Origin: Mycolicibacterium madagascariense
GTDB lineage: Bacteria; Actinomycetota; Actinomycetes; Mycobacteriales; Mycobacteriaceae
Reading direction: 5' to 3'
Assembly: GCF_010729665.1 (NCBI RefSeq)
Contig: NZ_AP022610.1
Span: forward strand, 434,001-498,000
Length of the DNA stretch: 64,000 bases
Under the pieces are notes generated by a model. It was not told where the DNA came from, made no database searches, and saw only the letters and a program-made list of their open reading frames with translations. The translations under genes and the position numbers were made by a program. Below, in pieces: positions 1-64,000 of this stretch. Numbering within the stretch: position 1 is the first letter of the stretch; every line of letters starts with the position of its first letter.

Positions 1-1
1 T

Positions 2-3000
2 GGCCCCGTGGAATCGCTCGGTGCGGCCGTCGACCGCTTCGCCGCCGCCCAGTCCGCACTCTTCGAACATCACCACGTCGCGCTCACCGACGTGCAGCAC
101 GCCGTCGGCGTGACCGAACTGTTCGACACCCTCGTCGTCATCGATCACCAGCCCGTCGCCGAGGACGTCACCGGCGCGCTCCGGGTCGACTCCATCGACG
201 TCGTCGAGGCACCGCACTATCCGCTCACCCTGATGGTCCACCCGGGTGAGCCCTTCCGCATCACGCTCACCCACGACCGCGGGGCCTGCGACACCGCAGC
301 GGCCGAGCGCGTGTTGAACCTCTACGTCCGCATCCTGACGACCATGGCCAGTGCAGCCGAAACCCGATGCGCGGCAATCGAAGTGCTCGAGGAGACAGAG
401 CGGAGGCGGACGCTCGACGCGGGTGTCGGCGCCCCGGCGTGGCACGGCACCGTCGTCGACCTCGTCGCCGAGCAGATCCTGCGGTCGCCGTCCGCGACCG
501 CGATCATCGGGGTCGACCGGCAGACGACGTACGCCGAACTCGACGACAGGTCGGCACGGTTGGCCGGAGCACTGGTGGCGGCCGGGGTGCGACGCGGTGA
601 CGTCGTCGCGGTCGCCACCGCGCGCCATACCGGCATGGTCGTCGCGCTGTTGGCCGCGTTGCGCGCGGGCGCGGCCTGCCTGCCCGTCGACCCGCGGTAC
701 CCGGACGCGCGCATCACGCTGATGCTCGACGACGCGCGGCCCGCGGTGGTGCTCACCGACGGCAGCCCCCTGCCCGCGCACGACGTGCCCACCGTGCCCG
801 TGGACGCGGCGGGGGAGCCATGGCGTGCCACCGGTCTGGAACCCGACGACGCCGCCTGGGTCGTCTACACGTCGGGCAGTACCGGCCGCCCCAGGGGCGT
901 GGTGGGAACGCATGCGGCCCTTGCCAATCGGCTGCGGTGGGCCGCGGACGCATGGTCCTTCGAACGGGGTGACGTGCGGATCGCCAAGAGCTCGACGAGT
1001 TTCGTCGACGGCCTCACCGAACTGCTCGGTGGACTCGTTGCGGGCGCGACCACGGTGATCGCCGACGACGACACCGCCCGCGACGGTGCGGCGCTAGCCG
1101 CTCTGGTGCGCGAGGTGTCGGCGGCGCAGCTGCTCGTCGTCCCGAGCCTGGCGGCCGCGCTCATCGACGTGGCGCCCTCCCACCTCGGCGGGGTGCGACG
1201 CTGGCTCTGCAGCGGGGAACCGCTCGACGGCGCGACCGTCGCGGCGCTGCGGCAGGCGTCGCCGGACGCCGAGATCGTCAACTCCTACGGCTCGTCTGAG
1301 GTGGCCGGCGATGTGCTCGCCGGCGTGGTGCCCGACGCGGGCCCGGTGCCGCTGGGCCGCCCGGTGCCCGGAACCCGCATTCACCTGCTCGGGGCGGATC
1401 TGCAGCCGGTGGCCCAGGGGGCGATCGGCGAGGTGTACGTCGGCGGTGTCCAATTGGCCCGCGGTTACCTCGGGGACAGTGCCGCCACCGCCCTGCGCTT
1501 CGTCGCCGACCCGTTCGGTGGACCCGGCGAACGGCTTTACCGCACAGGCGATCTCGCCAGATGGGCACCGGACTGGGCGGTGCAGTTCGTCGGACGGGTC
1601 GACGATCAGGTCAAGGTCAACGGGTTTCGGGTCGAGCTCGGCGAGATCGAGACCGCACTGGCGGCCCTGCCGGACGTCGCCGACGCCATCGTCACCGTCC
1701 GCGGGACGCGCGTCGACGCGTACGTCGTCGGTTCGAATGCAGAGATCGATCCCGCCGCGGTACGTACCGCTCTCGCGCTCCGCGTCCCCGCGCACCTGGT
1801 CCCCGCGACCGTCTCGGTCATCCCGTCGATTCCGTTGCTGCCCAACGGAAAGCGAGACCGGTCCGCACTGCCCGAGCCCGTACTCGCAGTGTCGCGGACG
1901 GCGCCTCGCACCGACCGGGAGGCGTTGATCTGCCGGACGTTCGAGGCGGTTCTTGGCATGGACCCCGACACGACGATCGGCATCGACGACGACTTCTTCG
2001 CCCTCGGCGGGGACAGTCTGCTCGCGCTGCGCGTGGTCAACCGGCTCGCCGGCGAAGGCGTCACCCTGCAGACCCGAGCGCTGTTCGACCTGCGCACCCC
2101 GCGCGCGCTGCACGACGCGCTCGGCACCGGCGCGACGCAGGAGCCCGCGAGCGCGGTCGACGCCGCGGCTTGGCACGGCCTGTCCGATGCCGAGCTGGCG
2201 GGGCTCGCCGAGACCTGCCCGGTCGAGGTTCAAGACGTCTGGCCGCTGTCGCCGCTGCAGGCCGGCGTGTACTACCAGTCGACGTTCACCAGCGACGTCA
2301 CGACGTATCTGGCGCAGAACGTGTTCGACTTCGACCACCACCTCGACGTCGACGCCATGCGCACGGCGTTCGGGGCGCTGCTCTCGCGCCACGACAACCT
2401 GCGTACCGGTTTCGTCAGCGACGACATCCCGCGGCCGGTGCAGTACGTCGGACGGTTCGTGCCGGCCACCGTCGCGACCGTCGACCTCACCGATGGCCCG
2501 GCTGACGCCGTCGACGCCCGGCTGGCCGAGGTGATGCGCTCGGACGCCGAGCGCGCCTTCGACCTCGCGGTGCCGCCGCTGGTCCGGCTCACCGTGATCC
2601 GGCTACCGGACCGCGGTGACCGGCTGCTGCTGACCTGTCACTTCCTGCTGTGGGACGGCTGGTCGCGCGAGCTGGTGCTGCGAGAGTTGTTCGCGCTCTA
2701 CGATTCCGGTGGCGTCCGCGGTGCGCTGCCCGCACCGCGCAGCACCTACGCCGACTATCTGCGGTGGATCGACGCCCGCGATCACGACGAGTCGATCCGC
2801 GCCTGGGCGGACGCGCTGGCCGGCCTGCCCGAGGCGACGTTGATCGCCCCGGAGGCCGTCGGGCGCGAGCCCGTCCGTCCCGAGCGGGTGTACGGCGAGT
2901 TGTCGGCCGACGCGACGGCCCGGCTGGCCGAGCATGCCCGCACCGGCGGGACGACGGCCAACACCGTCCTGACGACGGCACTCGGTCTGGTGCTCGGAGC

Positions 3001-6000
3001 CGAAACCGGCAGTGCCGACGTGGTTTTCGGCACCACGGTCGCGGGCCGGCCGCCCGAGCTACCCGGCGTCGAGAACGTCATCGGACAGTTCCTCAACACC
3101 GTGCCGGTCCGCGTCGACGCCACCGCACACACCACGGTGCGCGAAGTGTTGCGTCGCGTCGAGGACTTCCGCGTCGACCTGATGGGACACGACTACGTGG
3201 GGCTGGGTGACGTCATGCGCGCCGCAGGTCACCAGCCGCTGTTCGACGTGCTGTACGTCTGGCAGAACTTCCTGGACGACGACACGTTCACCGACTTCGA
3301 ACGCCAGCACGGCATCGTCGGCGTGGACTTCGTCGACACCACGCACTACCCGTTGACCTGGGTGCTGACACCGGGCGAGCGCCTCGGCATCAAGCTCGAG
3401 TACCGGCCCGACGTCGTCGGTGCCGAGCGTGCCACCGCCATGGTTCGGCGCCTACGTCTGGCGGTGGAAGCGATGCTGGCGCAACCGGATACCGCGGTCG
3501 GTCAGCTCGACCTGGTGCTCGACGCCGAGCGCGATGCGCTCGCCCGCCGTTGGCGCTCGGCCGAGCACGAGGTCGGGGACGATACGATCGCCGACCTCCT
3601 GGCCGAGCGCGCCGCACGCCGTCCGGCGGACACCGCACTCGTGTGCGGGGACGCCACGCTGACCTACGCCGAGCTCGACGGCCGGGTCAACGCCCTGGCC
3701 CGCCAACTGCTGGCCCGCGGAGCCGGGCCCGAGCGGATCGTCGCTCTGGCCCTGCCGCGGTCGCTGGACATGGTCGTCGCGCTCTTCGCCGTACTGCGCA
3801 CCGGGGCCGCCTACCTCCCACTCGAACTCAACTATCCGACGGCGCGACTGGCCGCCGTGGTCGACGACGCGAAACCCGTTCTGCTGGTGTGCCTCTGCGC
3901 AAGCGACGAATTGGTGGGACACCAGGTGGGCAGCGGCCGGCGGGTGCTGCGGCTCGACGACCCGGGGGTGGCGGAGGCGTTGTCGCGCAGCGCGGCCGGG
4001 CCGTTGACCGACGCCGAACTGGGCGACTTCTCGAGAAGCGTGGGGCCACGACGCCTCGATCATCCCGCCTACGTCATCTTCACCTCCGGGTCGACGGGTC
4101 GGCCGAAGGGTGTGGTGACCCCCTACCGCGGGCTGACCAACATGCAGCTCAATCACCGCGCGGCCATCTTCGACCCCGCGGTCGCCAGGGCGGGCGGTAG
4201 ACGGCTGCGGGTGGCGCACACCGTGTCGTTCTCCTTCGACATGTCGTGGGAGGAGCTGCTGTGGCTCGTCGAGGGCCATGAGGTCCACGTCTGCGACGAG
4301 GAACTGCGCAGGGATGCAACGGCACTGGTGGCGTATTGCCGTCGGCATCGCATCGACGTCGTCAACGTGACGCCCAGCTATGCACACCACTTGTTCGAGC
4401 AGGGTCTACTCGACCCCGGCACTTCCCCCGCCCCGACGCTGGTGCTCCTCGGCGGCGAGGCCGTCTCCGACGAGGTGTGGCGCCGGTTGCGGGACCTACC
4501 CGACGGCGGCGGGTACAACCTCTACGGCCCGACCGAGTACACCATCAACACCCTCGGCGCCGGCACCGACGACAGTGCCACTCCGACCGTGGGACAACCC
4601 ATTTGGAACACTCGCGCCTACGTGTTGGACGCGTGGCTGCGGCCGGTCGCCGACGGCGTCGTCGGCGAGCTCTACGTCACCGGTGCCGGACTGGCCCGCG
4701 GTTATCTGCACCGGCCCGCGCTGACCGCGGAGCGCTTCGTCGCCGATCCGTTCGTGCCGGGCGGCCGCATGTACCGCACCGGCGACCTCGTCGCCCGTCG
4801 CCCCGACGCGGGCGGCACGCTGGACTTCCTGGGCCGCAGCGACGATCAGGTCAAGATCCGGGGCTACCGCGTCGAACTCGGCGAGGTCGGCGCGGCACTG
4901 TCCGCGCTGCCCGGGGTGCGCCAGGCGGTGGCGATTGCGCGACGCGCGGGCGCGGCGGCGGCCAAACAGCTCGTCGGCTACGTGGTGCCCGAGCAGCCGA
5001 CCGGCGACCCGGCGGCCTTCGCCGCCCAGCTGCGGGCCCGGTTGACCGAGACACTGCCCGACTACCTGGTCCCGGCGCGCTACGGCGTCGTCGACGCCAT
5101 CCCCCTGACGGTCAACGGCAAGCTCGACGTCCGGGCGCTGCCCGAGCCCGTCGCGCCCGCCGCCGGGACGGCTCGAGATCCGCGGGACGACCGCGAAGCC
5201 CTGCTGCTGCAAGTCTTCTGCGAGGTGCTCGGCCTGTCCGAGCTCGGCATCGACGACGACTTCTTCACTCTTGGCGGGGACAGCATCTCGTCGATCGCGG
5301 TGTCGGGCCGGGCCCGCAAGGCCGGGCTCGACGTCACACCGCGCGACGTATTCCGGCGCAGGACCGTCGCCGCGCTGGCCGCGGCCGCCGCGACCGTCGA
5401 CGGCCCGGCCGTCGCCACGGCACCCGACAGCGGGGTCGGCGCGATCGCACCGACGCCGATGCTCGCCGAGACCGCGGGAGCGGACACACCGCTGGCCAAC
5501 TTCTACCAGTCCACGGTGCTCGGGACGCCGGCCGGAATGACCGCCGCCCAGCTCGAATCCGTTCTGCAGGCAGTGCTGGACGCCCACGACATGCTGCGCG
5601 CCCGGCTCGACGCCGACTGGACGCTGTCGGTGTCCGACGCGACGGTGCCGGCCGCGCGGGTGCTGACGACGCGGACCGGCGTGCTCGGGTCCTCCGACGT
5701 CGACGTCGCCACCGCCGCGGCAGCCGCCGAGCTCTCGCCCCGGGACGGCCGGATGATCGCGGCCGTCTGGTATTCCGCGGGCCAATTGCTGCTCGTCGTT
5801 CATCATCTGGTGATCGACGGCGTGTCCTGGCGCATCCTCGCCGACGACTTCGCCCGCGCCTGGGCGGCCGTCGACGGTGGGCGAGCGCCGGTCGTCGACC
5901 CCGTCCCGACCTCGTTTCGGACGTGGTCCCACGCGCTGCGTGACGCTCGCTTCGACGACGAAGTCGACTACTGGAGGGGCATTCTCGCGACGCCCGATCC

Positions 6001-9000
6001 CGACCTCGGCCGGCTCGCGCTCGACCCCGCGCGCGATACCGCGAGCACCGTTGTGCGACGATCGTTCTCGCTCCCGGCGGACGTCAGTGCGGCGCTGCTG
6101 TCCACCGCCCCGGCGGCGTTGCACGGTGGCGTCGACGACGTCCTGCTCGGTGCCTTCGCGGTGGCGCTCGCGCAGTGGCGGGCCGATCGCGGTCACCGCG
6201 ACGCCACCGCCGCCGCCGTGAACGTGGAAGGCCATGGGCGCGAACCGGACCTGGTGCGGGGACGGCTGGACCTGTCCCGCACGATCGGCTGGTTCACCGC
6301 CATCTACCCCGTCCGACTGGATCCCGGACGCCTCGACTGGGACGACGTGGTCGGGGCGGGGCCGGCCCTGGTGACCGCCGCCCGCGCGGTCAAGGAGCAG
6401 TTGCGCACCGTACCGAACCGCGGCCTGGGCTACGGGGTCCTGCGGCACGTCGATCCGACGCGGCCCCTTCCCGGCTCCGCCCCGCAGATCCTGTTCAACT
6501 ACCTCGGTCGGTTCGCCGGCGGCAGCGGTCGGGCATGGGAGCCGGTCGCCGGGATCGGCGCGCTGCGCGAGGGCGTGGATCCCACCAATCCCGCGGTGGC
6601 GCTGGAGATCAACGTCATGGCCGAGGACGGTCCCGACGCCACCGTGCTCTCGGGCACCCTGGCCTGGCCTCGGGCGCTGCTCGACACCATCGACGTCGAC
6701 GCGTTGGTGGAGTTGTGGGTCGCCGCGCTGACGGCGCTGACCCGCTGCGACGGGCTCGCCGGCCATACGCCATCGGACTTCCCGCTCGTCGACGTGTCCC
6801 AGGCCGACCTCGACGAGTGGGAGCGGTCCGGAACCGTCGAGGACGTCCTGCCGCTGCTGCCGCTGCAGCAGGGGATGTACTTCCATGCCGCCTTCGGGGG
6901 TACCGACACCTATCGCGTGCAACAGATCGCCGAGCTGACCGGGCCGCTCGACGTCGATGCGCTGCGCGCCAGCGTGCGTGCCGTCGTCGCTCGGCATCAG
7001 GCACTGCGGGCCTGCTTCCGCGAGCTCGAGGACGGCTGGCTCGCGCAGGTCGTGCTGGCCGAGGTGACCGTCGACGTCGAGGTCGCCGACGACCTCGAAA
7101 CGGCTGCCCGAGAACATCTCTCGCGCCAATTCGATCTATCGGACGCGCCGCTGGTCCGCTACGCCCTGGTGTCTCTGGCGCCCGACGATCACCGGCTGAT
7201 TCAGACCATGCATCACATCGTCGCCGACGGTTGGTCGTATCCGGTGATCTTCGGCGACGTCGTCGCGCACTACAACGCCTCGCTCGGAATGGGTCGGGGG
7301 CCGGCGCCGGTGACCGCGACCCTGCACGACCACGTGGAGGTCGTGCACGGCGCCGATCGTGCCGCGGCCGAGCGGACGTGGGCGAGTGCACTGGCCGACG
7401 TCGTCCCCACCACGCTGTGCCCCGAGGCGACGACCGTGGGGGACCATCGCAGCGCCGTGCGGCGCCTGGCGCCGGAAACGACTGCGGCACTGGTGAATAC
7501 GGCTCGCACGCGCGGCATCACCACGAGCACGGTGCTGCACGGCGCGTGGGGGCTGCTGCTCGGCAGGCTGCTGGACCGTCGCAGGGTCGTGTTCGGTTCG
7601 ACCGTGTCGGGCCGGGGCGGTGCGCTGCCCGGCACCGAAACCCTCGTCGGACTGCTCATCAACACCATTCCGGTGCCGATGGCGTGGGAACACCACACGC
7701 CGCTGGGTACCGCGCTGGCGGATCTGCAGGAGCGGATGAGCGCCGTACTGGATGCGCAGCACGTCGGGTTGACGGAGCTGGCCCGCATCACCGGTGTCCG
7801 CGACCTGTTCGACACCATGGTGGTCGTCGAGAACTTCCCGTCCCTGCCGTCGGGTGACGCCAATGACGCTCGCGCACTCATATTTCGGGGCTTCACCGGT
7901 GCCGACGCCCCGCACTACCCGGTGTCGCTGGTGGCCTACCTCGACGACCGACTCACCGTGGAGATCATGTACGACTCCGGCGCGGTGAGCGACGCGGAGG
8001 CCGAACGCCTCGCCGAGCGCGTCGAGGCCGTCCTCACGGCGTTCGCCGAGCGGCCCGACGCGGCGATCGCCGACGTCGACCTGCGGACCGCCGCCGAGCG
8101 CGGGTTCGGCGGTGCCGGGCAGGCCGCGGCGGGTCCCGACCGCACCCTCGTCGAGGGCTTCGCCGCGTCCGCGCGGGCCCATGCGGCCGACGTCGCGGTC
8201 AGCTGCGGTGACGCCACGCTCACCTATGCCGAGCTGAACGCCCGGGCCTCGGCGGTCGCGGGCACCCTCGTCGACCTCGGCGTGCGACCAGAGTCGAGAG
8301 TGGCGGTGGCACTGGGCCGTTCGGTCGACCTCGTCGTCGGGCTGCTGGCCGTCCTCAAGGCGGGTGGCACGTACGTGCCCCTCGACGTCGACTGGCCCGC
8401 CGCGCGGTTGCGTCACGTGGTGGACGACTCGGCACCGGTGTGCGTACTCACCGATCATGCCGACCGGCTGCCGTTCGACGACGTCCCGACGGTCGTATTG
8501 TCCGATGCCGCCGGCGGCGGACTCGACGCGCCGGTAGTCGCGTCGGACCCCGACCACGCCGCCTACGTCATCTACACCTCCGGCTCGACCGGCGTGCCGA
8601 AGGGCGTTGCGGTGAGCCATCGCAACGTGGCTGCGTTGTTCGAGGGTGCCGCGCAGCTCTTCGACTTCGGGCCGGCTGACGTCTGGACGATGTTCCACTC
8701 CGCGGCCTTCGACTTCTCAGTCTGGGAGCTGTGGGGGCCGCTGCTGCACGGCGGCCGTCTGGTGGTCGTCGAGCAGGCCGTCGCGCGCGACCCGGACCGC
8801 TTCGTCGAACTACTGTCGCGCGAGGGCGTGACGGTGCTCAATCAGACGCCGTCGGCGTTCTACCCGCTGATCGAGGCGGACCGGCGACGGCGGCTGCCGT
8901 TGGCGCTGCGGTACGTGGTGTTCGGTGGCGAGGCGCTCGACACGGGTCGGCTCGCCGCCTGGTATGTCAACCACCCCACCGATGCCACGCAACTGGTCAA

Positions 9001-12000
9001 CATGTACGGCATCACCGAGACCTGCGTGCACGTCTCGCACCGGGCGCTGACGTCCGCCGACGCCGACAGCGTGATCGGCGGCCCGATCCCCGGTCTGCGC
9101 ATGCACCTGCTCGATGGCGCACTACGACCCGTACCGGTCGGCGTCGTCGGTGAGCTGTACGTCGAGGGCGGCCAGGTCGCCCGAGGATACGCCGGCAAGC
9201 CGGGATTGACGTCGAATCGGTTCGTGGCCAACCCCTTCGACGCCTCGGGATCTCGGCTGTACCGCAGCGGTGACACCGCGATGTGGACCGCGTCGGGCGA
9301 TCTGGTCTACGTCGGCCGTTCCGACCAACAGGTCAAGGTGCGCGGCTACCGGATCGAGCTCGGCGAGGTCGAGAGCGCCCTCGCCGCACTGCCGGGCGTC
9401 GTCACCGCAGCTGCGGCGGCCCACGACGACGGCGGCCGCACCCGCCTAATCGGCTACCTGGTGGCACGCGAGCCGATCGACACCGCCGACGTGCGCACCC
9501 GTCTCGCCGACCGGCTGCCGGAATACATGATGCCGTCCGCGTTCGTCGTCCTGGACGCCCTCCCGCTGACCGTCAACGGCAAGCTGGACCGGGCCGCGCT
9601 GCCCGTACCCGTCGCGTCGCCGCCGCCCGCCGTCACCGATGCCGACGACGGTCCGGCGGGTCTGCTGGCCGCCCTGTGCACCGAGATCCTCGGCGCGCCA
9701 GTCGGTGTCGACGACGACTTCTTCACCGCGGGCGGCGACAGCATCGTCGCCATCCAGTTGGTCAACCGGGCGCGCAAGCAGGGTGTACGCATCACCCCGC
9801 AGCAGGTGTTCACGTGTCGGACGCCGCGTGCGCTGGCCGCGGCGGCCGACGTCGCCGCGGCTCCGGCCCCCCGCGACGACGTCGAGCCCGACTACGGCGA
9901 GGTCATGGTGACGCCCATCGTGGCGCGGCTCGCCGAACTCGGCGGCACGATCGACGGGTTCAACCAGGCCGAGCTGCTCCTCGCCCCGGCTGATGCGACA
10001 GTGGAGCGCCTGCAGGCGGCGCTCGGCGCACTGGTCCGACGCCACGAGGCGCTCGGTCTGCGGCTGCACCGCCCGGTGCCGATGCTGTGGTCGCTAGAAA
10101 CTGCTGCGGTACCGCCACTCTCGGTACACCGGGTCGACGCCGTCGAGATGACGGACGACGACCTGCGGGAGGCGATCGCGACGCACTCCGATGCGGCGGC
10201 CGCAGCGCTGGCCCCGGACCGCGGCGTGATGATCGCTGCCGTGTGGTTCGACCGCGGCCGGGAGCGTCGCGGCCGGCTGCTCCTCACCGTGCACCATCTG
10301 GCCGTCGACGCGGTGTCCTGGCGCATACTCCTCGACGACCTCGGTGACGCCTACGAGCAGCTGCGGGCCGGGCGCCCACCCGTGCTCCCCGCCGTGCCGA
10401 CGTCGCTGCGCAGCTACGCCAGGGCCGTCAACGAGAACGCCCAGCACGCCTCGCGACTGGCCGAATTCGACCACTGGAGCGCCACGCTGGCAGCGGGCGG
10501 CGAACTCCACGGCGACGCCGTTCCCGTCGGGCTCACCGTCGGGGCGACCAGGGACCACGTCGTGCGGCTGACGACGGCCGAGACGCTCCCGCTGCTGACG
10601 ACGGTCCCCGCGCTGGCGAACGCCGACGTCACCGAAACCCTGGTCGCCGCGCTACTGGTCGCCGTCGACCGCTGGCGGGAGCGCCCCGGGGCGCCGCTGA
10701 CGCTGGATCTCGAACGCCACGGCCGCGACGGCTGGGGTGCCGAACTCGACCTGTCCCGCACGGTGGGGTGGTGTACGGCCATTGCGCCCGTGCGGCTGGC
10801 CGCCCCCGGTGCCGCCGACCTCGTCTCGATCCTCAAGGGCGTCAAGGAGACCCTGCGGGTACAGCCCGAGGGCGGTCTCGGCTTCGGGCAGCTGCGGTAC
10901 TGCAACCCCCGCACCTCGTCGGCCCTGAGCCGGCTGCCCGCTCCGCAGGTGCTGTTCAACTACCTCGGCCGGTGGATGGCCGACGGCACCGACGACTGGG
11001 ATTGCGCGCCAGAGGTCGACGCGCTGCGGGGCGGACCGGCTCCCGACCTCGGCACACCGTATCTGTTGGAGGTCAACGCGATCTGCGACGAGACGAGCGC
11101 CGGACCCGTCCTGCGGGCGACGCTGACCTACGCCGACGGCGAGCTGACCGGTGACGCGATCGCCGGTCTGGCCGACCACTGGCACGCGGTTTTGCGGGAG
11201 TTCGGCGGACTGGCCCGCGAACGGGCCGGCCTCACCCCGTCGGACCTACCACTGGTCGACCTGTCCCAGGACGACGTCGACCGTGTGACAACCGGGTTCG
11301 CGGTCGACGACGTCTGGCCGCTGTCACCCCTGCAGGAGGGCGTGTACTTCCAGGCCCGGTATGCCCAGGCCGCGGTCTACGTCGTCCAGAACGTCTTCGA
11401 CATGACCGAGACCGTCGACGCGGATGCGCTGCGCATCGCGTACTCGGCGGTGATGGCCCGCAATCCGGTGCTGCGGTCGGCGTTCCTGGCCGATGGACTG
11501 CCCCACCCCGTGGCCGCCATCGCCGTCGACCCGGTCTGCGAACCGGAGATCGTCGCAGTCACCGGTGACGCCGAGGTCGCCGAACTCACTGCCGCCGAAC
11601 GGCTGCGCTCGTTCGATCTGACCGCACCCCCGCTGGCCAGGATGACCGTCCTGCGGTCCGCCGAACGCGACCGGCTGATCTTCAGCTATCACTTCCTGCT
11701 GCTCGACGGGTGGTCGCGCGAGCAGCTGCTGCGCGAGCTGTTCGCCGAATACGCCGCAGCACGAACGCGTTCCACGGCTGCGCTGCCGACGCCGAGCGCC
11801 CAGTTCACCGACTATCTGCGGTGGTTGGCCGGCCGGGATCGCGAGGCGTCGGCGGCCCGTTGGGCCGGCGCGCTTGCCGGGCTGGCGGCGCCGACGCTGC
11901 TGGTGCCCGCGGCCGTCGGCACCGAGCCGACGCTGGCGCTGCGGGTGGACTTCACTCTGCCCGAGGACCAGACGACCGCCCTGACGGCCACGGCGCGCGG

Positions 12001-15000
12001 CGCGGGCGTCACGCTCAACGCGGTCCTCAGCACCGCGCTGGCGATGGTGCTGGCCTACGAAACCGGGAGTGCCGACGTGGTGTTCGGGTCCACGGTGGCG
12101 GGTCGGCCCACCGAGCTCGACGGCATCGAGTCGGTCATCGGGTTGTTCCTCAACACGGTGCCGACGCGAATCCAGCTGCAGCCGAATCGATCCGCCGCGG
12201 ACACCATGCGCGCCGTCCAGGCCGACCGCCTGGAATTGATGGACCACGAGTATCTGGGGTTGGGCGACGTCCAGCGCGCGGCCGGCGTGAACGGGCCGCT
12301 CTTCGACAACCTCTTCGTGTTGCAGAACTTCCTCGACGACGACACGTTCACCGACATGGAGACCGAGTACGGCATCGCCGGACACGACTCGGTCGACGCC
12401 TCGCACTACCCGCTCACCTGGGTGGCGTCGCCGGGTCGCCGACTGTGGGTCAAGCTCGAATACCGACCCGACGTCGTCGACCGCCAGTACGCCGAGCGAC
12501 TGCTGGAGCGGCTACGGCACGTCCTTGGTCAATTGACCACTGGCGCAACTACTCTCGCCGAGATCGATGTCCTCCTGCCCGATGAGGCGCCGGCCGCCGA
12601 CGCCACCGGACACGACCTGCCCGACGCGACCGTACTGGACCTGCTGGCACAGCGCGGTGGCGTCGCGCCGCTGGACACCGCGCTGGTGTGTGGTGCCGAC
12701 CGCGTCGACTTCGGTGGCCTCGACGCGCGGGTCAACCGGCTGGCGTGGCTGCTCCGCCACCGCGGCACCGGACCGGATCGGACCGTCGCGCTGGCCATTC
12801 CGCGGTCCATCGACACCGTCGTCGCCCTGTTCGCGGTGCTGCGGGCGGGCGCCGCGTACCTGCCGCTGGAGCTGGACTATCCCGACGAGCGACTGGCCGT
12901 CATGCTCGCCGACGCCACGCCGTCCCACGTGGTGACGACGTCGGCCGTGGCACGGCGGATCGAGCCGCTGCTGCCCGGCGGATGCGCGGTCGTCGTCCTC
13001 GACGACGAGCCGGAACTGGCTGTCCAACGGACGGATTGGGACGGCTACGCGCCCAGCCTCGACGAGGCAGCCTACGTGATCTACACCTCCGGCTCGACGG
13101 GCCGGCCCAAGGGTGTCGTCACGCCGCACCGCGGCCTGACCAACATGCACCTCAACCACCGAGAGGCAATCTTCGCCCCGGCGATCGCCAAGGCGGGCGG
13201 CCGCCGGCTGCGGATCGCCCACACCGTGTCGTTCTCCTTCGACATGTCGTGGGAGGAGCTGCTCTGGCTGATCGAGGGACACGAGGTGCACGTCTGCGAC
13301 GAAGAGCTGCGCAGGGACGCCTCGGCCCTGGTCGCCTACTGCCACCGGCATCGGATCGACGTCGTCAACGTCACCCCGACCTACGCGCAGCTGCTGTTCG
13401 AGCAGGGCCTGCTGGACCCGTCGGGCCACCCACCGGTCCTCGTCCTGCTCGGCGGTGAGCCGGTCTCGACCGCGGTGTGGGATCGCCTGCGCGACAGCGA
13501 CACCACCTACGGTTACAACCTCTACGGTCCGACCGAGTACACCATCAACACCCTCGGCGGCGGTACAGACGACAGCGCCACCCCCACCGTGGGCCGTCCG
13601 ATCTGGAACACCCGCGCGCACGTCCTGGACCCCTGGCTGCGGCCGGCACCCGATGGCGTCGCGGGCGAGTTGTACGTCGCGGGAGCGGGACTCGCCCGCG
13701 GGTACCTCCGTCGGCCTGCGCTGAGTGCGGCCCGCTTCGTCGCCGATCCGCACGAGATCGGCGGCCGGATGTACCGGACCGGTGACCTGGTCCGACGGCG
13801 GCGATCCACCGACGACCGCGCGGGCAATCTGGACTTCCTCGGCCGCACCGACGACCAGGTCAAGATCCGGGGTCACCGCGTCGAACTCGGAGACGTGGAG
13901 AGCGCCATCACCGTACACCCGGACGTCGCACACGCGGCCGTCGTCGCCCGGCCGGACCCGAACGCCGCGGGCTCGCAGCGGCTCGTCGGATACGTCGTCC
14001 CGGCCGTGCCCACCGACGACGACCTCGCCACCCGGGTCCGCGCGGATCTGCGGGATCGCCTGCCCAGCTTCATGATTCCCTCGGCGCTGGCGGTGCTCGA
14101 CGCCCTGCCGCTGACCGACAACGGCAAGCTCGACGTACGAGCGCTGCCCGACGTCGACCCGCGCGGCCGACGTCCCGCGGGCCGGCCGCCGCGGACCGCT
14201 GCCGAGGAACGGCTCTGCCGGCTGTTCGCGGACGTCCTCGGCGTGGCCGCCGTCGGCGTCGACGACGACTTCTTCGACCTCGGTGGACATTCACTGCTCA
14301 GCATCCGGCTCATCGGTCTGGTGCGCGCCGAACTCGGCGCGGAGATGTCGCTCAAGCACGTCTTCGACGCGCCCACCCCCGCGGCCCTCGCCGCGCTGCT
14401 GGCCGGCCAGTCGGCGGACGCCGCGGCGCCACGACCCCCGCTGGTAGCCGCCCGCCGACCCGAGTGCATCCCCACCTCGCCCGCGCAGGAACGGCTGCTG
14501 ATCCTCGACCGGCTCGAGAACACCGCGGCGGCATACCATTACCCGCTGGTGTTCCGCGTGCGCGGCGCGTTCGACGTGGACGCACTCGGCGCTGCGCTCG
14601 GCGACGTCGTCGATCGGCACGAGTCGTTGCGCACGGTGTTCGGCGAGCACGACGGCGTCCCGTTCCAGTGCATCCTGCCCGCGGGGACCACGCCGACGCT
14701 GCGCGTGGTCGACTGCGCGGCGGCCGACGTCGCCGCTCTCGTCGACGCGGCCGTAGAACCGCGGTTCGACCTGAGCTCCGACATTCCGTTGCGCGCGAAC
14801 GTCTTCCGCGTGGCAGACGACGATCACACGGTGGCACTCGTCCTGCACCACGTCGCCACCGACGAATGGTCGGATGCGCCGTTCCTTGCCGACCTGAACC
14901 GCGCGTACGCCGCCCGGGTCGCCGGCGACGCCGACGCCCAGGTCCCGCTGCTGGTGCAGTACGCCGACTACGCGCTGTGGCAGCGTCGACTGCTCGACGT

Positions 15001-18000
15001 GGTCGGTGAGGACCAGCTCGCGTTCTGGCGGGACACGCTGGCCGGCGCACCCGACGAGCTGGCCCTGCCTACCGACCGACCGCGCCCAGTCCAGCCCAGC
15101 GGCGAGGGTGGCAGCCTGGTCGTGGACGTGCCGACGGATGTCGTTGCGATGCTGCGGAGTCTGGCGGCTGAGCGTCAGGTCAGCATGCTGGTGCTGTTCC
15201 ACGCGGGGGTCGTGGCGCTGCTGCACCGCATGGGAGCCGGTGACGACGTCGTCGTCGGCACGCCCGTCGCGGGTCGCACCGAGACCGCGCTGCACGACCT
15301 CGTCGGGTTCTTCGTCAACACCGTCGTGCTGCGGGTCGACGCGTCGGGCCACCCGTCGTTCGACGAGTTGCTGGCGCGCGCGAGGACAGCCGACCTCGCC
15401 GCGTTCGCGCACCAGGACGTGCCCTTCGATCGGGTCGTCGAGGACCTGAACCCGCCGCGCGTGGCGGGCCGCAACCCGCTGTTCGGCGTGTTCGTCGGCT
15501 ACCACCGGCACGAGGGCCGCGACGACGAGATGTTCGGGCTGCCCACGCAGTGGAGTGAACCCGTCTCGACCGCAGCGATGTTCGATCTCGGGTTCACCCT
15601 CGTCGACGACCGCGCCGGCGGCGGGGCGACGGTGATGGCGGAGTACGGCGCCGACCTGTTCGACGAATCCACGGTGCGCACGCTGACCCAGCGGCTGGTC
15701 ACGTTGCTCGCCGACGCGATCGCCGACACCGCGGTCGCGATCGGCGCGCTGGAGGTGCTGGCCGACGGCGAGCGCGACGCGCTGATAGTCGACCGCAACG
15801 ACACCACCCACGTCGTCGCGCCGACGAGCCTGGGCGCGCTGGTCTCGCGCACGGCGCAGCTGTCACCCGACGCCACGGCCGTGGTGTTCGACGACCTCGC
15901 GCTGACCTATGCCGAACTCGACTCCTGGTCGGATCGATTGGCGGCCAACCTCGTCGAGGGCGGCGCGGACCCCGGCCGGATCGTCGGCGTCGCGCTGCCG
16001 CGGTCGGTGGAACTGGTCGTCGCACTGGTGGCGGTCGCGAAGTCCGGCGCCGCCTTCTTGCCGTTGGACCCGGAGTATCCGCCGGATCGCCTGGCGTACA
16101 TGACCGCCGACGCGGGCCCGACCACGGTGCTCGACGACCCGGCCTGGATACGCGCCGCCCGCGACCGGGACGTGGCGGCGCCGTCGGCCGACGTCGACCC
16201 CGCCGGTTGGGCCTACGTGCTGTACACCTCCGGGTCGACGGGACGGCCGAAGGGCGTCGCGGTGCCGCACGCCGGCATCGTCAACCGCATCGCGTGGCTG
16301 CAGCACGCCTACCCGCTCACCCCGGCCGACCGCATGCTCGTCAAGACGCCGATCGGCTTCGACACCTCGGTGTGGGAAGTGTTCTGGCCGTTGGCCGTTG
16401 GTGCGACGTTGGTCGTGGCCCGGCCCGGCGGTCATCGCGATCCCGCCTACCTCGCGGAGGTCGTCGTGCGCCACCGCGTCACGGCCGTCGACTTCGTGCC
16501 GTCGATGCTCGAACTCTTCCTCGACGAGCCCCGCGCGGCGACGTGCACGACGCTGACGAGGGTCACCGTTGGGGGCGAGGCACTGTCGACCGAGCTCGCC
16601 AACCGCTTCGCCGCCATCGTCGGGGTGCCCCTGCACAATCTGTACGGCCCCACCGAGGCCGCGGTCGACGTGCTCGGGTGGACCGCCGACGGGGGACCGG
16701 TCGCGCTCGGGGTGCCGGGCTGGAACGTGCGCGTCTACGTGCTCGACGGCTACCTGAACCCCGTGCCGGTGGGCGCGCCCGGTGAGTTGTACCTCGCGGG
16801 AGTCCAGTTGGCCGACGGCTATCTGCACCGCACGGGGCTCACCGCGCAGAGCTTCGTGGCGAACCCGTTCGAGGCGGGCACCCGGATGTACCGCACCGGT
16901 GACGTGGTGCGCTGGCGCGGGGACGGTCAGCTGGAGTACCGCGGCCGCACCGACGAGCAGATCAAGCTCCGCGGCGTCCGCATCGAGCCCGGTGAGATCG
17001 AGACCGTACTGACCGGCCATCCGGCGGTGGCCTCGGCGCGGGTGGTCGCGCGCGGCGACCGACTGATCGCCTACTATCTGACGGTGTCCGGGGTCGACGC
17101 ACCGTCCGCGGAATCGCTCCGCGCCCAAGCATTGTCAGTGCTTCCGACGCACATGGTGCCCGCGGCCTACGTCGCGTTGGCGTCCTACCCGCTGACGCCG
17201 AGCGGCAAGCTCGACCGCGCGGCGCTGCCGGCACCCGAGCTGACGACCGGCACGGGCCGCGCCGCGGAGACGCCGCGCCAACGACGGCTGTGCGAGCTGT
17301 TCGCCGACGTTCTCGGGGTACCGGTGGCGAGCATCGACGACGACTTCTTCACTCTCGGTGGACATTCGCTACTGCTGGTGCGTCTCGCGTCGCTGCTGCG
17401 CCGGGAGTTCGACGTCGACGTGTCGGTCGCGCGCTTGATGGCGGCTCCCACGGTGGCGCAGGTGGACGCCCAGCTCGCCATGGGTGACGCCGACGCCCCC
17501 GACAGCCTGGCGCCGGTGCTCGCACTGCGCACCGCGGGGAGCGAACCGCCGCTGTTCCTGCTGCACCCCGCCAGCGGACTCGGCTGGCAGTTCACCGGCC
17601 TGAAGAATCATGTGCCGCAAACCATTCCGATGTACGCGCTACAGTCGCCACTCTTCTCCACCGGCGTTCTGCCCCGGACCATCGACGAGCTGGCCTCGGA
17701 CTACGCAACGACGGTGTCCGCGCTCGCCCCGAGCGGCCCGATCCGCCTCCTCGGCTGGTCGTTCGGCGGCTCCATGGCGCTGCTCGTCGCGCAGGAGTTG
17801 GTGCGGCGTGGTCGCAACGTGACCTTCGTGGGCATGCTCGATGCCCGCACCGACGTCGCGACGGTCGCCGAGTTCGATCCCGCCGCGGCGCTCACCGGCC
17901 TGCTGCGCGAGATGGGCTTCCCCGTCGCGGCGAACGCGCGGACGACGGTCGACGAGGCCGTCGCCCTGGTGCGCTCCAGCGACGACGCGATCGCGATACT

Positions 18001-18274
18001 CGACGACGCGCAGATCGCGATGGTCATCGAAAACTACGTCGCCGCAGAACGATTCACGGCGGGCGCGGACTACGGCCGCTACGGCGGTGACGTCTTCTTC
18101 GTCGACGCCACGGTGCTCGAGATGGACCTGACCGGTGTCGCGTCGCAGGGCTGGCGCGACCACGTCGCGGGTGAACTACGCGTCGTGGCGCTCGACTGCC
18201 GGCACTCGGAGCTGATGGACGCGGACGTACTGGACCGGCTGGGCCCGCTCATCGCCGCTGAACTGGCTGATTAG
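2..18274 (+). CDS. Exochelin-type non-ribosomal peptide synthetase (5'-truncated, five A domains, terminal thioesterase)
   Basis: The frame is open from the first bases, so the true start lies upstream; residues here are counted from the GTG at 8. Order: end of a condensation domain (1-130); A1 (148-620) and PCP1 (GGDS, Ser670); C2 (744-1170), A2 (1193-1690), PCP2 (Ser1759), epimerase E1 (1812-2240); C3 (2279-), A3 (2713-3180), PCP3 (Ser3245), epimerase E2 (3300-3720); C4 (3770-), A4 (4208-4700), PCP4 (GGHS, Ser4762); C5 (4822-), A5 (5274-5740), PCP5 (Ser5787); thioesterase with GWSFGG (Ser5918) and a late His in DCRHSE. Ten-residue codes read by eye: A1 VDTVLSSGDK (beta-Ala type), A2 and A4 DMENLGLINK (N5-hydroxyornithine), A3 DFWNVGMVHK (Thr), A5 DTWDTGLVDK (not recognised). 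The predicted product is ...-betaAla-D-hOrn-D-Thr-L-hOrn-X, matching exochelin MS order. The nearby siderophore-binding lipoprotein fits an iron role. Confidence 0.93.
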
Positions 18275-18315
18275 GCGCGCCGGTCTGTCGGAACAGTGCC
18301 GGCGAGGGGACTAAT

Positions 18316-18366
18316 CGCGATCCGCACGTGGCGGTCGTGAAAAGCGCCCTTCGGGCGCAGATCGCG
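18316..18366. terminator. Nested hairpin downstream of the NRPS
   Basis: An inner perfect stem GCGCCC/GGGCGC with a TTC loop (18344-18358) is enclosed by an outer pair CGCGATC (18316-18322) and GATCGCG (18360-18366). It lies 42 bases after the NRPS stop and before the convergent reductase gene, so it can serve both strands. No T-run follows, which is usual for mycobacterial terminators. Confidence 0.5.
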
Positions 18367-18464
18367 ACCGTGGTGACGAAGCGGCGTGTAGCGCGCCAAA
18401 CGGCATCATGGCCCGGAGCGGCAGGCACGTGAACGGCCGCCGAGCAACGGGCGCCGAGCAACGC

Positions 18465-19358
18465 CTACGGGCGGTCGGGGGCCCAGTGGTCGAGCATCTC
18501 GGCGAAGGTGTCGAACGCCGGCCGGGACACCCCGTAGGTGGCCTCGAAGTGGATGCTCAGCGGGAAGCCGAGGTCACCGACGCCGTCGACGACCCGCTTG
18601 TACAGCTCGACCAGCCGCTTGCGCTTGTCGGCGGGTTCGGCGGCCGCGAGCTCCTTGACGAAGGCCTGCTCGGCGGCGACGGCGGGGTTGCCGGGATCCT
18701 GGATCAGCCAGTTGATCAGGCCAACGTTGGTCTCCACCTTCGGCACGAAGCCGAACGACAGCAGGACGTCGGGGCGGTGGTCGGTGGTCGCGGCGAACTC
18801 GCGCAGGAACCCGACGATCGCGTCGGAGTAGAGCAGTTGCGTCAGCGCGTAGGTGGCGCCCTGGCCGCACTTGAAGCCGAAGCGGCCCTGCTCGCCGTCG
18901 CGCGTGGGGATGAGGATCGCGCCGCGGTTGGGGACGACGTCCCGGTAGAGGGACAGGGCGTCGGTGGGGGCGACGCCGGCGCCCTCGCCGTCGGCCATGG
19001 TGCGCGGTACCCCGACGAAGGCGATGCCCTCGAAGTCCGCATCGCGCAACCGGATGAGCCGCTCGCCGAGGGCCGACTCGTCCAGGAACGACGTCACCTG
19101 GGTGCACAGCCCGCTGGTGCCCGGCAGCTCGGGCCGGATGATCGACCAGTAGTCCAGGACGTCGAGCTTGGGCTTCATCTCGATGGGGCGGCCGTCGTCC
19201 TCCTCGATCATCCCGGGGATCATGACGTGGCGAATGCGGCCTTCGATGCCGGACTCGGCGGCCAGGCGCAACACCTTGTGGGCCTCGTCGACGGCGAACG
19301 CGGCGCCCCGGTCCACGTTGGGCGGGACGAGCTCCAGCGCGATGGTGTTGAGGGCCAA
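18465..19358 (-). CDS. Mycobacterial-type methylenetetrahydrofolate reductase
   Basis: A 297-residue soluble protein beginning LALNTIALELVPPN, with the segments RIRHVMIPGMIEEDDGRP, KPKLDVLDYW and SIHFEATYGVSRPAFDTF. These match the short mycobacterial proteins annotated as methylenetetrahydrofolate reductase, which would convert 5,10-methylene-THF to 5-methyl-THF for methionine synthesis. It lacks the usual MetF look, so the functional call rests on recall of that family. The chosen start is a TTG at 19358 because AAGGAG lies 7 bases upstream. A longer frame runs to 19658 but has no ribosome site and is unlike the family. It is convergent with the NRPS and divergent from the siderophore-binding lipoprotein gene. 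Confidence 0.65.
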   Translation of the reverse strand: MALNTIALELVPPNVDRGAAFAVDEAHKVLRLAAESGIEGRIRHVMIPGMIEEDDGRPIEMKPKLDVLDYWSIIRPELPGTSGLCTQVTSFLDESALGERLIRLRDADFEGIAFVGVPRTMADGEGAGVAPTDALSLYRDVVPNRGAILIPTRDGEQGRFGFKCGQGATYALTQLLYSDAIVGFLREFAATTDHRPDVLLSFGFVPKVETNVGLINWLIQDPGNPAVAAEQAFVKELAAAEPADKRKRLVELYKRVVDGVGDLGFPLSIHFEATYGVSRPAFDTFAEMLDHWAPDRP

Positions 19359-19493
19359 CAGACTGCTCCTTGCGACATGCACCGGCATCCGACGCTCCGT
19401 TGCGCGTGACCGGTGGCGCGAGGCCCGAGGGTGCGGGCCGCCGGGACGCCACCCTACCGATTGGCGCACGGAGCCAACAAAACCCAACCTAGG

Positions 19494-19512
19494 TAATGTT
19501 AGCCTAACCAAA
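19494..19512 (+). promoter_or_regulatory. IdeR/DtxR-type iron box
   Basis: TAATGTTAGCCTAACCAAA matches the 19-bp IdeR consensus (TTAGGTTAGGCTAACCTAA) at about 15-16 positions, with the central GTTAG-C-CTAAC palindrome intact. Its last base is the A of the ATG of the siderophore-binding lipoprotein. Iron-loaded IdeR bound here would cover the start of transcription. No Shine-Dalgarno is visible, so a leaderless mRNA is likely. Confidence 0.75.
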
Positions 19513-20507
19513 TGCGACCCACCGGACCGTCTCTGCGCGCGGCGCGCACCCTGGCCCTGCTCTGCACACTGCTCCTCGCGGCGGCGACGCTGTCGGCCTG
19601 CGGCACCACCACCCCCGCGGCACCGGCGCCCGCGGCCGACGCCGTCACCGTCTCGCACCAGTTCGGCGAGACCAGGATTCCCGCGAACCCGCAGCGCGTG
19701 GTCACCGCGGGCTGGATCGACCAGGACTTCGTGCTGGCGCTCGGAGTGGTGCCGGTCGGCACGCGCGGGGGTTACTTCGAGAACTACGACCAGTTCCCGT
19801 GGGTGCAGCAGGCCACCGGCGGCAAGGGCGTACCCGCCATCGACGGCGACACCATCAACTTCGAGGGCATCGCGGCGGCCAAGCCCGACGTCATCTTCGC
19901 CATCAACGAGACCATCGACCGCAAGACCTACGACCGGCTCTCGCAGATCGCGCCGACCGTCCTACAGTCCGCCGACTACCCCGCCGAAGAGACGCCGTGG
20001 AACGTGCAGCTGATGACCACGGGCAAGGCGCTCGGCAAGGAGGACCGGGCCCGCGAGCTGATGGACCGGGTCGACGCGAAGTTCGACGAAGCCAAGGCCG
20101 CGCATCCCGAATTCGCCGGCAAGAGGCTGGTGTCGGACTTCACGTCAGAGGCCAACGCGCACTACGTAATTGGCAAGGGTGACCCCCGCAACGCGATCTT
20201 CGACGGGCTCGGACTGAACACCGGGGACACCGTCGGCGACGTCTCCGAGGAGAAGCTGGGCGTGCTCGACGGCGACGCCCTGTTCGTCAACGGACTCAGC
20301 AGGGAGCAGCTGGCCGGCTCGCCCGCCTTCCAGCGGCTCGGCGTGGTCCGCGACGGTCGCACCCTGTACGCGGGCTCGGACTCGACCCTCAGCGGCGCCC
20401 TCGCCTTCGGCGGACCCAACGCGATGCTCTACGCGCTGAACGCGTTGGTGCCGCAACTGGGCAACGCCTTCACGGGCAAGCCGGTCGCCGACCTGTCCAA
20501 CGCCTGA
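19512..20507 (+). CDS. Iron-siderophore ABC transporter substrate-binding lipoprotein
   Basis: 331 residues. The N-terminus is a lipoprotein signal ending LSAC (lipidated Cys30). The mature part is a class III (FecB/FepB-like) binding protein: VTVSHQFGETRIPANPQRVV at the start, then KPDVIFAINE, NAIFDGLG and a C-terminal lobe ending near GNAFTGKPVADL. It would capture ferri-siderophore at the outer face of the membrane and hand it to a permease that is not in this window. The IdeR box across its start and the exochelin-type synthetase close by suggest that the ligand is the peptide siderophore made by the NRPS; FxuD of the M. smegmatis exochelin system is the obvious comparison. The next gene converges on it 9 bases after the stop. 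Confidence 0.88.
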   Translation: MRPTGPSLRAARTLALLCTLLLAAATLSACGTTTPAAPAPAADAVTVSHQFGETRIPANPQRVVTAGWIDQDFVLALGVVPVGTRGGYFENYDQFPWVQQATGGKGVPAIDGDTINFEGIAAAKPDVIFAINETIDRKTYDRLSQIAPTVLQSADYPAEETPWNVQLMTTGKALGKEDRARELMDRVDAKFDEAKAAHPEFAGKRLVSDFTSEANAHYVIGKGDPRNAIFDGLGLNTGDTVGDVSEEKLGVLDGDALFVNGLSREQLAGSPAFQRLGVVRDGRTLYAGSDSTLSGALAFGGPNAMLYALNALVPQLGNAFTGKPVADLSNA

Positions 20508-20516
20508 CGCCGGGCC

Positions 20517-21455
20517 CTACCCCAGATACGCGGCCAGCGCGGACCCCAGCGCGGCGGCCCCTGCGCCGTTGGGATGCAGCGGCGCGGCCGGGTGTATGGG
20601 CGCGAAGCCCTCGACGTAGCGGTCCTCGGGAGCGGCGCAGATGTCGTGTCCGACGGTCAGCGGCCTGCTGTCGAAGAAGTCGACCCCCCGCTGCTGGGCG
20701 ACCTGCTGCAGACGGGCGTCCAACTCGTCGACCTTGCTCTGGAAGTACGCGGCGTCGACGGGGTTGATCGGCTCGGCGGGGAAGCACCCCTGCGGCCGGA
20801 CGTAGGTGCCGTAGCCGACGACGATCACCCTGGCCGTCGGGGCCTTGTCGCGAATGGCGTCGATGAGCGCCGACCAGCTCGCGGCGTGCGCGTCGATCGC
20901 CTGCGAGATGCCGTCCCCACCGTCGCTGCCGTCGGCGACGAGGCCCGGTGCGCACGGCGCGACGTCGAGCGACGTCCGGCGGCACGTCGAGGCGATCTTC
21001 GGTAGGTCGACGTCATTGCCGCCGATCGTGACGGTGACGAGCTGGGTGTCGGCCGCGACGGCGTCCACCTGCGGCGCGACCGTGCCGTTGCGGATCGTCT
21101 GCGAGCGGGAGACGAGGTCCTCGGTCCTTGCGCCACTGCAGGTGACGTCGTCGAACGACGCGGCCCCGATCCGCCGGGCCAGCACCGACGGGTAGTCGTT
21201 GGTGGACTTGAAGCACCCCAGCGGCTGAGCCTGGTCGGGGACCAGGGGTGCCGCGGCGGCCGAGTCCCCCATCGCCACGTAGCGAGGTCCCGAGCCGGCG
21301 GGCGCATCGGGCGGCTGGGCCTGCGTGGCGGGCGCCGCTGACGGTCTCGACGCGGCCGTTCCGGGGGGCGGCGCGGGGAGGTCGTCGCAGGCCGTCACGA
21401 CCGACGCCACGAGGAGGACGACGCCGATCGCCCGGCGGATTCGGTTCGAGGCCAT
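20517..21455 (-). CDS. SGNH/GDSL-family esterase lipoprotein
   Basis: 312 residues with a lipoprotein signal (hydrophobic stretch, then VTAC, Cys23) and a Pro/Ala-rich linker to residue 56. The SGNH blocks are visible: block I YVAMGDSAAA (nucleophile Ser65), block III TIGGNDVDL, and block V with the catalytic His in PLHPNGAG. Six or more Cys in the mature part (for example TCRRTSLDVAPC) suggest disulfides outside the membrane. Likely a cell-envelope lipid or ester hydrolase; the substrate is unknown. The ATG at 21455 was chosen because the signal peptide starts there; an in-frame ATG at 21485 would add ten residues ahead of it. Divergent from the PHP gene, 56 bases apart. Confidence 0.82.
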   Translation of the reverse strand: MASNRIRRAIGVVLLVASVVTACDDLPAPPPGTAASRPSAAPATQAQPPDAPAGSGPRYVAMGDSAAAAPLVPDQAQPLGCFKSTNDYPSVLARRIGAASFDDVTCSGARTEDLVSRSQTIRNGTVAPQVDAVAADTQLVTVTIGGNDVDLPKIASTCRRTSLDVAPCAPGLVADGSDGGDGISQAIDAHAASWSALIDAIRDKAPTARVIVVGYGTYVRPQGCFPAEPINPVDAAYFQSKVDELDARLQQVAQQRGVDFFDSRPLTVGHDICAAPEDRYVEGFAPIHPAAPLHPNGAGAAALGSALAAYLG

Positions 21456-21511
21456 CACCCGTTCATACCCGGGCCCCGCGTCCATGCCCCCGAACGTGAC
21501 ACTGTGGACGC

Positions 21512-22330
21512 GTGTTGCCCTCCGACAACCACGTCCATACGCAGTTCTCCTGGGACACCGGTCCGAAGGCCTCGATGGAGGGCGCCTGCCGCCGCGCCGT
21601 CGAGGTCGGCCTGCCCGCCATCGCGTTCACCGAGCACGTCGACTTCACCGAATGGGGTGAGGCCGACCAGCCACCCGCCGGCGCGTCCGTCGGCGTCCGT
21701 CGGCGCGTCCACTCACTGGACGTCGACGGATACCTCGAGAGCATCGAGCGGTGTCGCGACCAATTCCCAGAACTTCGCATCCTGTCGGGCATCGAGGCGG
21801 GCGAACCGCACCACTTCGCGGGCAGCGTCGCCGCGGTCTTGAAGTCCGGGACCTTCGACCGCGTGCTCGGCTCGCTGCACTCGATCGTCCACGACGGCCG
21901 GTTGGTATACGCCAACGACGTGTTCGGCACGATGCCCGCCGCCGACCTCGTCAGGGCCTACTTCGCCGAACTGCTGCGCCTCGTCGAGGGTTCCGACGTC
22001 TTTCAGGTGCTCGCACACTGCGACTACCCGCGCCGCTACTGGCCGGCGCGGGACGGCGCGTACCGCGAGGCCGACTTCGAGGAGGAGTACCGCACCGTGT
22101 TTCGCGCGCTTGCCGCCTCGGACCGGCCGCTGGAGCTGAACACGGCCAGCCCGCTGGCGTCGGCCACGCTGATGCAGTGGTGGTACGACGAGGGCGGCCC
22201 AGCGGTGTCGTTCGGTAGCGATGCCCACGTGCCGCTGCGGGTGGGGGACCAGTTCGAGGTGGCCGTGGACGTCGTCGAGGCAGCCGGCTTCCGGCCCGGG
22301 CGTGACGAGTACGACTTCTGGCGTCGCTGA
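21512..22330 (+). CDS. PHP-domain phosphoesterase (histidinol-phosphatase-like)
   Basis: 272 residues. The polymerase-and-histidinol-phosphatase metal ligands are present: DNHVHTQFSWD (His7, His9), FTEHVDF (Glu41, His42), SGIEAGEP, LGSLHSIV, LAHCDYPRR and FGSDAHVP near the C-terminus. Such proteins bind up to three metal ions and hydrolyse phosphomonoesters. A HisK-type histidinol-phosphatase role is possible, but no histidine genes are near. The start is GTG at 21512, followed directly by TTG. It precedes hrpA by 22 bases and may share its transcript. Confidence 0.75.
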   Translation: MLPSDNHVHTQFSWDTGPKASMEGACRRAVEVGLPAIAFTEHVDFTEWGEADQPPAGASVGVRRRVHSLDVDGYLESIERCRDQFPELRILSGIEAGEPHHFAGSVAAVLKSGTFDRVLGSLHSIVHDGRLVYANDVFGTMPAADLVRAYFAELLRLVEGSDVFQVLAHCDYPRRYWPARDGAYREADFEEEYRTVFRALAASDRPLELNTASPLASATLMQWWYDEGGPAVSFGSDAHVPLRVGDQFEVAVDVVEAAGFRPGRDEYDFWRR

Positions 22331-22352
22331 ACGCTCGCCTATCGTTGACTGA

Positions 22353-25300
22353 GTGTCCGAACCGTCCGTCAGCGAGCTGCGCTCGCGCCTCGACGGTCTG
22401 ACGATCCGCGACGCCGATCGGCTCCGGCGTCGGCTGCGCGGGTTGCGCGGCGCCAAGCCCGAGACGGTGGCCAGGCTCGCCGAACAGTTCACCGCCGCCG
22501 AGGCGCTCGTCGCCACCCGCCTCGCCGCCGTGCCCGAGATCACCTATCCCGATCTGCCGGTCAGCGCGATGCGCGACGAGATCGCCGCCGCGATCAGGGA
22601 CAACCAGGTCGTCGTGATCGCCGGCGAGACCGGGTCCGGCAAGACGACGCAGCTGCCGAAGCTCTGCCTGGAACTGGGCCGCGGCATCCGCGGCACCATC
22701 GGCCACACCCAGCCCCGACGGCTCGCGGCCCGCACCGTCGCCCAGCGCATCGCCGACGAGCTGCACGTCCCGCTCGGCGATGCGGTCGGCTACACCGTGC
22801 GGTTCAACGACCACGCGAGTGACCGCACGCTGGTGAAGTTGATGACCGACGGCATCCTGCTCGCCGAGATCCAGCGCGATCGGCGGCTGCTGCGCTACGA
22901 CACGCTGATCATCGACGAGGCGCACGAGCGCAGCCTCAACATCGACTTCCTACTCGGGTATCTGCGCGAGCTGCTGCCGCGCCGTCCCGACCTCAAGGTC
23001 ATCGTGACGTCGGCGACGATCGAACCGGAGCGCTTCGCGGCGCACTTCGCCGGAGGCGAACATGGATCCAGCGCCGGAGGCGAACATGGATCCAGCGGGA
23101 ATGCTCCCATCGTCGAGGTGTCGGGCCGCACGTATCCCGTCGAAATCCGTTACCGCCCACTGGAAGTCCCCGTCGTAGACGACGGCGAGGAGGACCCCGA
23201 CGACCCCGACCACGACGTCATCCGCACCGAGGTGCGTGACCAGACCGAGGCCATCGTCGACGCCGTCCGCGAGCTGGAGGCCGAGCCGCCGGGCGACGTG
23301 CTGGTGTTCCTATCGGGTGAACGCGAGATCCGGGACACCGCAGAGGCGTTGCGCGAGGAGCTGCGGTTCACCGAGGTGCTACCGCTGTATGCGCGGCTGC
23401 CGACCGCCGAGCAGCAGAAGGTGTTCGCGCCGCATTCGCAGCGACGCGTGGTGCTCGCGACCAACGTCGCAGAGACGTCGCTGACGGTGCCGGGCATCCG
23501 CTACGTCGTCGATCCGGGGACCGCCCGCATCTCGCGCTACAGCCGTCGGACGAAGGTGCAGCGGCTGCCCATCGAACCGATCTCGCAGGCGTCGGCCGCG
23601 CAGCGGGCGGGTCGGTCGGGACGCACGGCGCCGGGCGTCTGCATCCGGCTGTACTCCGAAGCCGACTTCGAATCCCGGCCCCGCTACACCGATCCCGAGA
23701 TCCTGCGCACCAATCTGGCCGCGGTCATCCTGCAGATGACGGCCCTCGGACTCGGCGACATCGCGAGCTTCCCGTTCCTGGACCCGCCGGACGCGCGGAG
23801 CGTCCGCGACGGTGTGCAGCTGCTGCGCGAGCTGGGCGCGTTCGACGCCGAGGGTGCGATCACCGACCTCGGCCGACGGCTGGCGAAGCTGCCACTCGAT
23901 CCGCGCATCGGCCGAATGATCCTCGCCGCGGACGCCGAAGGCTGCGTGCGCGAGGTGCTGGTGCTCGCCGCCGCGCTGTCGATCCCCGATCCTCGCGAGC
24001 GACCGATCGATCGCGAGGAGGCCGCCAAGCAGAGGCATGCCCGCTTCACCGACGAGACCAGTGACTTCAACTCCTACCTGCACCTGTGGCGCTATCTGAG
24101 TGAGCAGCGAAGAGCGTTGTCCGGCAGTGCCTTTCGCAAGATGTGCCGCGCGGAGTTCCTGCACTACCTGCGCATCAGGGAGTGGCAGGATCTCACGGGT
24201 CAGCTCCGCAGCATCGCTCGCGATCTGGGCATCCGCGAAAGCGACGACATCGAGCCGGCCGACCCCGCGCGCGTGCACGCCGCGCTGCTGGCCGGGTTGC
24301 TGTCGCACGTCGGGGTGCGCGAGGGCGACGGGCGGGAGTATCTGGGCGCGCGCAACTCGAAGTTCGTCCTGGCGCCGGGTTCGGTTCTGACCAGGAGGCC
24401 GCCGCGGTGGGTCGTCGTCGCCGATCTGGTGGAGACCAGCCGGCTGTTCGGCCGCATCGCGGCACTCATCGAGCCCGACGCCGTCGAACGCGTCGCGGGC
24501 GATCTGGTGCAGCGAACCTACAGCGAGCCGCACTGGGACGCCCGGCGCGGCGCGGTCATGGGCTATGAACGCGTGACGCTGTACGGGCTGCCACTGGTCA
24601 CCCACCGTCGGATCCAGTACGCGCAGGTCGATCCCGAGCTGGCGCGGGAGCTGTTCATCCGGCACGCGCTCGTCGAGGGGGACTGGCAGACGCGCCACCA
24701 CTTCTTCCGCGACAACGCCGCGCTGCGTACTGAACTGGCCGAGTTGGAGGAGCGGGCGCGCCGCCGCGACCTGCTGGTCGACGACGACGAGATCTATGCG
24801 CTCTACGACGCCAGGGTGCCCGCCGAGGTGGTGTCGGCACGGCACTTCGACGGTTGGTGGAAGAAGCAGCGGCACCGCACGCCGAACCTGCTGACCTTCA
24901 CGCGCGACGAGCTGCTGCGCCACGACGACGACGCCGAGCAGCCCGACAGCTGGGAGGCCGATGACCTGTCGCTGCCGCTGACCTACCGCTTCGCGCCGAA
25001 CGCCGAGGACGACGGCGTCACCGTGCACGTCCCCGTGCAGGTGCTCGCACGCCTCAGTGGTGACGAATTCGATTGGCACGTACCGGCTTTGCGCGAGGAG
25101 CTGATCACCGCCCTGATCCGGTCGCTGCCGAAGGACCTGCGTCGCAACTTCGTGCCGGCCCCCGATACCGCCCGCGCGGTCCTCACCACCCTGGATCCCG
25201 GCAACGGACCCCTGCTCGACGCGCTGCAACGAGAACTGCAGCGCCGCAGCGGGATTCTGGTGCCGGTCGACGCGTTCGACCTCACCAAGCTGCCCGACCA

Positions 25301-26291
25301 CCTGCGGGTCACGTTCGCCGTCGAGTCCGACGACGGCACCGAACTGGCCCGCGGCAAGGACCTGGAGGTGCTGCAGGAGCGGCTCGCCGCGCCGGTCCGC
25401 GATGCCGTCGCCGACGCCTTCGCCGGCGCGCTCGAACGCAAGGGCCTGCGCGCCTGGCCGGACGACATGGACGAGCTGCCACGCGTGGTCGAGAGCGGTG
25501 GGCGCGCGGTCCGCGGTTATCCGGCCCTCGTCGACGCGGGGGCGGGCGTCGACGTGCGGGTGTTCGCCACCCCCGCCGAACAGGCCGCCGCAATGGGGCC
25601 CGGCACCCGGCGACTGCTGCGGTTGTCGGTGCCGTCCCCGGTGAAGGCCATCGAGAAGCAGCTGGACACCCGGACGCGGCTGACCCTGGGCGCCAACCCG
25701 GACGGCTCGCTGGCCGCGCTTCTCGACGATTGCGCCGACGCGGCGGTGGCCGCCCTGGCCCCGGATCCGGCGTGGAGCCGCGCCGAGTTCACCACCATGC
25801 GGGACCGGGTCGTGAGCGGTCTGGCGTCGACCACCCGCGACGTCCTCCGGCGGGTCGAACGGGTGCTCGCCGCGCTGCACGACGTGCAGGTCGCGCTGCC
25901 GTCCACGCCCCCACCCGCGCAGGCCCCGGCGATCGCCGACATCCGGGCGCAGCTGGCCGCGCTGCTACCGGCCGGCTTCGTCAGCGCGACCGGTGCGGCC
26001 CACCTGCTCGATCTGGCGCGCTACGTGACCGCCATCGGCCGACGGCTGGAGCGGCTGCCCCATGCGATCGGTGCCGACTCCGAGCGGATGGCCCGTGTGC
26101 ACGCCCTGCAGGATGCGTATGCCGAACTGCAGCAGTCGCTTTCACCGTCGCGGGCCGCGGCCGAGGACGTCCGCGACGTCGCGCGCCTCATCGAGGAGTT
26201 CCGCGTGAGCCTGTGGGCCCAACAGCTCGGCACGGCGCGTCCGGTCAGCGAGCAGCGCATCTACCGCGCCATCGACGCCGTCACGTCATAG
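22353..26291 (+). CDS. hrpA: ATP-dependent RNA helicase HrpA
   Basis: 1312 residues, the normal length for bacterial HrpA (DEAH/RHA superfamily 2). Motif I GETGSGKTTQ (about residue 91), motif II DEAHERSLN (about 189), motif III SATIE (about 219) and motif VI QRAGRSGR (about 414) are all intact. They are followed by the helicase-associated and OB-fold segments and the long C-terminal DUF3418-type region. It unwinds RNA and is implicated in ribosome rescue and mRNA handling in other bacteria. The start is GTG at 22353. Odd feature: just after motif III, residues 233-248 are a duplicated AGGEHGSS octapeptide. The stop codon overlaps the end of the convergent epoxide hydrolase gene by 6 bases. 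Confidence 0.93.
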   Translation: MSEPSVSELRSRLDGLTIRDADRLRRRLRGLRGAKPETVARLAEQFTAAEALVATRLAAVPEITYPDLPVSAMRDEIAAAIRDNQVVVIAGETGSGKTTQLPKLCLELGRGIRGTIGHTQPRRLAARTVAQRIADELHVPLGDAVGYTVRFNDHASDRTLVKLMTDGILLAEIQRDRRLLRYDTLIIDEAHERSLNIDFLLGYLRELLPRRPDLKVIVTSATIEPERFAAHFAGGEHGSSAGGEHGSSGNAPIVEVSGRTYPVEIRYRPLEVPVVDDGEEDPDDPDHDVIRTEVRDQTEAIVDAVRELEAEPPGDVLVFLSGEREIRDTAEALREELRFTEVLPLYARLPTAEQQKVFAPHSQRRVVLATNVAETSLTVPGIRYVVDPGTARISRYSRRTKVQRLPIEPISQASAAQRAGRSGRTAPGVCIRLYSEADFESRPRYTDPEILRTNLAAVILQMTALGLGDIASFPFLDPPDARSVRDGVQLLRELGAFDAEGAITDLGRRLAKLPLDPRIGRMILAADAEGCVREVLVLAAALSIPDPRERPIDREEAAKQRHARFTDETSDFNSYLHLWRYLSEQRRALSGSAFRKMCRAEFLHYLRIREWQDLTGQLRSIARDLGIRESDDIEPADPARVHAALLAGLLSHVGVREGDGREYLGARNSKFVLAPGSVLTRRPPRWVVVADLVETSRLFGRIAALIEPDAVERVAGDLVQRTYSEPHWDARRGAVMGYERVTLYGLPLVTHRRIQYAQVDPELARELFIRHALVEGDWQTRHHFFRDNAALRTELAELEERARRRDLLVDDDEIYALYDARVPAEVVSARHFDGWWKKQRHRTPNLLTFTRDELLRHDDDAEQPDSWEADDLSLPLTYRFAPNAEDDGVTVHVPVQVLARLSGDEFDWHVPALREELITALIRSLPKDLRRNFVPAPDTARAVLTTLDPGNGPLLDALQRELQRRSGILVPVDAFDLTKLPDHLRVTFAVESDDGTELARGKDLEVLQERLAAPVRDAVADAFAGALERKGLRAWPDDMDELPRVVESGGRAVRGYPALVDAGAGVDVRVFATPAEQAAAMGPGTRRLLRLSVPSPVKAIEKQLDTRTRLTLGANPDGSLAALLDDCADAAVAALAPDPAWSRAEFTTMRDRVVSGLASTTRDVLRRVERVLAALHDVQVALPSTPPPAQAPAIADIRAQLAALLPAGFVSATGAAHLLDLARYVTAIGRRLERLPHAIGADSERMARVHALQDAYAELQQSLSPSRAAAEDVRDVARLIEEFRVSLWAQQLGTARPVSEQRIYRAIDAVTS
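23048..23095 (+). repeat. 24-bp perfect tandem duplication inside hrpA
   Basis: Two identical 24-base copies lie head to tail (23048-23071 and 23072-23095), each encoding AGGEHGSS in frame. The insert sits between SATIEPERFAAHF and the conserved SGRTYPVEIRYRP strand, in what should be a surface loop, so the helicase stays open. Confidence 0.95.
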
Positions 26292-27269
26292 GGTGGCGAG
26301 GAAGTCGAGCAGTGCCTCGTTGACCTCGGTGGGCCGCTCCTGCTGCAGCCAGTGCCCGGCGCCCGAAAATACCTGCAGCGCATGTAGATTCGGCAATGTG
26401 GCCCGCATCCCGGCCAACGCTTCCTCGGTGTTGCCGGCCACCAGGTCGTACTCGCCCGCGAGGTAGAGCGACGGTTGCTCGATCACGGCGCCGACGAAGG
26501 GCGCCAACACCGTGGGCAGGGCATCGAGGTTGCGGTACCAGTTCAGACCGCCGCGGATGCCCGTGCGCGACAACTCGCCGACGTAGAACGCGACGTCGTC
26601 CTCGGTAATCCAGTTGGGCAGGGTCTCCGGCACCACCAGTTGGTCGACGAGCCGTTCGCCCTTGGGGAAGTAACCGGCCCAACCCTGTTCGTGCACACCG
26701 TCTTCGACGATGTCGCCGCTGACCCCGTACAGGAACCCGCGGACGAAGCGCTCCATGTCGGCCTCGATCTCGGCCTCGGCTCGACCGGGCTCCTGAAAGT
26801 ACAGCCGGTAGTACTCCCGGTCGCCCGCCGCCGACTGCATCAGCGCATTCATCGAGAATCCGGGCGGCAGGCCGCCGATCGGCGGGGTGTAGGGAACGCT
26901 CAGCGCGGCGACGGCGCGAAACACGTCGGGCCGCATCAGCGCGCTGTACCAGGCGACCGGCGCCCCCCAGTCGTGGCCCACGATGACCGCCTGCTCGGCG
27001 CCGAGCGCGGCGACCACGCCCACGGTGTCACCGACCAGGTGGCTCATCGAGTACGCGCCGATCTGCTCGGGCGCGGTGGTGCCGCCGTAGCCGCGCATGT
27101 CCATCGCGACGGCGCGGAACCCGGCGTTGGCCACCGCGTCCAGTTGGTGTCGCCAGGAGTACCACGATTCGGGGAAGCCGTGGCAGAACAGCACCAGTGG
27201 TCCCTCACCCACGGAGACCGTGTGAGCGGTGATGCCGTTGGCCTGCACGTCCGCGTGAGTGAGCGTCAT
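26286..27269 (-). CDS. Epoxide hydrolase (EphA-like alpha/beta hydrolase)
   Basis: 327 residues. An alpha/beta-hydrolase with the epoxide hydrolase oxyanion motif HGFPESW (30-36) and nucleophile Asp100 in VGHDWGAP. The acid is probably the Asp in AGEYDLVAG, and the catalytic His lies in GAGHWLQQE near the C-terminus. The cap contains Tyr residues (REYYRLYF) of the kind that activate the epoxide oxygen. It converts epoxides to diols in the cytosol and resembles M. tuberculosis EphA; the physiological substrate cannot be read from context. The ATG at 27269 was preferred over the ATG at 27287 because homologues start at MTLTHADV or similar; neither has a clear ribosome site. Confidence 0.85.
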   Translation of the reverse strand: MTLTHADVQANGITAHTVSVGEGPLVLFCHGFPESWYSWRHQLDAVANAGFRAVAMDMRGYGGTTAPEQIGAYSMSHLVGDTVGVVAALGAEQAVIVGHDWGAPVAWYSALMRPDVFRAVAALSVPYTPPIGGLPPGFSMNALMQSAAGDREYYRLYFQEPGRAEAEIEADMERFVRGFLYGVSGDIVEDGVHEQGWAGYFPKGERLVDQLVVPETLPNWITEDDVAFYVGELSRTGIRGGLNWYRNLDALPTVLAPFVGAVIEQPSLYLAGEYDLVAGNTEEALAGMRATLPNLHALQVFSGAGHWLQQERPTEVNEALLDFLATL

Positions 27270-27353
27270 CACCCCATCTTCGCGCATGCACGCTGGGCAC
27301 CCGCCGGGTGTCCGGTGTCATGGCAAACGGGCCACCGGCTAGTTTGGACAACC

Positions 27354-27812
27354 ATGGCACTGTCACCGGACATCGTTGGCATGACCTACGTGCACCCCGA
27401 CTACTACGAGGTCAGTCGGGAGGAGATCCGCCATCATGCCGCCGCGGTCAAGAGCGTGGATCCGTCGTCCTTCGACGAGGCCGCCGCGGCCGAACTGGGC
27501 CACGACGCCATCCTGGCGGCGCTGACGTACATCTCGCTGTTCGGCTACCGCGCGCAGATGGCGTTCTTCGAGCACGCCAACATTCCGATCTTCGACGAGA
27601 AGATGATCCAGGCCGAACAGGGCCTGAAGTTCCTGCGGCCCATCAAGGCCGGCGACAAGTTGTACTGCCGCATCCGGATCGACGAACTCCGTCAGGCCTT
27701 CGGCGCCGACGTGCTGGTGCTCAAGAGCTGGATCACCAACCAGGACGGCGACCTGGTGCAGGAGGACTACACCACCATGGCCGGACGGAGCGCCCCCGAA
27801 CCCGAGGCGTGA
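27354..27812 (+). CDS. HadA-like hotdog dehydratase subunit (orphan)
   Basis: 152 residues, a single MaoC/FAS1-like hotdog domain. It starts MALSPDIVGMTYVHPDYYEV, close to the opening of mycobacterial HadA and HadC, and ends GDLVQEDYTTMAGR. HadA and HadC are the substrate-binding, non-catalytic partners of HadB in the 3-hydroxyacyl-ACP dehydratase of FAS-II. No HadB partner is next to this copy, so it is probably a paralogue with another partner or role. The start codon is at 27354; the reading frame extends far upstream only as a shadow of the epoxide hydrolase gene. No Shine-Dalgarno is visible. Confidence 0.72.
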   Translation: MALSPDIVGMTYVHPDYYEVSREEIRHHAAAVKSVDPSSFDEAAAAELGHDAILAALTYISLFGYRAQMAFFEHANIPIFDEKMIQAEQGLKFLRPIKAGDKLYCRIRIDELRQAFGADVLVLKSWITNQDGDLVQEDYTTMAGRSAPEPEA

Positions 27813-27896
27813 CACGGAATAGCGTGCCGATCGTGAGCGTTGCTAACGAAGTCATCGACTTCAATCCATTGCGTCATTGTTCGACTAGAGGATCTC

Positions 27897-28115
27897 ATGC
27901 ACGTCACCGCTCGCCATTTCGTTCCGTTCCTCATCGCCGGGGGCGCCGCCGCCGCGATTGCCGCCGCACCGCTGGCTTCCGCCAATCAGATGAGCTGCAC
28001 CGACGTCGGCAATGCCACGCAGTGCGGGTCGCCTGGCAATAGCCAGATCACCGCCAACGCGCCCGTGGTGCAGCAGCCGCCGCAGCTCATCATCATTCAC
28101 CGCGGTCGGTTCTGA
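27897..28115 (+). CDS. Small secreted protein, function unknown
   Basis: 72 residues. The N-terminal signal peptide (ARHFVPFLIAGGAAAAIAAA) probably ends at LASA, leaving about 43 residues with two Cys (SCTDVGNATQC) that could form a disulfide. The tail is QPPQLIIIHRGRF. AGAGGA lies 5 bases before the ATG. I do not recognise the family; short Cys-pair exported proteins of this type are common in mycobacteria. It ends 18 bases from the convergent coiled-coil gene. Confidence 0.7.
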   Translation: MHVTARHFVPFLIAGGAAAAIAAAPLASANQMSCTDVGNATQCGSPGNSQITANAPVVQQPPQLIIIHRGRF

Positions 28116-28133
28116 CCGGGGTGTAGTAGGCGA

Positions 28134-30263
28134 TTATTCGGCGGGCTTGGAGTCTGCGGGCTTCTGGTCGGCCTTGGAGTCCGAGGGCTTCGTTTCCGCA
28201 GGCTTCGTCTTCGCTGACGTGGATTCCGTCGGCTTCGTCTCCGCAGGCTTCGACTCGTCGGGCTTCGACTCGGCCGGCTTGGTCTCGCCCGGCTTGGTCT
28301 CGCTCGGCTTGGTCTCGTCGGGCTTCGACTCCGCCGGCTTGCTTTCGTCCGGCTTCGACTCGCCCGGCTTGGTCTCCGCTGGCTTCGACTCGCTCGACGC
28401 GGACCCCGACGCGTCGGATTCCGCTGGCTTGGAGTCAGTTGGCTTCGTCTCGGCCGGTGTCGTCTTCGCTTCTTCGGACGACTCCTTCTTCTGGTCCGCA
28501 TTGTCCGAATTGGCCGGTGGTGTCGGGCTCGGCGCCGTCTCGTCCTTGGAAGGCTCGGGGTCACTCTTCTCGGCAAACGGTTCGAGGAGCTTCGACGCTT
28601 CTTCGTACGCCTTCAGCCTTTCCTGGTAGCGCGGGTTCTTGCTTCCCGGGCCATACATGTCCGAGGCGAACTTCAGTTCGAGCCAAGCCTTGGCTGCCTT
28701 GGCGCTGAGGCGATCTCGCTCGGCGGCCAGCTTGTCGGCTTCCTCCTTCTTCTTCGCGGCCTCGGGGTCTGCCGCCGCGGCCTCCTTGGCTGCCTGCCGC
28801 TCGGCCTCTTCCCGAGCCGCACGTCGCTTGTCCGCCCTGTTGACCTGCGCCACCAAGTCTTCGTAGTGCTTACGGGCTTCCAACTCCGTCTGATTGGCGC
28901 CGCCCAGCTTGTTCACGGCGTCGTCGAAGGCCCGCTGCTTTTCCTTCGTACGCGGGTCATCGGCTCCATAGGCCTGCTGAGCATCGGTGAGTTCCTGGTT
29001 TGCCTTGTCTGCGCTGACCTGTAGGGGCGCGGCTGCTTCCTGGGCCGACTTCATGCGCGCCTTGGCCTCGTCCACCTCTTCGGCGGGGGGACCGTAGATG
29101 TTCCTGGCCTCCTGTCGCCGGGCCTCTGCGTCCTCCGCTTGCCGAGCCTGGGCCGCCTTGTTCTTCTCGACCAAGCTCTGGTAGAAGTTTCCGCTCTCCC
29201 ATTCCTGGTGATACACAACGGTGTTGGCCTGCACCGCCTCATCGAAGATGCGCTGCTTCTCCAGGTAGCGCGGATCGTTCATGCCGTAGGCCTGTCGGGC
29301 TGCCCACGCTTCGTCCTGCGCCTTGTCCACGATGGCCTGCAGTCGGATGCCTTCGTTTTGGAGCGCGAGTGTGCGGTTGTTGGCTTCCTCGAATTGGGCG
29401 TGACTTACTCCGCCCCAATTGGCGAGGCTTCGGAATTCGGCCTCTTCCGCGGCCGCGTCCTTAGCCTCTTGGGCCTCGCGCTTCTTCACCGCCTCGTCGG
29501 CCCGGTCCATGAGAGCCCGCTGGGCTGCCCTAGCCGCCTCCGCTTTGTCTTCGGCTGCTTTCCAGGCCCAGAACGCGTCGTTCTCTCCCCACTCGATTTT
29601 TGAGCGTTCGCTCTTTGGATATTTTCCCGCAAAGTATGCTTCGGCAGTTTCGTGGATCTTTTGGTGCCACGATTCGTAGATGTCCTTTAGGCGTCTGGAT
29701 TCTTTCTGAGCCGCGTCTGTCTTGTTGTATGCGTCGTCGAGCTCGGCTTTGGTGGGCCCGCCCCACTTGACGGCCACTCGATCTTCTTCCGCGCGCTGCG
29801 CGGCCGCGGCATTGGCGGCCGCGTCGGTAACCCTCTTCTCCAGCTGAGTGACGATATTGCTTGCGGCAGTTGCCTTCTCGTCAGCCGCCTTGAGGGCCAA
29901 CTGGGCGTCGTTCCATACGCGATACTTCTCGGCGAAACGCGGATCGTCCATGTTTCCGCCGCTGTTCTTGAGGGCCTCGTCGCGTTCACGTCGCGCTTGC
30001 TCTTCGACGCCTTGGAGCCGGACGAACTCACCTCGGGCCAGCAAGTAGTTCACGTCCGCGTCGTTGCGTTCTCGCTGCGACGGGACCCCTGAGGGTTGGG
30101 TGTTCGACGAGGTGGTGCAGTTGGCGTCTGCAGTCGTGCACTCCGCGAATGCCGGCGCCGCTGCCATCAGGGCGCCGGACAGGAAGGCCCCCGACGTCAC
30201 CGCGGTCGCCACGAGTGCGCGCACGCGGCTGGCCGGGTCGTTGCACATCCACTTCTCGTTCAC
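28134..30263 (-). CDS. Exported coiled-coil repeat protein with Lys-Pro repeat tail (protein A)
   Basis: 709 residues, not recognised. The start is GTG at 30263, with AGGAG 7 bases upstream. A signal peptide ends near APAFA (residue 40). Residues 70-565 are charged, Ala-rich helical sequence predicted to form coiled coil. It is made of about five repeats of 80-115 residues whose signature is a Tyr-Gly, then (D/N)DPR(Y/F).EK.R, then an aromatic and ..A; these cores fall at residues 107, 330, 436 and 542. The second copy (about 166-285) has lost the signature. Repeats 2 and 3 open with a W-G-G block. Residues 602-709 are a disordered ETKPx/ESKPx tail. No sortase, lipid or transmembrane anchor is visible. 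Stretches of the gene, for example around 29580-29720, look clearly more AT-rich than the neighbours. It shares its architecture with the gene at 30579-32351. Confidence 0.8.
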   Translation of the reverse strand: MNEKWMCNDPASRVRALVATAVTSGAFLSGALMAAAPAFAECTTADANCTTSSNTQPSGVPSQRERNDADVNYLLARGEFVRLQGVEEQARRERDEALKNSGGNMDDPRFAEKYRVWNDAQLALKAADEKATAASNIVTQLEKRVTDAAANAAAAQRAEEDRVAVKWGGPTKAELDDAYNKTDAAQKESRRLKDIYESWHQKIHETAEAYFAGKYPKSERSKIEWGENDAFWAWKAAEDKAEAARAAQRALMDRADEAVKKREAQEAKDAAAEEAEFRSLANWGGVSHAQFEEANNRTLALQNEGIRLQAIVDKAQDEAWAARQAYGMNDPRYLEKQRIFDEAVQANTVVYHQEWESGNFYQSLVEKNKAAQARQAEDAEARRQEARNIYGPPAEEVDEAKARMKSAQEAAAPLQVSADKANQELTDAQQAYGADDPRTKEKQRAFDDAVNKLGGANQTELEARKHYEDLVAQVNRADKRRAAREEAERQAAKEAAAADPEAAKKKEEADKLAAERDRLSAKAAKAWLELKFASDMYGPGSKNPRYQERLKAYEEASKLLEPFAEKSDPEPSKDETAPSPTPPANSDNADQKKESSEEAKTTPAETKPTDSKPAESDASGSASSESKPAETKPGESKPDESKPAESKPDETKPSETKPGETKPAESKPDESKPAETKPTESTSAKTKPAETKPSDSKADQKPADSKPAE
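28137..28460 (-). repeat. Period-15 bp (period-5 aa) coding repeat, Lys-Pro tail
   Basis: Degenerate 15-base units encode (E/D)(S/T)KP(A/D/G/S) about twenty times, ending at the stop codon of the coiled-coil protein. A low-complexity, highly charged extended tail of this kind could span the cell wall or bind anionic polymer. Its unit number is likely to vary between strains by slippage. Confidence 0.85.
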
Positions 30264-30578
30264 TGATCATCTCCTGGTCATGTTGTTGGGCGAATTAGGC
30301 AGCCGAGTCGACGATGGGCCAACCGGCTGGGATTGTTCGTTCTAGCGGAATCCAATTGCCTGACAGCGATATTCGTATCGTCATGTCGTGCTCAATGGCG
30401 AGGTCGTCGATCGTCGTGGTGTCAGCCTCCTACTCCCTGGTGTTGCCCAACTCCGTTGCACCGCAGTGTTATCAAAGTGGGTCGACTCCCAGCGACTGCT
30501 AGTTGCACTTGCACGGCCCGAAGACCAACCCGGACGCGCTGTCCAGAAACGACTTTTGTCGTCGGAGGCTGCTCCGCC
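30264..30578. other. Intergenic region between the two coiled-coil genes
   Basis: 315 bases without a convincing gene. The part next to 30264 carries the ribosome site (AGGAG, 30271-30275) of the downstream coiled-coil gene and must hold its promoter if the two genes are not co-transcribed; I see no clear -10/-35 pair. Near the other end is a small hairpin that may end the upstream transcript. Short frames here have no support. Confidence 0.5.
30549..30562 (-). terminator. Possible weak terminator after coiled-coil protein B
   Basis: Read on the minus strand, ACGAC-AAAA-GTCGT forms a 5-bp stem followed by TTTC, 17 bases beyond the stop codon. It is short, so read-through into the next coiled-coil gene is plausible. 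Confidence 0.3.
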
Positions 30579-32351
30579 CTAAGGCTTAGCCGTCTCGCCC
30601 CCGCCGGACGTGTCGGGTTCGTCATCCGTCGTCGCAGTCTGGGTCTGTCCGCCCGAGGGCTCATCCTTCGATGGGCTGGCCGTCTCGTCTTGGGGCCGTT
30701 CGGTTTCCGACCCTGCCGGCGTCGGTTCCTTCTTCGCGGGGCTCGTCGCGCCCGCGTCCCCTCGATCCTTCGCCTGCGCGGAGGGGTCGACGGCCTCATC
30801 CTTGGCATCGTGGTCACGGGCAGCCCGTGCCGCCGCTGCCTCCTCTGCAGCCTTCTGCAGAGTGTGTTCTTCCATTTCGGCCTGCGCGGCCTTCTCCTTT
30901 GCCGACTTCGTCGCATCATCGGCGGCGTGATACGCGCGAAGTTTTTCTACCCATCGCGGATCGTTGCGGTCGGCGCCGCTGGTCTTGCCCGCGTCGTTGA
31001 GCTCGTCCTTGATCTTGTTCTCGACGTCTTCGAGGCGGGCGGCTTCGTCTCGCGCGGCCTGGGTCTTCTTCCTGGCGGCGTCGATCTCCGCCACCGAAGG
31101 ACCCGCCAGCGCCTTGGCCCTCGCCTCCTTGACGGTGACGGGCTGCCACGTGTTCGCCGCCTCTTCGAACGCACGGTGCTTCTCCTGGCAGCGAGAGTCT
31201 TGGCACTCGACGCCGAAGTCCAACCGGGCCTTTGCATACTCCCGCCACGTCTTCGTGAAGACGGCATCGAGGCGCTCACGCTCTGCTCGCACGGCGGACA
31301 ATTCGTCGTGCGCGCGCCGCGCACCGTCCACCTCGTCGAACTTCTTCGCTAGCGCAGCCGCGCGATCGCTGGCTATGCGGGCCTTGTCCTCGGCCTCCCG
31401 CAGGGCCGCGTGCGCGGCCGTATAGGCGTCGGTGCGTGCGCTGACGAAGCTACTCAGTCGTTCCCGTTGTAGCGGGTCCGAGCTCACGACCTGGTTCGTC
31501 AACGTCGCATTCTCATATTCTCGCCGTGCCTGGACTTCGACGGTCCTCGCGCGGTCGACTTCTTCGCGAGCGAGGCGCGACGCCTCCTTGGCCTCGTCCA
31601 CTTCGGCGGCTGTCGGACCCTCCCGCCTGGGGGTCTCGTCCTGGGTCTGTCCCGTTGCCACCCCGCCGGACTTCTGCTCGAGGCTCTTGACTCGTTCGTC
31701 CGCGGCGTCGGACCTGTCCTGCGCTGCCAGGAACGCCGTGAGGGCGTCGGTGTATGCCCGGGTCTTCTCCTGGTAGCGGGGGTCGGCGCTGCCGACGCCG
31801 AAGGTCTTCTGCGCATCCCAGAATTCCAGCTGCGTCTTCACCATGTCCTGGTTGATGCGGTGCGTCTCGTCGAGGGCCGCCTGCGCATCGCGCTTCGCCG
31901 CAGCGATCTCATCCTCGGTTGGGGCGACGGCCTGCTCGACCGTGTGGACTCGATCGTCTGCAGCGCTTGCCTTCTGCACTCCAGTCGCGAGTGTGTTGAG
32001 AGCACGCTGGGTTCCCTCGACCTTTTCGCGATAGCGCGGGTCGCTGCTACCCACGCCGTAGACGTTCTGCGTATTCCAGAGCTCTTCGGTGGCTTGATCT
32101 GCGAGCCCGCGCAGGCGGTCGACCTCGTCGTGAGCCGCCTGCGCGTCACGCTTGGCCGCGTCAACATCTGCCTGTGTGGGACGACCTGCTGTGGGACAAG
32201 AAGATTGATTCATCGATGCGGCGGCGCACGTCGCCCCCGCTGAAGGAGCCACGGACAGCGCCCCCGTGGCCAACGCCCCCGATGCCAGAATGCCGGCCAT
32301 GAGCGCGCGGACACGGCCCGCGGGGTCATCCCAATTCAGCTTCTCCACCAT
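30579..32351 (-). CDS. Exported coiled-coil repeat protein (protein B, paralogue of protein A)
   Basis: 590 residues, not recognised. The start is ATG with AGGAG 7 bases upstream, the same arrangement as its paralogue. The N-terminus (WDDPAGRVRALMAGILASGA) closely parallels that of protein A (CNDPASRVRALVATAVTSGA), and cleavage is likely after SAGA (residue 40). Residues 56-510 hold five repeats of about 80-100 residues. Each starts like PT.A(D/E)(V/I)DAAK.. and carries a (S/N)DPR(Y/W).EK..AY core (residues 104, 190 and 464; decayed forms at 291 and 383). In repeat four the core reads CQDSRCQEK, introducing a Cys pair. The last 80 residues are acidic and disordered. An envelope or extracellular structural or binding role is inferred only from export and coiled-coil content. 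Confidence 0.8.
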   Translation of the reverse strand: MVEKLNWDDPAGRVRALMAGILASGALATGALSVAPSAGATCAAASMNQSSCPTAGRPTQADVDAAKRDAQAAHDEVDRLRGLADQATEELWNTQNVYGVGSSDPRYREKVEGTQRALNTLATGVQKASAADDRVHTVEQAVAPTEDEIAAAKRDAQAALDETHRINQDMVKTQLEFWDAQKTFGVGSADPRYQEKTRAYTDALTAFLAAQDRSDAADERVKSLEQKSGGVATGQTQDETPRREGPTAAEVDEAKEASRLAREEVDRARTVEVQARREYENATLTNQVVSSDPLQRERLSSFVSARTDAYTAAHAALREAEDKARIASDRAAALAKKFDEVDGARRAHDELSAVRAERERLDAVFTKTWREYAKARLDFGVECQDSRCQEKHRAFEEAANTWQPVTVKEARAKALAGPSVAEIDAARKKTQAARDEAARLEDVENKIKDELNDAGKTSGADRNDPRWVEKLRAYHAADDATKSAKEKAAQAEMEEHTLQKAAEEAAAARAARDHDAKDEAVDPSAQAKDRGDAGATSPAKKEPTPAGSETERPQDETASPSKDEPSGGQTQTATTDDEPDTSGGGETAKP

Positions 32352-32487
32352 GACGTCACTCCTACGCAGTCGAAGTCTTCCTTCGGCGGCGAAGATTAGC
32401 GTCGAGAGCCAGGATGCTGAAGTCGCGGATTCGGTTGCACAGCAGAGGTATTGAGGACAGGTTCGCCCGGGGCGTCAGCCAGGCGAG

Positions 32488-33360
32488 CTAGCGCACGACC
32501 ATTCGACGAACATCGCCAGCCGTGGCGATGAATCCGGGCAGCGCGTCCTGACTTTCGATGGGTTGCAGGGCAATGGTGTCGATCCCCGCGTCGCGGTAGG
32601 GCTGAAGCCCGGCCGCAATGTCCTCGGCACTCCCGCCGACGCCGAACTCCCCGCCGTCCGGCACCTCGAGCCGCGCTGCTTCCTCGGCGAGCAGCCGACC
32701 CGGATCGTCACCGGGCACGCACACCAAAAAGATCACCGTGGTGAACGGTCGGTCTCCGGCGGAGGCCCGACCCGAAGCAACGTGACCGATCGCCTCGCCG
32801 ACCGTGGTGGTCGAGTAGCGGCTGTCGAGGATGACGCCATCGGCGATCTCGCCCGCCAGCTTCAGCGTCTTCGGGCCCGTGCCTCCGATGAGGATGGGCA
32901 GCCGCTGCTCCGGGGCAAACTCGAGCTGCACGTCGGTCAGAGTGACGTAGCGACCACGCACGGTGACGTTCTCCCCGGCCAGCAGCGCCTGCAGCGCCGT
33001 CACGTATTCGCGCAGCAGGGTCATCGGCGAGTCCACGGCCGAACCCGCCTGGCGCATCCAGCTCTGGACGCCGTGGCCGACCGCGATCTGCACCCGGCCC
33101 GGGAACGTCGCCTCCAGCGTGGCGAACTCCATGGCGGCGGCAGCGACGTTGCGCAACGGCGCTGGGACCAGACCGACGCCCACCCTGAGCCGCTCGGTCG
33201 CGGCCAGGGCAATGGCGACCTGAGCGATGCCGCCCTGCAGGAAGCAGTCCTCCCACAGCCATAGTTCGTCGACGCCGGCGGCTTCGGCCGCTAGGGCCGC
33301 CTCCCGCAGACCTTCGGGGCGATAGGTCGGGCGGTAGATGACGGCGAGTCGAGTCTGCAT
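32488..33360 (-). CDS. LLM-class (F420-dependent family) oxidoreductase
   Basis: 290 residues forming one luciferase-like TIM-barrel domain. Visible family segments are LRVGVGLVPAPLRNVAAAAM, FPGRVQIAVGHGV, RLPILIGGTGPKTLKLAGEIADG (given here in parts) and a C-terminal AGIDTIALQPI. In mycobacteria such proteins mostly use coenzyme F420; FMN use cannot be excluded from sequence alone, and the substrate is unknown. The ATG at 33360 was chosen because the fold starts immediately after it; an upstream extension of the frame to 33633 has no family resemblance. It lies upstream of the coiled-coil gene on the same strand, with a 136-base gap, and 55 bases downstream of the MOSC gene. Confidence 0.8.
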   Translation of the reverse strand: MQTRLAVIYRPTYRPEGLREAALAAEAAGVDELWLWEDCFLQGGIAQVAIALAATERLRVGVGLVPAPLRNVAAAAMEFATLEATFPGRVQIAVGHGVQSWMRQAGSAVDSPMTLLREYVTALQALLAGENVTVRGRYVTLTDVQLEFAPEQRLPILIGGTGPKTLKLAGEIADGVILDSRYSTTTVGEAIGHVASGRASAGDRPFTTVIFLVCVPGDDPGRLLAEEAARLEVPDGGEFGVGGSAEDIAAGLQPYRDAGIDTIALQPIESQDALPGFIATAGDVRRMVVR

Positions 33361-33415
33361 CCGCCCATCATGCGCGAAGACACCGCAGCGTGCGGCCTGC
33401 GGCCTGGGCCAACCG

Positions 33416-34069
33416 CTAGCTCGCGGCCTTGCGGAGCGCTTTCCTTCGTACGTCGTCGGGAAGAGCCTCCGCGACAAGGATTTCGGGGAGCAGCTCGGGC
33501 TCGAGCATGAGGGCCCGATAGACGAGCGCGATCGTGACCCCGTGGTCGGGGCGTTCGACGATGGTGATGTCGTCGCCACTGCGCACCGTCCCCGGGTGCA
33601 GCACCCGCAGGTAGGCGCCGGGGGAGCCGCCATGCGTGAAAGTCCTTATCCAGCCGCGTATTCCGAGCCGGGTAGCGAACGTCTTGCACGGTGTTCGCGG
33701 CCGTGTCACCTCGAGCAGCAGACCGTCATCGCCGACGCGCCAGCGTTCGCCGATGAGGGCACCGCTGACGTCGACGCCCGTGGTGGTGACGTTCTCGCCG
33801 AACAATCCGTTGGTGAGCTCGCGGTCGAGGCGGGTCTCCCACGCGTCGAGGTCCTCGCGCGCGTAGGCGTACACCGCCTGGTCGTCACCGCCGTGCAGCT
33901 TCTGATTGCCGATGACGTCACCCTCGAGCCCGCTGCCCAGTCCGCTGCGCATGGGGCCGGGCGCGCGGACGAGGACCGGTTCCTCCGTCGGTCGCTTGTC
34001 GATGCCCGTCTTTGGCCGCTGGTCGTCACCAGCGGTGTGCGTGCGGTTGACCGTCAACACCGATGCCAC
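33416..34069 (-). CDS. MOSC-domain protein (YiiM-like)
   Basis: 217 residues. The MOSC fold is recognisable from GLEGDVIGNQKLHGGDDQAV and NGLFGENVTTTGVDV, followed by LLLEVTRPRTPCKTF with the single conserved Cys, and SPGAYLRVLHPGTV. MOSC proteins carry sulfur or molybdenum-cofactor related chemistry on that Cys. The stand-alone YiiM type reduces N-hydroxylated compounds in E. coli with other subunits. No molybdenum-cofactor genes are near. It is divergent from the membrane protein at 34138. Confidence 0.8.
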   Translation of the reverse strand: MASVLTVNRTHTAGDDQRPKTGIDKRPTEEPVLVRAPGPMRSGLGSGLEGDVIGNQKLHGGDDQAVYAYAREDLDAWETRLDRELTNGLFGENVTTTGVDVSGALIGERWRVGDDGLLLEVTRPRTPCKTFATRLGIRGWIRTFTHGGSPGAYLRVLHPGTVRSGDDITIVERPDHGVTIALVYRALMLEPELLPEILVAEALPDDVRRKALRKAAS

Positions 34070-34137
34070 CCCACGAGGGTAGTGGGGGCGCGACGGGCGC
34101 GCCTGCCAGCGGGCACTCGGCGTAGGTTCTCTGTGTC

Positions 34138-34821
34138 ATGCTCGGACTCCTCCTTCCCCTCCTGGGCTTCGCGTTCCTCGACTCGTTGAACGTGCTCAAT
34201 CTGGGGGTGACGTCGGCGGTCGTCTACGACAGCAGGTTGAGCCGCAGGTCAGCGTTGCCCGGTGGCCTGAGCTTCGTGGCCGGCGTGTTCGTCGCCACCG
34301 CCACGTTCGGCATGCTGACCGTGCTGGGCATCGACTTCGTCACCGACCGGACCGAGCTCACGGTGACGCCCACCATCCGCTACTGGGGACAGCTGATCCT
34401 CGGCGTCGTCTTGGTCGCCGTGGCGAGCGTCTCCGGCTCGGCGCGACCCGCTGCACCCCCGTGGGCGCTGAATCTGACCCGCCGCAACCCGTGGCTGTTC
34501 GCCATCGTCGGCCTGGTGATCGGCGTCGGCCAGGCGGTCACGTCGGTGCCCTACCTGACGTCACTGACCATGGTCTCGGCGCGCAACCTGCCGCCGACGC
34601 TGTGGCCGATGATCGTCCTCGCCTACTGCGCCCTGGCGCTGGTGCCGTCGCTCACGGTGTTGGCGCTCTCGACGCAGCGGACGCTGAGGGCCAGGCGCAT
34701 ACAACGGGCCATCGTCAGGGTGACGACGCGCTACGGTCCGATCACCGTGCGAATCCTGTTCTGCGCCATTGGGATAGCACTGGTGGTCGACGCGCTGCTG
34801 CACTACCGGATGCTGTCGTGA
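34138..34821 (+). CDS. GAP/Sap-family membrane protein
   Basis: 227 residues with about six transmembrane helices, the first at the extreme N-terminus (LGLLLPLLGFAFLDSLNVLN). The pattern fits the actinobacterial GAP/Sap family. Its members are small membrane proteins needed to move glycopeptidolipid (Gap) or sulfolipid (Sap) to the surface, usually beside lipid biosynthesis genes. None of those genes is immediately adjacent here, so the cargo is unknown. It starts 68 bases from the divergent MOSC gene and is followed 24 bases later by another small membrane protein. Confidence 0.65.
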   Translation: MLGLLLPLLGFAFLDSLNVLNLGVTSAVVYDSRLSRRSALPGGLSFVAGVFVATATFGMLTVLGIDFVTDRTELTVTPTIRYWGQLILGVVLVAVASVSGSARPAAPPWALNLTRRNPWLFAIVGLVIGVGQAVTSVPYLTSLTMVSARNLPPTLWPMIVLAYCALALVPSLTVLALSTQRTLRARRIQRAIVRVTTRYGPITVRILFCAIGIALVVDALLHYRMLS

Positions 34822-34845
34822 CCCACGCGGGCTACGGTGGCACCG

Positions 34846-35397
34846 ATGATCCCGTCCGAGGAGTACCGAGAGTTCTTCGTCGCCATCGCCGGTGCGGCTG
34901 CGGCGTTGATCGGCCTGCTGTTCGTGGCCGTCTCCGTCTTCCCGGAGCGGGCGCGGCAGGCGCAGACCCAGGTGGCCTTCCACAACCGCGCGTCGGCGGC
35001 CCTGCTCGTCCTGACCAACGCGTTGGTGTTGTCGCTGGCGGCGCTGGTGCCCGGGACGACCCTCGGCTGGTGGGCCGTCTGGATGAGCGTCACCGTGCTG
35101 ATGTTCGTCGCGGCCACCGTCCGGTCGCTGGTCGGCGGGCGGACCGAGCGCGGCGCCTCCCTCGGCGTCGTCGTCGCCCTGCTGCTGCTCGCCGGGTTCG
35201 AGGCATACGCAGGCATTCGCCTGGTCCGTTCGGACCCGACGGCGCTGTCGACGCTGTGCTACGTGCTGATCGGTGACCTGCTGGTCGGCATCAGCAGGGC
35301 ATGGCAGCTCGTCGGCCTGCGGGACACCGGACTGCTCACGTCGCTGCGCATCCTGGCCGGCTTCGGGCCCGCCGACGCCAAGCCGGCCGACAACTGA
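34846..35397 (+). CDS. Small integral membrane protein, function unknown
   Basis: 183 residues with four likely membrane helices (FFVAIAGAAAALIGLLFVAV near the N-terminus, then ALLVLTNALVLSLAALV, WWAVWMSVTVLMFVAA and LGVVVALLLLAGFEAYAG). The N-terminal EEYREFFVAIAG with a buried Gly/Ala helix recurs in uncharacterised bacterial membrane proteins. An alternative GTG start at 34837 would add three residues. It probably shares a transcript with the preceding Sap-like gene and ends 6 bases before the convergent dehydrogenase gene. Confidence 0.6.
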   Translation: MIPSEEYREFFVAIAGAAAALIGLLFVAVSVFPERARQAQTQVAFHNRASAALLVLTNALVLSLAALVPGTTLGWWAVWMSVTVLMFVAATVRSLVGGRTERGASLGVVVALLLLAGFEAYAGIRLVRSDPTALSTLCYVLIGDLLVGISRAWQLVGLRDTGLLTSLRILAGFGPADAKPADN

Positions 35398-35403
35398 GGC
35401 GGG

Positions 35404-36636
35404 CTACGCGGTGCCGTCGTCGATGCGCGGCATCTTCTCCGGCGACGCCGTGTCGAGCACCATCGCCGCGACGCGCGACCGGTGTTCCTCGGCGCTGCCG
35501 AGCAGGGCGGCGTCGACGGTGGCCCGCTTGAAGTACAGATGCGCCTGGTGTTCCCACGTGAAGCCGATGCCGCCGAGGGTCTGAATGGCGTCGGCGGCGA
35601 TCCGGCTGAACGCCGCCGAACACGTCGCCTGCGCGATGCTGGCCGCCAGCGCCGGGTCGTCGGAGCCCTCCGACAGCGCCCACACGGCGTGATACGCCGT
35701 CGACCGCGCGTGTTCGAGGTCCACCATCATGTCCGCGAGTCGGTGCTTCACGGCCTGGAAGGAACCGATGGGCCTACCGAACTGCAGGCGGTCCTTCGCG
35801 TACTGCACCGCCACGTCGAGGATGTGCTGCGCGGCGCCGACCTGTTCGGTCGCGAGCAGTGCCGCGCCGACGTGCAGGGCGTGGCTGATCACGCGGGCGG
35901 CCTCGTCGGGTCCGGCGACCAGCCGTGCGGGCGCGTCGGACAGGCTGATCGTGGCCTGCGGCCTGGTCAGGTCGACCGTGCGCAGCGGCGTGCGCTCCAC
36001 TCCTGCTGCCGCGGCGTCGACGACGAAGAGCCCCAAGCCATTTGGGCCCGCGGCGGCGACCAGGAGATCGTCGGCCGCCCCCGCATCGACCACCCACTCG
36101 ACGGTGCCGCTCAGCGCCCAGTCCTCGCCGGCGGGCGTGGCCGTCACCGTGACCGTCGTGTCGAGATCACCCGCGCGGTCGCGCACGGCGAACGCCGCGG
36201 TGCGCCGACCCTCGACGAGTTCGGCGAGCACCTCGTCACGCACCGGACTCGACGAGGCGGCCACCAATGCAGGGATCGCGAGGTACACCGTGCCGAAGAA
36301 CGGGCCGCACGCGAGCGCAGCGCCGAGCTCCTCGACCGCCACGGCCTGATCGACGAGGGTGCCGCCGACCCCGCCGTCGGCCTCGGGGACCGAAAGACCA
36401 AGCACGCCAAGCTCAGTGCCCAACCGCTGCCACGTCTTGGCGTCGAACGGCGGGTCGGACTCCATGAGCCGACGCACGGTCTGCTCGTCGAAGTTCTCTG
36501 CGCAGAAGCGGCGCACCGCGGCCAGCAGCTCCTGCTGTTCGTCGGTGAACATGAACTCGGCGCGCGGTTCGTCCGCCACAGTCTCCGCAAGCTTCTCAGC
36601 AATATTTTCGGGCTGATCCGCAAGCTTCTCAGCCAC
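35404..36636 (-). CDS. Acyl-CoA dehydrogenase, second subunit (FadE type)
   Basis: 410 residues. The C-terminal acyl-CoA dehydrogenase fold is clear (YAKDRLQFGRPIGSFQAVKH, IQTLGGIGFTWEHQAHLYF); the N-terminal half is divergent. The start is GTG at 36636 behind AAGGAGG at 6 bases, and the first bases overlap the stop of the upstream dehydrogenase gene (GTGGCTGA), so translation is coupled. The N-terminal extension contains a repeated AEKLA before the family-like MFTDEQQELL. Two adjacent, unlike FadE genes are typical of the mycobacterial heterotetrameric dehydrogenases that handle steroid side chains and other CoA esters. The substrate here is not evident. Confidence 0.85.
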   Translation of the reverse strand: MAEKLADQPENIAEKLAETVADEPRAEFMFTDEQQELLAAVRRFCAENFDEQTVRRLMESDPPFDAKTWQRLGTELGVLGLSVPEADGGVGGTLVDQAVAVEELGAALACGPFFGTVYLAIPALVAASSSPVRDEVLAELVEGRRTAAFAVRDRAGDLDTTVTVTATPAGEDWALSGTVEWVVDAGAADDLLVAAAGPNGLGLFVVDAAAAGVERTPLRTVDLTRPQATISLSDAPARLVAGPDEAARVISHALHVGAALLATEQVGAAQHILDVAVQYAKDRLQFGRPIGSFQAVKHRLADMMVDLEHARSTAYHAVWALSEGSDDPALAASIAQATCSAAFSRIAADAIQTLGGIGFTWEHQAHLYFKRATVDAALLGSAEEHRSRVAAMVLDTASPEKMPRIDDGTA

Positions 36637-37825
36637 GCGGGACCTCCTTCCACGGCATGCCCGCATCGGCACGCAGATCACCGGGCAGGCCGAGCACCCG
36701 CTCGCCCAGAATGTTGCGCATCACGTCCGACGTTCCCCCTTCGATGGTGTTGGCGCGGCTGCGCAGATATCGCTGCTGGATCGAGCCGCGCCAGTCGGAC
36801 TCCGCGCGGTCACCCTCCGGCGTGGCGTACTTGTGATATAGAATCGCCTCTGGCCCAAGGAGATCTATGCAGAACTGGTAGATGTGCTGGTTCAGTTCGG
36901 CGCCGACGAGCTTGCCGATCGACCCTTCGGGGCCCGGGCCACCGACCGTGGCCGAGACGCGCGACCGCTCCGACGTCAGACGCTGCGCCTCCGACCGCAG
37001 CCACAGCTGACTCAGCCGGTCGCGCAGGACCGGCGTCTGCCGTTCCGGCCGCGCCGCCCACAGCGAGACCGCCTCGGAGATCGTGCCCGCACCGCGGCGA
37101 CTCCCGCTGCCGCCGAGGGCGCTGCGCTCGTTCATCAACGTCGTCATCGCGACGGCCCAGCCGTTGCCGACCCCGCCGAGCCGATGCGCGTCCGGAATGC
37201 GGGCGTCGGTGAAGTACACCTCGTTGAACTCCGCCTGTCCGGTGAGCTGACGCAGCGGGCGCGTCTGCACGCCGGGGGCATGCATGTCGATGACGAAGTA
37301 GGTGAGCCCCTTGTGCTTTGGGACGTCCGGGTTCGTGCGCGCCAGGAGCAGACCCCAGCGCGCGCGGTGGGCCAGGCTGGTCCAGACCTTCTGCCCGTTG
37401 ATCACCCACTCGTCGCCGTCGGGCACGGCTGACGTCGCGAGACCGGCGAGGTCACTGCCCGCGCCCGGCTCGGAGAACAGCTGACACCAGATGTCCTCGG
37501 TGGTGGCCAGTGGACGCAACCACTGCCGCTTCACGTCCTCGGACTGCGCGTGCTCGCGGATCGTCGGGGCGGCCATGCCGTAGCCCATGGGGTTGAGTCC
37601 GAGCGGGACCGGCCCGCCGGCACCCTGCAGGACGCGATCTGCGACGGCCTGGTTGCCTCGCGAAACATTGAGTCCCCCAAGCCCTTCGGGGAAGTGCACC
37701 CAGGACAGCCCGGCGTCGTAGCAGGCGCCGAGGAACTCCTGGATGGGGACCGACTTCGGATCGTGGTCGGCCACGACCTCGCGCGCCAGTGCGGCCACTC
37801 GATCGGAATCAGCAACGTTGCTCAT
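36629..37825 (-). CDS. Acyl-CoA dehydrogenase, first subunit (FadE type)
   Basis: 398 residues. Complete family landmarks: QLFSEPGAGSDLAGL (FAD/substrate loop), EWVINGQKVWTSLAH, and near the C-terminus RANTIEGGTSDVMRNILGER. It should oxidise an acyl-CoA to the 2-enoyl-CoA using FAD, passing electrons to ETF. It is first in a two-gene operon whose second gene overlaps it by 8 bases; the pair probably forms an alpha2beta2 enzyme. It is divergent from UDP-glucose dehydrogenase across about 197 bases in which I see no known operator. Confidence 0.9.
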   Translation of the reverse strand: MSNVADSDRVAALAREVVADHDPKSVPIQEFLGACYDAGLSWVHFPEGLGGLNVSRGNQAVADRVLQGAGGPVPLGLNPMGYGMAAPTIREHAQSEDVKRQWLRPLATTEDIWCQLFSEPGAGSDLAGLATSAVPDGDEWVINGQKVWTSLAHRARWGLLLARTNPDVPKHKGLTYFVIDMHAPGVQTRPLRQLTGQAEFNEVYFTDARIPDAHRLGGVGNGWAVAMTTLMNERSALGGSGSRRGAGTISEAVSLWAARPERQTPVLRDRLSQLWLRSEAQRLTSERSRVSATVGGPGPEGSIGKLVGAELNQHIYQFCIDLLGPEAILYHKYATPEGDRAESDWRGSIQQRYLRSRANTIEGGTSDVMRNILGERVLGLPGDLRADAGMPWKEVPRG

Positions 37826-38022
37826 TCAGCCACGATAGGAGTCGACACCTGTCAACCGACACCGGGGGGCCCCTTGGGGTGAACGCGGGCGTCGAGCACA
37901 CGGCCAACAGTTGAACGTTTCGCGCACGGCAGCGTCGAGCGGTCCTGAGCACCGCTGTGAGCGGTACGTTCGGCGCTGGCAATCCAAGGTCTGCCGACCG
38001 CGTTGACAGGAGTGACGAAGCC

Positions 38023-39324
38023 GTGCGTCTGACGGTATTCGGATTGGGTTATCTGGGTCTGACACACGCCGTGTGCATGGCCGAGCTCGGTCACGAAGTC
38101 CTCGGCGTCGAGGTCGACGAGGCGAAGGTGGCGCGGCTGCAGGCGGGCGACGTGCCGTTCTACGAACCCGGCCTCGCCGACCTGCTGACCAAGCACCTCG
38201 ACACCGGTCTGCTGGTGATCTCGACGAGCTACCGGCAGGCCGCCGAGTGGGGCGACGTGTTCTTCATCGCCGTCGGCACCCCGCAGAAGAAGGGGGAGTC
38301 CGCGGCCGACCTCCGCTACGTCGAGGCCGTGGTGGACAACCTGGCGCCGCTGGTCGACCGCGACGTCCTCGTCCTTGGCAAGTCCACCGTCCCGGTGGGC
38401 ACGTGCGCCAAGCTCGTCGAGCGCGTCCGGGCTCGATCCCAGGGCGCCGACATCGAGATCGCGTGGAACCCCGAGTTCCTCCGCGAGGGGTTCGCGATCG
38501 AGGACACGCTGCAGCCCGATCGCATCGTCCTGGGCCGGCGTCCGTCGGGTCGAGCGGAGGCGCTCACCCGCGAGCTCTACGCCGACATCCTGCGCCACGA
38601 CACGCCTTTCATCCTCACCGATCCCGAGACGGCCGAGTTGGTGAAGGTGTCGGCCAACGCGTTCCTGGCCACCAAGATCTCGTTCATCAACGCGATCGCC
38701 GAGGTGTGCGAGGCCGTCGGCGCGGACGTCCGGGCCGTCGCCGACGCCATCGGGTACGACGCCCGCATCGGCCGCCGCTATCTGAACGCGGGCATCGGTT
38801 TCGGCGGTGGCTGCCTCCCCAAGGACATTCGGGCGTTCATGGCGCGCGCCGGCGAACTCGGGGCGTCGGAGGCGCTGACGTTCCTGCGCGAGGTCGACAA
38901 CGTCAACATGCGGCGGCGCACCCGGATGGTCGACGTGGTGCGCGGCGCCTGTCACGGCTCGCTGCTCGGGGTCAACGTCGGCATCCTCGGGGCGGCGTTC
39001 AAGCCCGACTCCGACGACGTCCGGGATTCCCCCGCGCTCAACGTCGCCGGGCAGCTGCAACTCCAGGGTGCCTCGGTGACGGTGTACGACCCCAAGGCGA
39101 TCGAGAACTCCAAGGCCATCTTTCCGACGCTGTCCTACGCGGCCTCGGCTGACGACGCGTGCGAGAACGCCGACGTGGTGATGGTGTTGACGGAGTGGCC
39201 GGAGTTCGTCCGCATCGACCCCGACGACCTGAGCGCGCTCGTCAGGACGAAGACGATCGTCGACGGTCGGCTGTGTCTGGACCGGCAGCGTTGGTCGGGC
39301 TGCGGGTGGACCTACCTGACCTGA
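38023..39324 (+). CDS. UDP-glucose 6-dehydrogenase
   Basis: 433 residues of the UDP-glucose/GDP-mannose dehydrogenase family. The N-terminal Rossmann motif is VFGLGYLGLTHA. The substrate-loop segments are STVPVGTCAKLVERV and NPEFLREG, the catalytic Cys264 is in GFGGGCLPKDI, and the C-terminal domain contains GAAFKPDSDDVRDSP. It makes UDP-glucuronate from UDP-glucose with two NAD+. The GTG start at 38023 was chosen at the edge of the Rossmann strand, with AGGAG upstream; a longer frame to 37957 exists. The gene ends overlapping by 13 bases the convergent glycosyltransferase gene, so the pair may serve the same sugar pathway. Confidence 0.9.
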   Translation: MRLTVFGLGYLGLTHAVCMAELGHEVLGVEVDEAKVARLQAGDVPFYEPGLADLLTKHLDTGLLVISTSYRQAAEWGDVFFIAVGTPQKKGESAADLRYVEAVVDNLAPLVDRDVLVLGKSTVPVGTCAKLVERVRARSQGADIEIAWNPEFLREGFAIEDTLQPDRIVLGRRPSGRAEALTRELYADILRHDTPFILTDPETAELVKVSANAFLATKISFINAIAEVCEAVGADVRAVADAIGYDARIGRRYLNAGIGFGGGCLPKDIRAFMARAGELGASEALTFLREVDNVNMRRRTRMVDVVRGACHGSLLGVNVGILGAAFKPDSDDVRDSPALNVAGQLQLQGASVTVYDPKAIENSKAIFPTLSYAASADDACENADVVMVLTEWPEFVRIDPDDLSALVRTKTIVDGRLCLDRQRWSGCGWTYLT

Positions 39325-40538
39325 GCCAGTCGTCGGGCCACCCCGGCGATGCCGTCCGCGACGGCCGTCCGGCCCAGCGTGGCGAAGAACCTGGGTAGAG
39401 ATGGCGAGCCGTCCGTCGGAGACGACGACGGGCCCTCCTCGATGAGGCTCCGGTAGATGCCGAGGTAACGCTCGATGCTCGCGTCGTCCGACGTGTGGGT
39501 CACGGCGTGGCTGCGCACCCGGTCGCGGGACAGCGTCGCGACGTCGGCGACGGCCGCCGCCATCGCCGCGGTGTCGCCCGGCGCGACGACCCGGCCGACG
39601 TCGGGGGTGACCAGGTGGCGTATCGCGCCGCGGTCGAAGGCGATCACCGGGGTGCCGCACGACATGGCCTCGGCGACGACCAGACCGAAGGCCTCGTCCC
39701 AGCAGGGGGTGATCAACGCGGCGGCAGCCCCTCCGACGAGCTCCGCCAGTTGCGGCTGGCCGAGGTGCCCGACGTAGGTGACGTCACCGCCGAGGTGCGG
39801 GCGGACCTTGCGGCGGAAGTACCGTTCGTCGTAGATCGGCCCGGCCAGCCGTAGTGGCATGCCCGCCCGGCGGGCCGCGTCGATGGCGGCGTGCGGCCCC
39901 TTCTCCGGGGTGATGCGGCCGAACCACACGAGATGTGAACCGCCCGGGCCGGCCGGCCAATCACTCACGCGGACACCGCCATTCACCACCATGACGTCGT
40001 CGACGACGTCACGCCACAGCTCGGCGGCGGACTCGCTCACCGACGCGAAGCGGCTGCCCCGCCCGCCGCTGGCCCGGATCGCCGACTTCAGCCACAGCAC
40101 CGGAGCCGTGTGCAGCGTCGTCAGCATCGGCACGCGCAGGCGCGCTGCCAGCAGGATGGGCCAGTAGTGGTAGGCGTGGTTGTGCACGACGTCGAATGAG
40201 GCTCCGCCGTCGTCGATCAGCGTTCGCATCAGTGCGAGGTAGTCGCGGTGATCGGGGACCGGGGCCTGCCACTGCGGACGGATCTTCGTGCCGATCGGGC
40301 GGACGTCGACGTCGAACGGCGCGTCCGCCGCGCCCAGGTCGGAGTGCGGAGCGGCGAACAGCGTCACGGAGTGCCCACGCGCGGCGAGCGCGCGGACGAG
40401 GTACCAGACGTAGGACTCCAGGCCCCCGGGAAAGGGCTGACGAATGGGAAATCGGTTGTGCGCGATGATCGCAATGCGCAGCGCGCGCGTCGGCACCCCG
40501 TCGGGCCCGCTGGCCCGGGTCAGCGGACCGGCGCCCAT
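39312..40538 (-). CDS. Glycosyltransferase, GT4 family
   Basis: About 408 residues. A GT-B enzyme: the N-terminal domain starts LRIAIIAHNRFPIRQPFPGG, and the C-terminal domain has HLVWFGRITPEKGPHAAIDA and PCWDEAFGLVVAEAMSCGTP, the EX7E donor-binding motif. It would move a nucleotide-activated sugar to an acceptor at the cytosolic face. The ATG at 40538 overlaps the upstream glycosyltransferase by 19 bases; the GTG at 40496, closer to the fold, is an equally good start. Operonic with the GT2 gene. Confidence 0.85.
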   Translation of the reverse strand: MGAGPLTRASGPDGVPTRALRIAIIAHNRFPIRQPFPGGLESYVWYLVRALAARGHSVTLFAAPHSDLGAADAPFDVDVRPIGTKIRPQWQAPVPDHRDYLALMRTLIDDGGASFDVVHNHAYHYWPILLAARLRVPMLTTLHTAPVLWLKSAIRASGGRGSRFASVSESAAELWRDVVDDVMVVNGGVRVSDWPAGPGGSHLVWFGRITPEKGPHAAIDAARRAGMPLRLAGPIYDERYFRRKVRPHLGGDVTYVGHLGQPQLAELVGGAAAALITPCWDEAFGLVVAEAMSCGTPVIAFDRGAIRHLVTPDVGRVVAPGDTAAMAAAVADVATLSRDRVRSHAVTHTSDDASIERYLGIYRSLIEEGPSSSPTDGSPSLPRFFATLGRTAVADGIAGVARRLAQVR

Positions 40539-41260
40539 TCCCGACTGGTGGATCTGCGGAACAGGAACACCGACACGGAGTTGGAGAACCAACTCAGCAG
40601 CAGGCGGGGCCATCCCACGGCGTGCGCACGACGTCCGGTGTGCCACACCGTCAGGCGGTTGGTGAAGCGCGTCCGACCGATCTTCGACAGCCTGCGGAAC
40701 AGGTCCATGTCCTCCGACGCCGCGAGCCGCTCGTCGAAACCCTCGACCTGCTTGAAGGCATGGGCGGTGATCATCATGAACTCCCCGCCCGAGCCACCGA
40801 TGTGAAACACGTTGTTCTGCAACCCGAATTGCAGGCCGAGGGTGAAGAACACGTAGCGATCGAAGAACGTGCTCGCCTCGCGGAACACCCGGTAGCGGCA
40901 AGTCAGTCCCACCACGTCGGGACGACGTTCGAACTCGTCGAAGGCGGTCGCGAAGAAGGCGTCGACGTCGTCGATCACGACGTCGGCGTCGACGAACACG
41001 ATGAAGTCACCGCTGGCGAGCGCCGCACCCATGTTCCTGGCCATGCCGATGGTCTGCCTGGCCGCACCGTCGTAGACGACCACCTCGTCGGCGTAGCGGC
41101 GGCAGACCTCGATGGTGCCGTCGGTGCTGTTGCCGTCGGAGACGATGATCTGGTGCCGACCGGAATACCCGGCCAGGCACTGCAGAGTTCTCTCGATGGT
41201 CTGTATCTCGTTGAGCGTCGGGACGACGAACGAAATCGTCGACACGGTGTTCAACCCCAT
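40520..41260 (-). CDS. Glycosyltransferase, GT2 family
   Basis: 246 residues. A GT-A enzyme opening SFVVPTLNEIQTIERTLQCL, with NSTDGT, RNMGAALASGDFIVFVDADV (metal-binding Asp-Ala-Asp) and EDMDLFRRL as the acceptor-side acid region. A hydrophobic segment near the C-terminus (WPRLLLSWFSNSVSVFLF) may associate with the membrane. A run of G (GGGGG) lies nine bases before the ATG. It is first gene of a two-gene glycosyltransferase operon; the promoter must lie in the 345-base gap upstream. Confidence 0.85.
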   Translation of the reverse strand: MGLNTVSTISFVVPTLNEIQTIERTLQCLAGYSGRHQIIVSDGNSTDGTIEVCRRYADEVVVYDGAARQTIGMARNMGAALASGDFIVFVDADVVIDDVDAFFATAFDEFERRPDVVGLTCRYRVFREASTFFDRYVFFTLGLQFGLQNNVFHIGGSGGEFMMITAHAFKQVEGFDERLAASEDMDLFRRLSKIGRTRFTNRLTVWHTGRRAHAVGWPRLLLSWFSNSVSVFLFRRSTSREWAPVR

Positions 41261-41605
41261 GGCACTACCCCCTATGCATTCCGAGACGCCCCCCAGGCGA
41301 ATCCGCTACAGCAACCCTGCTGCAGCACCGCGTCATGGAATCAGCCGTTGATGAACTGCCGCTGCTCATTTGCTGTCAAATTGCTTGCGGGCGGGTTTTC
41401 GCGCCGTGTACGACCGCATTGCCCGAGGCTTCGAGCTGCGGCAAATAGGGGTGAGGTGAATGGTGGGTGAATTGCTGGTACTTCGACGCTCGGCGAGCGA
41501 AAGGCAAACGGCGGGCCGTACATCGGGGGCGGCGCCGTCGGCCGTGAATCGACCCCGGAGCGATTTTGCCGAAATCGCGCGCGCCGGTCGACGCGCGGTC
41601 AGCTC
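41261..41605. other. Intergenic region upstream of the glycosyltransferase operon
   Basis: 345 bases, with the start of the glycosyltransferase operon at one end and the end of the ABC-exporter operon (same strand) at the other. It should hold the glycosyltransferase promoter and the exporter terminator. I see no strong hairpin, no recognised operator and no credible gene; a 60-codon minus-strand frame (41341-41523) lacks support. Confidence 0.5.
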
Positions 41606-42403
41606 CTAGTCCCCGACGTTGCCCGATTCGGCGGCATTGCGGTAGCCACGCGCGGCGATCGGCCCGAAGACCGCACCCAGGACGACCACCCACGCCAGCG
41701 TCAGCAGCAATGGTTTGGTGACGTCACCCGAGCCGGTCGACAGCGCACGCATGGCCGCGACCATCGGCGCGATCGGTTGATACTGCGCCAGGGGCCGTAC
41801 CGCGGCCGGGAGGGCGTGGACCGGAGCCGTGCACGCCAGCGCGAGCCCCATGGTGGCCGTACTCAGCCAGGGGAGCACCGTCTTGCCGCTGGACGACAGG
41901 CCCATCGTGATGACGACGGTGGCGAAGGACACCACCAGGAGCACGGGGATGAACAGGTAGACCAGCAGCGCCAGGACGTTGCCCTCGAACCGGAAGCCCA
42001 GCGCGACGCCGGTGCCGGTGATGACGGCCGTCGCGGCCAACGTCCGAAGGCCCTCCGCGAGCAGGGTTCCGGTGAGCGCACTGGCCCGGTGGACGGGCAT
42101 CATCCACATGCGGGTGAGCAGCCCGGTGTTGCGGTCATAGGGCATGGCCATGCCGGCCCCGAGTGCGCCGGACATCCCGCCGGCGACGGCGCACACCGGG
42201 ATCAACAGGTCGAGGCTGGTGCTGCCGGTCAGCCTCACCATCGACTTGCCGATCAGCAGGCTGTAGACGACCAGCAGCAGCGCGGGAAAGAGCACCGCCT
42301 GCATCGGCACCATGGGGTAGCGACGCCACTGCAGGAACAGTCGCGTCGCGAAGACCCAGCTCTCGCCGAGTATCGAATGCCGTTGGGCCGGTGAGGTCTT
42401 CAT
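41606..42403 (-). CDS. ABC-2 type exporter permease (DrrB/DrrC-like), second permease
   Basis: 265 residues with six predicted membrane helices and the ABC-2 transporter pattern (MVPMQAVLFPALLLVVYSLL, a large central amphipathic loop, then FIPVLLVVSFATVVITMGLS). The start ATG overlaps the stop of the preceding permease as ATGA (42400-42403), so it is translationally coupled. With the other permease and the DrrA-like ATPase it forms one exporter. In mycobacteria DrrABC moves phthiocerol lipids; other members export drugs or glycolipids. Nearby glycosyltransferases suggest, but do not show, a glycolipid cargo. Confidence 0.85.
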   Translation of the reverse strand: MKTSPAQRHSILGESWVFATRLFLQWRRYPMVPMQAVLFPALLLVVYSLLIGKSMVRLTGSTSLDLLIPVCAVAGGMSGALGAGMAMPYDRNTGLLTRMWMMPVHRASALTGTLLAEGLRTLAATAVITGTGVALGFRFEGNVLALLVYLFIPVLLVVSFATVVITMGLSSSGKTVLPWLSTATMGLALACTAPVHALPAAVRPLAQYQPIAPMVAAMRALSTGSGDVTKPLLLTLAWVVVLGAVFGPIAARGYRNAAESGNVGD

Positions 42404-43137
42404 TCCCGACGCCCCTGCAGGCGGATGGCCGCGGTGCCGCACACCGCGAGCAGTGCGACGCACCAGCCCAGGCTGGTGGCGAGGTTGGCGGCGTCGACGT
42501 GGCCACTGGTGAAGCCGCGCAGGGTCTCGGTGATCTGCGAGATGGGTTGGTAGCGCACGAAGGGATGCAGCCAGCCGGGGAACGAGTCCAGCGGCGCCAT
42601 CCCCGTCGACAGCAGCACGAGTAGCAACTGCGGGACCAGCAGCAGCTGACTGGCCACCTCCGTGCGGCCGGCCTTGGCGCCGGTCGCGTCGGCGCCCAGC
42701 GACAGTGCCAGCGTCAGCGTCAGCGACAGCACGACGAACGCTGCGGCGTAACCGATTCCGGTGGTGAAGCGGAAGCCGAGCAGATAGGCGCCGACGACGG
42801 AGGCGACGAGGGCCAGCGTGCCGCGGATGGCCGAATAGGACATCCGCGCACTGAGCCCGGCGTACGGCGAGATCGGCAGGGTGCGCAGGCGCAGGCTCAT
42901 GCCGCTGGCCTTCTCGAAGGCGGCCCGGTCGGTGGTGGTGAGGGCGCCGAAGAGCATCGCCTGCACGACGACGGCGGGCAGCACGTACTGCGAATAGCTC
43001 ATCTGGCCGGTGGCGATCACGTTTCGCAGCAGGAGCGTGAACCCGACGAGCCCGATGAGGGGGGCCACGATGGCGAAGACCAGGTCCAGTCGACTGCTCA
43101 CCAGGATGCGGCCCGTCAGCAGGGCGATGGCGTTCAC
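42400..43137 (-). CDS. ABC-2 type exporter permease (DrrB-like), first permease
   Basis: 245 residues with six predicted helices (LDLVFAIVAPLIGLVGFTLL, YVLPAVVVQAMLFGALTT, GIGYAAAFVVLSLTLTLALS and others). It resembles the DrrB family, including GMAPLDSFPGWLHPFVRYQP before the last helix. The start is GTG at 43137, overlapping the stop of the ATPase gene by 4 bases (GTGA). The longer frame to 43551 is an artefact of the ATPase gene. Confidence 0.87.
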   Translation of the reverse strand: MNAIALLTGRILVSSRLDLVFAIVAPLIGLVGFTLLLRNVIATGQMSYSQYVLPAVVVQAMLFGALTTTDRAAFEKASGMSLRLRTLPISPYAGLSARMSYSAIRGTLALVASVVGAYLLGFRFTTGIGYAAAFVVLSLTLTLALSLGADATGAKAGRTEVASQLLLVPQLLLVLLSTGMAPLDSFPGWLHPFVRYQPISQITETLRGFTSGHVDAANLATSLGWCVALLAVCGTAAIRLQGRRE

Positions 43138-44066
43138 GTGCGGGTGGCCGGCGAGGTGAGGTGCAGGAACACCTCGTCGAGGGAGGGCCTCCGCAGGGAG
43201 ATGTCGATGAGCGGGACGCCGAGGCCCTCGACGCGGCGGAAGACGTCCGACAGCGTCGCGACGCCGAGCGGGGCGGGCACGGCGACCGTCATCGCGTCGG
43301 TGTCGACCTCGACCTCCTCGAAGTCGGCCAGCGCGGCGGCGATGCGCCGCAGGTCCTCGGGGTTGACGGCCGTCAGCTGGCAGTAGCCCACCCCGGTCTG
43401 GCTCTTGAGCTCGTCGGACGTCCCGCTCGCCACGATCTGGCCCGCGTTGAGGATGACGATCGAGTCGCTCAGGATGTCGGCCTCCTCGAGGTACTGGGTC
43501 GTCAGCAGCACCGTGATGTCCTGGGCGGACAGCGACGAGACCAGCTCCCACACGTCGCGGCGGCTGCGGGGGTCGAGGCCGGTGGTCGGCTCGTCGAGGA
43601 ACAGCACCTTGGGGGTCACCACCAGCGATACGGCGATGTCGATGCGGCGACGCATCCCGCCCGAGTAGCCGCTCACCTGGCGATCGGCGGCGTGGCCCAT
43701 GTCGAACTGGGCGATCAGCTCCTCGGCGCGGGCTCGCGCCTGACTGTGCCGCAGCCCGCGCAACCGTCCGAAGAACACCAGGTTCTCCCGACCCGTCAAC
43801 CGCACGTCGAGCGCGGCGTCCTGACCCGTGACGCCGATGCTCGCGCGCACCCTGCCCGGTTGGTCGGTGACGTCGTACCCCGCGACGATGGCGCGGCCCG
43901 ACGTGGGCCGGACGAGGGTCGACAGGATGTTCACGGTCGTCGTCTTACCGGCGCCGTTGTGTCCGAGCAACGCGCAGACCGAGCCCGTCGGCACGCTGAA
44001 GCTCACGTCCCGAAGTGCAGGAACCCCGCCGCCGAACGTCTTGGCAACATTGATGAGCTCGATCAC
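43134..44066 (-). CDS. ABC exporter ATP-binding protein (DrrA-like)
   Basis: 310 residues. Walker A GHNGAGKTT (35-43), a Q-loop around GVTGQDAALD, signature SGYSGGMRRRIDIA, Walker B VLFLDEPTTGLDP, and a switch-region Gln/Tyr in LTTQYLEEAD where many ABC proteins have His. The C-terminal 90 residues are the DUF4162-type regulatory extension of the DrrA family. It drives the two permeases that follow in the same overlapping operon. The start is GTG at 44066. Divergent from the DUF1295 gene; the 119-base gap contains a KstR-type palindrome. Confidence 0.92.
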   Translation of the reverse strand: MIELINVAKTFGGGVPALRDVSFSVPTGSVCALLGHNGAGKTTTVNILSTLVRPTSGRAIVAGYDVTDQPGRVRASIGVTGQDAALDVRLTGRENLVFFGRLRGLRHSQARARAEELIAQFDMGHAADRQVSGYSGGMRRRIDIAVSLVVTPKVLFLDEPTTGLDPRSRRDVWELVSSLSAQDITVLLTTQYLEEADILSDSIVILNAGQIVASGTSDELKSQTGVGYCQLTAVNPEDLRRIAAALADFEEVEVDTDAMTVAVPAPLGVATLSDVFRRVEGLGVPLIDISLRRPSLDEVFLHLTSPATRT

Positions 44067-44141
44067 GGGCTCTTACGATACCGCGGGCCACGCGTTTTCG
44101 ACCCTCCCGAGATCGACGCAGCGATCGCCCTCCCGGCCAAC

Positions 44142-44155
44142 TAGAACGTGTTACA
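44142..44155. promoter_or_regulatory. KstR-type operator (TNNAACNNGTTNNA)
   Basis: TAGAACGTGTTACA fits every fixed position of the palindrome described for KstR, the TetR-family repressor of mycobacterial cholesterol catabolism. It lies 30 bases before the DUF1295 gene and 76 bases from the divergent ABC exporter start, so it could act on either. Confidence 0.6.
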
Positions 44156-44185
44156 TTTCTGCCGCCGCGGACCCTCGAGGAGCCG

Positions 44186-45070
44186 ATGAACAAGACCCGG
44201 TCACTGGCGATCGTCACCGTCGCCTACGTCGTCGCGCTCGGCGTCGCGGCCGCATGGCTGACACTCGGCCCGAGCACGGGGCGGCCGTGGCTCGACGCGC
44301 TGATCGCCGACGGGCTCGCGACGCTCGTCGTGTTCGGCTTCAGCCGCGGCTTCCACAACTCCAGCTTCTACGACGCCTACTGGAGCGTGGTCCCGCCGCT
44401 GCTGCTCTGCTACTGGTGGAGTCAGGCACCCCCCGGCGTCGACCGGTTGCGCTGCTGGCTCGTCGCGATCGTCGTCGTGCTGTGGGCGATCCGCCTGACC
44501 GCCAACTGGGTCTACGCCTTCCCCGGGCTGCACCACGAGGACTGGCGCTATCCCAAGCTCAAGGCGCAGGCCGGACGGTTCGAACCCGTCGCGGACCTGT
44601 TCGCCATCCACCTCATCCCGACGTGCCAGGTGTTCCTCGGCATGGTGCCCGTGTACGTCGCGGTGACCCGACCGGGCGCCGGCCTCGCGTGGCTGAGCTG
44701 GGTGGCCTTCGTCATCGGATTGGCCGCGGTGGCACTGGAATTGGTCGCCGACGTGCAGATGCACCGGTTCGTCGCCGACCGCGCACCCGGTGCGGCGATG
44801 GACCGGGGACTGTGGAGCTGGTCGCGGCACCCGAACTACTTCGGCGAGTTCAGCTTCTGGTTCGCCATGGCGCTGTTCGGCATTGCGGCCGCCCCCGCGG
44901 ACTGGTGGTGGCTCATCATCGGGGCCGTCGCGATGCTGGCGATGTTCCTCGGCGCGAGCATCCCCATGATGGAGGAACGCAGCCTCGAGCGGCGGCCTGC
45001 CTACCAGGACGTCGTCGACCGGGTGTCGCGGTTCGTGCCGCGGCCGCCCAAGAGGACCGCCCTGCCGTGA
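44186..45070 (+). CDS. DUF1295 (steroid 5-alpha-reductase-like) membrane protein
   Basis: 294 residues with about seven membrane helices. The C-terminal WSWSRHPNYFGEFSFW is the hallmark shared by DUF1295, steroid 5-alpha-reductases and isoprenylcysteine methyltransferases. The conserved FHNSSFYDAYWSVVPPLL is typical of bacterial DUF1295 proteins. The reaction is unknown, but reduction of an enone or steroid-like substrate is plausible, and the upstream KstR-type palindrome supports a link to sterol metabolism. GAGGAG lies just before the ATG. Its stop overlaps the start of the FAD-oxidoreductase gene (TGATG). Confidence 0.8.
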   Translation: MNKTRSLAIVTVAYVVALGVAAAWLTLGPSTGRPWLDALIADGLATLVVFGFSRGFHNSSFYDAYWSVVPPLLLCYWWSQAPPGVDRLRCWLVAIVVVLWAIRLTANWVYAFPGLHHEDWRYPKLKAQAGRFEPVADLFAIHLIPTCQVFLGMVPVYVAVTRPGAGLAWLSWVAFVIGLAAVALELVADVQMHRFVADRAPGAAMDRGLWSWSRHPNYFGEFSFWFAMALFGIAAAPADWWWLIIGAVAMLAMFLGASIPMMEERSLERRPAYQDVVDRVSRFVPRPPKRTALP

Positions 45071-46170
45071 TGCGCGTCGTGGTGGCCGGGCTGGGTGACA
45101 GCGGCATCCTGACCGCGATGCGGCTGGCCCGCCACGCGGACGTCGTCGGCATCTCGAGCAAGACCGCCCTCGTCAGCGGCCAGGAGCTCGGCATCCGGCT
45201 GAGCCGGCCCGACGACTGGGCGCGGGACTACTGGATCGCGCTGGACCGGTTCCGCGGTCTGGATCGCGTGCGCACCGTCCACGGCGTGCTGCGCGGCGTC
45301 GACCTCGAGGCGCGCTCGGTCACGGTCGAGCACGCCGACGGGACGACCGGCGCGCAGCCCTACGACGCGCTGGTCATCGCGACCGGGGTCGCCAACGGAT
45401 TCTGGCGCAGGCCGACGCTGCAGTCGCAGGACGACGTGGCGGCCGACCTGCGGGCCGCCAACGACCGACTGGCCGGCGCCGACTCGGTGATCGTCGTGGG
45501 AGGCGGCGCGGCCGCCGTCAGCAGCGCCGCCAACCTGGCCGCCACCTGGCCCGGCAAGCGCATCGACCTGTACTACCCCGGCGAGCGCCCGCTGCCCGCG
45601 CACCATCCCAGGACCTGGACCCGAATCAGGGAGCGGCTCAACGGACTTGGCGTTGGCCTGCACGGCGGGCACCGCGCGGTCGTGCCCGACGGGTTCGGCT
45701 GCGACGAGATCGGCACCGGGCCCGTGCAGTGGAGCACCGGGCAGCCGCCGGCGGGCGCGGACGCCGTGCTGTGGGCGATCGGTCGGGTCACCCCCAACAC
45801 CGACTGGTTGCCGCCGGACGTGCTCGACGACCACGGATTCGTCCGCGTGACACCCGAACTGCGGGTGCCCGGCCACCCCGGTGTGTACGCCGTCGGTGAC
45901 GTCGCGGCGACCGACCCGCTGCGCAGCTCGGCCCGCAACCGCGGGGACGGCCTCGTCGCGCACAACGTCCTGGCCGAGTTCGACGGCAAGCCGCTGCGAA
46001 GCTACCGCCCGCCGGCGCGGCGGTGGGGTTCGGTGCTGGGCCCGCAGCGCGACGGCTTGGAAGTGTTCGCCCCCAACGGTTCTGCCTTTCGGTTCCCCGC
46101 CTGGTCGATCGAGCGGGTGCTGCTGCCGCTCATCGTCCGCCGGGGCATCTACCGCGGCGTGCGGGGCTGA
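45070..46170 (+). CDS. FAD-dependent pyridine nucleotide-disulfide-type oxidoreductase
   Basis: 366 residues. Two dinucleotide-binding folds: GLGDSGILTAM at the N-terminus for FAD and VVGGGAAAVSSAANLA (about 140) for NAD(P)H. GVYAVGDVAATDP near the C-terminus is the second FAD contact. It resembles NDH-2/AIF-type flavoproteins and lacks a redox Cys pair. The ATG overlaps the last base of the DUF1295 stop codon, so the two are co-translated; it could supply electrons to that membrane protein. A 21-bp hairpin follows 10 bases after the stop. Confidence 0.82.
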   Translation: MRVVVAGLGDSGILTAMRLARHADVVGISSKTALVSGQELGIRLSRPDDWARDYWIALDRFRGLDRVRTVHGVLRGVDLEARSVTVEHADGTTGAQPYDALVIATGVANGFWRRPTLQSQDDVAADLRAANDRLAGADSVIVVGGGAAAVSSAANLAATWPGKRIDLYYPGERPLPAHHPRTWTRIRERLNGLGVGLHGGHRAVVPDGFGCDEIGTGPVQWSTGQPPAGADAVLWAIGRVTPNTDWLPPDVLDDHGFVRVTPELRVPGHPGVYAVGDVAATDPLRSSARNRGDGLVAHNVLAEFDGKPLRSYRPPARRWGSVLGPQRDGLEVFAPNGSAFRFPAWSIERVLLPLIVRRGIYRGVRG

Positions 46171-46179
46171 TTTCTCCCC

Positions 46180-46238
46180 GCGAGCAGACGCAAAGGGCCC
46201 TTGATTGGCGCAATTGAGGGCCCTTTGCGTCTGCTCGC
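46180..46238. terminator. Bidirectional hairpin, 21-bp perfect stem (repeat-family copy 1)
   Basis: GCGAGCAGACGCAAAGGGCC(C) at 46180-46200 pairs perfectly with 46218-46238; the 17-base loop itself contains ATTG/CAAT. It lies between the convergent oxidoreductase and O-methyltransferase genes, so it can end both transcripts. Nearly the same arm occurs at 61469-61495, and a shorter related arm at 49584-49598. Confidence 0.85.
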
Positions 46239-46254
46239 GAGGGGGAGCGCGGCG

Positions 46255-46923
46255 CTAGGACATCCGGAGGCAGACCAGGATGCCGTCGCCGGTGGGGAGT
46301 TCGACCGAGAAGTAGCCGTTGTCGGGGTCGGCGAGGTAGGCCCGCAACGGGCCGTGGACGTCGGAGCCCCAGTCCCGATGAACGTCGTCGACGATGATCA
46401 ACGACCCCGTGCGCAAACGTGATTCGAGCAGCTGCAGCACGGGCAGCGCGAGTTCGGGCCACCCGTCGAGCAGCAGGAGGTCGATCGCGTCCGGTGCGTC
46501 CGACAGCGTCTGGAGCGCATCGCCGACCCGCAGCTCGATCAGGTCCGCCACGCCCGCTTCGTCGAAATTGCGTTGTGCGGCAACGGCTTTGTCGGTCTGT
46601 AGCTCGGTGCCGACGACCATGCCACCGCCGTTGTCGCGGACGGCGCTGGCCAGGTAGATGGTCGAGACGCCGAACGACGTGCCGTATTCGACCGCCGTCC
46701 GCGCGCCGGCCGCCCTGGCCAGGAGGTACAGCAGCTCACCCGTGCTCGACGACACGGACATGTAGACGTCGCGAAAGACCTCGGCCCGCTGCGAGGCGTC
46801 GAGGTGCGCCGGGTAGCCGTCGAGGCCGGTGGCGGCGATGGCCTTCGGGTCGTGTCGCTCCTCGGTGGTCAGTAGTCGTTGCAGCACAACGGAAACCGGT
46901 TCGGTGTGCAGTGTCGAGTTCAT
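46255..46923 (-). CDS. SAM-dependent O-methyltransferase (family 3)
   Basis: 222 residues. The cation-dependent O-methyltransferase pattern is visible: TAVEYGTSFGVSTIYLASAV (SAM-binding motif I), VVGTELQTDKAVAAQRN, IELRVGDALQTL, and LLLLDGWPELALPVLQLLES with the metal/SAM Asp, then IIVDDVHRDWG. It would methylate a small hydroxylated acceptor. AAGGG lies upstream of the ATG. It is divergently paired with a LysR regulator 92 bases away, the classic arrangement for a regulator and its target. Confidence 0.85.
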   Translation of the reverse strand: MNSTLHTEPVSVVLQRLLTTEERHDPKAIAATGLDGYPAHLDASQRAEVFRDVYMSVSSSTGELLYLLARAAGARTAVEYGTSFGVSTIYLASAVRDNGGGMVVGTELQTDKAVAAQRNFDEAGVADLIELRVGDALQTLSDAPDAIDLLLLDGWPELALPVLQLLESRLRTGSLIIVDDVHRDWGSDVHGPLRAYLADPDNGYFSVELPTGDGILVCLRMS

Positions 46924-46952
46924 GGTCTCTACCCTTCTGGTTCGGTGATGAC

Positions 46953-46997
46953 ACCAACGTATGATCGACGTCGATTACCGTCCAGTGCATCGTTGGT
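46953..46997. promoter_or_regulatory. LysR-type operator region between O-methyltransferase and lysR
   Basis: The 92-base divergent gap holds a perfect 12-bp palindrome ATCGACGTCGAT (46964-46975), flanked by an inverted repeat ACCAACG (46953-46959) and CGTTGGT (46991-46997). These are good candidates for the binding site of the adjacent LysR protein. Confidence 0.5.
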
Positions 46998-47015
46998 AAG
47001 GAATGGTTATCCAGA

Positions 47016-47915
47016 ATGGAATCCGCGATCGACCTCAACCTCTACGTGGCGCTCGACGCTCTGCTCGGTGAGGGCAGCGTCACGGGCGCCGCGCAGCGGC
47101 TGCACACCTCGGCCCCCGCGATGAGCCGCACCCTGGCTCGTCTGCGTCGGCTGCTCGACGATCCGATCCTCGTACGCGCCGGTCGCACCATGGTGCCGAC
47201 GCCGCGGGCACTCGACATGCAGGACAGGGTCCGCGACTTCGTCGATCAGGGCCGTCGACTGCTCGAACCGGTGGAGCGCTCGGACCCGGCCGTGCTGCGG
47301 CGGACGTTCTCGGTGCAACTCGGCGACCTGCTCTCCAGCACCATCGGTTCTCGGCTGGTCACGCGGGTGCGCGGCGAGGCGCCGGGAGTGACGTTGCGGT
47401 TCGTCGGCGACAGCCACGAGGACACCGAGGGCCTGCGCGACGGCACGGTCGACCTGGAGATCGGCCAGATGCGCAGGACGCTTCCCGAGACCCACATCGA
47501 GGCACTGCTGTCGGATCGGATGGTCGGCGTGGTGCGCAAGGGGCATCGGCTGGCGCGCGGGCGCGTCACGCTGCGGCGCTTCGCCGACGCCGAGCACGTC
47601 GTCTCGTCGCGCCGCGGCCGGCTCACCGGTCCGATCGACGATCTGCTCGCCGAACACGGTCTGCAGCGTCGGGTCGTCGTGTGCACGCCAAGCGTGGCGA
47701 GTTCGCTGCAGCTGATCCAGCACAGCGACCTGGTCGGCATCCTCCCCGAGGTCGTCGGCGCGGACGCCATCGCCGACCGGGGTCTGCACGCCTTCCCCAT
47801 CCCGCTGGAGCTGCCCGCGCTGGAGCTGAGCATGTCGTGGCACCCGCGATACGACGCCGACGGTGCCCAACGCTGGCTGCGCCAATGCGTCCGCGACGCC
47901 TTCGCCGCGAGGTAG
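47016..47915 (+). CDS. LysR-family transcriptional regulator
   Basis: 299 residues. The N-terminal winged helix (LYVALDALLGEGSVTGAAQR, LHTSAPAMSRTLARLRRLL) is followed by the type-2 periplasmic-binding-like effector domain (for example DGTVDLEIGQMRR, HSDLVGILPEVVG). It probably controls the divergent O-methyltransferase gene and itself through the palindromes in the gap. The gene ends 3 bases before the end of the convergent carboxyltransferase gene. Confidence 0.9.
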   Translation: MESAIDLNLYVALDALLGEGSVTGAAQRLHTSAPAMSRTLARLRRLLDDPILVRAGRTMVPTPRALDMQDRVRDFVDQGRRLLEPVERSDPAVLRRTFSVQLGDLLSSTIGSRLVTRVRGEAPGVTLRFVGDSHEDTEGLRDGTVDLEIGQMRRTLPETHIEALLSDRMVGVVRKGHRLARGRVTLRRFADAEHVVSSRRGRLTGPIDDLLAEHGLQRRVVVCTPSVASSLQLIQHSDLVGILPEVVGADAIADRGLHAFPIPLELPALELSMSWHPRYDADGAQRWLRQCVRDAFAAR

Positions 47916-47918
47916 CGG

Positions 47919-49468
47919 CTACCAGGTGTCGACGAACCGGCGCCGGGGCGTGTCGTGCGGATGTGCCGCTGCCGCAGCCAGCGTCGAGGCGATCAGCGCG
48001 CGGGTGTCGGCCGGATCGATGACGTCGTCGATCTCGAACAGGGCTGCGGCGTTGAGCGCCTTCGCGTTCTCCTGCGCGGCGGCGGTCGCCTCCCGCACGC
48101 GTTGCTCGCGCGCGTCGTCGTCGGCGATGGCCTCGAGCTCCTTGCGCATGCCGAGCCGGACCGCGCCTTCGAGGCCCATCGGCCCGAGGTGGGCGCCAGG
48201 CCAGGCCACCGTCAGCAGCGGCTCGTGCAGGCTGCCGCCGCACATCGCTTGCGCGCCAAGGCCGTAACCGCGTCGCAGGATCACCGCGACGAGCGGGGTG
48301 CGCAGGGCGGCACCGGCGATCAACAGTCGCGATCCCCGCCGCACCAGTGCCTCGGCCTCCGCGGCCGGGCCGACCATGTAGCCGGGGCAGTCGACGAGCG
48401 ACACGACGGGCAGGCCGTAGGCGTCGCAGAGTTGCAGCAGGCGGGCCGCCTTGTCGGCCGCGTTCGCGGTGATCGCACCCGCCATGACGCGGGTGTTGTT
48501 GGCGAGCACGCCCACCGGTCGGCCGTCGATGCGCGCCAGTGCGGTCACCAGCTCCGGCGCGAACCGCTCCCGCAGGAACGTCACCGACCCCTCGTCGGCG
48601 AGGGTCTCGATGATCGGGCCGACGTGGTAGGCGCGTCGGGCGCGTTCGGGAACCATTGTGCGCAAGGCACTTTGGTCGGCGACGGTGCCGGGGGTACTCG
48701 GCCCGCGGAAGTACCCGAGCAGTTGCTTCGCCACCGCGACGGCCGCGGTCTCGTCGGGCACCACGACGTCGACGACGCCGTTGGGCGCCTGCACCGAGAT
48801 CGGGCCGACGTCGTCGGGTGCGACCTCGCCGAGCCCGCCACCGGCGATCATCGCGGGCCCACCCATCCCGATGGTGGCGTCTTCGGTGGCGACGATCAGA
48901 TCCGAGCAACCGGCGATCACGGCGTTGCCCGCGAAGCACCGACCCTTGACCACCGCGATTCGTGGCACCACCCCGGACAGCGCCGCCCACAGCGCGAACG
49001 CGGGCACGTCGAGCGACGAGACCACCGGATAGTCGGTGTCGCCGGGCCGGCCGCCACCGCCCTGGCGAAGAACACCGTCGGCAGCCGTGAGCGTTCGATG
49101 ACGTCGAACAGCCTGTCCTTCTTGCGGTGCCCGAGCGCGCCCTGTGTCCCCGCGAGGACCGTGTAGTCGTAGGACAGCACCGCGCACGGGCTGCCGTCGA
49201 CGCGCGCCGTGCCCGCGACCAGCCCGTCGGCGGGGGTCCTGGCGATCAGGTCCTCGACGTCGCGCCGCATGCGCTGGGCGGCGATCGCATACCGGCCGTA
49301 TTCGACGAACGACCCGTCGTCGACCAGGTCGGCGACGTTCTCGCGGGCCGTGCGACCGCCGGCGGCATGCCTGCGCGCCACGGCGTCGGGCCGGGCCGCG
49401 TCCTCGGTCAGCGCCCGCCGGCGCAGCAGTTCGACGAGGTCGTCCCGCAACGGTTCGTCAGTCGGCAT
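47919..49468 (-). pseudogene. Acyl-CoA carboxylase carboxyltransferase (AccD/PccB-like), frameshifted
   Basis: The gene is in two frames. The N-terminal part from ATG 49468 (MPTDEPLRDDLVELLRRRAL, RENVADLVDDGSFVEYGRYA, GTQGALGHRKKDRLFDVIER) ends correctly at LPTVFFA. The family sequence then continues in the +1-shifted frame as GGGGRPGDTDYPVVSSLDVP and runs to the normal C-terminus (DCPGYMVGPAAEAEALVRRG, FVDTW). A single missing base between 49063 and 49064 (GCCAGG where GCC-GAG is expected) explains it; 1550 bases plus one gives 517 codons, a normal length. Intact, it would transfer CO2 from carboxybiotin to an acyl-CoA. No biotin carboxylase gene is adjacent. Either a recent pseudogene or a sequencing error in a GC-rich run. 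Confidence 0.88.
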
Positions 49469-49576
49469 CTCGCCCCTTCGGCAATGGCGTCGGCGCGGTC
49501 ACGTGGTGGCTCGAGACCCGACCGCCTCCACATTCAACCCGGGACCCTGCCCGCCGAGGCGCGACGGGGCCGAGAT

Positions 49577-49651
49577 CTCCCCGGCGAGCAGCCGCAAAGG
49601 TGCGCGACACGCCGCGCGTCGGGGCAGGTTTGCGGCTGCTCGCGGGGGGAG
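49577..49651. repeat. Long imperfect palindrome (repeat-family copy 2) in a divergent promoter gap
   Basis: GCGAGCAGCCGCAAA (49584-49598) pairs perfectly with 49629-49643. The arms are extended by CTCCCC and GGGGAG flanks with one bulge, and the loop is 30 bases. Unlike the other copies it sits between divergent genes, where a terminator is not expected, which favours a mobile or structural repeat origin. Confidence 0.7.
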
Positions 49652-49697
49652 AGCCTGTGACAGCGGTGTAAACAAGTCCCTCGCTCCTTGAGTTCGG

Positions 49698-49715
49698 ATA
49701 GTTTCATTTGGCAAT
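49698..49715 (+). promoter_or_regulatory. Shared amide-cluster motif, site 1
   Basis: ATAGTTTCATTTGGCAAT ends 31 bases before the GTG of the alpha/beta hydrolase gene. It matches the NCS1-permease site (reverse orientation) at 15 of 18 positions. An inverted GTTTCA (49701-49706)/TGAAAC (49724-49729) overlaps it. Confidence 0.55.
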
Positions 49716-49746
49716 GTGCTAGCTGAAACCATCGGACGGAGCTACC

Positions 49747-50796
49747 GTGCCTGCGCCCACCAATGCCGAACATTTCGCTCTCGGAGACTTCACCCTGCAG
49801 AACGGGATCACCCTGCGCGACGCCACGCTCGCCTACACGACGTACGGAACGCTGAACGACGACAAGTCCAACGTCATCGTCTACCCCACCTGGTATTCGG
49901 GGTGGCACACCGACAACGAATGGTTGATCGGCACCGACAAGGCGCTGAATCCCGAGCGGTGGTTCATCGTGGTGCCCAACATGCTCGGCAACGGACTGTC
50001 GTCATCACCGTCGAATACGCCTGCGCCCCATGACCGTTCGCGCTTTCCCCACGTGAGCTTCTACGATCAGGTCGAGGCGCAGTATCGGCTCGTCACCGAA
50101 CGGTTCGGCATATCGACGATCGCGCTCGTCACCGGATGGTCGATGGGCGCGGGGCAGACCTATCAGTGGGCGGTCAGCCACCCCGAGATGGTCGAGCGGG
50201 CCGCCCCGTTCTGCGGTTCCAGCATCACCTCACCGCACAACAAGGTCTTCCTCGAATCGCTCGAGTTCGCCATGAAGGCCGACGCGGTCTGGGCCGACGG
50301 CGACTACTCCGCAGATGCACTGCCGATCAAGGGTCTGCGTGCCTTCGCCCGGGTGTACTCGGGGTGGGGTTATTCGCAGGCCTTCTACTGGGACGAGGAG
50401 TGGCGCAAGCTCGGCTACACGTCGTTCGACGACTTCCTGTGCGGGTTCTGGGAGGGGTTCTTCCGCGACGGCCGCGATCCGAACAACCTCCTCGCGATGC
50501 TGCGCACCTGGCACACCGGAAACGTGGGGAATACGCCGGGTTTCGGGGGTGACGTCGAGAAGGCGCTGGCGTCGATCAGGTGCCCCCTGCTGGCGATGCC
50601 CGCCGAGAAGGATCTGTACTTCCCGCCCGAGGACGAGCAGTGGGCGAGTCAGTTCATCGAGCACGGCGAAGTCCGTGTCATACCCGGGATTTGGGGCCAT
50701 TTCGCCGGCGGCGGCGCCAACGCCGTCGACACGGCGTTCATCGACGCCGGGATCCGGGAACTGCTCGCCAAGCCCGGGGCATCCGAATTACGTTGA
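49747..50796 (+). CDS. Alpha/beta hydrolase, MetX/homoserine O-acyltransferase-like
   Basis: 349 residues. The fold and length fit the homoserine O-acetyltransferase-like branch of alpha/beta hydrolases: LQNGITLRDATLAYTTYGTL at the N-terminus, nucleophile elbow TGWSMGAGQTYQWA, the acid probably in MPAEKDLYFPPED, and His in GIWGHFAGGG. The acyltransferase signature around the oxyanion loop differs (YPTWYSGWHTD), so it is probably a hydrolase rather than MetX. It lies first in an amide-utilisation cluster, sharing a promoter motif with formamidase, so an ester, amide or nitrile-related substrate is suspected. The GTG start has CGGAG 5 bases upstream. Confidence 0.75.
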   Translation: MPAPTNAEHFALGDFTLQNGITLRDATLAYTTYGTLNDDKSNVIVYPTWYSGWHTDNEWLIGTDKALNPERWFIVVPNMLGNGLSSSPSNTPAPHDRSRFPHVSFYDQVEAQYRLVTERFGISTIALVTGWSMGAGQTYQWAVSHPEMVERAAPFCGSSITSPHNKVFLESLEFAMKADAVWADGDYSADALPIKGLRAFARVYSGWGYSQAFYWDEEWRKLGYTSFDDFLCGFWEGFFRDGRDPNNLLAMLRTWHTGNVGNTPGFGGDVEKALASIRCPLLAMPAEKDLYFPPEDEQWASQFIEHGEVRVIPGIWGHFAGGGANAVDTAFIDAGIRELLAKPGASELR

Positions 50797-50887
50797 CGAT
50801 GTTCGGTTTTCGCGTGCCCCCGCGGCGAGCGCACACTGCGCCCGTGACGATGCGCGCGGGCGCTCACCGGGATAGGGTTCGCACGGA

Positions 50888-50905
50888 ATATTTCCAAACG
50901 GCAAC
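50888..50905 (+). promoter_or_regulatory. Shared amide-cluster motif, site 2
   Basis: ATATTTCCAAACGGCAAC ends 32 bases before the formamidase ATG, almost the same spacing as site 1 has to its gene. It matches the NCS1 site over 15 of 18 positions in reverse orientation. Confidence 0.6.
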
Positions 50906-50937
50906 GATGAGTCGCCGTCGATCGTCTGGAGGACGTC

Positions 50938-52191
50938 ATGCCCGAACTGCTGTTCCCACTGGATTCGACGAAGAAGTTCACCGAGCAGCAGATCATCGGG
51001 CACAACCGTTGGCACCCGGACATTCCGGCGGCGGTCACCGTCAAGCCCGGGGACACGTTTCGCGCGCACTGCCGTGAGTGGTTCGACGGAGCCATCCACA
51101 ACGACGACTCCGCCGAGGACATCCTCAACGCTCCGCTCAAGGGCGTCCACGTGCTGTCGGGCCCGTTCGCGATCGAGGGGGCCGAGCCGGGGGATCTGCT
51201 GATCGTCGACATCCTCGACGTCGGTCCCATCCCGCAGGAGGATTCGGGCCCGCTGGCCGGACAGGGCTGGGGATACACGGGCATCTTCGCCAAGCGCAAC
51301 GGTGGCGGTTTCCTCACCGAGCAGTTCCCCGATGCCTACAAGGCGATTTGGGACTTCGCCGGCCAGACCACGACGTCCCGGCACGTGCCGCACGTCAAGT
51401 ACACCGGCATCGTCCACCCCGGGTTGATGGGCACCGCTCCGTCGGCAGAGCTGCTCGCGAAGTGGAACGCCCGCGAGGGCGCGCTGATCGCGACCGATCC
51501 CGACCGGGTGCCGCCGCTGGCGCTGCCGCCGGAACCGGACGACGCGATCCTGGGAACGCTGAGCGGGGAGGCCTTCACGCGCGTGGCCGCCGAGGCGGCT
51601 CGCACCGCACCGCCCCGGGAGAACGGCGGCAACCAGGACATCAAGAACCTGACCAAGGGCTCGCGGGTCTTCTATCCGGTGTTCGTGCCCGGGGCGAACC
51701 TGTCGTTCGGGGACCTGCACTTCTCCCAGGGCGACGGCGAGATCACCTTCTGCGGGGCGATCGAGATGGGCGGATTCATGGATCTGCACGTCGACCTCAT
51801 CAAGGGCGGCATGGCGACCTACAACGTCCACGAGAACGCGATCTTCATGCCGGGCAACACCGATCCGCTGTACTCGGAGTGGATCGCGTTCTCGGGCACG
51901 TCGGTGACCCTGGACGGCGAACAGAAGTATCTCGACTCTGACCTCGCGTACCAACGCGCATGCCTGCATGCCATCGACTACCTCACCACCTTCGGCTACA
52001 GCCCCGAGCAGGCCTACCTGCTGCTGGGATCCGCCCCCATCGAAGGCCGCCTGTCCGGTGTGGTGGACATTCCGAATTCCTGTGCGACGGTCTACATCCC
52101 GACGGCGATCTTCGACTTCCCGGTCGCTCCGTCCGCAGCGGGACCGCAGCGGATCGACCCCGGCATGGGCGCACCGCACGCCAGTTTCTGA
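50938..52191 (+). CDS. Formamidase/acetamidase (FmdA/AmiE family)
   Basis: 417 residues, the usual length of the zinc-dependent FmdA/AmiE family. Landmarks: GHNRWHPDIPAAVTVKPGD at the N-terminus, GPFAIEGAEPGDLLIVDILD, GWGYTGIFAKRNGGGFLT, RENGGNQDIKNLTKGSRVFY, DLHFSQGDGEITFCGAIEMG and IEGRLSGVVDIPN. It closely resembles the inducible M. smegmatis acetamidase. It hydrolyses formamide or short amides to ammonia and the acid in the cytosol, providing nitrogen. GGAGG lies before the ATG. Neighbours supply an NCS1 permease, a MarR regulator and an AmiC-like amide sensor, the same kinds of parts as the M. smegmatis ami system. Confidence 0.92.
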   Translation: MPELLFPLDSTKKFTEQQIIGHNRWHPDIPAAVTVKPGDTFRAHCREWFDGAIHNDDSAEDILNAPLKGVHVLSGPFAIEGAEPGDLLIVDILDVGPIPQEDSGPLAGQGWGYTGIFAKRNGGGFLTEQFPDAYKAIWDFAGQTTTSRHVPHVKYTGIVHPGLMGTAPSAELLAKWNAREGALIATDPDRVPPLALPPEPDDAILGTLSGEAFTRVAAEAARTAPPRENGGNQDIKNLTKGSRVFYPVFVPGANLSFGDLHFSQGDGEITFCGAIEMGGFMDLHVDLIKGGMATYNVHENAIFMPGNTDPLYSEWIAFSGTSVTLDGEQKYLDSDLAYQRACLHAIDYLTTFGYSPEQAYLLLGSAPIEGRLSGVVDIPNSCATVYIPTAIFDFPVAPSAAGPQRIDPGMGAPHASF

Positions 52192-52225
52192 CCTTCTGTA
52201 AAGGGCTCGTGTCCGGCACGTAACG

Positions 52226-52256
52226 TTCCATTTGAAGAATTGCCGAATGGAAATAT
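52226..52256. promoter_or_regulatory. Shared amide-cluster motif, site 3, with inverted repeat
   Basis: ATTGCCGAATGGAAATAT (52239-52256) is the reverse complement of the motif upstream of formamidase and the hydrolase. TTCCATT (52226-52232) and AATGGAA (52246-52252) make an inverted repeat around it. It sits 127 bases before the permease start, in the 192-base gap after formamidase. Confidence 0.6.
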
Positions 52257-52383
52257 CACGCTAGGGTTGGCTGCTGCCAGCATGTTTCAGGCCCACAGCC
52301 CCCGGCCGCTCGTCGTCGACCGTGCCGGGAGGCCTGACCCTCTGCGGGTGCTGCGTTCACACTCACCGACAGGAAGATCACTC

Positions 52384-54123
52384 ATGAGTTCCTCCGAGCA
52401 ACCCGTGGGCGAGGTCCAGGTCCATCCCCAGCCCGCGCCACCCGGTTCCGGCCCCTGGGCCCGGTTCGTCACGTGGGCCGGTCAAGACACGATCGAGGAC
52501 TACTCGCTGCGCTACGCGCCGAAGTCCTTTCGAAAGTGGTCCCCGATGGCATGTGCGATCACCGCCCTCGGCGGGATCGCCTATCTCGCCGACTATTCGA
52601 TCGGTGCGTCGATCGCCGTCTCGCACGGTTCGGCGAGTGCGGTGGTGGCGATCATCGTCGCCGCGGTCACGATCTTCCTGACCGGCATCCCGATCGCCTA
52701 CTACGCCGCGAAGTACAACATCGACATGGACTTGCTCACGCGCGGAGCGGGTTTCGGCTACTTCGGCTCCACCCTGACCAGTCTGATCTACGCCAGTTTC
52801 TGCTTCATCTTCTTCGCCCTCGAGGGCTCGATCATGGCGCAGGCGATGAAGCTGGCCCTGCACATCCCGCTGGCACTGGGATACGTCCTCGGCTCGCTGA
52901 TCATCATTCCGCTCGTGCTCTACGGGATGACCGCGCTGGCCAAGTTCCAGGTGTGGACCCAGCCCCTGTGGCTCGTCCTGTTCGTCGCGCCCATCGTCTT
53001 CATCGCCACGGCAGATCCCAAGGGCTTCAACGGGTTCCTCACCTGGGCGGGCGACGGTGGCACCGAACGGGTGACCGCGATCGGCGTCGGCGCCGGAGCT
53101 GGCGTGGCACTGTCGCTGATCGCCCAGATCGGCGAGCAGGTCGACTATCTGCGCTTCATGCCCGAGAAGTCCGAGACGCCGCCGTGGCGCTGGTGGAGTG
53201 CGGTGCTCGCGGCGGGGCCGGGCTGGGTGATTCTGGGAGCGGCCAAGCAGATCTGCGGTGCGTTCCTCGCGTTCTACGTCGCAGGCAAGGTGGGTTTCAC
53301 CGCGGCCACCGAACCGATCCAGCAGTTCCTCGGTGGATTCGGGTCGGTATTGCACAACGACACGGTGGCGTTGGCGGTGGCCACCATCATGGTGCTGCTG
53401 TCGCAGGTGAAGATCAACGTCACCAACGCCTACTCGGGCTCGCTGTCGTGGTCGAACTTCTTCAGCCGCGTGCTGCACATCCACCCGGGCCGGGTGGTGT
53501 GGCTGGGCCTGCACATCGCGATCGCGCTGGCGCTGATGCTCGGCAACATGTTCGCGGTCCTCAACACCATCCTCGGCTTCTACTCGAACGTGGCGATCGC
53601 CTGGATCGGCGCCATCGTCGCCGACCTCGTCATCAACAAGCCGCTGCTGAAGTTGAGCCCGTCCTACGTCGAGTTCAAGCGGGCGTACCTCTACAGCATC
53701 AACCCCGTCGGCTTCGTGTCGATGATGGTCGGCTCGTTCTTCTCGATCCTGGCCTTCTACAACGTGTTCGGTGACTTCATGGCGGCCTGGTCGCCGTACC
53801 TGGCGTTGGCGTTGGCGTTCTTCCTCTCGCCGGTGATCTGCATTCTGACCAAGGGGAAGTACTACCTGGTCCGTCCGAACCCCATCCGCGAGGAGATCGA
53901 GAAGGAACCGCTCTGGGCGGGCCAGACGCTGCTCGACATCGTCGACCAGAAGCGCTACGAGCTGCCCGACATGGTGCACGACTGCCCGTTCCACGGCGGC
54001 ACCATCTCGTCGCTGACGTGCACCCTCACCAAGTGTCACGACCTCTGCAAGACGAGCGCCTACATCGATTCGGTGACCACGGCGACGCTGCGCAACGCCG
54101 CGGAGCCACAGCCGACGACCTGA
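52384..54123 (+). CDS. NCS1-family nucleobase/amide-type permease with Cys-rich tail
   Basis: 579 residues. A 12-helix cytosine/purine/allantoin permease: DTIEDYSLRYAPKSFRKW before the first helix, NVTNAYSGSLSWSNFFSR in the middle, GFYSNVAIAWIGAIVADLV. It should import a nitrogen compound by cation symport, presumably the substrate or precursor of formamidase. The start ATG at 52384 follows AGGAAG; the frame extends upstream to 52240 without family features. Odd feature: after the last helix the cytosolic tail carries four Cys and two or three His within 25 residues (DCPFHGG, LTCTLTKCHDLCK), which looks like a metal or Fe-S site and is not usual for NCS1 permeases. Confidence 0.85.
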   Translation: MSSSEQPVGEVQVHPQPAPPGSGPWARFVTWAGQDTIEDYSLRYAPKSFRKWSPMACAITALGGIAYLADYSIGASIAVSHGSASAVVAIIVAAVTIFLTGIPIAYYAAKYNIDMDLLTRGAGFGYFGSTLTSLIYASFCFIFFALEGSIMAQAMKLALHIPLALGYVLGSLIIIPLVLYGMTALAKFQVWTQPLWLVLFVAPIVFIATADPKGFNGFLTWAGDGGTERVTAIGVGAGAGVALSLIAQIGEQVDYLRFMPEKSETPPWRWWSAVLAAGPGWVILGAAKQICGAFLAFYVAGKVGFTAATEPIQQFLGGFGSVLHNDTVALAVATIMVLLSQVKINVTNAYSGSLSWSNFFSRVLHIHPGRVVWLGLHIAIALALMLGNMFAVLNTILGFYSNVAIAWIGAIVADLVINKPLLKLSPSYVEFKRAYLYSINPVGFVSMMVGSFFSILAFYNVFGDFMAAWSPYLALALAFFLSPVICILTKGKYYLVRPNPIREEIEKEPLWAGQTLLDIVDQKRYELPDMVHDCPFHGGTISSLTCTLTKCHDLCKTSAYIDSVTTATLRNAAEPQPTT

Positions 54124-54130
54124 TCAAACC

Positions 54131-54173
54131 CGAATGCCCACGACCGCAATTGGCTTGCGGCCGTGGGCATTCG
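54131..54173. terminator. Bidirectional hairpin, 19-bp stem with one mismatch
   Basis: CGAATGCCCACGACCGCAA (54131-54149) pairs with 54155-54173 except for one base, with loop TTGGC. It lies 7 bases after the permease stop and 10 bases before the convergent marR stop, so it serves both. Confidence 0.85.
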
Positions 54174-54183
54174 GATGTCGAGG

Positions 54184-54627
54184 TCAGCCGACGCGGTCGT
54201 CGGCCTTGAGCCGATCCAGCAGGTTCAGCACCGCGGGGATCACCTCGTCGGCGTCCGCGCTGAGATCTTCCCGCAGTGAGCTCAGGGCGCGGCGCTGGCT
54301 GGCGTAGAGCTGGCTGCCGCGGCGGGTCGGGGCGACGAGGACGTGCCTGCGGTCGACGTCTCCGACCTTGCGCAGCACCAGATTGGCATCGATCATCGCG
54401 TCGATGAGGCGGGTCAGACTTGGACCCGTGAGTTGAGTTGCGCTCTGCAGGGACGCCATTGGCAGCGGCTCGCCACCGTCCAGCGCCGCGAGGACATGCC
54501 ACTGCGCGACGGGGATACCGTCGAGGTGGCCGCCGATGCGCTTGTCGAGCAGGGTCGATACCGTGCGCAGTGTGCGCGACAGCTCCTCCAGCGCGTCAGC
54601 GGTGTCGATGCTAGAGTCTGCTACCAC
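54184..54627 (-). CDS. MarR-family regulator (AmiA-like position)
   Basis: 147 residues. A winged-helix MarR domain: VAQWHVLAALDGGEPLPMAS, ATQLTGPSLTRLIDAMIDAN as the recognition region, and VGDVDRRHVLVAPTRRG as the wing. In the M. smegmatis acetamidase system a MarR-type protein (AmiA) represses the amide genes; this gene lies beside an AmiC-like sensor and a formamidase gene, so the same role is likely. The start is GTG at 54627. The 91-base divergent gap to the sensor gene contains an 8-bp inverted repeat and a copy of the shared promoter motif. Confidence 0.85.
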   Translation of the reverse strand: MVADSSIDTADALEELSRTLRTVSTLLDKRIGGHLDGIPVAQWHVLAALDGGEPLPMASLQSATQLTGPSLTRLIDAMIDANLVLRKVGDVDRRHVLVAPTRRGSQLYASQRRALSSLREDLSADADEVIPAVLNLLDRLKADDRVG

Positions 54628-54639
54628 CCCCGCAGTTTA

Positions 54640-54691
54640 CAGCCAATTCCTATATTTCCCTCCGAGAACTGCGATTCGACGAGATTGGCTG
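54640..54691. promoter_or_regulatory. marR/amiC-like divergent operator region
   Basis: CAGCCAAT (54640-54647) and ATTGGCTG (54684-54691) are perfect inverted repeats. Between them ATATTTCCCTCCGAGAAC (54652-54669) matches the motif of the other amide-cluster promoters at 13 of 18 positions. This is a good candidate for autoregulation by the MarR protein. Confidence 0.5.
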
Positions 54692-54718
54692 GTGGCCTCC
54701 GAGGTCGGGTGATCCGAT

Positions 54719-55813
54719 GTGAGCGTCGTGATGCCGCGAGATGGACGATGGGGCCGGGACACGGTCGACGTCGCGCTGGTGGTCCCGTTGAGTGGCCCCG
54801 CGGGCATGTTCGGGCCCTCGTGCGAGGCGTGCGCCGAGCTCGCCGTCGAACACCTCAATGCCCGCGGCGGCATCCTGGGCCGGCGGGTTCGGCTGCATCC
54901 GGTCGACGCGGGGGCCGCGCTACCCGTGCTGGCCGACGAGGTCGACCGACTGGTCAGCAGCGGGGCGGTCGACGGTGTCGTCGGTTGGCATCTGTCCAAC
55001 GCGCGCAACGCGATCACGCCGAGGACGGCCGGCCGCGTCCCCTACGTCTACACCACCTTCTACGAGGGCGGCGAGAGCAACGACGGTGTCTTCATGGTGG
55101 GGGAGACTCCCGAGCAGCAGTTGTTCCCCGCGCTGCGCTGGCTCCGCCAGGTGCGCGGCATCCGGCGGTGGTGCGTGGTGGGCAACGACTACGTGTGGCC
55201 GAGGATGACCGCGCGGGCGATGCGGGAGTTCATCGCGAACACCGACCTCGACTACGTCGGGGAGACGTTCCTTCCCCTGGGCGGCCGCGACTTTCGGGCC
55301 GCGCTGCGACAAATCCACGCCTCCACCGCACAGGGCGTGCTGGTGCTGATGGTCGGCGCGGACAACGCCGCCTTCAACCGCGCCTTCGCCCGCGCGCGCC
55401 TGGACGAGAGCAGGCTGAGACTGTCGATGATGATCGGCGAGGACGTCCTGTTCGCCAGCGGTAGTACGGCCACGCACGACTTGTACACGGCGAGTGGCTA
55501 TTTCGAGAGCGTGGTGTCGCCGGACTCGATGAGCTTCGGCGCCGAGTACCAGCGACGGTTCGGGGCCACCGCGCCGTCGCTCAACAACATCGGCGAGTCC
55601 TGCTATGAAGGCCTACTACTGTTCGCGTCGTTGGCCGAGGCCGCCCGCAGCCTGGACCTGCGCGACATCCGAGCCTCCTCGCACGGGGTGACCTATCAGG
55701 GACCGCGCGGCGAGGTGCACGTCGAGGGCGCCCACACGACGCAACCCGTATTCCTGGCTGGCACCGACGATCTGGACTTCAGCGTGCTGACCCAGTTGGA
55801 CGGCGACGGTTAG
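54719..55813 (+). CDS. AmiC-like amide-binding sensor protein
   Basis: 364 residues with a type I periplasmic-binding fold: DVALVVPLSGPAGMFGPSCE, LNARGGILGRRVRLHPVDAG, YTTFYEGGESNDGVFMVGET, and FGAEYQRRFGATAPSLNNIG. There is no signal peptide, so it acts in the cytosol like AmiC of Pseudomonas and M. smegmatis, which senses short amides and relieves repression. This fits its place beside marR and formamidase. The start is GTG at 54719; ATG at 54731 is an alternative. The stop overlaps the end of the convergent SRPBCC gene by 4 bases. Confidence 0.82.
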   Translation: MSVVMPRDGRWGRDTVDVALVVPLSGPAGMFGPSCEACAELAVEHLNARGGILGRRVRLHPVDAGAALPVLADEVDRLVSSGAVDGVVGWHLSNARNAITPRTAGRVPYVYTTFYEGGESNDGVFMVGETPEQQLFPALRWLRQVRGIRRWCVVGNDYVWPRMTARAMREFIANTDLDYVGETFLPLGGRDFRAALRQIHASTAQGVLVLMVGADNAAFNRAFARARLDESRLRLSMMIGEDVLFASGSTATHDLYTASGYFESVVSPDSMSFGAEYQRRFGATAPSLNNIGESCYEGLLLFASLAEAARSLDLRDIRASSHGVTYQGPRGEVHVEGAHTTQPVFLAGTDDLDFSVLTQLDGDG

Positions 55814-56241
55814 CCGTACAGCTCCTCGAACTTCTTGATCGACCGCTCGATGTCGCCCTTGACGGCGCGCGAGGCCGCCATGCCGATGGGGCCGAACAGC
55901 GGTGCCCCGCCCAGGTCGATCTTGAGCGTGAACGTCGAACCCTTGGGCGCCGGCTTGACGGTCATCTTCAAGGCGTATCTGGTGCCGCCGACGCCCTCGC
56001 CGGTGATGCCGATCAGCCGCGGCGGGTCGAGCTCTTCGACGGTCCAGGTGACGCGGTTGCGCATGCCCTTGGCGCCTGCGACGCCCACGATCGTGGTGCC
56101 GACCGCCAGCTCGTCGGGCAGGTCGCTGCGCCAGCCCTGATGCATCGTCAGCCAGTCGCCGAGCGAGGAAAGATCGGAGACGTGCGACCACGCCTCCTCC
56201 GGGCTGACGGACAGCGTGCGTGACAACTCGACCTTGGCCAT
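55810..56241 (-). CDS. SRPBCC (polyketide cyclase/START-like) family protein
   Basis: 143 residues. The START/Bet v1-like pattern is clear: VELSRTLSVSPEEAWSHVSD, LGDWLTMHQGW, RVTWTVEELDPPRLIGITGE, and a C-terminal helix GDIERSIKKFEELYG. Such proteins bind a hydrophobic ligand in a helix-grip cavity. They are abundant in mycobacteria with mostly unknown roles. The ATG lies 9 bases after the stop of the upstream serine hydrolase gene, so the two form an operon. Confidence 0.8.
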   Translation of the reverse strand: MAKVELSRTLSVSPEEAWSHVSDLSSLGDWLTMHQGWRSDLPDELAVGTTIVGVAGAKGMRNRVTWTVEELDPPRLIGITGEGVGGTRYALKMTVKPAPKGSTFTLKIDLGGAPLFGPIGMAASRAVKGDIERSIKKFEELYG

Positions 56242-56250
56242 GGGCTCAGG

Positions 56251-57495
56251 CTATCCGGCGGTCGTTCGCGGGAACGCCGCGGCGATGCCGTCGAGCACCG
56301 CGGGGTAGCGCTTCGCCTCCCGATGCCCGCCGGGCTTGCCGCTGCTGACGACGCCGACGGCGATGTCGCGCTCCGGGTCGGCCCACACCGCGATGTCGAC
56401 CAGGCCGGTGTGGCCGAACGCGGCGGGCGCATTCAACCCGAACGGCCCAAATCGCTTGGAGCCCAACATGTAACCGGTACCCCAGCGCAACGGCATCAAT
56501 CCCATCGCGATGTCCGGTCGCAACCGCCGCGCCTGCGTGGTGGCCGCGCGCAGCGTCGCCGGCTGCATGATGCGCACGCCGTCGAGTTCGCCTCCGCGGC
56601 GCCACATCTCGGCGAAGCGGGACAGTTCGTTGGCCGTCGACACGGTGCTCGACGACGGCACCACGCTGGTGAGGAACTGCGGGGTGTTGGTGAACGGGAT
56701 GATCTGCTGCGTCGTCCCGCCGACCGCCAGCTTGAAGGCCGCGGCGATCGGCGCGGGGAGCGGTTTGCCCGTTGCATGGCTGGGCGCCACCAGCGGAACG
56801 TCCTCCGGGCTGACGCCGTAATTGGTCCAGCGAAAGCCGAGGGGTTTCAGGATCTCGTCGGCCAGCACGTCGCGAATGTTCTTGCCGGTGGCCGCCGAGA
56901 CGATCTCCCGCGTGAGCGGACCCCACGTCAATGCGTGATACATGTGCACGAGGCCCGGCGGGTAGATCGTCCGCAGGTTGCCGAGCATCTCGCGGGCATA
57001 CTCGCTGTCGTCCATCCGCCGCAGGTCGGGCTTGGGCCCCGTCGCGAAGGGGACGCCCGCGCTGTGGGTCAACACGTGCCGGATCGTCGTGCGGTCCTTG
57101 CGATGGCTGGTGTACGTCGGCAGGTACGTGCACACACGGTCGTCGAGCGACAGCACGCCGCGTTCGGCGAGCAGGTGGAAGACGGTGGTCGTCATCGCCT
57201 TCGCCGCGGAGTACACGCAGAACGGGGTCTGCGTCGTGACCGGGATCTTCTCGGCGTCGGGCGGATCGTCGGGACCGTTGCCCCAGCCGTGTCCGATCGC
57301 CCGGTCGAGGACGACGGTGCCGCGATGGCGGACGCACACCTGGATCGCGGGATGCATGCCCGCCGCGTACCAGTGCCGGGTGGCGCGCCAGATGCGGTCG
57401 ATCGCCGAGGCGTCGACGCCGGAGTGGTCCTCGTCGCCGAACGACGTGACCGCATCGAGGTCGGCGGGGACGCGGATTCTGCCGTCCGGGGTCAT
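56251..57495 (-). CDS. Serine hydrolase, class C beta-lactamase/EstB family
   Basis: 414 residues. The SxxK motif is VYSAAKAM (Ser96, Lys99). The Tyr motif is MYHALTWG, and near the C-terminus AFGHTGLVDIAVWADP replaces the KTG box with HTG, as in EstB-type esterases. No signal peptide is visible, so it is probably a cytosolic esterase/lipase-type enzyme rather than a secreted antibiotic-degrading lactamase. It is first in an operon with the SRPBCC protein. The upstream gap carries two kinds of short tandem repeats, one of them palindromic, that may be its operator. Confidence 0.85.
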   Translation of the reverse strand: MTPDGRIRVPADLDAVTSFGDEDHSGVDASAIDRIWRATRHWYAAGMHPAIQVCVRHRGTVVLDRAIGHGWGNGPDDPPDAEKIPVTTQTPFCVYSAAKAMTTTVFHLLAERGVLSLDDRVCTYLPTYTSHRKDRTTIRHVLTHSAGVPFATGPKPDLRRMDDSEYAREMLGNLRTIYPPGLVHMYHALTWGPLTREIVSAATGKNIRDVLADEILKPLGFRWTNYGVSPEDVPLVAPSHATGKPLPAPIAAAFKLAVGGTTQQIIPFTNTPQFLTSVVPSSSTVSTANELSRFAEMWRRGGELDGVRIMQPATLRAATTQARRLRPDIAMGLMPLRWGTGYMLGSKRFGPFGLNAPAAFGHTGLVDIAVWADPERDIAVGVVSSGKPGGHREAKRYPAVLDGIAAAFPRTTAG

Positions 57496-57529
57496 GGGAG
57501 AGACCCTACTCGTGGCCGTGCCGCCCGAC

Positions 57530-57610
57530 GGTCTCCGCGGGCGGTCTCCGCGGGCGATGCCGCCGTCGCGGGCGTCAACGAATGATGACGATCGTCAACG
57601 AATGATGACG
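57530..57610. repeat. Short tandem repeats with a duplicated palindrome upstream of the serine hydrolase
   Basis: GGTCTCCGCGGGC occurs twice head to tail (57530-57542, 57543-57555). Then CGTCAACGAATGATGACG occurs twice with a 20-base period (57573-57590, 57593-57610); each copy has CGTCA/TGACG inverted ends. Two identical operator-like sites on nearly two helical turns suggest cooperative protein binding. Confidence 0.75.
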
Positions 57611-57660
57611 CCCAAAAATCCGACATGACTCCCAGACCGCCCGGCGCCCGCCGTTCGGGA

Positions 57661-59373
57661 CTACCCGCAGACCGCACCCGTCGCCGCCGAGCCCACCAGC
57701 TTGCGGTACTTGGCCAGCACGCCGGTCGGGTACTTGGGCGCCGGCGGGCTGAAACCGGGCTTGCGCGAATCGAATTCGTCGGCGTCGACCAAGACGTCGA
57801 GCGTGCCCTTGCCGACGTCGAGGCGAATGCGGTCACCGTCGCGCACGAAGGCGATGGGTCCGGCGTCGACGGCCTCCGGTGCGATGTGCCCGACGCACAG
57901 GCCCGTGGTGCCGCCGGAGAACCGGCCGTCGGTCATCAGCAGCACGTCCTTGCCGAGCCCGGCGCCCTTGATCGCGCCGGTGATGGCGAGCATCTCGCGC
58001 ATGCCCGGTCCGCCCTTGGGGCCCTCGTAGCGAATGACGACGACGTCGCCGGCGACGATGGTGCCGTCCTCGAGCGCGTCCATCGCCTTGCGCTCGCCGT
58101 CGAAGACGCGCGCGGTGCCCTCGAACACGTCGGAGTCGAAGCCCGCCGACTTGACCACCGCACCCTCGGGCGCCAGCGAGCCGTGCAGGATCGTGATGCC
58201 GCCGGTGGGGTGAATCGGGTTGCCCAGTGCGCGCAGCACCTTGCCGTCGGGATCCGGCGGCGCGATGTGGGCGAGGTTCTCGGCCATCGTCCGGCCGGTG
58301 ACGGTCAGGCAGTCACCGTGCAGCAGACCGGCATCGAGCAGGGCCTTCATGATGACCGGCACGCCGCCGATCTTGTCGACGTCGTACATCACGTGCTTGC
58401 CGAACGGCTTGACGTCGGCGAGGTGCGGCACCTTGGCGCCGACCCGGATGAAGTCGTCGAGGGAGAGCTTGACGTCGGCCTCGTGGGCGATGGCGAGCAG
58501 GTGCAGCACCGCGTTGGTGGAGCCGCCGAACGCCATCACCACGGCGATGGCGTTCTCGAACGCCTCCTTGGTCATGATGTCGCGCGCGGTGATGCCGCGC
58601 TTGAGCAGTTCGACGACGGCCTCGCCGCTGGCCTTGGCGAAGCCGTCGCGGCGGCGGTCGCTGGCGGGCGGGGCGGCACTGCCGGGCAGCGACATCCCGA
58701 TCGCCTCGGCCGCACTCGCCATGGTGTTGGCGGTGTACATGCCGCCGCACGCGCCCTCGCCGGGACAGATGGCCCGCTCGATGGTGTCGACGTCCTCACG
58801 CGACATCAGCCCGCGCGAGCACGCGCCGACCGCCTCGAAGGCGTCGATGATCGTGACGTCGCGCTCGCTGCCGTCGGACAGCACGGCCTTGCCGGGCATG
58901 ATCGACCCGGCGTAGAGGAACACGCTGGCCAGATCGAGGCGGGCGGCGGCCATCAGCATGCCGGGCAGCGACTTGTCACAGCCCGCCAGCAGCACCGACC
59001 CGTCGAGGCGCTCGGCCATCATGACGGTCTCGACGCTGTCGGCGATCACCTCGCGCGAGACCAGCGAGAAATGCATGCCCTCGTGGCCCATCGAGATGCC
59101 GTCGGAGACGGAGATGGTGCCGAACTCCATCGGGAACCCGCCCGCGGCGTGCACGCCCTCCTTGACGGCCTTCGCCAGCCGGTCCAGCGACAGGTTGCAC
59201 GGGGTGATCTCGTTCCACGACGACGCGACGCCGATCTGCGACTTGACCCAGTCGTCGTCACCCATGCCGACCGCGCGGAGCATGCCGCGGGCGGCGGTCT
59301 TCTCGAGGCCGTCGGTGACGTCGCGGCTCCGCGGTTTGACGTCGTGGCTGGTACGAGGCTGATCTGAGGGCAT
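57661..59373 (-). CDS. ilvD: Dihydroxy-acid dehydratase
   Basis: 570 residues, normal length for IlvD. The Fe-S ligands Cys59 ([10 protein letters not shown]), Cys132 ([11 protein letters not shown]) and Cys209 ([12 protein letters not shown]) are all present, as is [20 protein letters not shown] near the C-terminus. It dehydrates dihydroxy-isovalerate and dihydroxy-methylvalerate to the keto acids in valine, isoleucine and leucine (and hence CoA) synthesis. It corresponds to Rv0189c in M. tuberculosis, which is likewise followed on the other strand by the CsoR-type gene Rv0190. I see no leader attenuator. Confidence 0.95.
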
Positions 59374-59414
59374 CGGTCAAGTATGCCCTCGGGTCGTTCG
59401 CCGACCAAACGGGT

Positions 59415-59436
59415 TTGACATACCCCGCAGGGGTAT
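59415..59436 (+). promoter_or_regulatory. Copper-responsive CsoR/RicR operator over a TTGACA -35
   Basis: ATACCCC-GCA-GGGGTAT (59420-59436) is a perfect 7-bp inverted repeat of the type bound by CsoR/RicR. It abuts TTGACA (59415-59420). It lies upstream of the DUF305/CsoR operon, so copper should lift repression of both genes. A TACGGT (59442-59447) could be the -10, giving a nearly leaderless mRNA from the ATG at 59455, though the 21-base spacer is long. Confidence 0.75.
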
Positions 59437-59454
59437 CGGGGTACGGTGGATTCC

Positions 59455-60036
59455 ATGAAGCCGTCGACCGTTCTGGTAGCCGCGATCACCGCGGTGCTGG
59501 TGTCCGCCTGTGCCGCCCACGACTCCGACGGGCCGGCCGCCCACGACCAGGGCGGCGCGTCCACCTCCGCCGCAGCCGTCGTGAACGACGCCGCCGACGT
59601 CACGTTCGCGACCGACATGATCCCGCACCACCAGCAGGCCGTCGCGATGGCGGGCCTGGTGCCCAGCCGCTCGTCGAACCCCGCCGTCGTCACGCTGGCG
59701 TCGAAGATCGCCGCCGCGCAGGGTCCCGAGATCGAGACCATGAGGTCGTTCCTCGCGCAGTGGGGGCACCCCGACGCCGGTCACCAGGACATGTCCGGCA
59801 TGCAGATGCAGGGCATGGTCGACGACGCGACGATGACCCGACTCGAGTCGCTGCGCGGCCAGGAATTCGACACACTCTTCTTGCAGTCGATGATCGGCCA
59901 TCACGAAGGGGCCATCGCCATGGCCAAGACCGAGCTCGCCAACGGCGCCAACGCCGACGCCAAGAACCTGGCCCAGCAGATCGTGACGGCACAGCAGGCC
60001 GAGATCGACCAGATGCAGCAGATGCTGAAGGGGTGA
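59455..60036 (+). CDS. DUF305 lipoprotein, copper-associated
   Basis: 193 residues from ATG 59455 (a GTG at 59446 is possible). A lipoprotein signal ends VSAC. The mature protein is a DUF305 four-helix bundle with the paired motifs DMIPHHQQAVAMA and SMIGHHEGAIAMA, plus a Met/His-rich stretch (HQDMSGMQMQGM). His and Met of this kind bind copper; DUF305 proteins are often found with copper genes. It is co-transcribed with the CsoR-type regulator 2 bases downstream and preceded by a CsoR operator. It probably buffers or delivers copper at the outer face of the membrane. Confidence 0.85.
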   Translation: MKPSTVLVAAITAVLVSACAAHDSDGPAAHDQGGASTSAAAVVNDAADVTFATDMIPHHQQAVAMAGLVPSRSSNPAVVTLASKIAAAQGPEIETMRSFLAQWGHPDAGHQDMSGMQMQGMVDDATMTRLESLRGQEFDTLFLQSMIGHHEGAIAMAKTELANGANADAKNLAQQIVTAQQAEIDQMQQMLKG

Positions 60037-60038
60037 CC

Positions 60039-60344
60039 ATGCCGGAGACGACCGAGGCGACCGAACGCGGCTACTCGTCCGCCAAGACCGACTACGCCAA
60101 GCGGCTGCGGCGCATCGAGGGCCAGGTCAGGGGTGTCGCCAAGATGATCGAGGACGACAAGTACTGCATCGACGTCCTCACCCAGATCAGCGCCGTCAAC
60201 AGCGCGCTGCAGTCCGTCGCGCTCGGGTTGCTCGACGAGCACCTCGGGCACTGCGTGAGCCACGCCGTCGCCGAGGGCGGTGACGAAGCCGAGCGCAAAC
60301 TGGCCGAGGCATCGGCCGCCATCGCGCGTCTGGTCAAGTCCTGA
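60039..60344 (+). CDS. CsoR/RicR-family copper-sensing repressor
   Basis: 101 residues, an all-helical CsoR-family protein ([20 protein letters not shown]). The Cu(I) ligands Cys43, His68 and Cys72 have the same spacing (25 and 4) as Cys36-His61-Cys65 of M. tuberculosis CsoR. The neighbours (ilvD on one side, an L,D-transpeptidase on the other) match Rv0190, which is RicR. It should bind the ATACCCC/GGGGTAT palindrome without copper and release it when copper-loaded, controlling its own operon and probably other copper genes elsewhere. Confidence 0.9.
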
Positions 60345-60414
60345 GCACGCGCTGGTCGAGGTGGGTGGCCGCCCCGCTGTGCCACACTGGTCTCACGCAC
60401 ATGGGAGGTGGGGT

Positions 60415-61458
60415 ATGCCCCAGCAATCTTTGAATTACCGTCGACGCGTCCGCAGGCTGCAGACGGTGATCGCCGCTGCCGGGCTGGTCGGCGGCCTGGT
60501 GGTCGGTAGCCCGGCCGCCTGGGCCGACCCCGACGCCAACCCCGACCCCTCGGTCATCGATGCGCAACAGCCCGTCGAGCAGCCGGCGCCCGAACCCGCA
60601 CCGGCGCCGTTCGGCTTCGCGCCGCCCGCCGACCCGATGGCGCCCCCGGCCGCCGATCCGCTCGCCCCGCCGTCGCCCGCACCGGTGGCCGCTGCGCCGA
60701 CCGTCATTCCGGCGGGCACGCCCGCAGGGCAGGACCCGACGCCGTACACCGGCCCCCCGGTCTTCGCGCCCCCGAGCTTCAACCCGCTCAACGGCTCGAT
60801 GGTCGGCGTCGCCAAGCCGATCTACATCAACTTCGCCCGCCCCATCGCCAACCGGCAGATGGCGCAGGCCGCCGTGCACGTGTCGTCGGTGCCGCCGGTA
60901 CCCGGAAAGTTCTACTGGCTCAGCGACACTCAGCTGCGCTGGCGCCCCATCGACTTCTGGCCCGCGAACACGGTCGTGAACGTCGACGCCGGTGGCACGA
61001 AGTCGAGCTTCCGCACGGGTGAGTCGCTGGTGGCGACCGTCGACAACACCACCCACCAGATGCAGGTCGTCCGCAACGGCACGCTGGAGAAGACGTTCCC
61101 GGTGTCGATGGGGGAGAAGGGCCACGACACCCCCAACGGCACCTACTACGTCCTGGAGAAGTTCCCCTCGATCGTGATGGACTCGGCGACCTACGGCGTG
61201 CCGAGCACCGCGGCGGGCGGTTACAAGGTGACGGTGCAGAACGCCGTGCGGATCGACAACAGCGGCAACTTCGTGCACAGCGCCCCGTGGTCGGTCGCCG
61301 ACCAGGGCAAGCGCAATGTCAGCCACGGCTGCATCAACCTCAGCGCCGCCAACGCGCAGTGGTTCTACGACAACTTCGGCAGCGGCGACCCGATCGTCGT
61401 GAAGAATTCCGTCGGCACCTACAACCAGAACGACGGTGCCCAGGACTGGCAGATGTAG
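60415..61458 (+). CDS. L,D-transpeptidase (YkuD domain)
   Basis: 347 residues. The signal peptide ends near AAWA (about 37). A Pro/Ala-rich segment follows to about 120, then an Ig-like domain ([20 protein letters not shown]) and the YkuD catalytic domain with [20 protein letters not shown], His304 and Cys306. It forms 3-3 cross-links in peptidoglycan outside the membrane. The position next to the RicR-like gene and zmp1 matches Rv0192 (LdtMt4). GGAGG lies 6 bases before the ATG at 60415. Cys306 would be the carbapenem-reactive nucleophile. Confidence 0.9.
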
Positions 61459-61468
61459 CTTCTTCCCG

Positions 61469-61527
61469 GCGAACAGACGCATAGGGCCCTGACACGCGGT
61501 GTGTCAGGGCCCTTTGCGTCTGTTCGC
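61469..61527. terminator. Bidirectional hairpin, 27-bp stem with one mismatch (repeat-family copy 3)
   Basis: Arms 61469-61495 and 61501-61527 pair at 26 of 27 positions around the loop GCGGT. The hairpin fills the gap between the convergent L,D-transpeptidase and zmp1 genes. The first 22 bases of the arm are nearly identical to the hairpin at 46180. Confidence 0.88.
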
Positions 61528-61534
61528 GCGGGAG

Positions 61535-63517
61535 TTAGTTCCAGATGCTGACGCGGCGTTCGGGTTCGAGGTACAGCGCGTCGGCCTCGGTGACGTCGAA
61601 CGCCTCGTAGAACGCGTCGAGGTTGCGCACGATGCCGTTGCACCGGAACTCCGGCGGCGAGTGCGGGTCGATGGCCAGTCGGCGGATGGCCTCGGCGTCG
61701 CGAGACTTGGTGCGCCACACCTGAGCCCAGCCGTAGAACACCCGCTGCACGCCGGTCAGCCCGTCGATCACCGGTGCGGGCTTGCCGCCGAGGGACAGCT
61801 GATAGGCCAGCAGCGCGATCGACAGGCCGCCGAGGTCACCGATGTTCTCGCCGACGGTGAACGCTCCGTTCACGTGCTGGCCGTCGTGCAGCTGGCGCGG
61901 TACGAACTGGTCGTACTGTTCGATCAAAGCCTTCGTCCGCGTACCGAATTCGGCCCGATCGCGGTCGGTCCACCAGTCGACGAGGTTGCCGTCGCCGTCG
62001 TACTTGGCGCCCTGGTCGTCGAAGCCGTGGCCGATCTCGTGTCCGATGACGGCGCCGATGCCACCGTAGTTGGCGGCGTCGTCGGCATCGGCATCGAAGA
62101 ACGGCGGCTGCAGAATCGCTGCGGGAAAGACGATTTCGTTCATGCCGGGGTTGTAGTAGGCATTCACGGTCTGCGGTGTCATGAACCACTCGTCGCGGTC
62201 CACCGGGCCGCCGAGCTTCGCCAGCTCGCGGGCGTAGCCACTTTCGTTGCCGCGCCGGTAGTTTCCGTACAGGTCGGCGCGGTCGATGACGAGTCCCGGG
62301 TAGTCCCGCCACCGCACCGGGTACCCGATCTTCGGGGTGAACTTGTCGAGCTTGGCGAGCGCGCGCTCGCGCGTCTCCGGCGTCATCCACTCGAGGGTGT
62401 CGATGCTGACGCGGTAGGCCTCCCGCAGGTTGGCGACCAATTCGTCCATGCGCGCCTTGGCATCCGGCGGGAAGTGCCGTTCGACGTACAGCTTGCCGAC
62501 GGCGTCGCCCATCAGACTCTCGACGATGGACACGCCGCGCTTCCAGCGGTCGCGGATCTGCTCGGTGCCGCTCAGCGTGCGACCGTAGAAGTCGAAGTTC
62601 TCCTCGACCAGCGCGTCGGTGAGCATCGACGACCGCGAGCTGATCAGCCGCCAGCGCAGCCACCGCTTCCAGTCCTCGAGATCCTCACTCGCCCACAGCC
62701 CTGCGAACGCGACCAGGGCGTCGGGCTGACGGACGACGACCTCGGCGGCGGCCTCGGTGGTGGTGCCGATCGCGGTGATCCAGCCGGCCCAGTCGAAGCC
62801 GGGCGCCTCGGCGGTCAGGTCATCGAACGCGCGCAGGTTGTAGGTCAGATCCGCGTCGCGGCGCTTGATGACGTCCCAGTGCGCAGCCGCAATCCTGGTC
62901 TCCAGAGCCACGATTCGGGCCGCGGTGTCGGCGTGGGCGTCCGACGGGCCGTAGACGAGGGCGAACATCCGCGCGATGTGGCCGGGATAGGCGGCGAGGA
63001 TATCGGCGTGCTTGGCGTCGCGGTAGTAGGACTCGTCGGGCAGTCCGAGGCCGGACTGCGACAGGTGAAGCAGGTAGCGCGTGGAGTCCTTGGAGTCGGT
63101 GTCGACGTACAGGCCGGTGCCGCCGCCCACGCCGGTGCGCTGCAAGCCGCCGAGCACGGCCGCCAGGGCGGTGGGGTCCGCGGCCGCGTCGATGGTCGCC
63201 AACTCGTCGAGCAGCGGCTGCACGCCGACGCGTGCGACGGTCTCGGTGTCCATGAAGCTGGCGTACAGGTCACCGACGCGCTGCGCGTCGGTGTCCGGCT
63301 CGCTGGGCGTCTCGCTCGCCTCGACGATGAGATCGCGCACCTGTTCCTCGGCGCGGTCGGCAAGCAACCGGAAGGCGCCGTCGGTCGCGCGATCGGCGGG
63401 GATGTCGTAGTCGGCCAACCAGCGGCCGTTGACGTGGCCGAACAGGTCGTCCTGGGGGCGGGCGTCGTCGTCGACGTAGGACAGGTCGATACCGGAGTGG
63501 GTCGCTTCCAAGGTCAC
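61535..63517 (-). CDS. zmp1: Zinc metalloprotease Zmp1 (peptidase family M13)
   Basis: 660 residues, close to M. tuberculosis Zmp1 (Rv0198c), with the same opening (SGIDLS, DARPQDDLFGHVNGRWLA) and end (RRVSIWN). The zinc site is His493-Glu494-His497 (IGHEIGHGFDDQ), with the third ligand Glu in ENIGDLGG and the substrate-binding NAYYNPGMNEIVFP. There is no signal peptide, yet the M. tuberculosis enzyme is found outside the cell; it is a neprilysin-like oligopeptidase implicated in phagosome and inflammasome evasion. The GTG at 63517 matches the known N-terminus; GGAGGG immediately precedes it. The frame extends upstream to 63592 without support. Confidence 0.93.
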   Translation of the reverse strand: MTLEATHSGIDLSYVDDDARPQDDLFGHVNGRWLADYDIPADRATDGAFRLLADRAEEQVRDLIVEASETPSEPDTDAQRVGDLYASFMDTETVARVGVQPLLDELATIDAAADPTALAAVLGGLQRTGVGGGTGLYVDTDSKDSTRYLLHLSQSGLGLPDESYYRDAKHADILAAYPGHIARMFALVYGPSDAHADTAARIVALETRIAAAHWDVIKRRDADLTYNLRAFDDLTAEAPGFDWAGWITAIGTTTEAAAEVVVRQPDALVAFAGLWASEDLEDWKRWLRWRLISSRSSMLTDALVEENFDFYGRTLSGTEQIRDRWKRGVSIVESLMGDAVGKLYVERHFPPDAKARMDELVANLREAYRVSIDTLEWMTPETRERALAKLDKFTPKIGYPVRWRDYPGLVIDRADLYGNYRRGNESGYARELAKLGGPVDRDEWFMTPQTVNAYYNPGMNEIVFPAAILQPPFFDADADDAANYGGIGAVIGHEIGHGFDDQGAKYDGDGNLVDWWTDRDRAEFGTRTKALIEQYDQFVPRQLHDGQHVNGAFTVGENIGDLGGLSIALLAYQLSLGGKPAPVIDGLTGVQRVFYGWAQVWRTKSRDAEAIRRLAIDPHSPPEFRCNGIVRNLDAFYEAFDVTEADALYLEPERRVSIWN

Positions 63518-63590
63518 CCCTCCATCCTGCCACCGCCCGACCGTCGCGTGCCGGGACGCCAGGTGAGCGGGGCCAGGTACCCTCGCGCCC

Positions 63591-64000
63591 ATGCCCGACG
63601 ACGAGCAAACCCAGGTGGGCGGCGGGACGACCGGCTACGGGATCGCCTCCGCCGTGCTCGGCGTGCTGTCCGTGGCCGCCGTCGTCCTCGCCGTCATGAT
63701 GTGGATCGGCCACCGGCACGAGGTCGACGACCGCGCGTACCAGACGCGCGTGCTGCAGGCCGCTGCCGACTGGACGAACGTGCTGGTAAACATGAATTCC
63801 GGCACCGTGACGCAGAGCATGAAGACGCTGCACGACGGTACCGTCGGCCAGCTCAACGCCAACTTCGAGACCGCCGTCGAGCCGTTCAGCCAGGTGATGC
63901 AGAAGCTGCAGTCCCAGACCGTCGGCCAGGTCGAGTCCGTCGCCATCGAGTCGCTGCACCACGCCACGCCCGGCGACCCCGGTCTGCCGACGCTGCCGTC
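63591..64000 (+). CDS. Mce-associated membrane protein (3' end outside the window)
   Basis: Only the first 136 codons are present. A short hydrophilic N-terminus precedes one membrane helix (YGIASAVLGVLSVAAVVLAV), then an extracytoplasmic segment ALQ-type domain: RAYQTRVLQAAADWTNVLVN, then SVAIESLHHATPG. The pattern of one helix and a NTF2-like/Mce-associated domain, and the position just after divergent zmp1, match Rv0199. It may form part of, or stabilise, an Mce-type lipid importer. Confidence 0.75.
   Translation, partial: MPDDEQTQVGGGTTGYGIASAVLGVLSVAAVVLAVMMWIGHRHEVDDRAYQTRVLQAAADWTNVLVNMNSGTVTQSMKTLHDGTVGQLNANFETAVEPFSQVMQKLQSQTVGQVESVAIESLHHATPGDPGLPTLP

Follow-up and report, generated by a model that had tools for sequence, protein, structure and literature searches.

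The window analysed here, a 64,000-nucleotide stretch of Mycolicibacterium madagascariense DNA, carries two adjacent open reading frames on its minus strand, as the original prediction had placed them, with gene B (30579..32351, 590 aa, ATG start) upstream of gene A (28134..30263, 709 aa, GTG start). The ribosome-site spacing also proved to be the same in both, AGGAG being followed by seven bases and the start codon in each case. The intergenic distance is 315 bp, a spacing at which A and B may be transcribed separately. To the left lies a gene for a small secreted protein of 72 aa (27897..28115, plus strand) and to the right a gene for a luciferase-like (LLM) oxidoreductase (32488..33360, minus strand). 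These border genes adjoin in six of seven relatives examined, with between a 10-bp overlap and a 22-bp gap at their aligned ends; here they stand 4372 bp apart. Comparison of the sites suggests that A and B were most likely gained in this lineage, and the empty site in relatives offers a simple contrast of close bacteria with and without the pair.

A and B share one layout: a related leader comes first, one and the same repeat follows five times, and the tail looks disordered. The leader of A (30117..30263, minus strand) comprises a signal peptide and a cysteine pair (Cys42 and Cys49), as does that of B (32196..32351, minus strand; Cys42 and Cys52), and both contain the pattern R.RALVAG..(T/A)SG.L..GA, ending in A.A and followed by a cysteine. 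That the two signal peptides are related, as first claimed, is confirmed by the aligned leaders of A, B and the relative P0002, in which RVRAL and two cysteines are invariant. A held-out profile of 11 other leaders of the same genome, which excluded A, B and P0002 but whose rows had themselves been found using an A/B/P0002 profile, scored the leader of A at 31.8 bits and that of B at 34.3 bits, against block-shuffle maxima of 13.5 and 14.3; none of the 2000 shuffles made for each reached the real score. On this sequence evidence, export of A and B via a Sec signal peptide is supported. The claim that they are exported as a pair holds for predicted export and tandem arrangement; a putative pairing is proposed from the tandem position.

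Repeats 1–5 occupy 28563..30083 in A (29757-30083, 29409-29756, 29091-29408, 28746-29090 and 28563-28745) and 30834..32180 in B (31923-32180, 31617-31922, 31329-31616, 31101-31328 and 30834-31100), all on the minus strand; the unit borders were set by hand at the motifs. Profile comparison in both directions recovered the shared repeats and upheld the count of five per protein. An HMM of the A repeats found all five in B (42.5, 43.5, 16.3, 33.1 and 45.3 bits), and one of the B repeats found four in A with good scores (46.9, 20.5, 26.7 and 32.9 bits), the fifth being weak and shifted (11.0 bits at residues 497-538), alongside two fragments below 0 bits. The totals of 155.8 bits (A on B) and 99.3 bits (B on A) compare with maxima of 15.2 and 17.6 bits among 1000 full and 1000 seven-residue-window shuffles for each direction, and reversed sequences of A and B scored about -40. 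BLASTP aligns A with B over 574 columns (E=1.9e-17). The conserved DPR turn that had been described is present in most repeats but not all: A repeat 2 has a degenerate AGKYP turn without DPR, B repeat 4 reads DSR and B repeat 3 reads DPL.

AF2 models agree with the predicted helical array, showing each repeat as a helical hairpin. Mature A (mean pLDDT 85.1) is modelled with ten helices of 38/59/40/66/39/60/39/61/38/22 residues and B (mean pLDDT 77.1) with nine, a single helix there running through the second arm of repeat 3 and the first of repeat 4. The predicted first arm measures 38–40 residues in the nine measurable repeats of the two proteins; the second arms of A repeats 1–4 are longer (59–66 residues), and the first two hairpins of B have equal arms. 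With pTM values of 0.38 and 0.40 and three sequences per alignment, the models do not fix the mutual packing of the hairpins. A helix-rich composition of this kind eases helix prediction. The repeat motifs fall at helix starts in the models, according to which the DPR turn and the other motifs are a helix-capping signature. The motif would then be a structural ruler: most first arms open with a P-T/S-x-x-E type cap, and most second arms with a D/N-P cap at the turn. The capped 38–40-residue arm amounts to a building rule open to direct structural testing.

The tail of A (28137..28559, minus strand) is 141 residues long, composed of Pro/Lys/Glu/Ser/Thr with 16 [ST]KP units (pI 4.77); that of B (30582..30821, minus strand) is an acidic, disordered-looking stretch of 80 residues (pI 4.28). 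Neither has a hydrophobic anchor in its last 60 residues, where the highest 19-residue hydropathy is -1.41 (A) and -1.06 (B), and a search of both proteins for LPxTG found none. Retention of proteins lacking such an anchor would need binding to a polymer or to another protein.

The repeat appears to be undescribed, as proposed: A and B matched no Pfam-A or NCBIfam family up to E=1, and PHROGs up to the same threshold gave weak, short matches to phrog_15141 (E=0.81) and phrog_25000 (a tail assembly chaperone; E=0.0041 over 34 residues of B). A literature search resting on listings and abstract openings found no description of the repeat or of the leader family. One relative emerged, a metagenomic protein with 48% identity to A, from the best 8000 candidates by common words; two protein searches scored the 8000 and 7999 candidates sharing the most words, and a third failed to return P0002, a true relative, so that absence there is weak evidence. 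Within 396 genus genomes, for each of which at most 26 and at most 13 candidates were scored in the repeat searches, the repeat was found in this genome only, and outside them in one metagenomic protein. Two scans of GTDB-220 contigs, which may lack entries very close to the genome studied here, confirmed no relative.

The leader has a wider distribution than the repeat, and the earlier statement that no function is apparent from neighbours had overlooked that 16 further loci in this genome carry it too, so that paralogues inform the function of A and B where neighbours do not. The A/B/P0002 leader profile alone found 19 places in this genome at E<=0.05, 17 of them neither A nor B, and 14 of these 17 belong to the 18-gene set assembled afterwards. 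The leader was found in 71 of 297 genus genomes (about a quarter) and at 18 loci here, in clusters of 5, 4, 2 and 2 with 5 singles, although 13 of the 14 rows of the profile come from this genome and per-genome counts therefore favour it. To judge from these alignments, the leader marks an exported mycobacterial family for which we found no curated name; no member tested carries a Pfam or NCBIfam name. Like A and B, its genes often stand in tandem and encode a signal peptide of the form R.RALVAG..TSG.L..GA, followed by a cysteine pair in all but one member of this genome. The bodies differ. Taking composition as a proxy for body type, all 18 bodies of this genome are Lys/Glu/Ala/Asp-rich, with a K/E/A/D/Q/R share of 0.49-0.90, whereas in the 80 bodies taken from 55 other genomes this share is 0.18-0.41 throughout; nearly all of these are rich in Gly/Asn/Ser/Thr, with AIAIG..A motifs in place of the hairpin arrays of A and B. 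What is new here is both the exported family that the leader marks and the contrast between helix-type bodies in this genome and another type elsewhere.

A second leader module, GC...FS.AI.LG, follows the signal peptide in 14 of the 18 members of this genome; it is absent from A and B, which keep the two cysteines, and from two other members, so A and B are classed as leader relatives and not as full family members. The repeat profile gave no score on the other fetched bodies of this genome (no match of any sort above 3.9 bits). Given these two observations, the bodies of A and B may have an origin separate from those of the other leader genes. In our favoured reading the pair is a lineage-specific offshoot of the leader-defined family.

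We propose that A and B are most likely paired envelope or surface rods acting as spacer or coat, their localisation, pairing and function being deduced from the features above. In the full form of this proposal, to which we give an even chance, they would be paralogous, Sec-exported rods of the mycobacterial envelope with five hairpins each, structural elements or spacers at or under the surface that probably work jointly. Cleavage of the signal peptide would leave a short N-terminus with two cysteines, probably joined by a disulfide, then five hairpins in series and a disordered charged tail. Because the second arms of A repeats 1–4 exceed the first, successive hairpins of A would be offset from one another to build an extended rod; the tails would extend into the wall or to the exterior, and A and B would probably act together.

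Alternatively, the tails or helices might bind and organise peptidoglycan, arabinogalactan or capsule glucan inside the envelope, with no role at the surface. The [ST]KP units of the A tail, the charge of both tails and the missing anchor would suit such polymer binders, which we nevertheless consider unlikely, since no sugar- or peptidoglycan-binding domain appears among Pfam/NCBIfam matches up to E=1. Surface adhesins or decoys that diversify in the face of a host, a grazer or phages would explain why this genome has multiplied its leader genes, why their bodies are of another type here and why the repeat is so restricted; the regular body and the lack of any known ligand-binding domain speak against them, and we regard them as quite unlikely. 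Very improbable are colicin-like or other delivery proteins using a long helical hairpin. The best PDB sequence match of the repeat profile, and the only one below 0.01, is indeed one stretch of colicin E1 (6wxh, E=6.5e-4), likewise a long Ala/Lys/Glu-rich hairpin, but a single one against five and without the DPR cap at its turn; the matches ranked after it are to unrelated coiled coils (E>=0.048), the full-length A/B/P0002 profile matched nothing at E<=0.01, and A and B matched no catalytic or pore domain in Pfam or NCBIfam up to E=1. With its high composition bias, the colicin match probably reflects a common coiled-coil bias. That A and B are phage tape-measure or tail proteins of a prophage remnant, as their long helical repeats, the short phrog_25000 match and the tape measures listed by a BFVD viral fold search (the best at E=0.018 with a TM-score of 0.14) might hint, is improbable in the extreme and gained no support: the proteins have signal peptides, the eight scanned neighbour genes include no named phage family, the fold search had no match at E<=0.001, and when 50,697 phage records were searched by tblastn with A, three matched, all within the low-complexity tail.

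Returning to envelope rods, a bolder extension is possible, if rather doubtful: an export cassette of leader and small cysteine module would take different structural bodies in mycobacteria, and every copy examined in this species would have replaced its beta-type body with alpha-helical rods. The outcome would be a proteinaceous coat of helical rods encoded by 18 genes, with the A/B pair as its most regular part, a ruler of capped hairpins in two components. A family of exported proteins that combines a single leader with interchangeable bodies offers a searchable handle on coat proteins across the genus. To our knowledge, little is known of the protein coats of mycolic-acid bacteria outside the Corynebacterium S-layer, a judgement that draws in part on the source cited next. 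PS2, the S-layer protein of Corynebacterium glutamicum, a member of a related genus, is an exported, all-helical protein with a coiled coil, a disordered region and a C-terminal hydrophobic mycomembrane-binding segment, reported only in Corynebacterium (PMC12021427). A and B resemble it in their predicted Sec signal peptide and modelled helical, coiled-coil-like body, but lack the C-terminal hydrophobic segment and themselves matched no PDB sequence. A mycobacterial surface coiled coil, the heparin-binding haemagglutinin HBHA, has a Lys/Ala/Pro-rich basic heparin-binding tail and no known signal peptide; A and B, by contrast, have leaders and acidic tails.

Genes A (window positions 28134–30263) and B (30579–32351, upstream of A) are minus-strand open reading frames in a genome of 5.94 Mb in two contigs, of which the window covers contig 1, positions 434001–498000. 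The original prediction held that their products share a repeat, in about five copies each, and profile comparison bears this out. The five units of A and the five of B, cut by hand, fall in register in a MAFFT alignment; a hidden Markov model (HMM) of the A units detects all five B units with 155.8 bits, versus a maximum of 15.2 bits over 2000 shuffles, and the B-unit HMM scores 99.3 bits on A (shuffle maximum, 17.6) with a weak match to the fifth unit, A5. The consensus of 15 units from A, B and a metagenomic relative, P0002, reads P...E...A.....AA..E..RL.....KA..E...A...YG....DPR..EK.RA...A.

In AlphaFold2 models built from three-row alignments, mature A has ten predicted helices (mean pLDDT 85.1, pTM 0.38) and B has nine (77.1 and 0.40), each repeat forming a helical hairpin. 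With the motifs mapped onto the models, the second arm starts at D/N-P in eight of ten repeats (Y-P in A2 and D-S in B4 are the exceptions) and the first arm at P-T or P-S in six, the others being V-S in A3, P-P in A4 and A-D-P in A5; the first arm of B4 is merged into the arm that precedes it. First arms measure 38–40 residues in the nine measurable repeats, and second arms 59–66 residues in A1–A4. Capping boxes mark helix starts. In the models, the conserved motifs of the repeat are helix-capping signatures, and would therefore fix where the arms begin. Fold searches returned only common long-helix arrangements. The tails of A and B are acidic and disordered-looking, and neither protein has an anchor helix, an LPxTG motif or, by Pfam and NCBIfam, a known binding domain. 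We give roughly even chances to A with B being exported structural rods that act as a spacer or coat.

Pfam and NCBIfam give no family for A or B, and A found a single relative in a database of 5.8 billion proteins: P0002 (631 residues), with 48% identity over the 580 residues searched (E = 2.8e-133) and also retrieved by B (E = 7.3e-20). Within the genus, the repeat profile matches one of 198 and one of 396 genomes, the source genome each time, and within the order 2 of 397; the second of these was rejected as a repeat carrier, its match being judged unrelated.

The pair lies between a gene for a 72-residue small secreted-type protein (27897–28115, plus strand; no Pfam family) and an LLM oxidoreductase gene, 4372 bp apart here. 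A close relative of the latter occurs in 14 other genomes, and in six of the seven best (L048–L054) the border genes are convergent neighbours whose aligned ends overlap by up to 10 bp or lie up to 22 bp apart. The small protein is conserved next to the LLM gene in the relatives, with 68–75% identity; L050 lacks it and L048 matches it partially. None of the seven loci contains a repeat-profile match. The simplest reading is that A and B were gained in the source lineage; they may instead have been lost in the relatives. The 28001–32000 block has the lowest GC content (0.645) of the 16 4-kb blocks in the window, and GC3 is 0.78 in both A and B, the lowest of 33 picked frames. Between the small gene and a DUF3418 helicase gene lie an abhydrolase gene and a FAS1-like dehydratase region, neither with a tblastn match in the three relative loci tested. 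Elsewhere in the window, a very large NRPS frame (8–18274, plus strand; three adenylation and three condensation stretches in its first 3000 residues) is followed by a periplasmic-binding-protein gene (19512–20507, plus strand), perhaps a siderophore locus.

The leader of A and B comprises a signal peptide and a Cys pair. A profile of the A, B and P0002 leaders, searched over 198 genus genomes at a loose E ≤ 0.05, matches 108 of them, with 19 places in the source genome versus at most 4 in any other; the places that were read encode proteins of exported type, which share the signal peptide and usually carry the Cys pair. A second profile, from 14 leaders (13 from the source genome), finds 18 source-genome loci, leaving out one short 86-residue frame: besides the A–B pair and five isolated loci, there are five at 1.407–1.422 Mb, four at 4.450–4.459 Mb and two at 5.650–5.653 Mb. 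At E ≤ 1e-4 it matches 71 of 297 genus genomes, with 18 matches in G648, as in the source genome, and 1–8 in the rest. When A, B and P0002 are held out, their leaders score 31.8, 34.3 and 40.5 bits, respectively, each above all 2000 block shuffles. A second module follows the signal peptide in 14 of the 18 source-genome members and is absent from A, B and two others. At one of the 18 loci (in L058, about 6332–11241 of that region; contig 1, 4451331–4456240), the leader is out of frame with its body, a 1674-residue open frame bearing the second module, which may reflect a frameshift, sequencing error or decay.

The bodies behind the leader differ in composition. Frames were counted at E ≤ 1e-5 if their bodies had 90 residues or more, with one short source-genome frame dropped. 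The K/E/A/D/Q/R share is 0.49–0.90 in all 18 source-genome bodies (median 0.60). It is 0.18–0.41 in all 80 bodies (median 0.27) sampled, mostly as the best-scoring matches of each genome, in 55 of the other 70 genomes that match. G/N/T/S/V/I residues exceed that share in 79 of the 80 and equal it in one (G091). The repeat profile scores no other source-genome body then fetched (best frame of any kind, 3.9 bits), so common descent is evident for the leader only. The sixteen further source-genome leader genes (L055–L060, L104 and L105) have Lys/Glu/Ala/Asp-rich bodies, coiled-coil-like by composition; their open frames range in length from 343 to 1674 residues, and many of their products end in acidic Ser/Thr/Asp-rich tails. 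All 11 bodies examined among the 18 matches of G648 (L093–L096) are Gly/Asn/Thr-rich and of the type found in other genomes; leader genes have perhaps multiplied there independently. Two bodies of this type that were tested have no Pfam family. At L063, L065 and L068, from three genomes, a leader-gene pair lies between genes assigned by eye as argS and an acyl-AMP ligase gene; L062 has a single such gene at this site, with no Pfam or NCBIfam name for its protein. The leader genes at this site encode Gly/Asn-rich bodies with an AIAIG..A motif, which look YadA-head-like.
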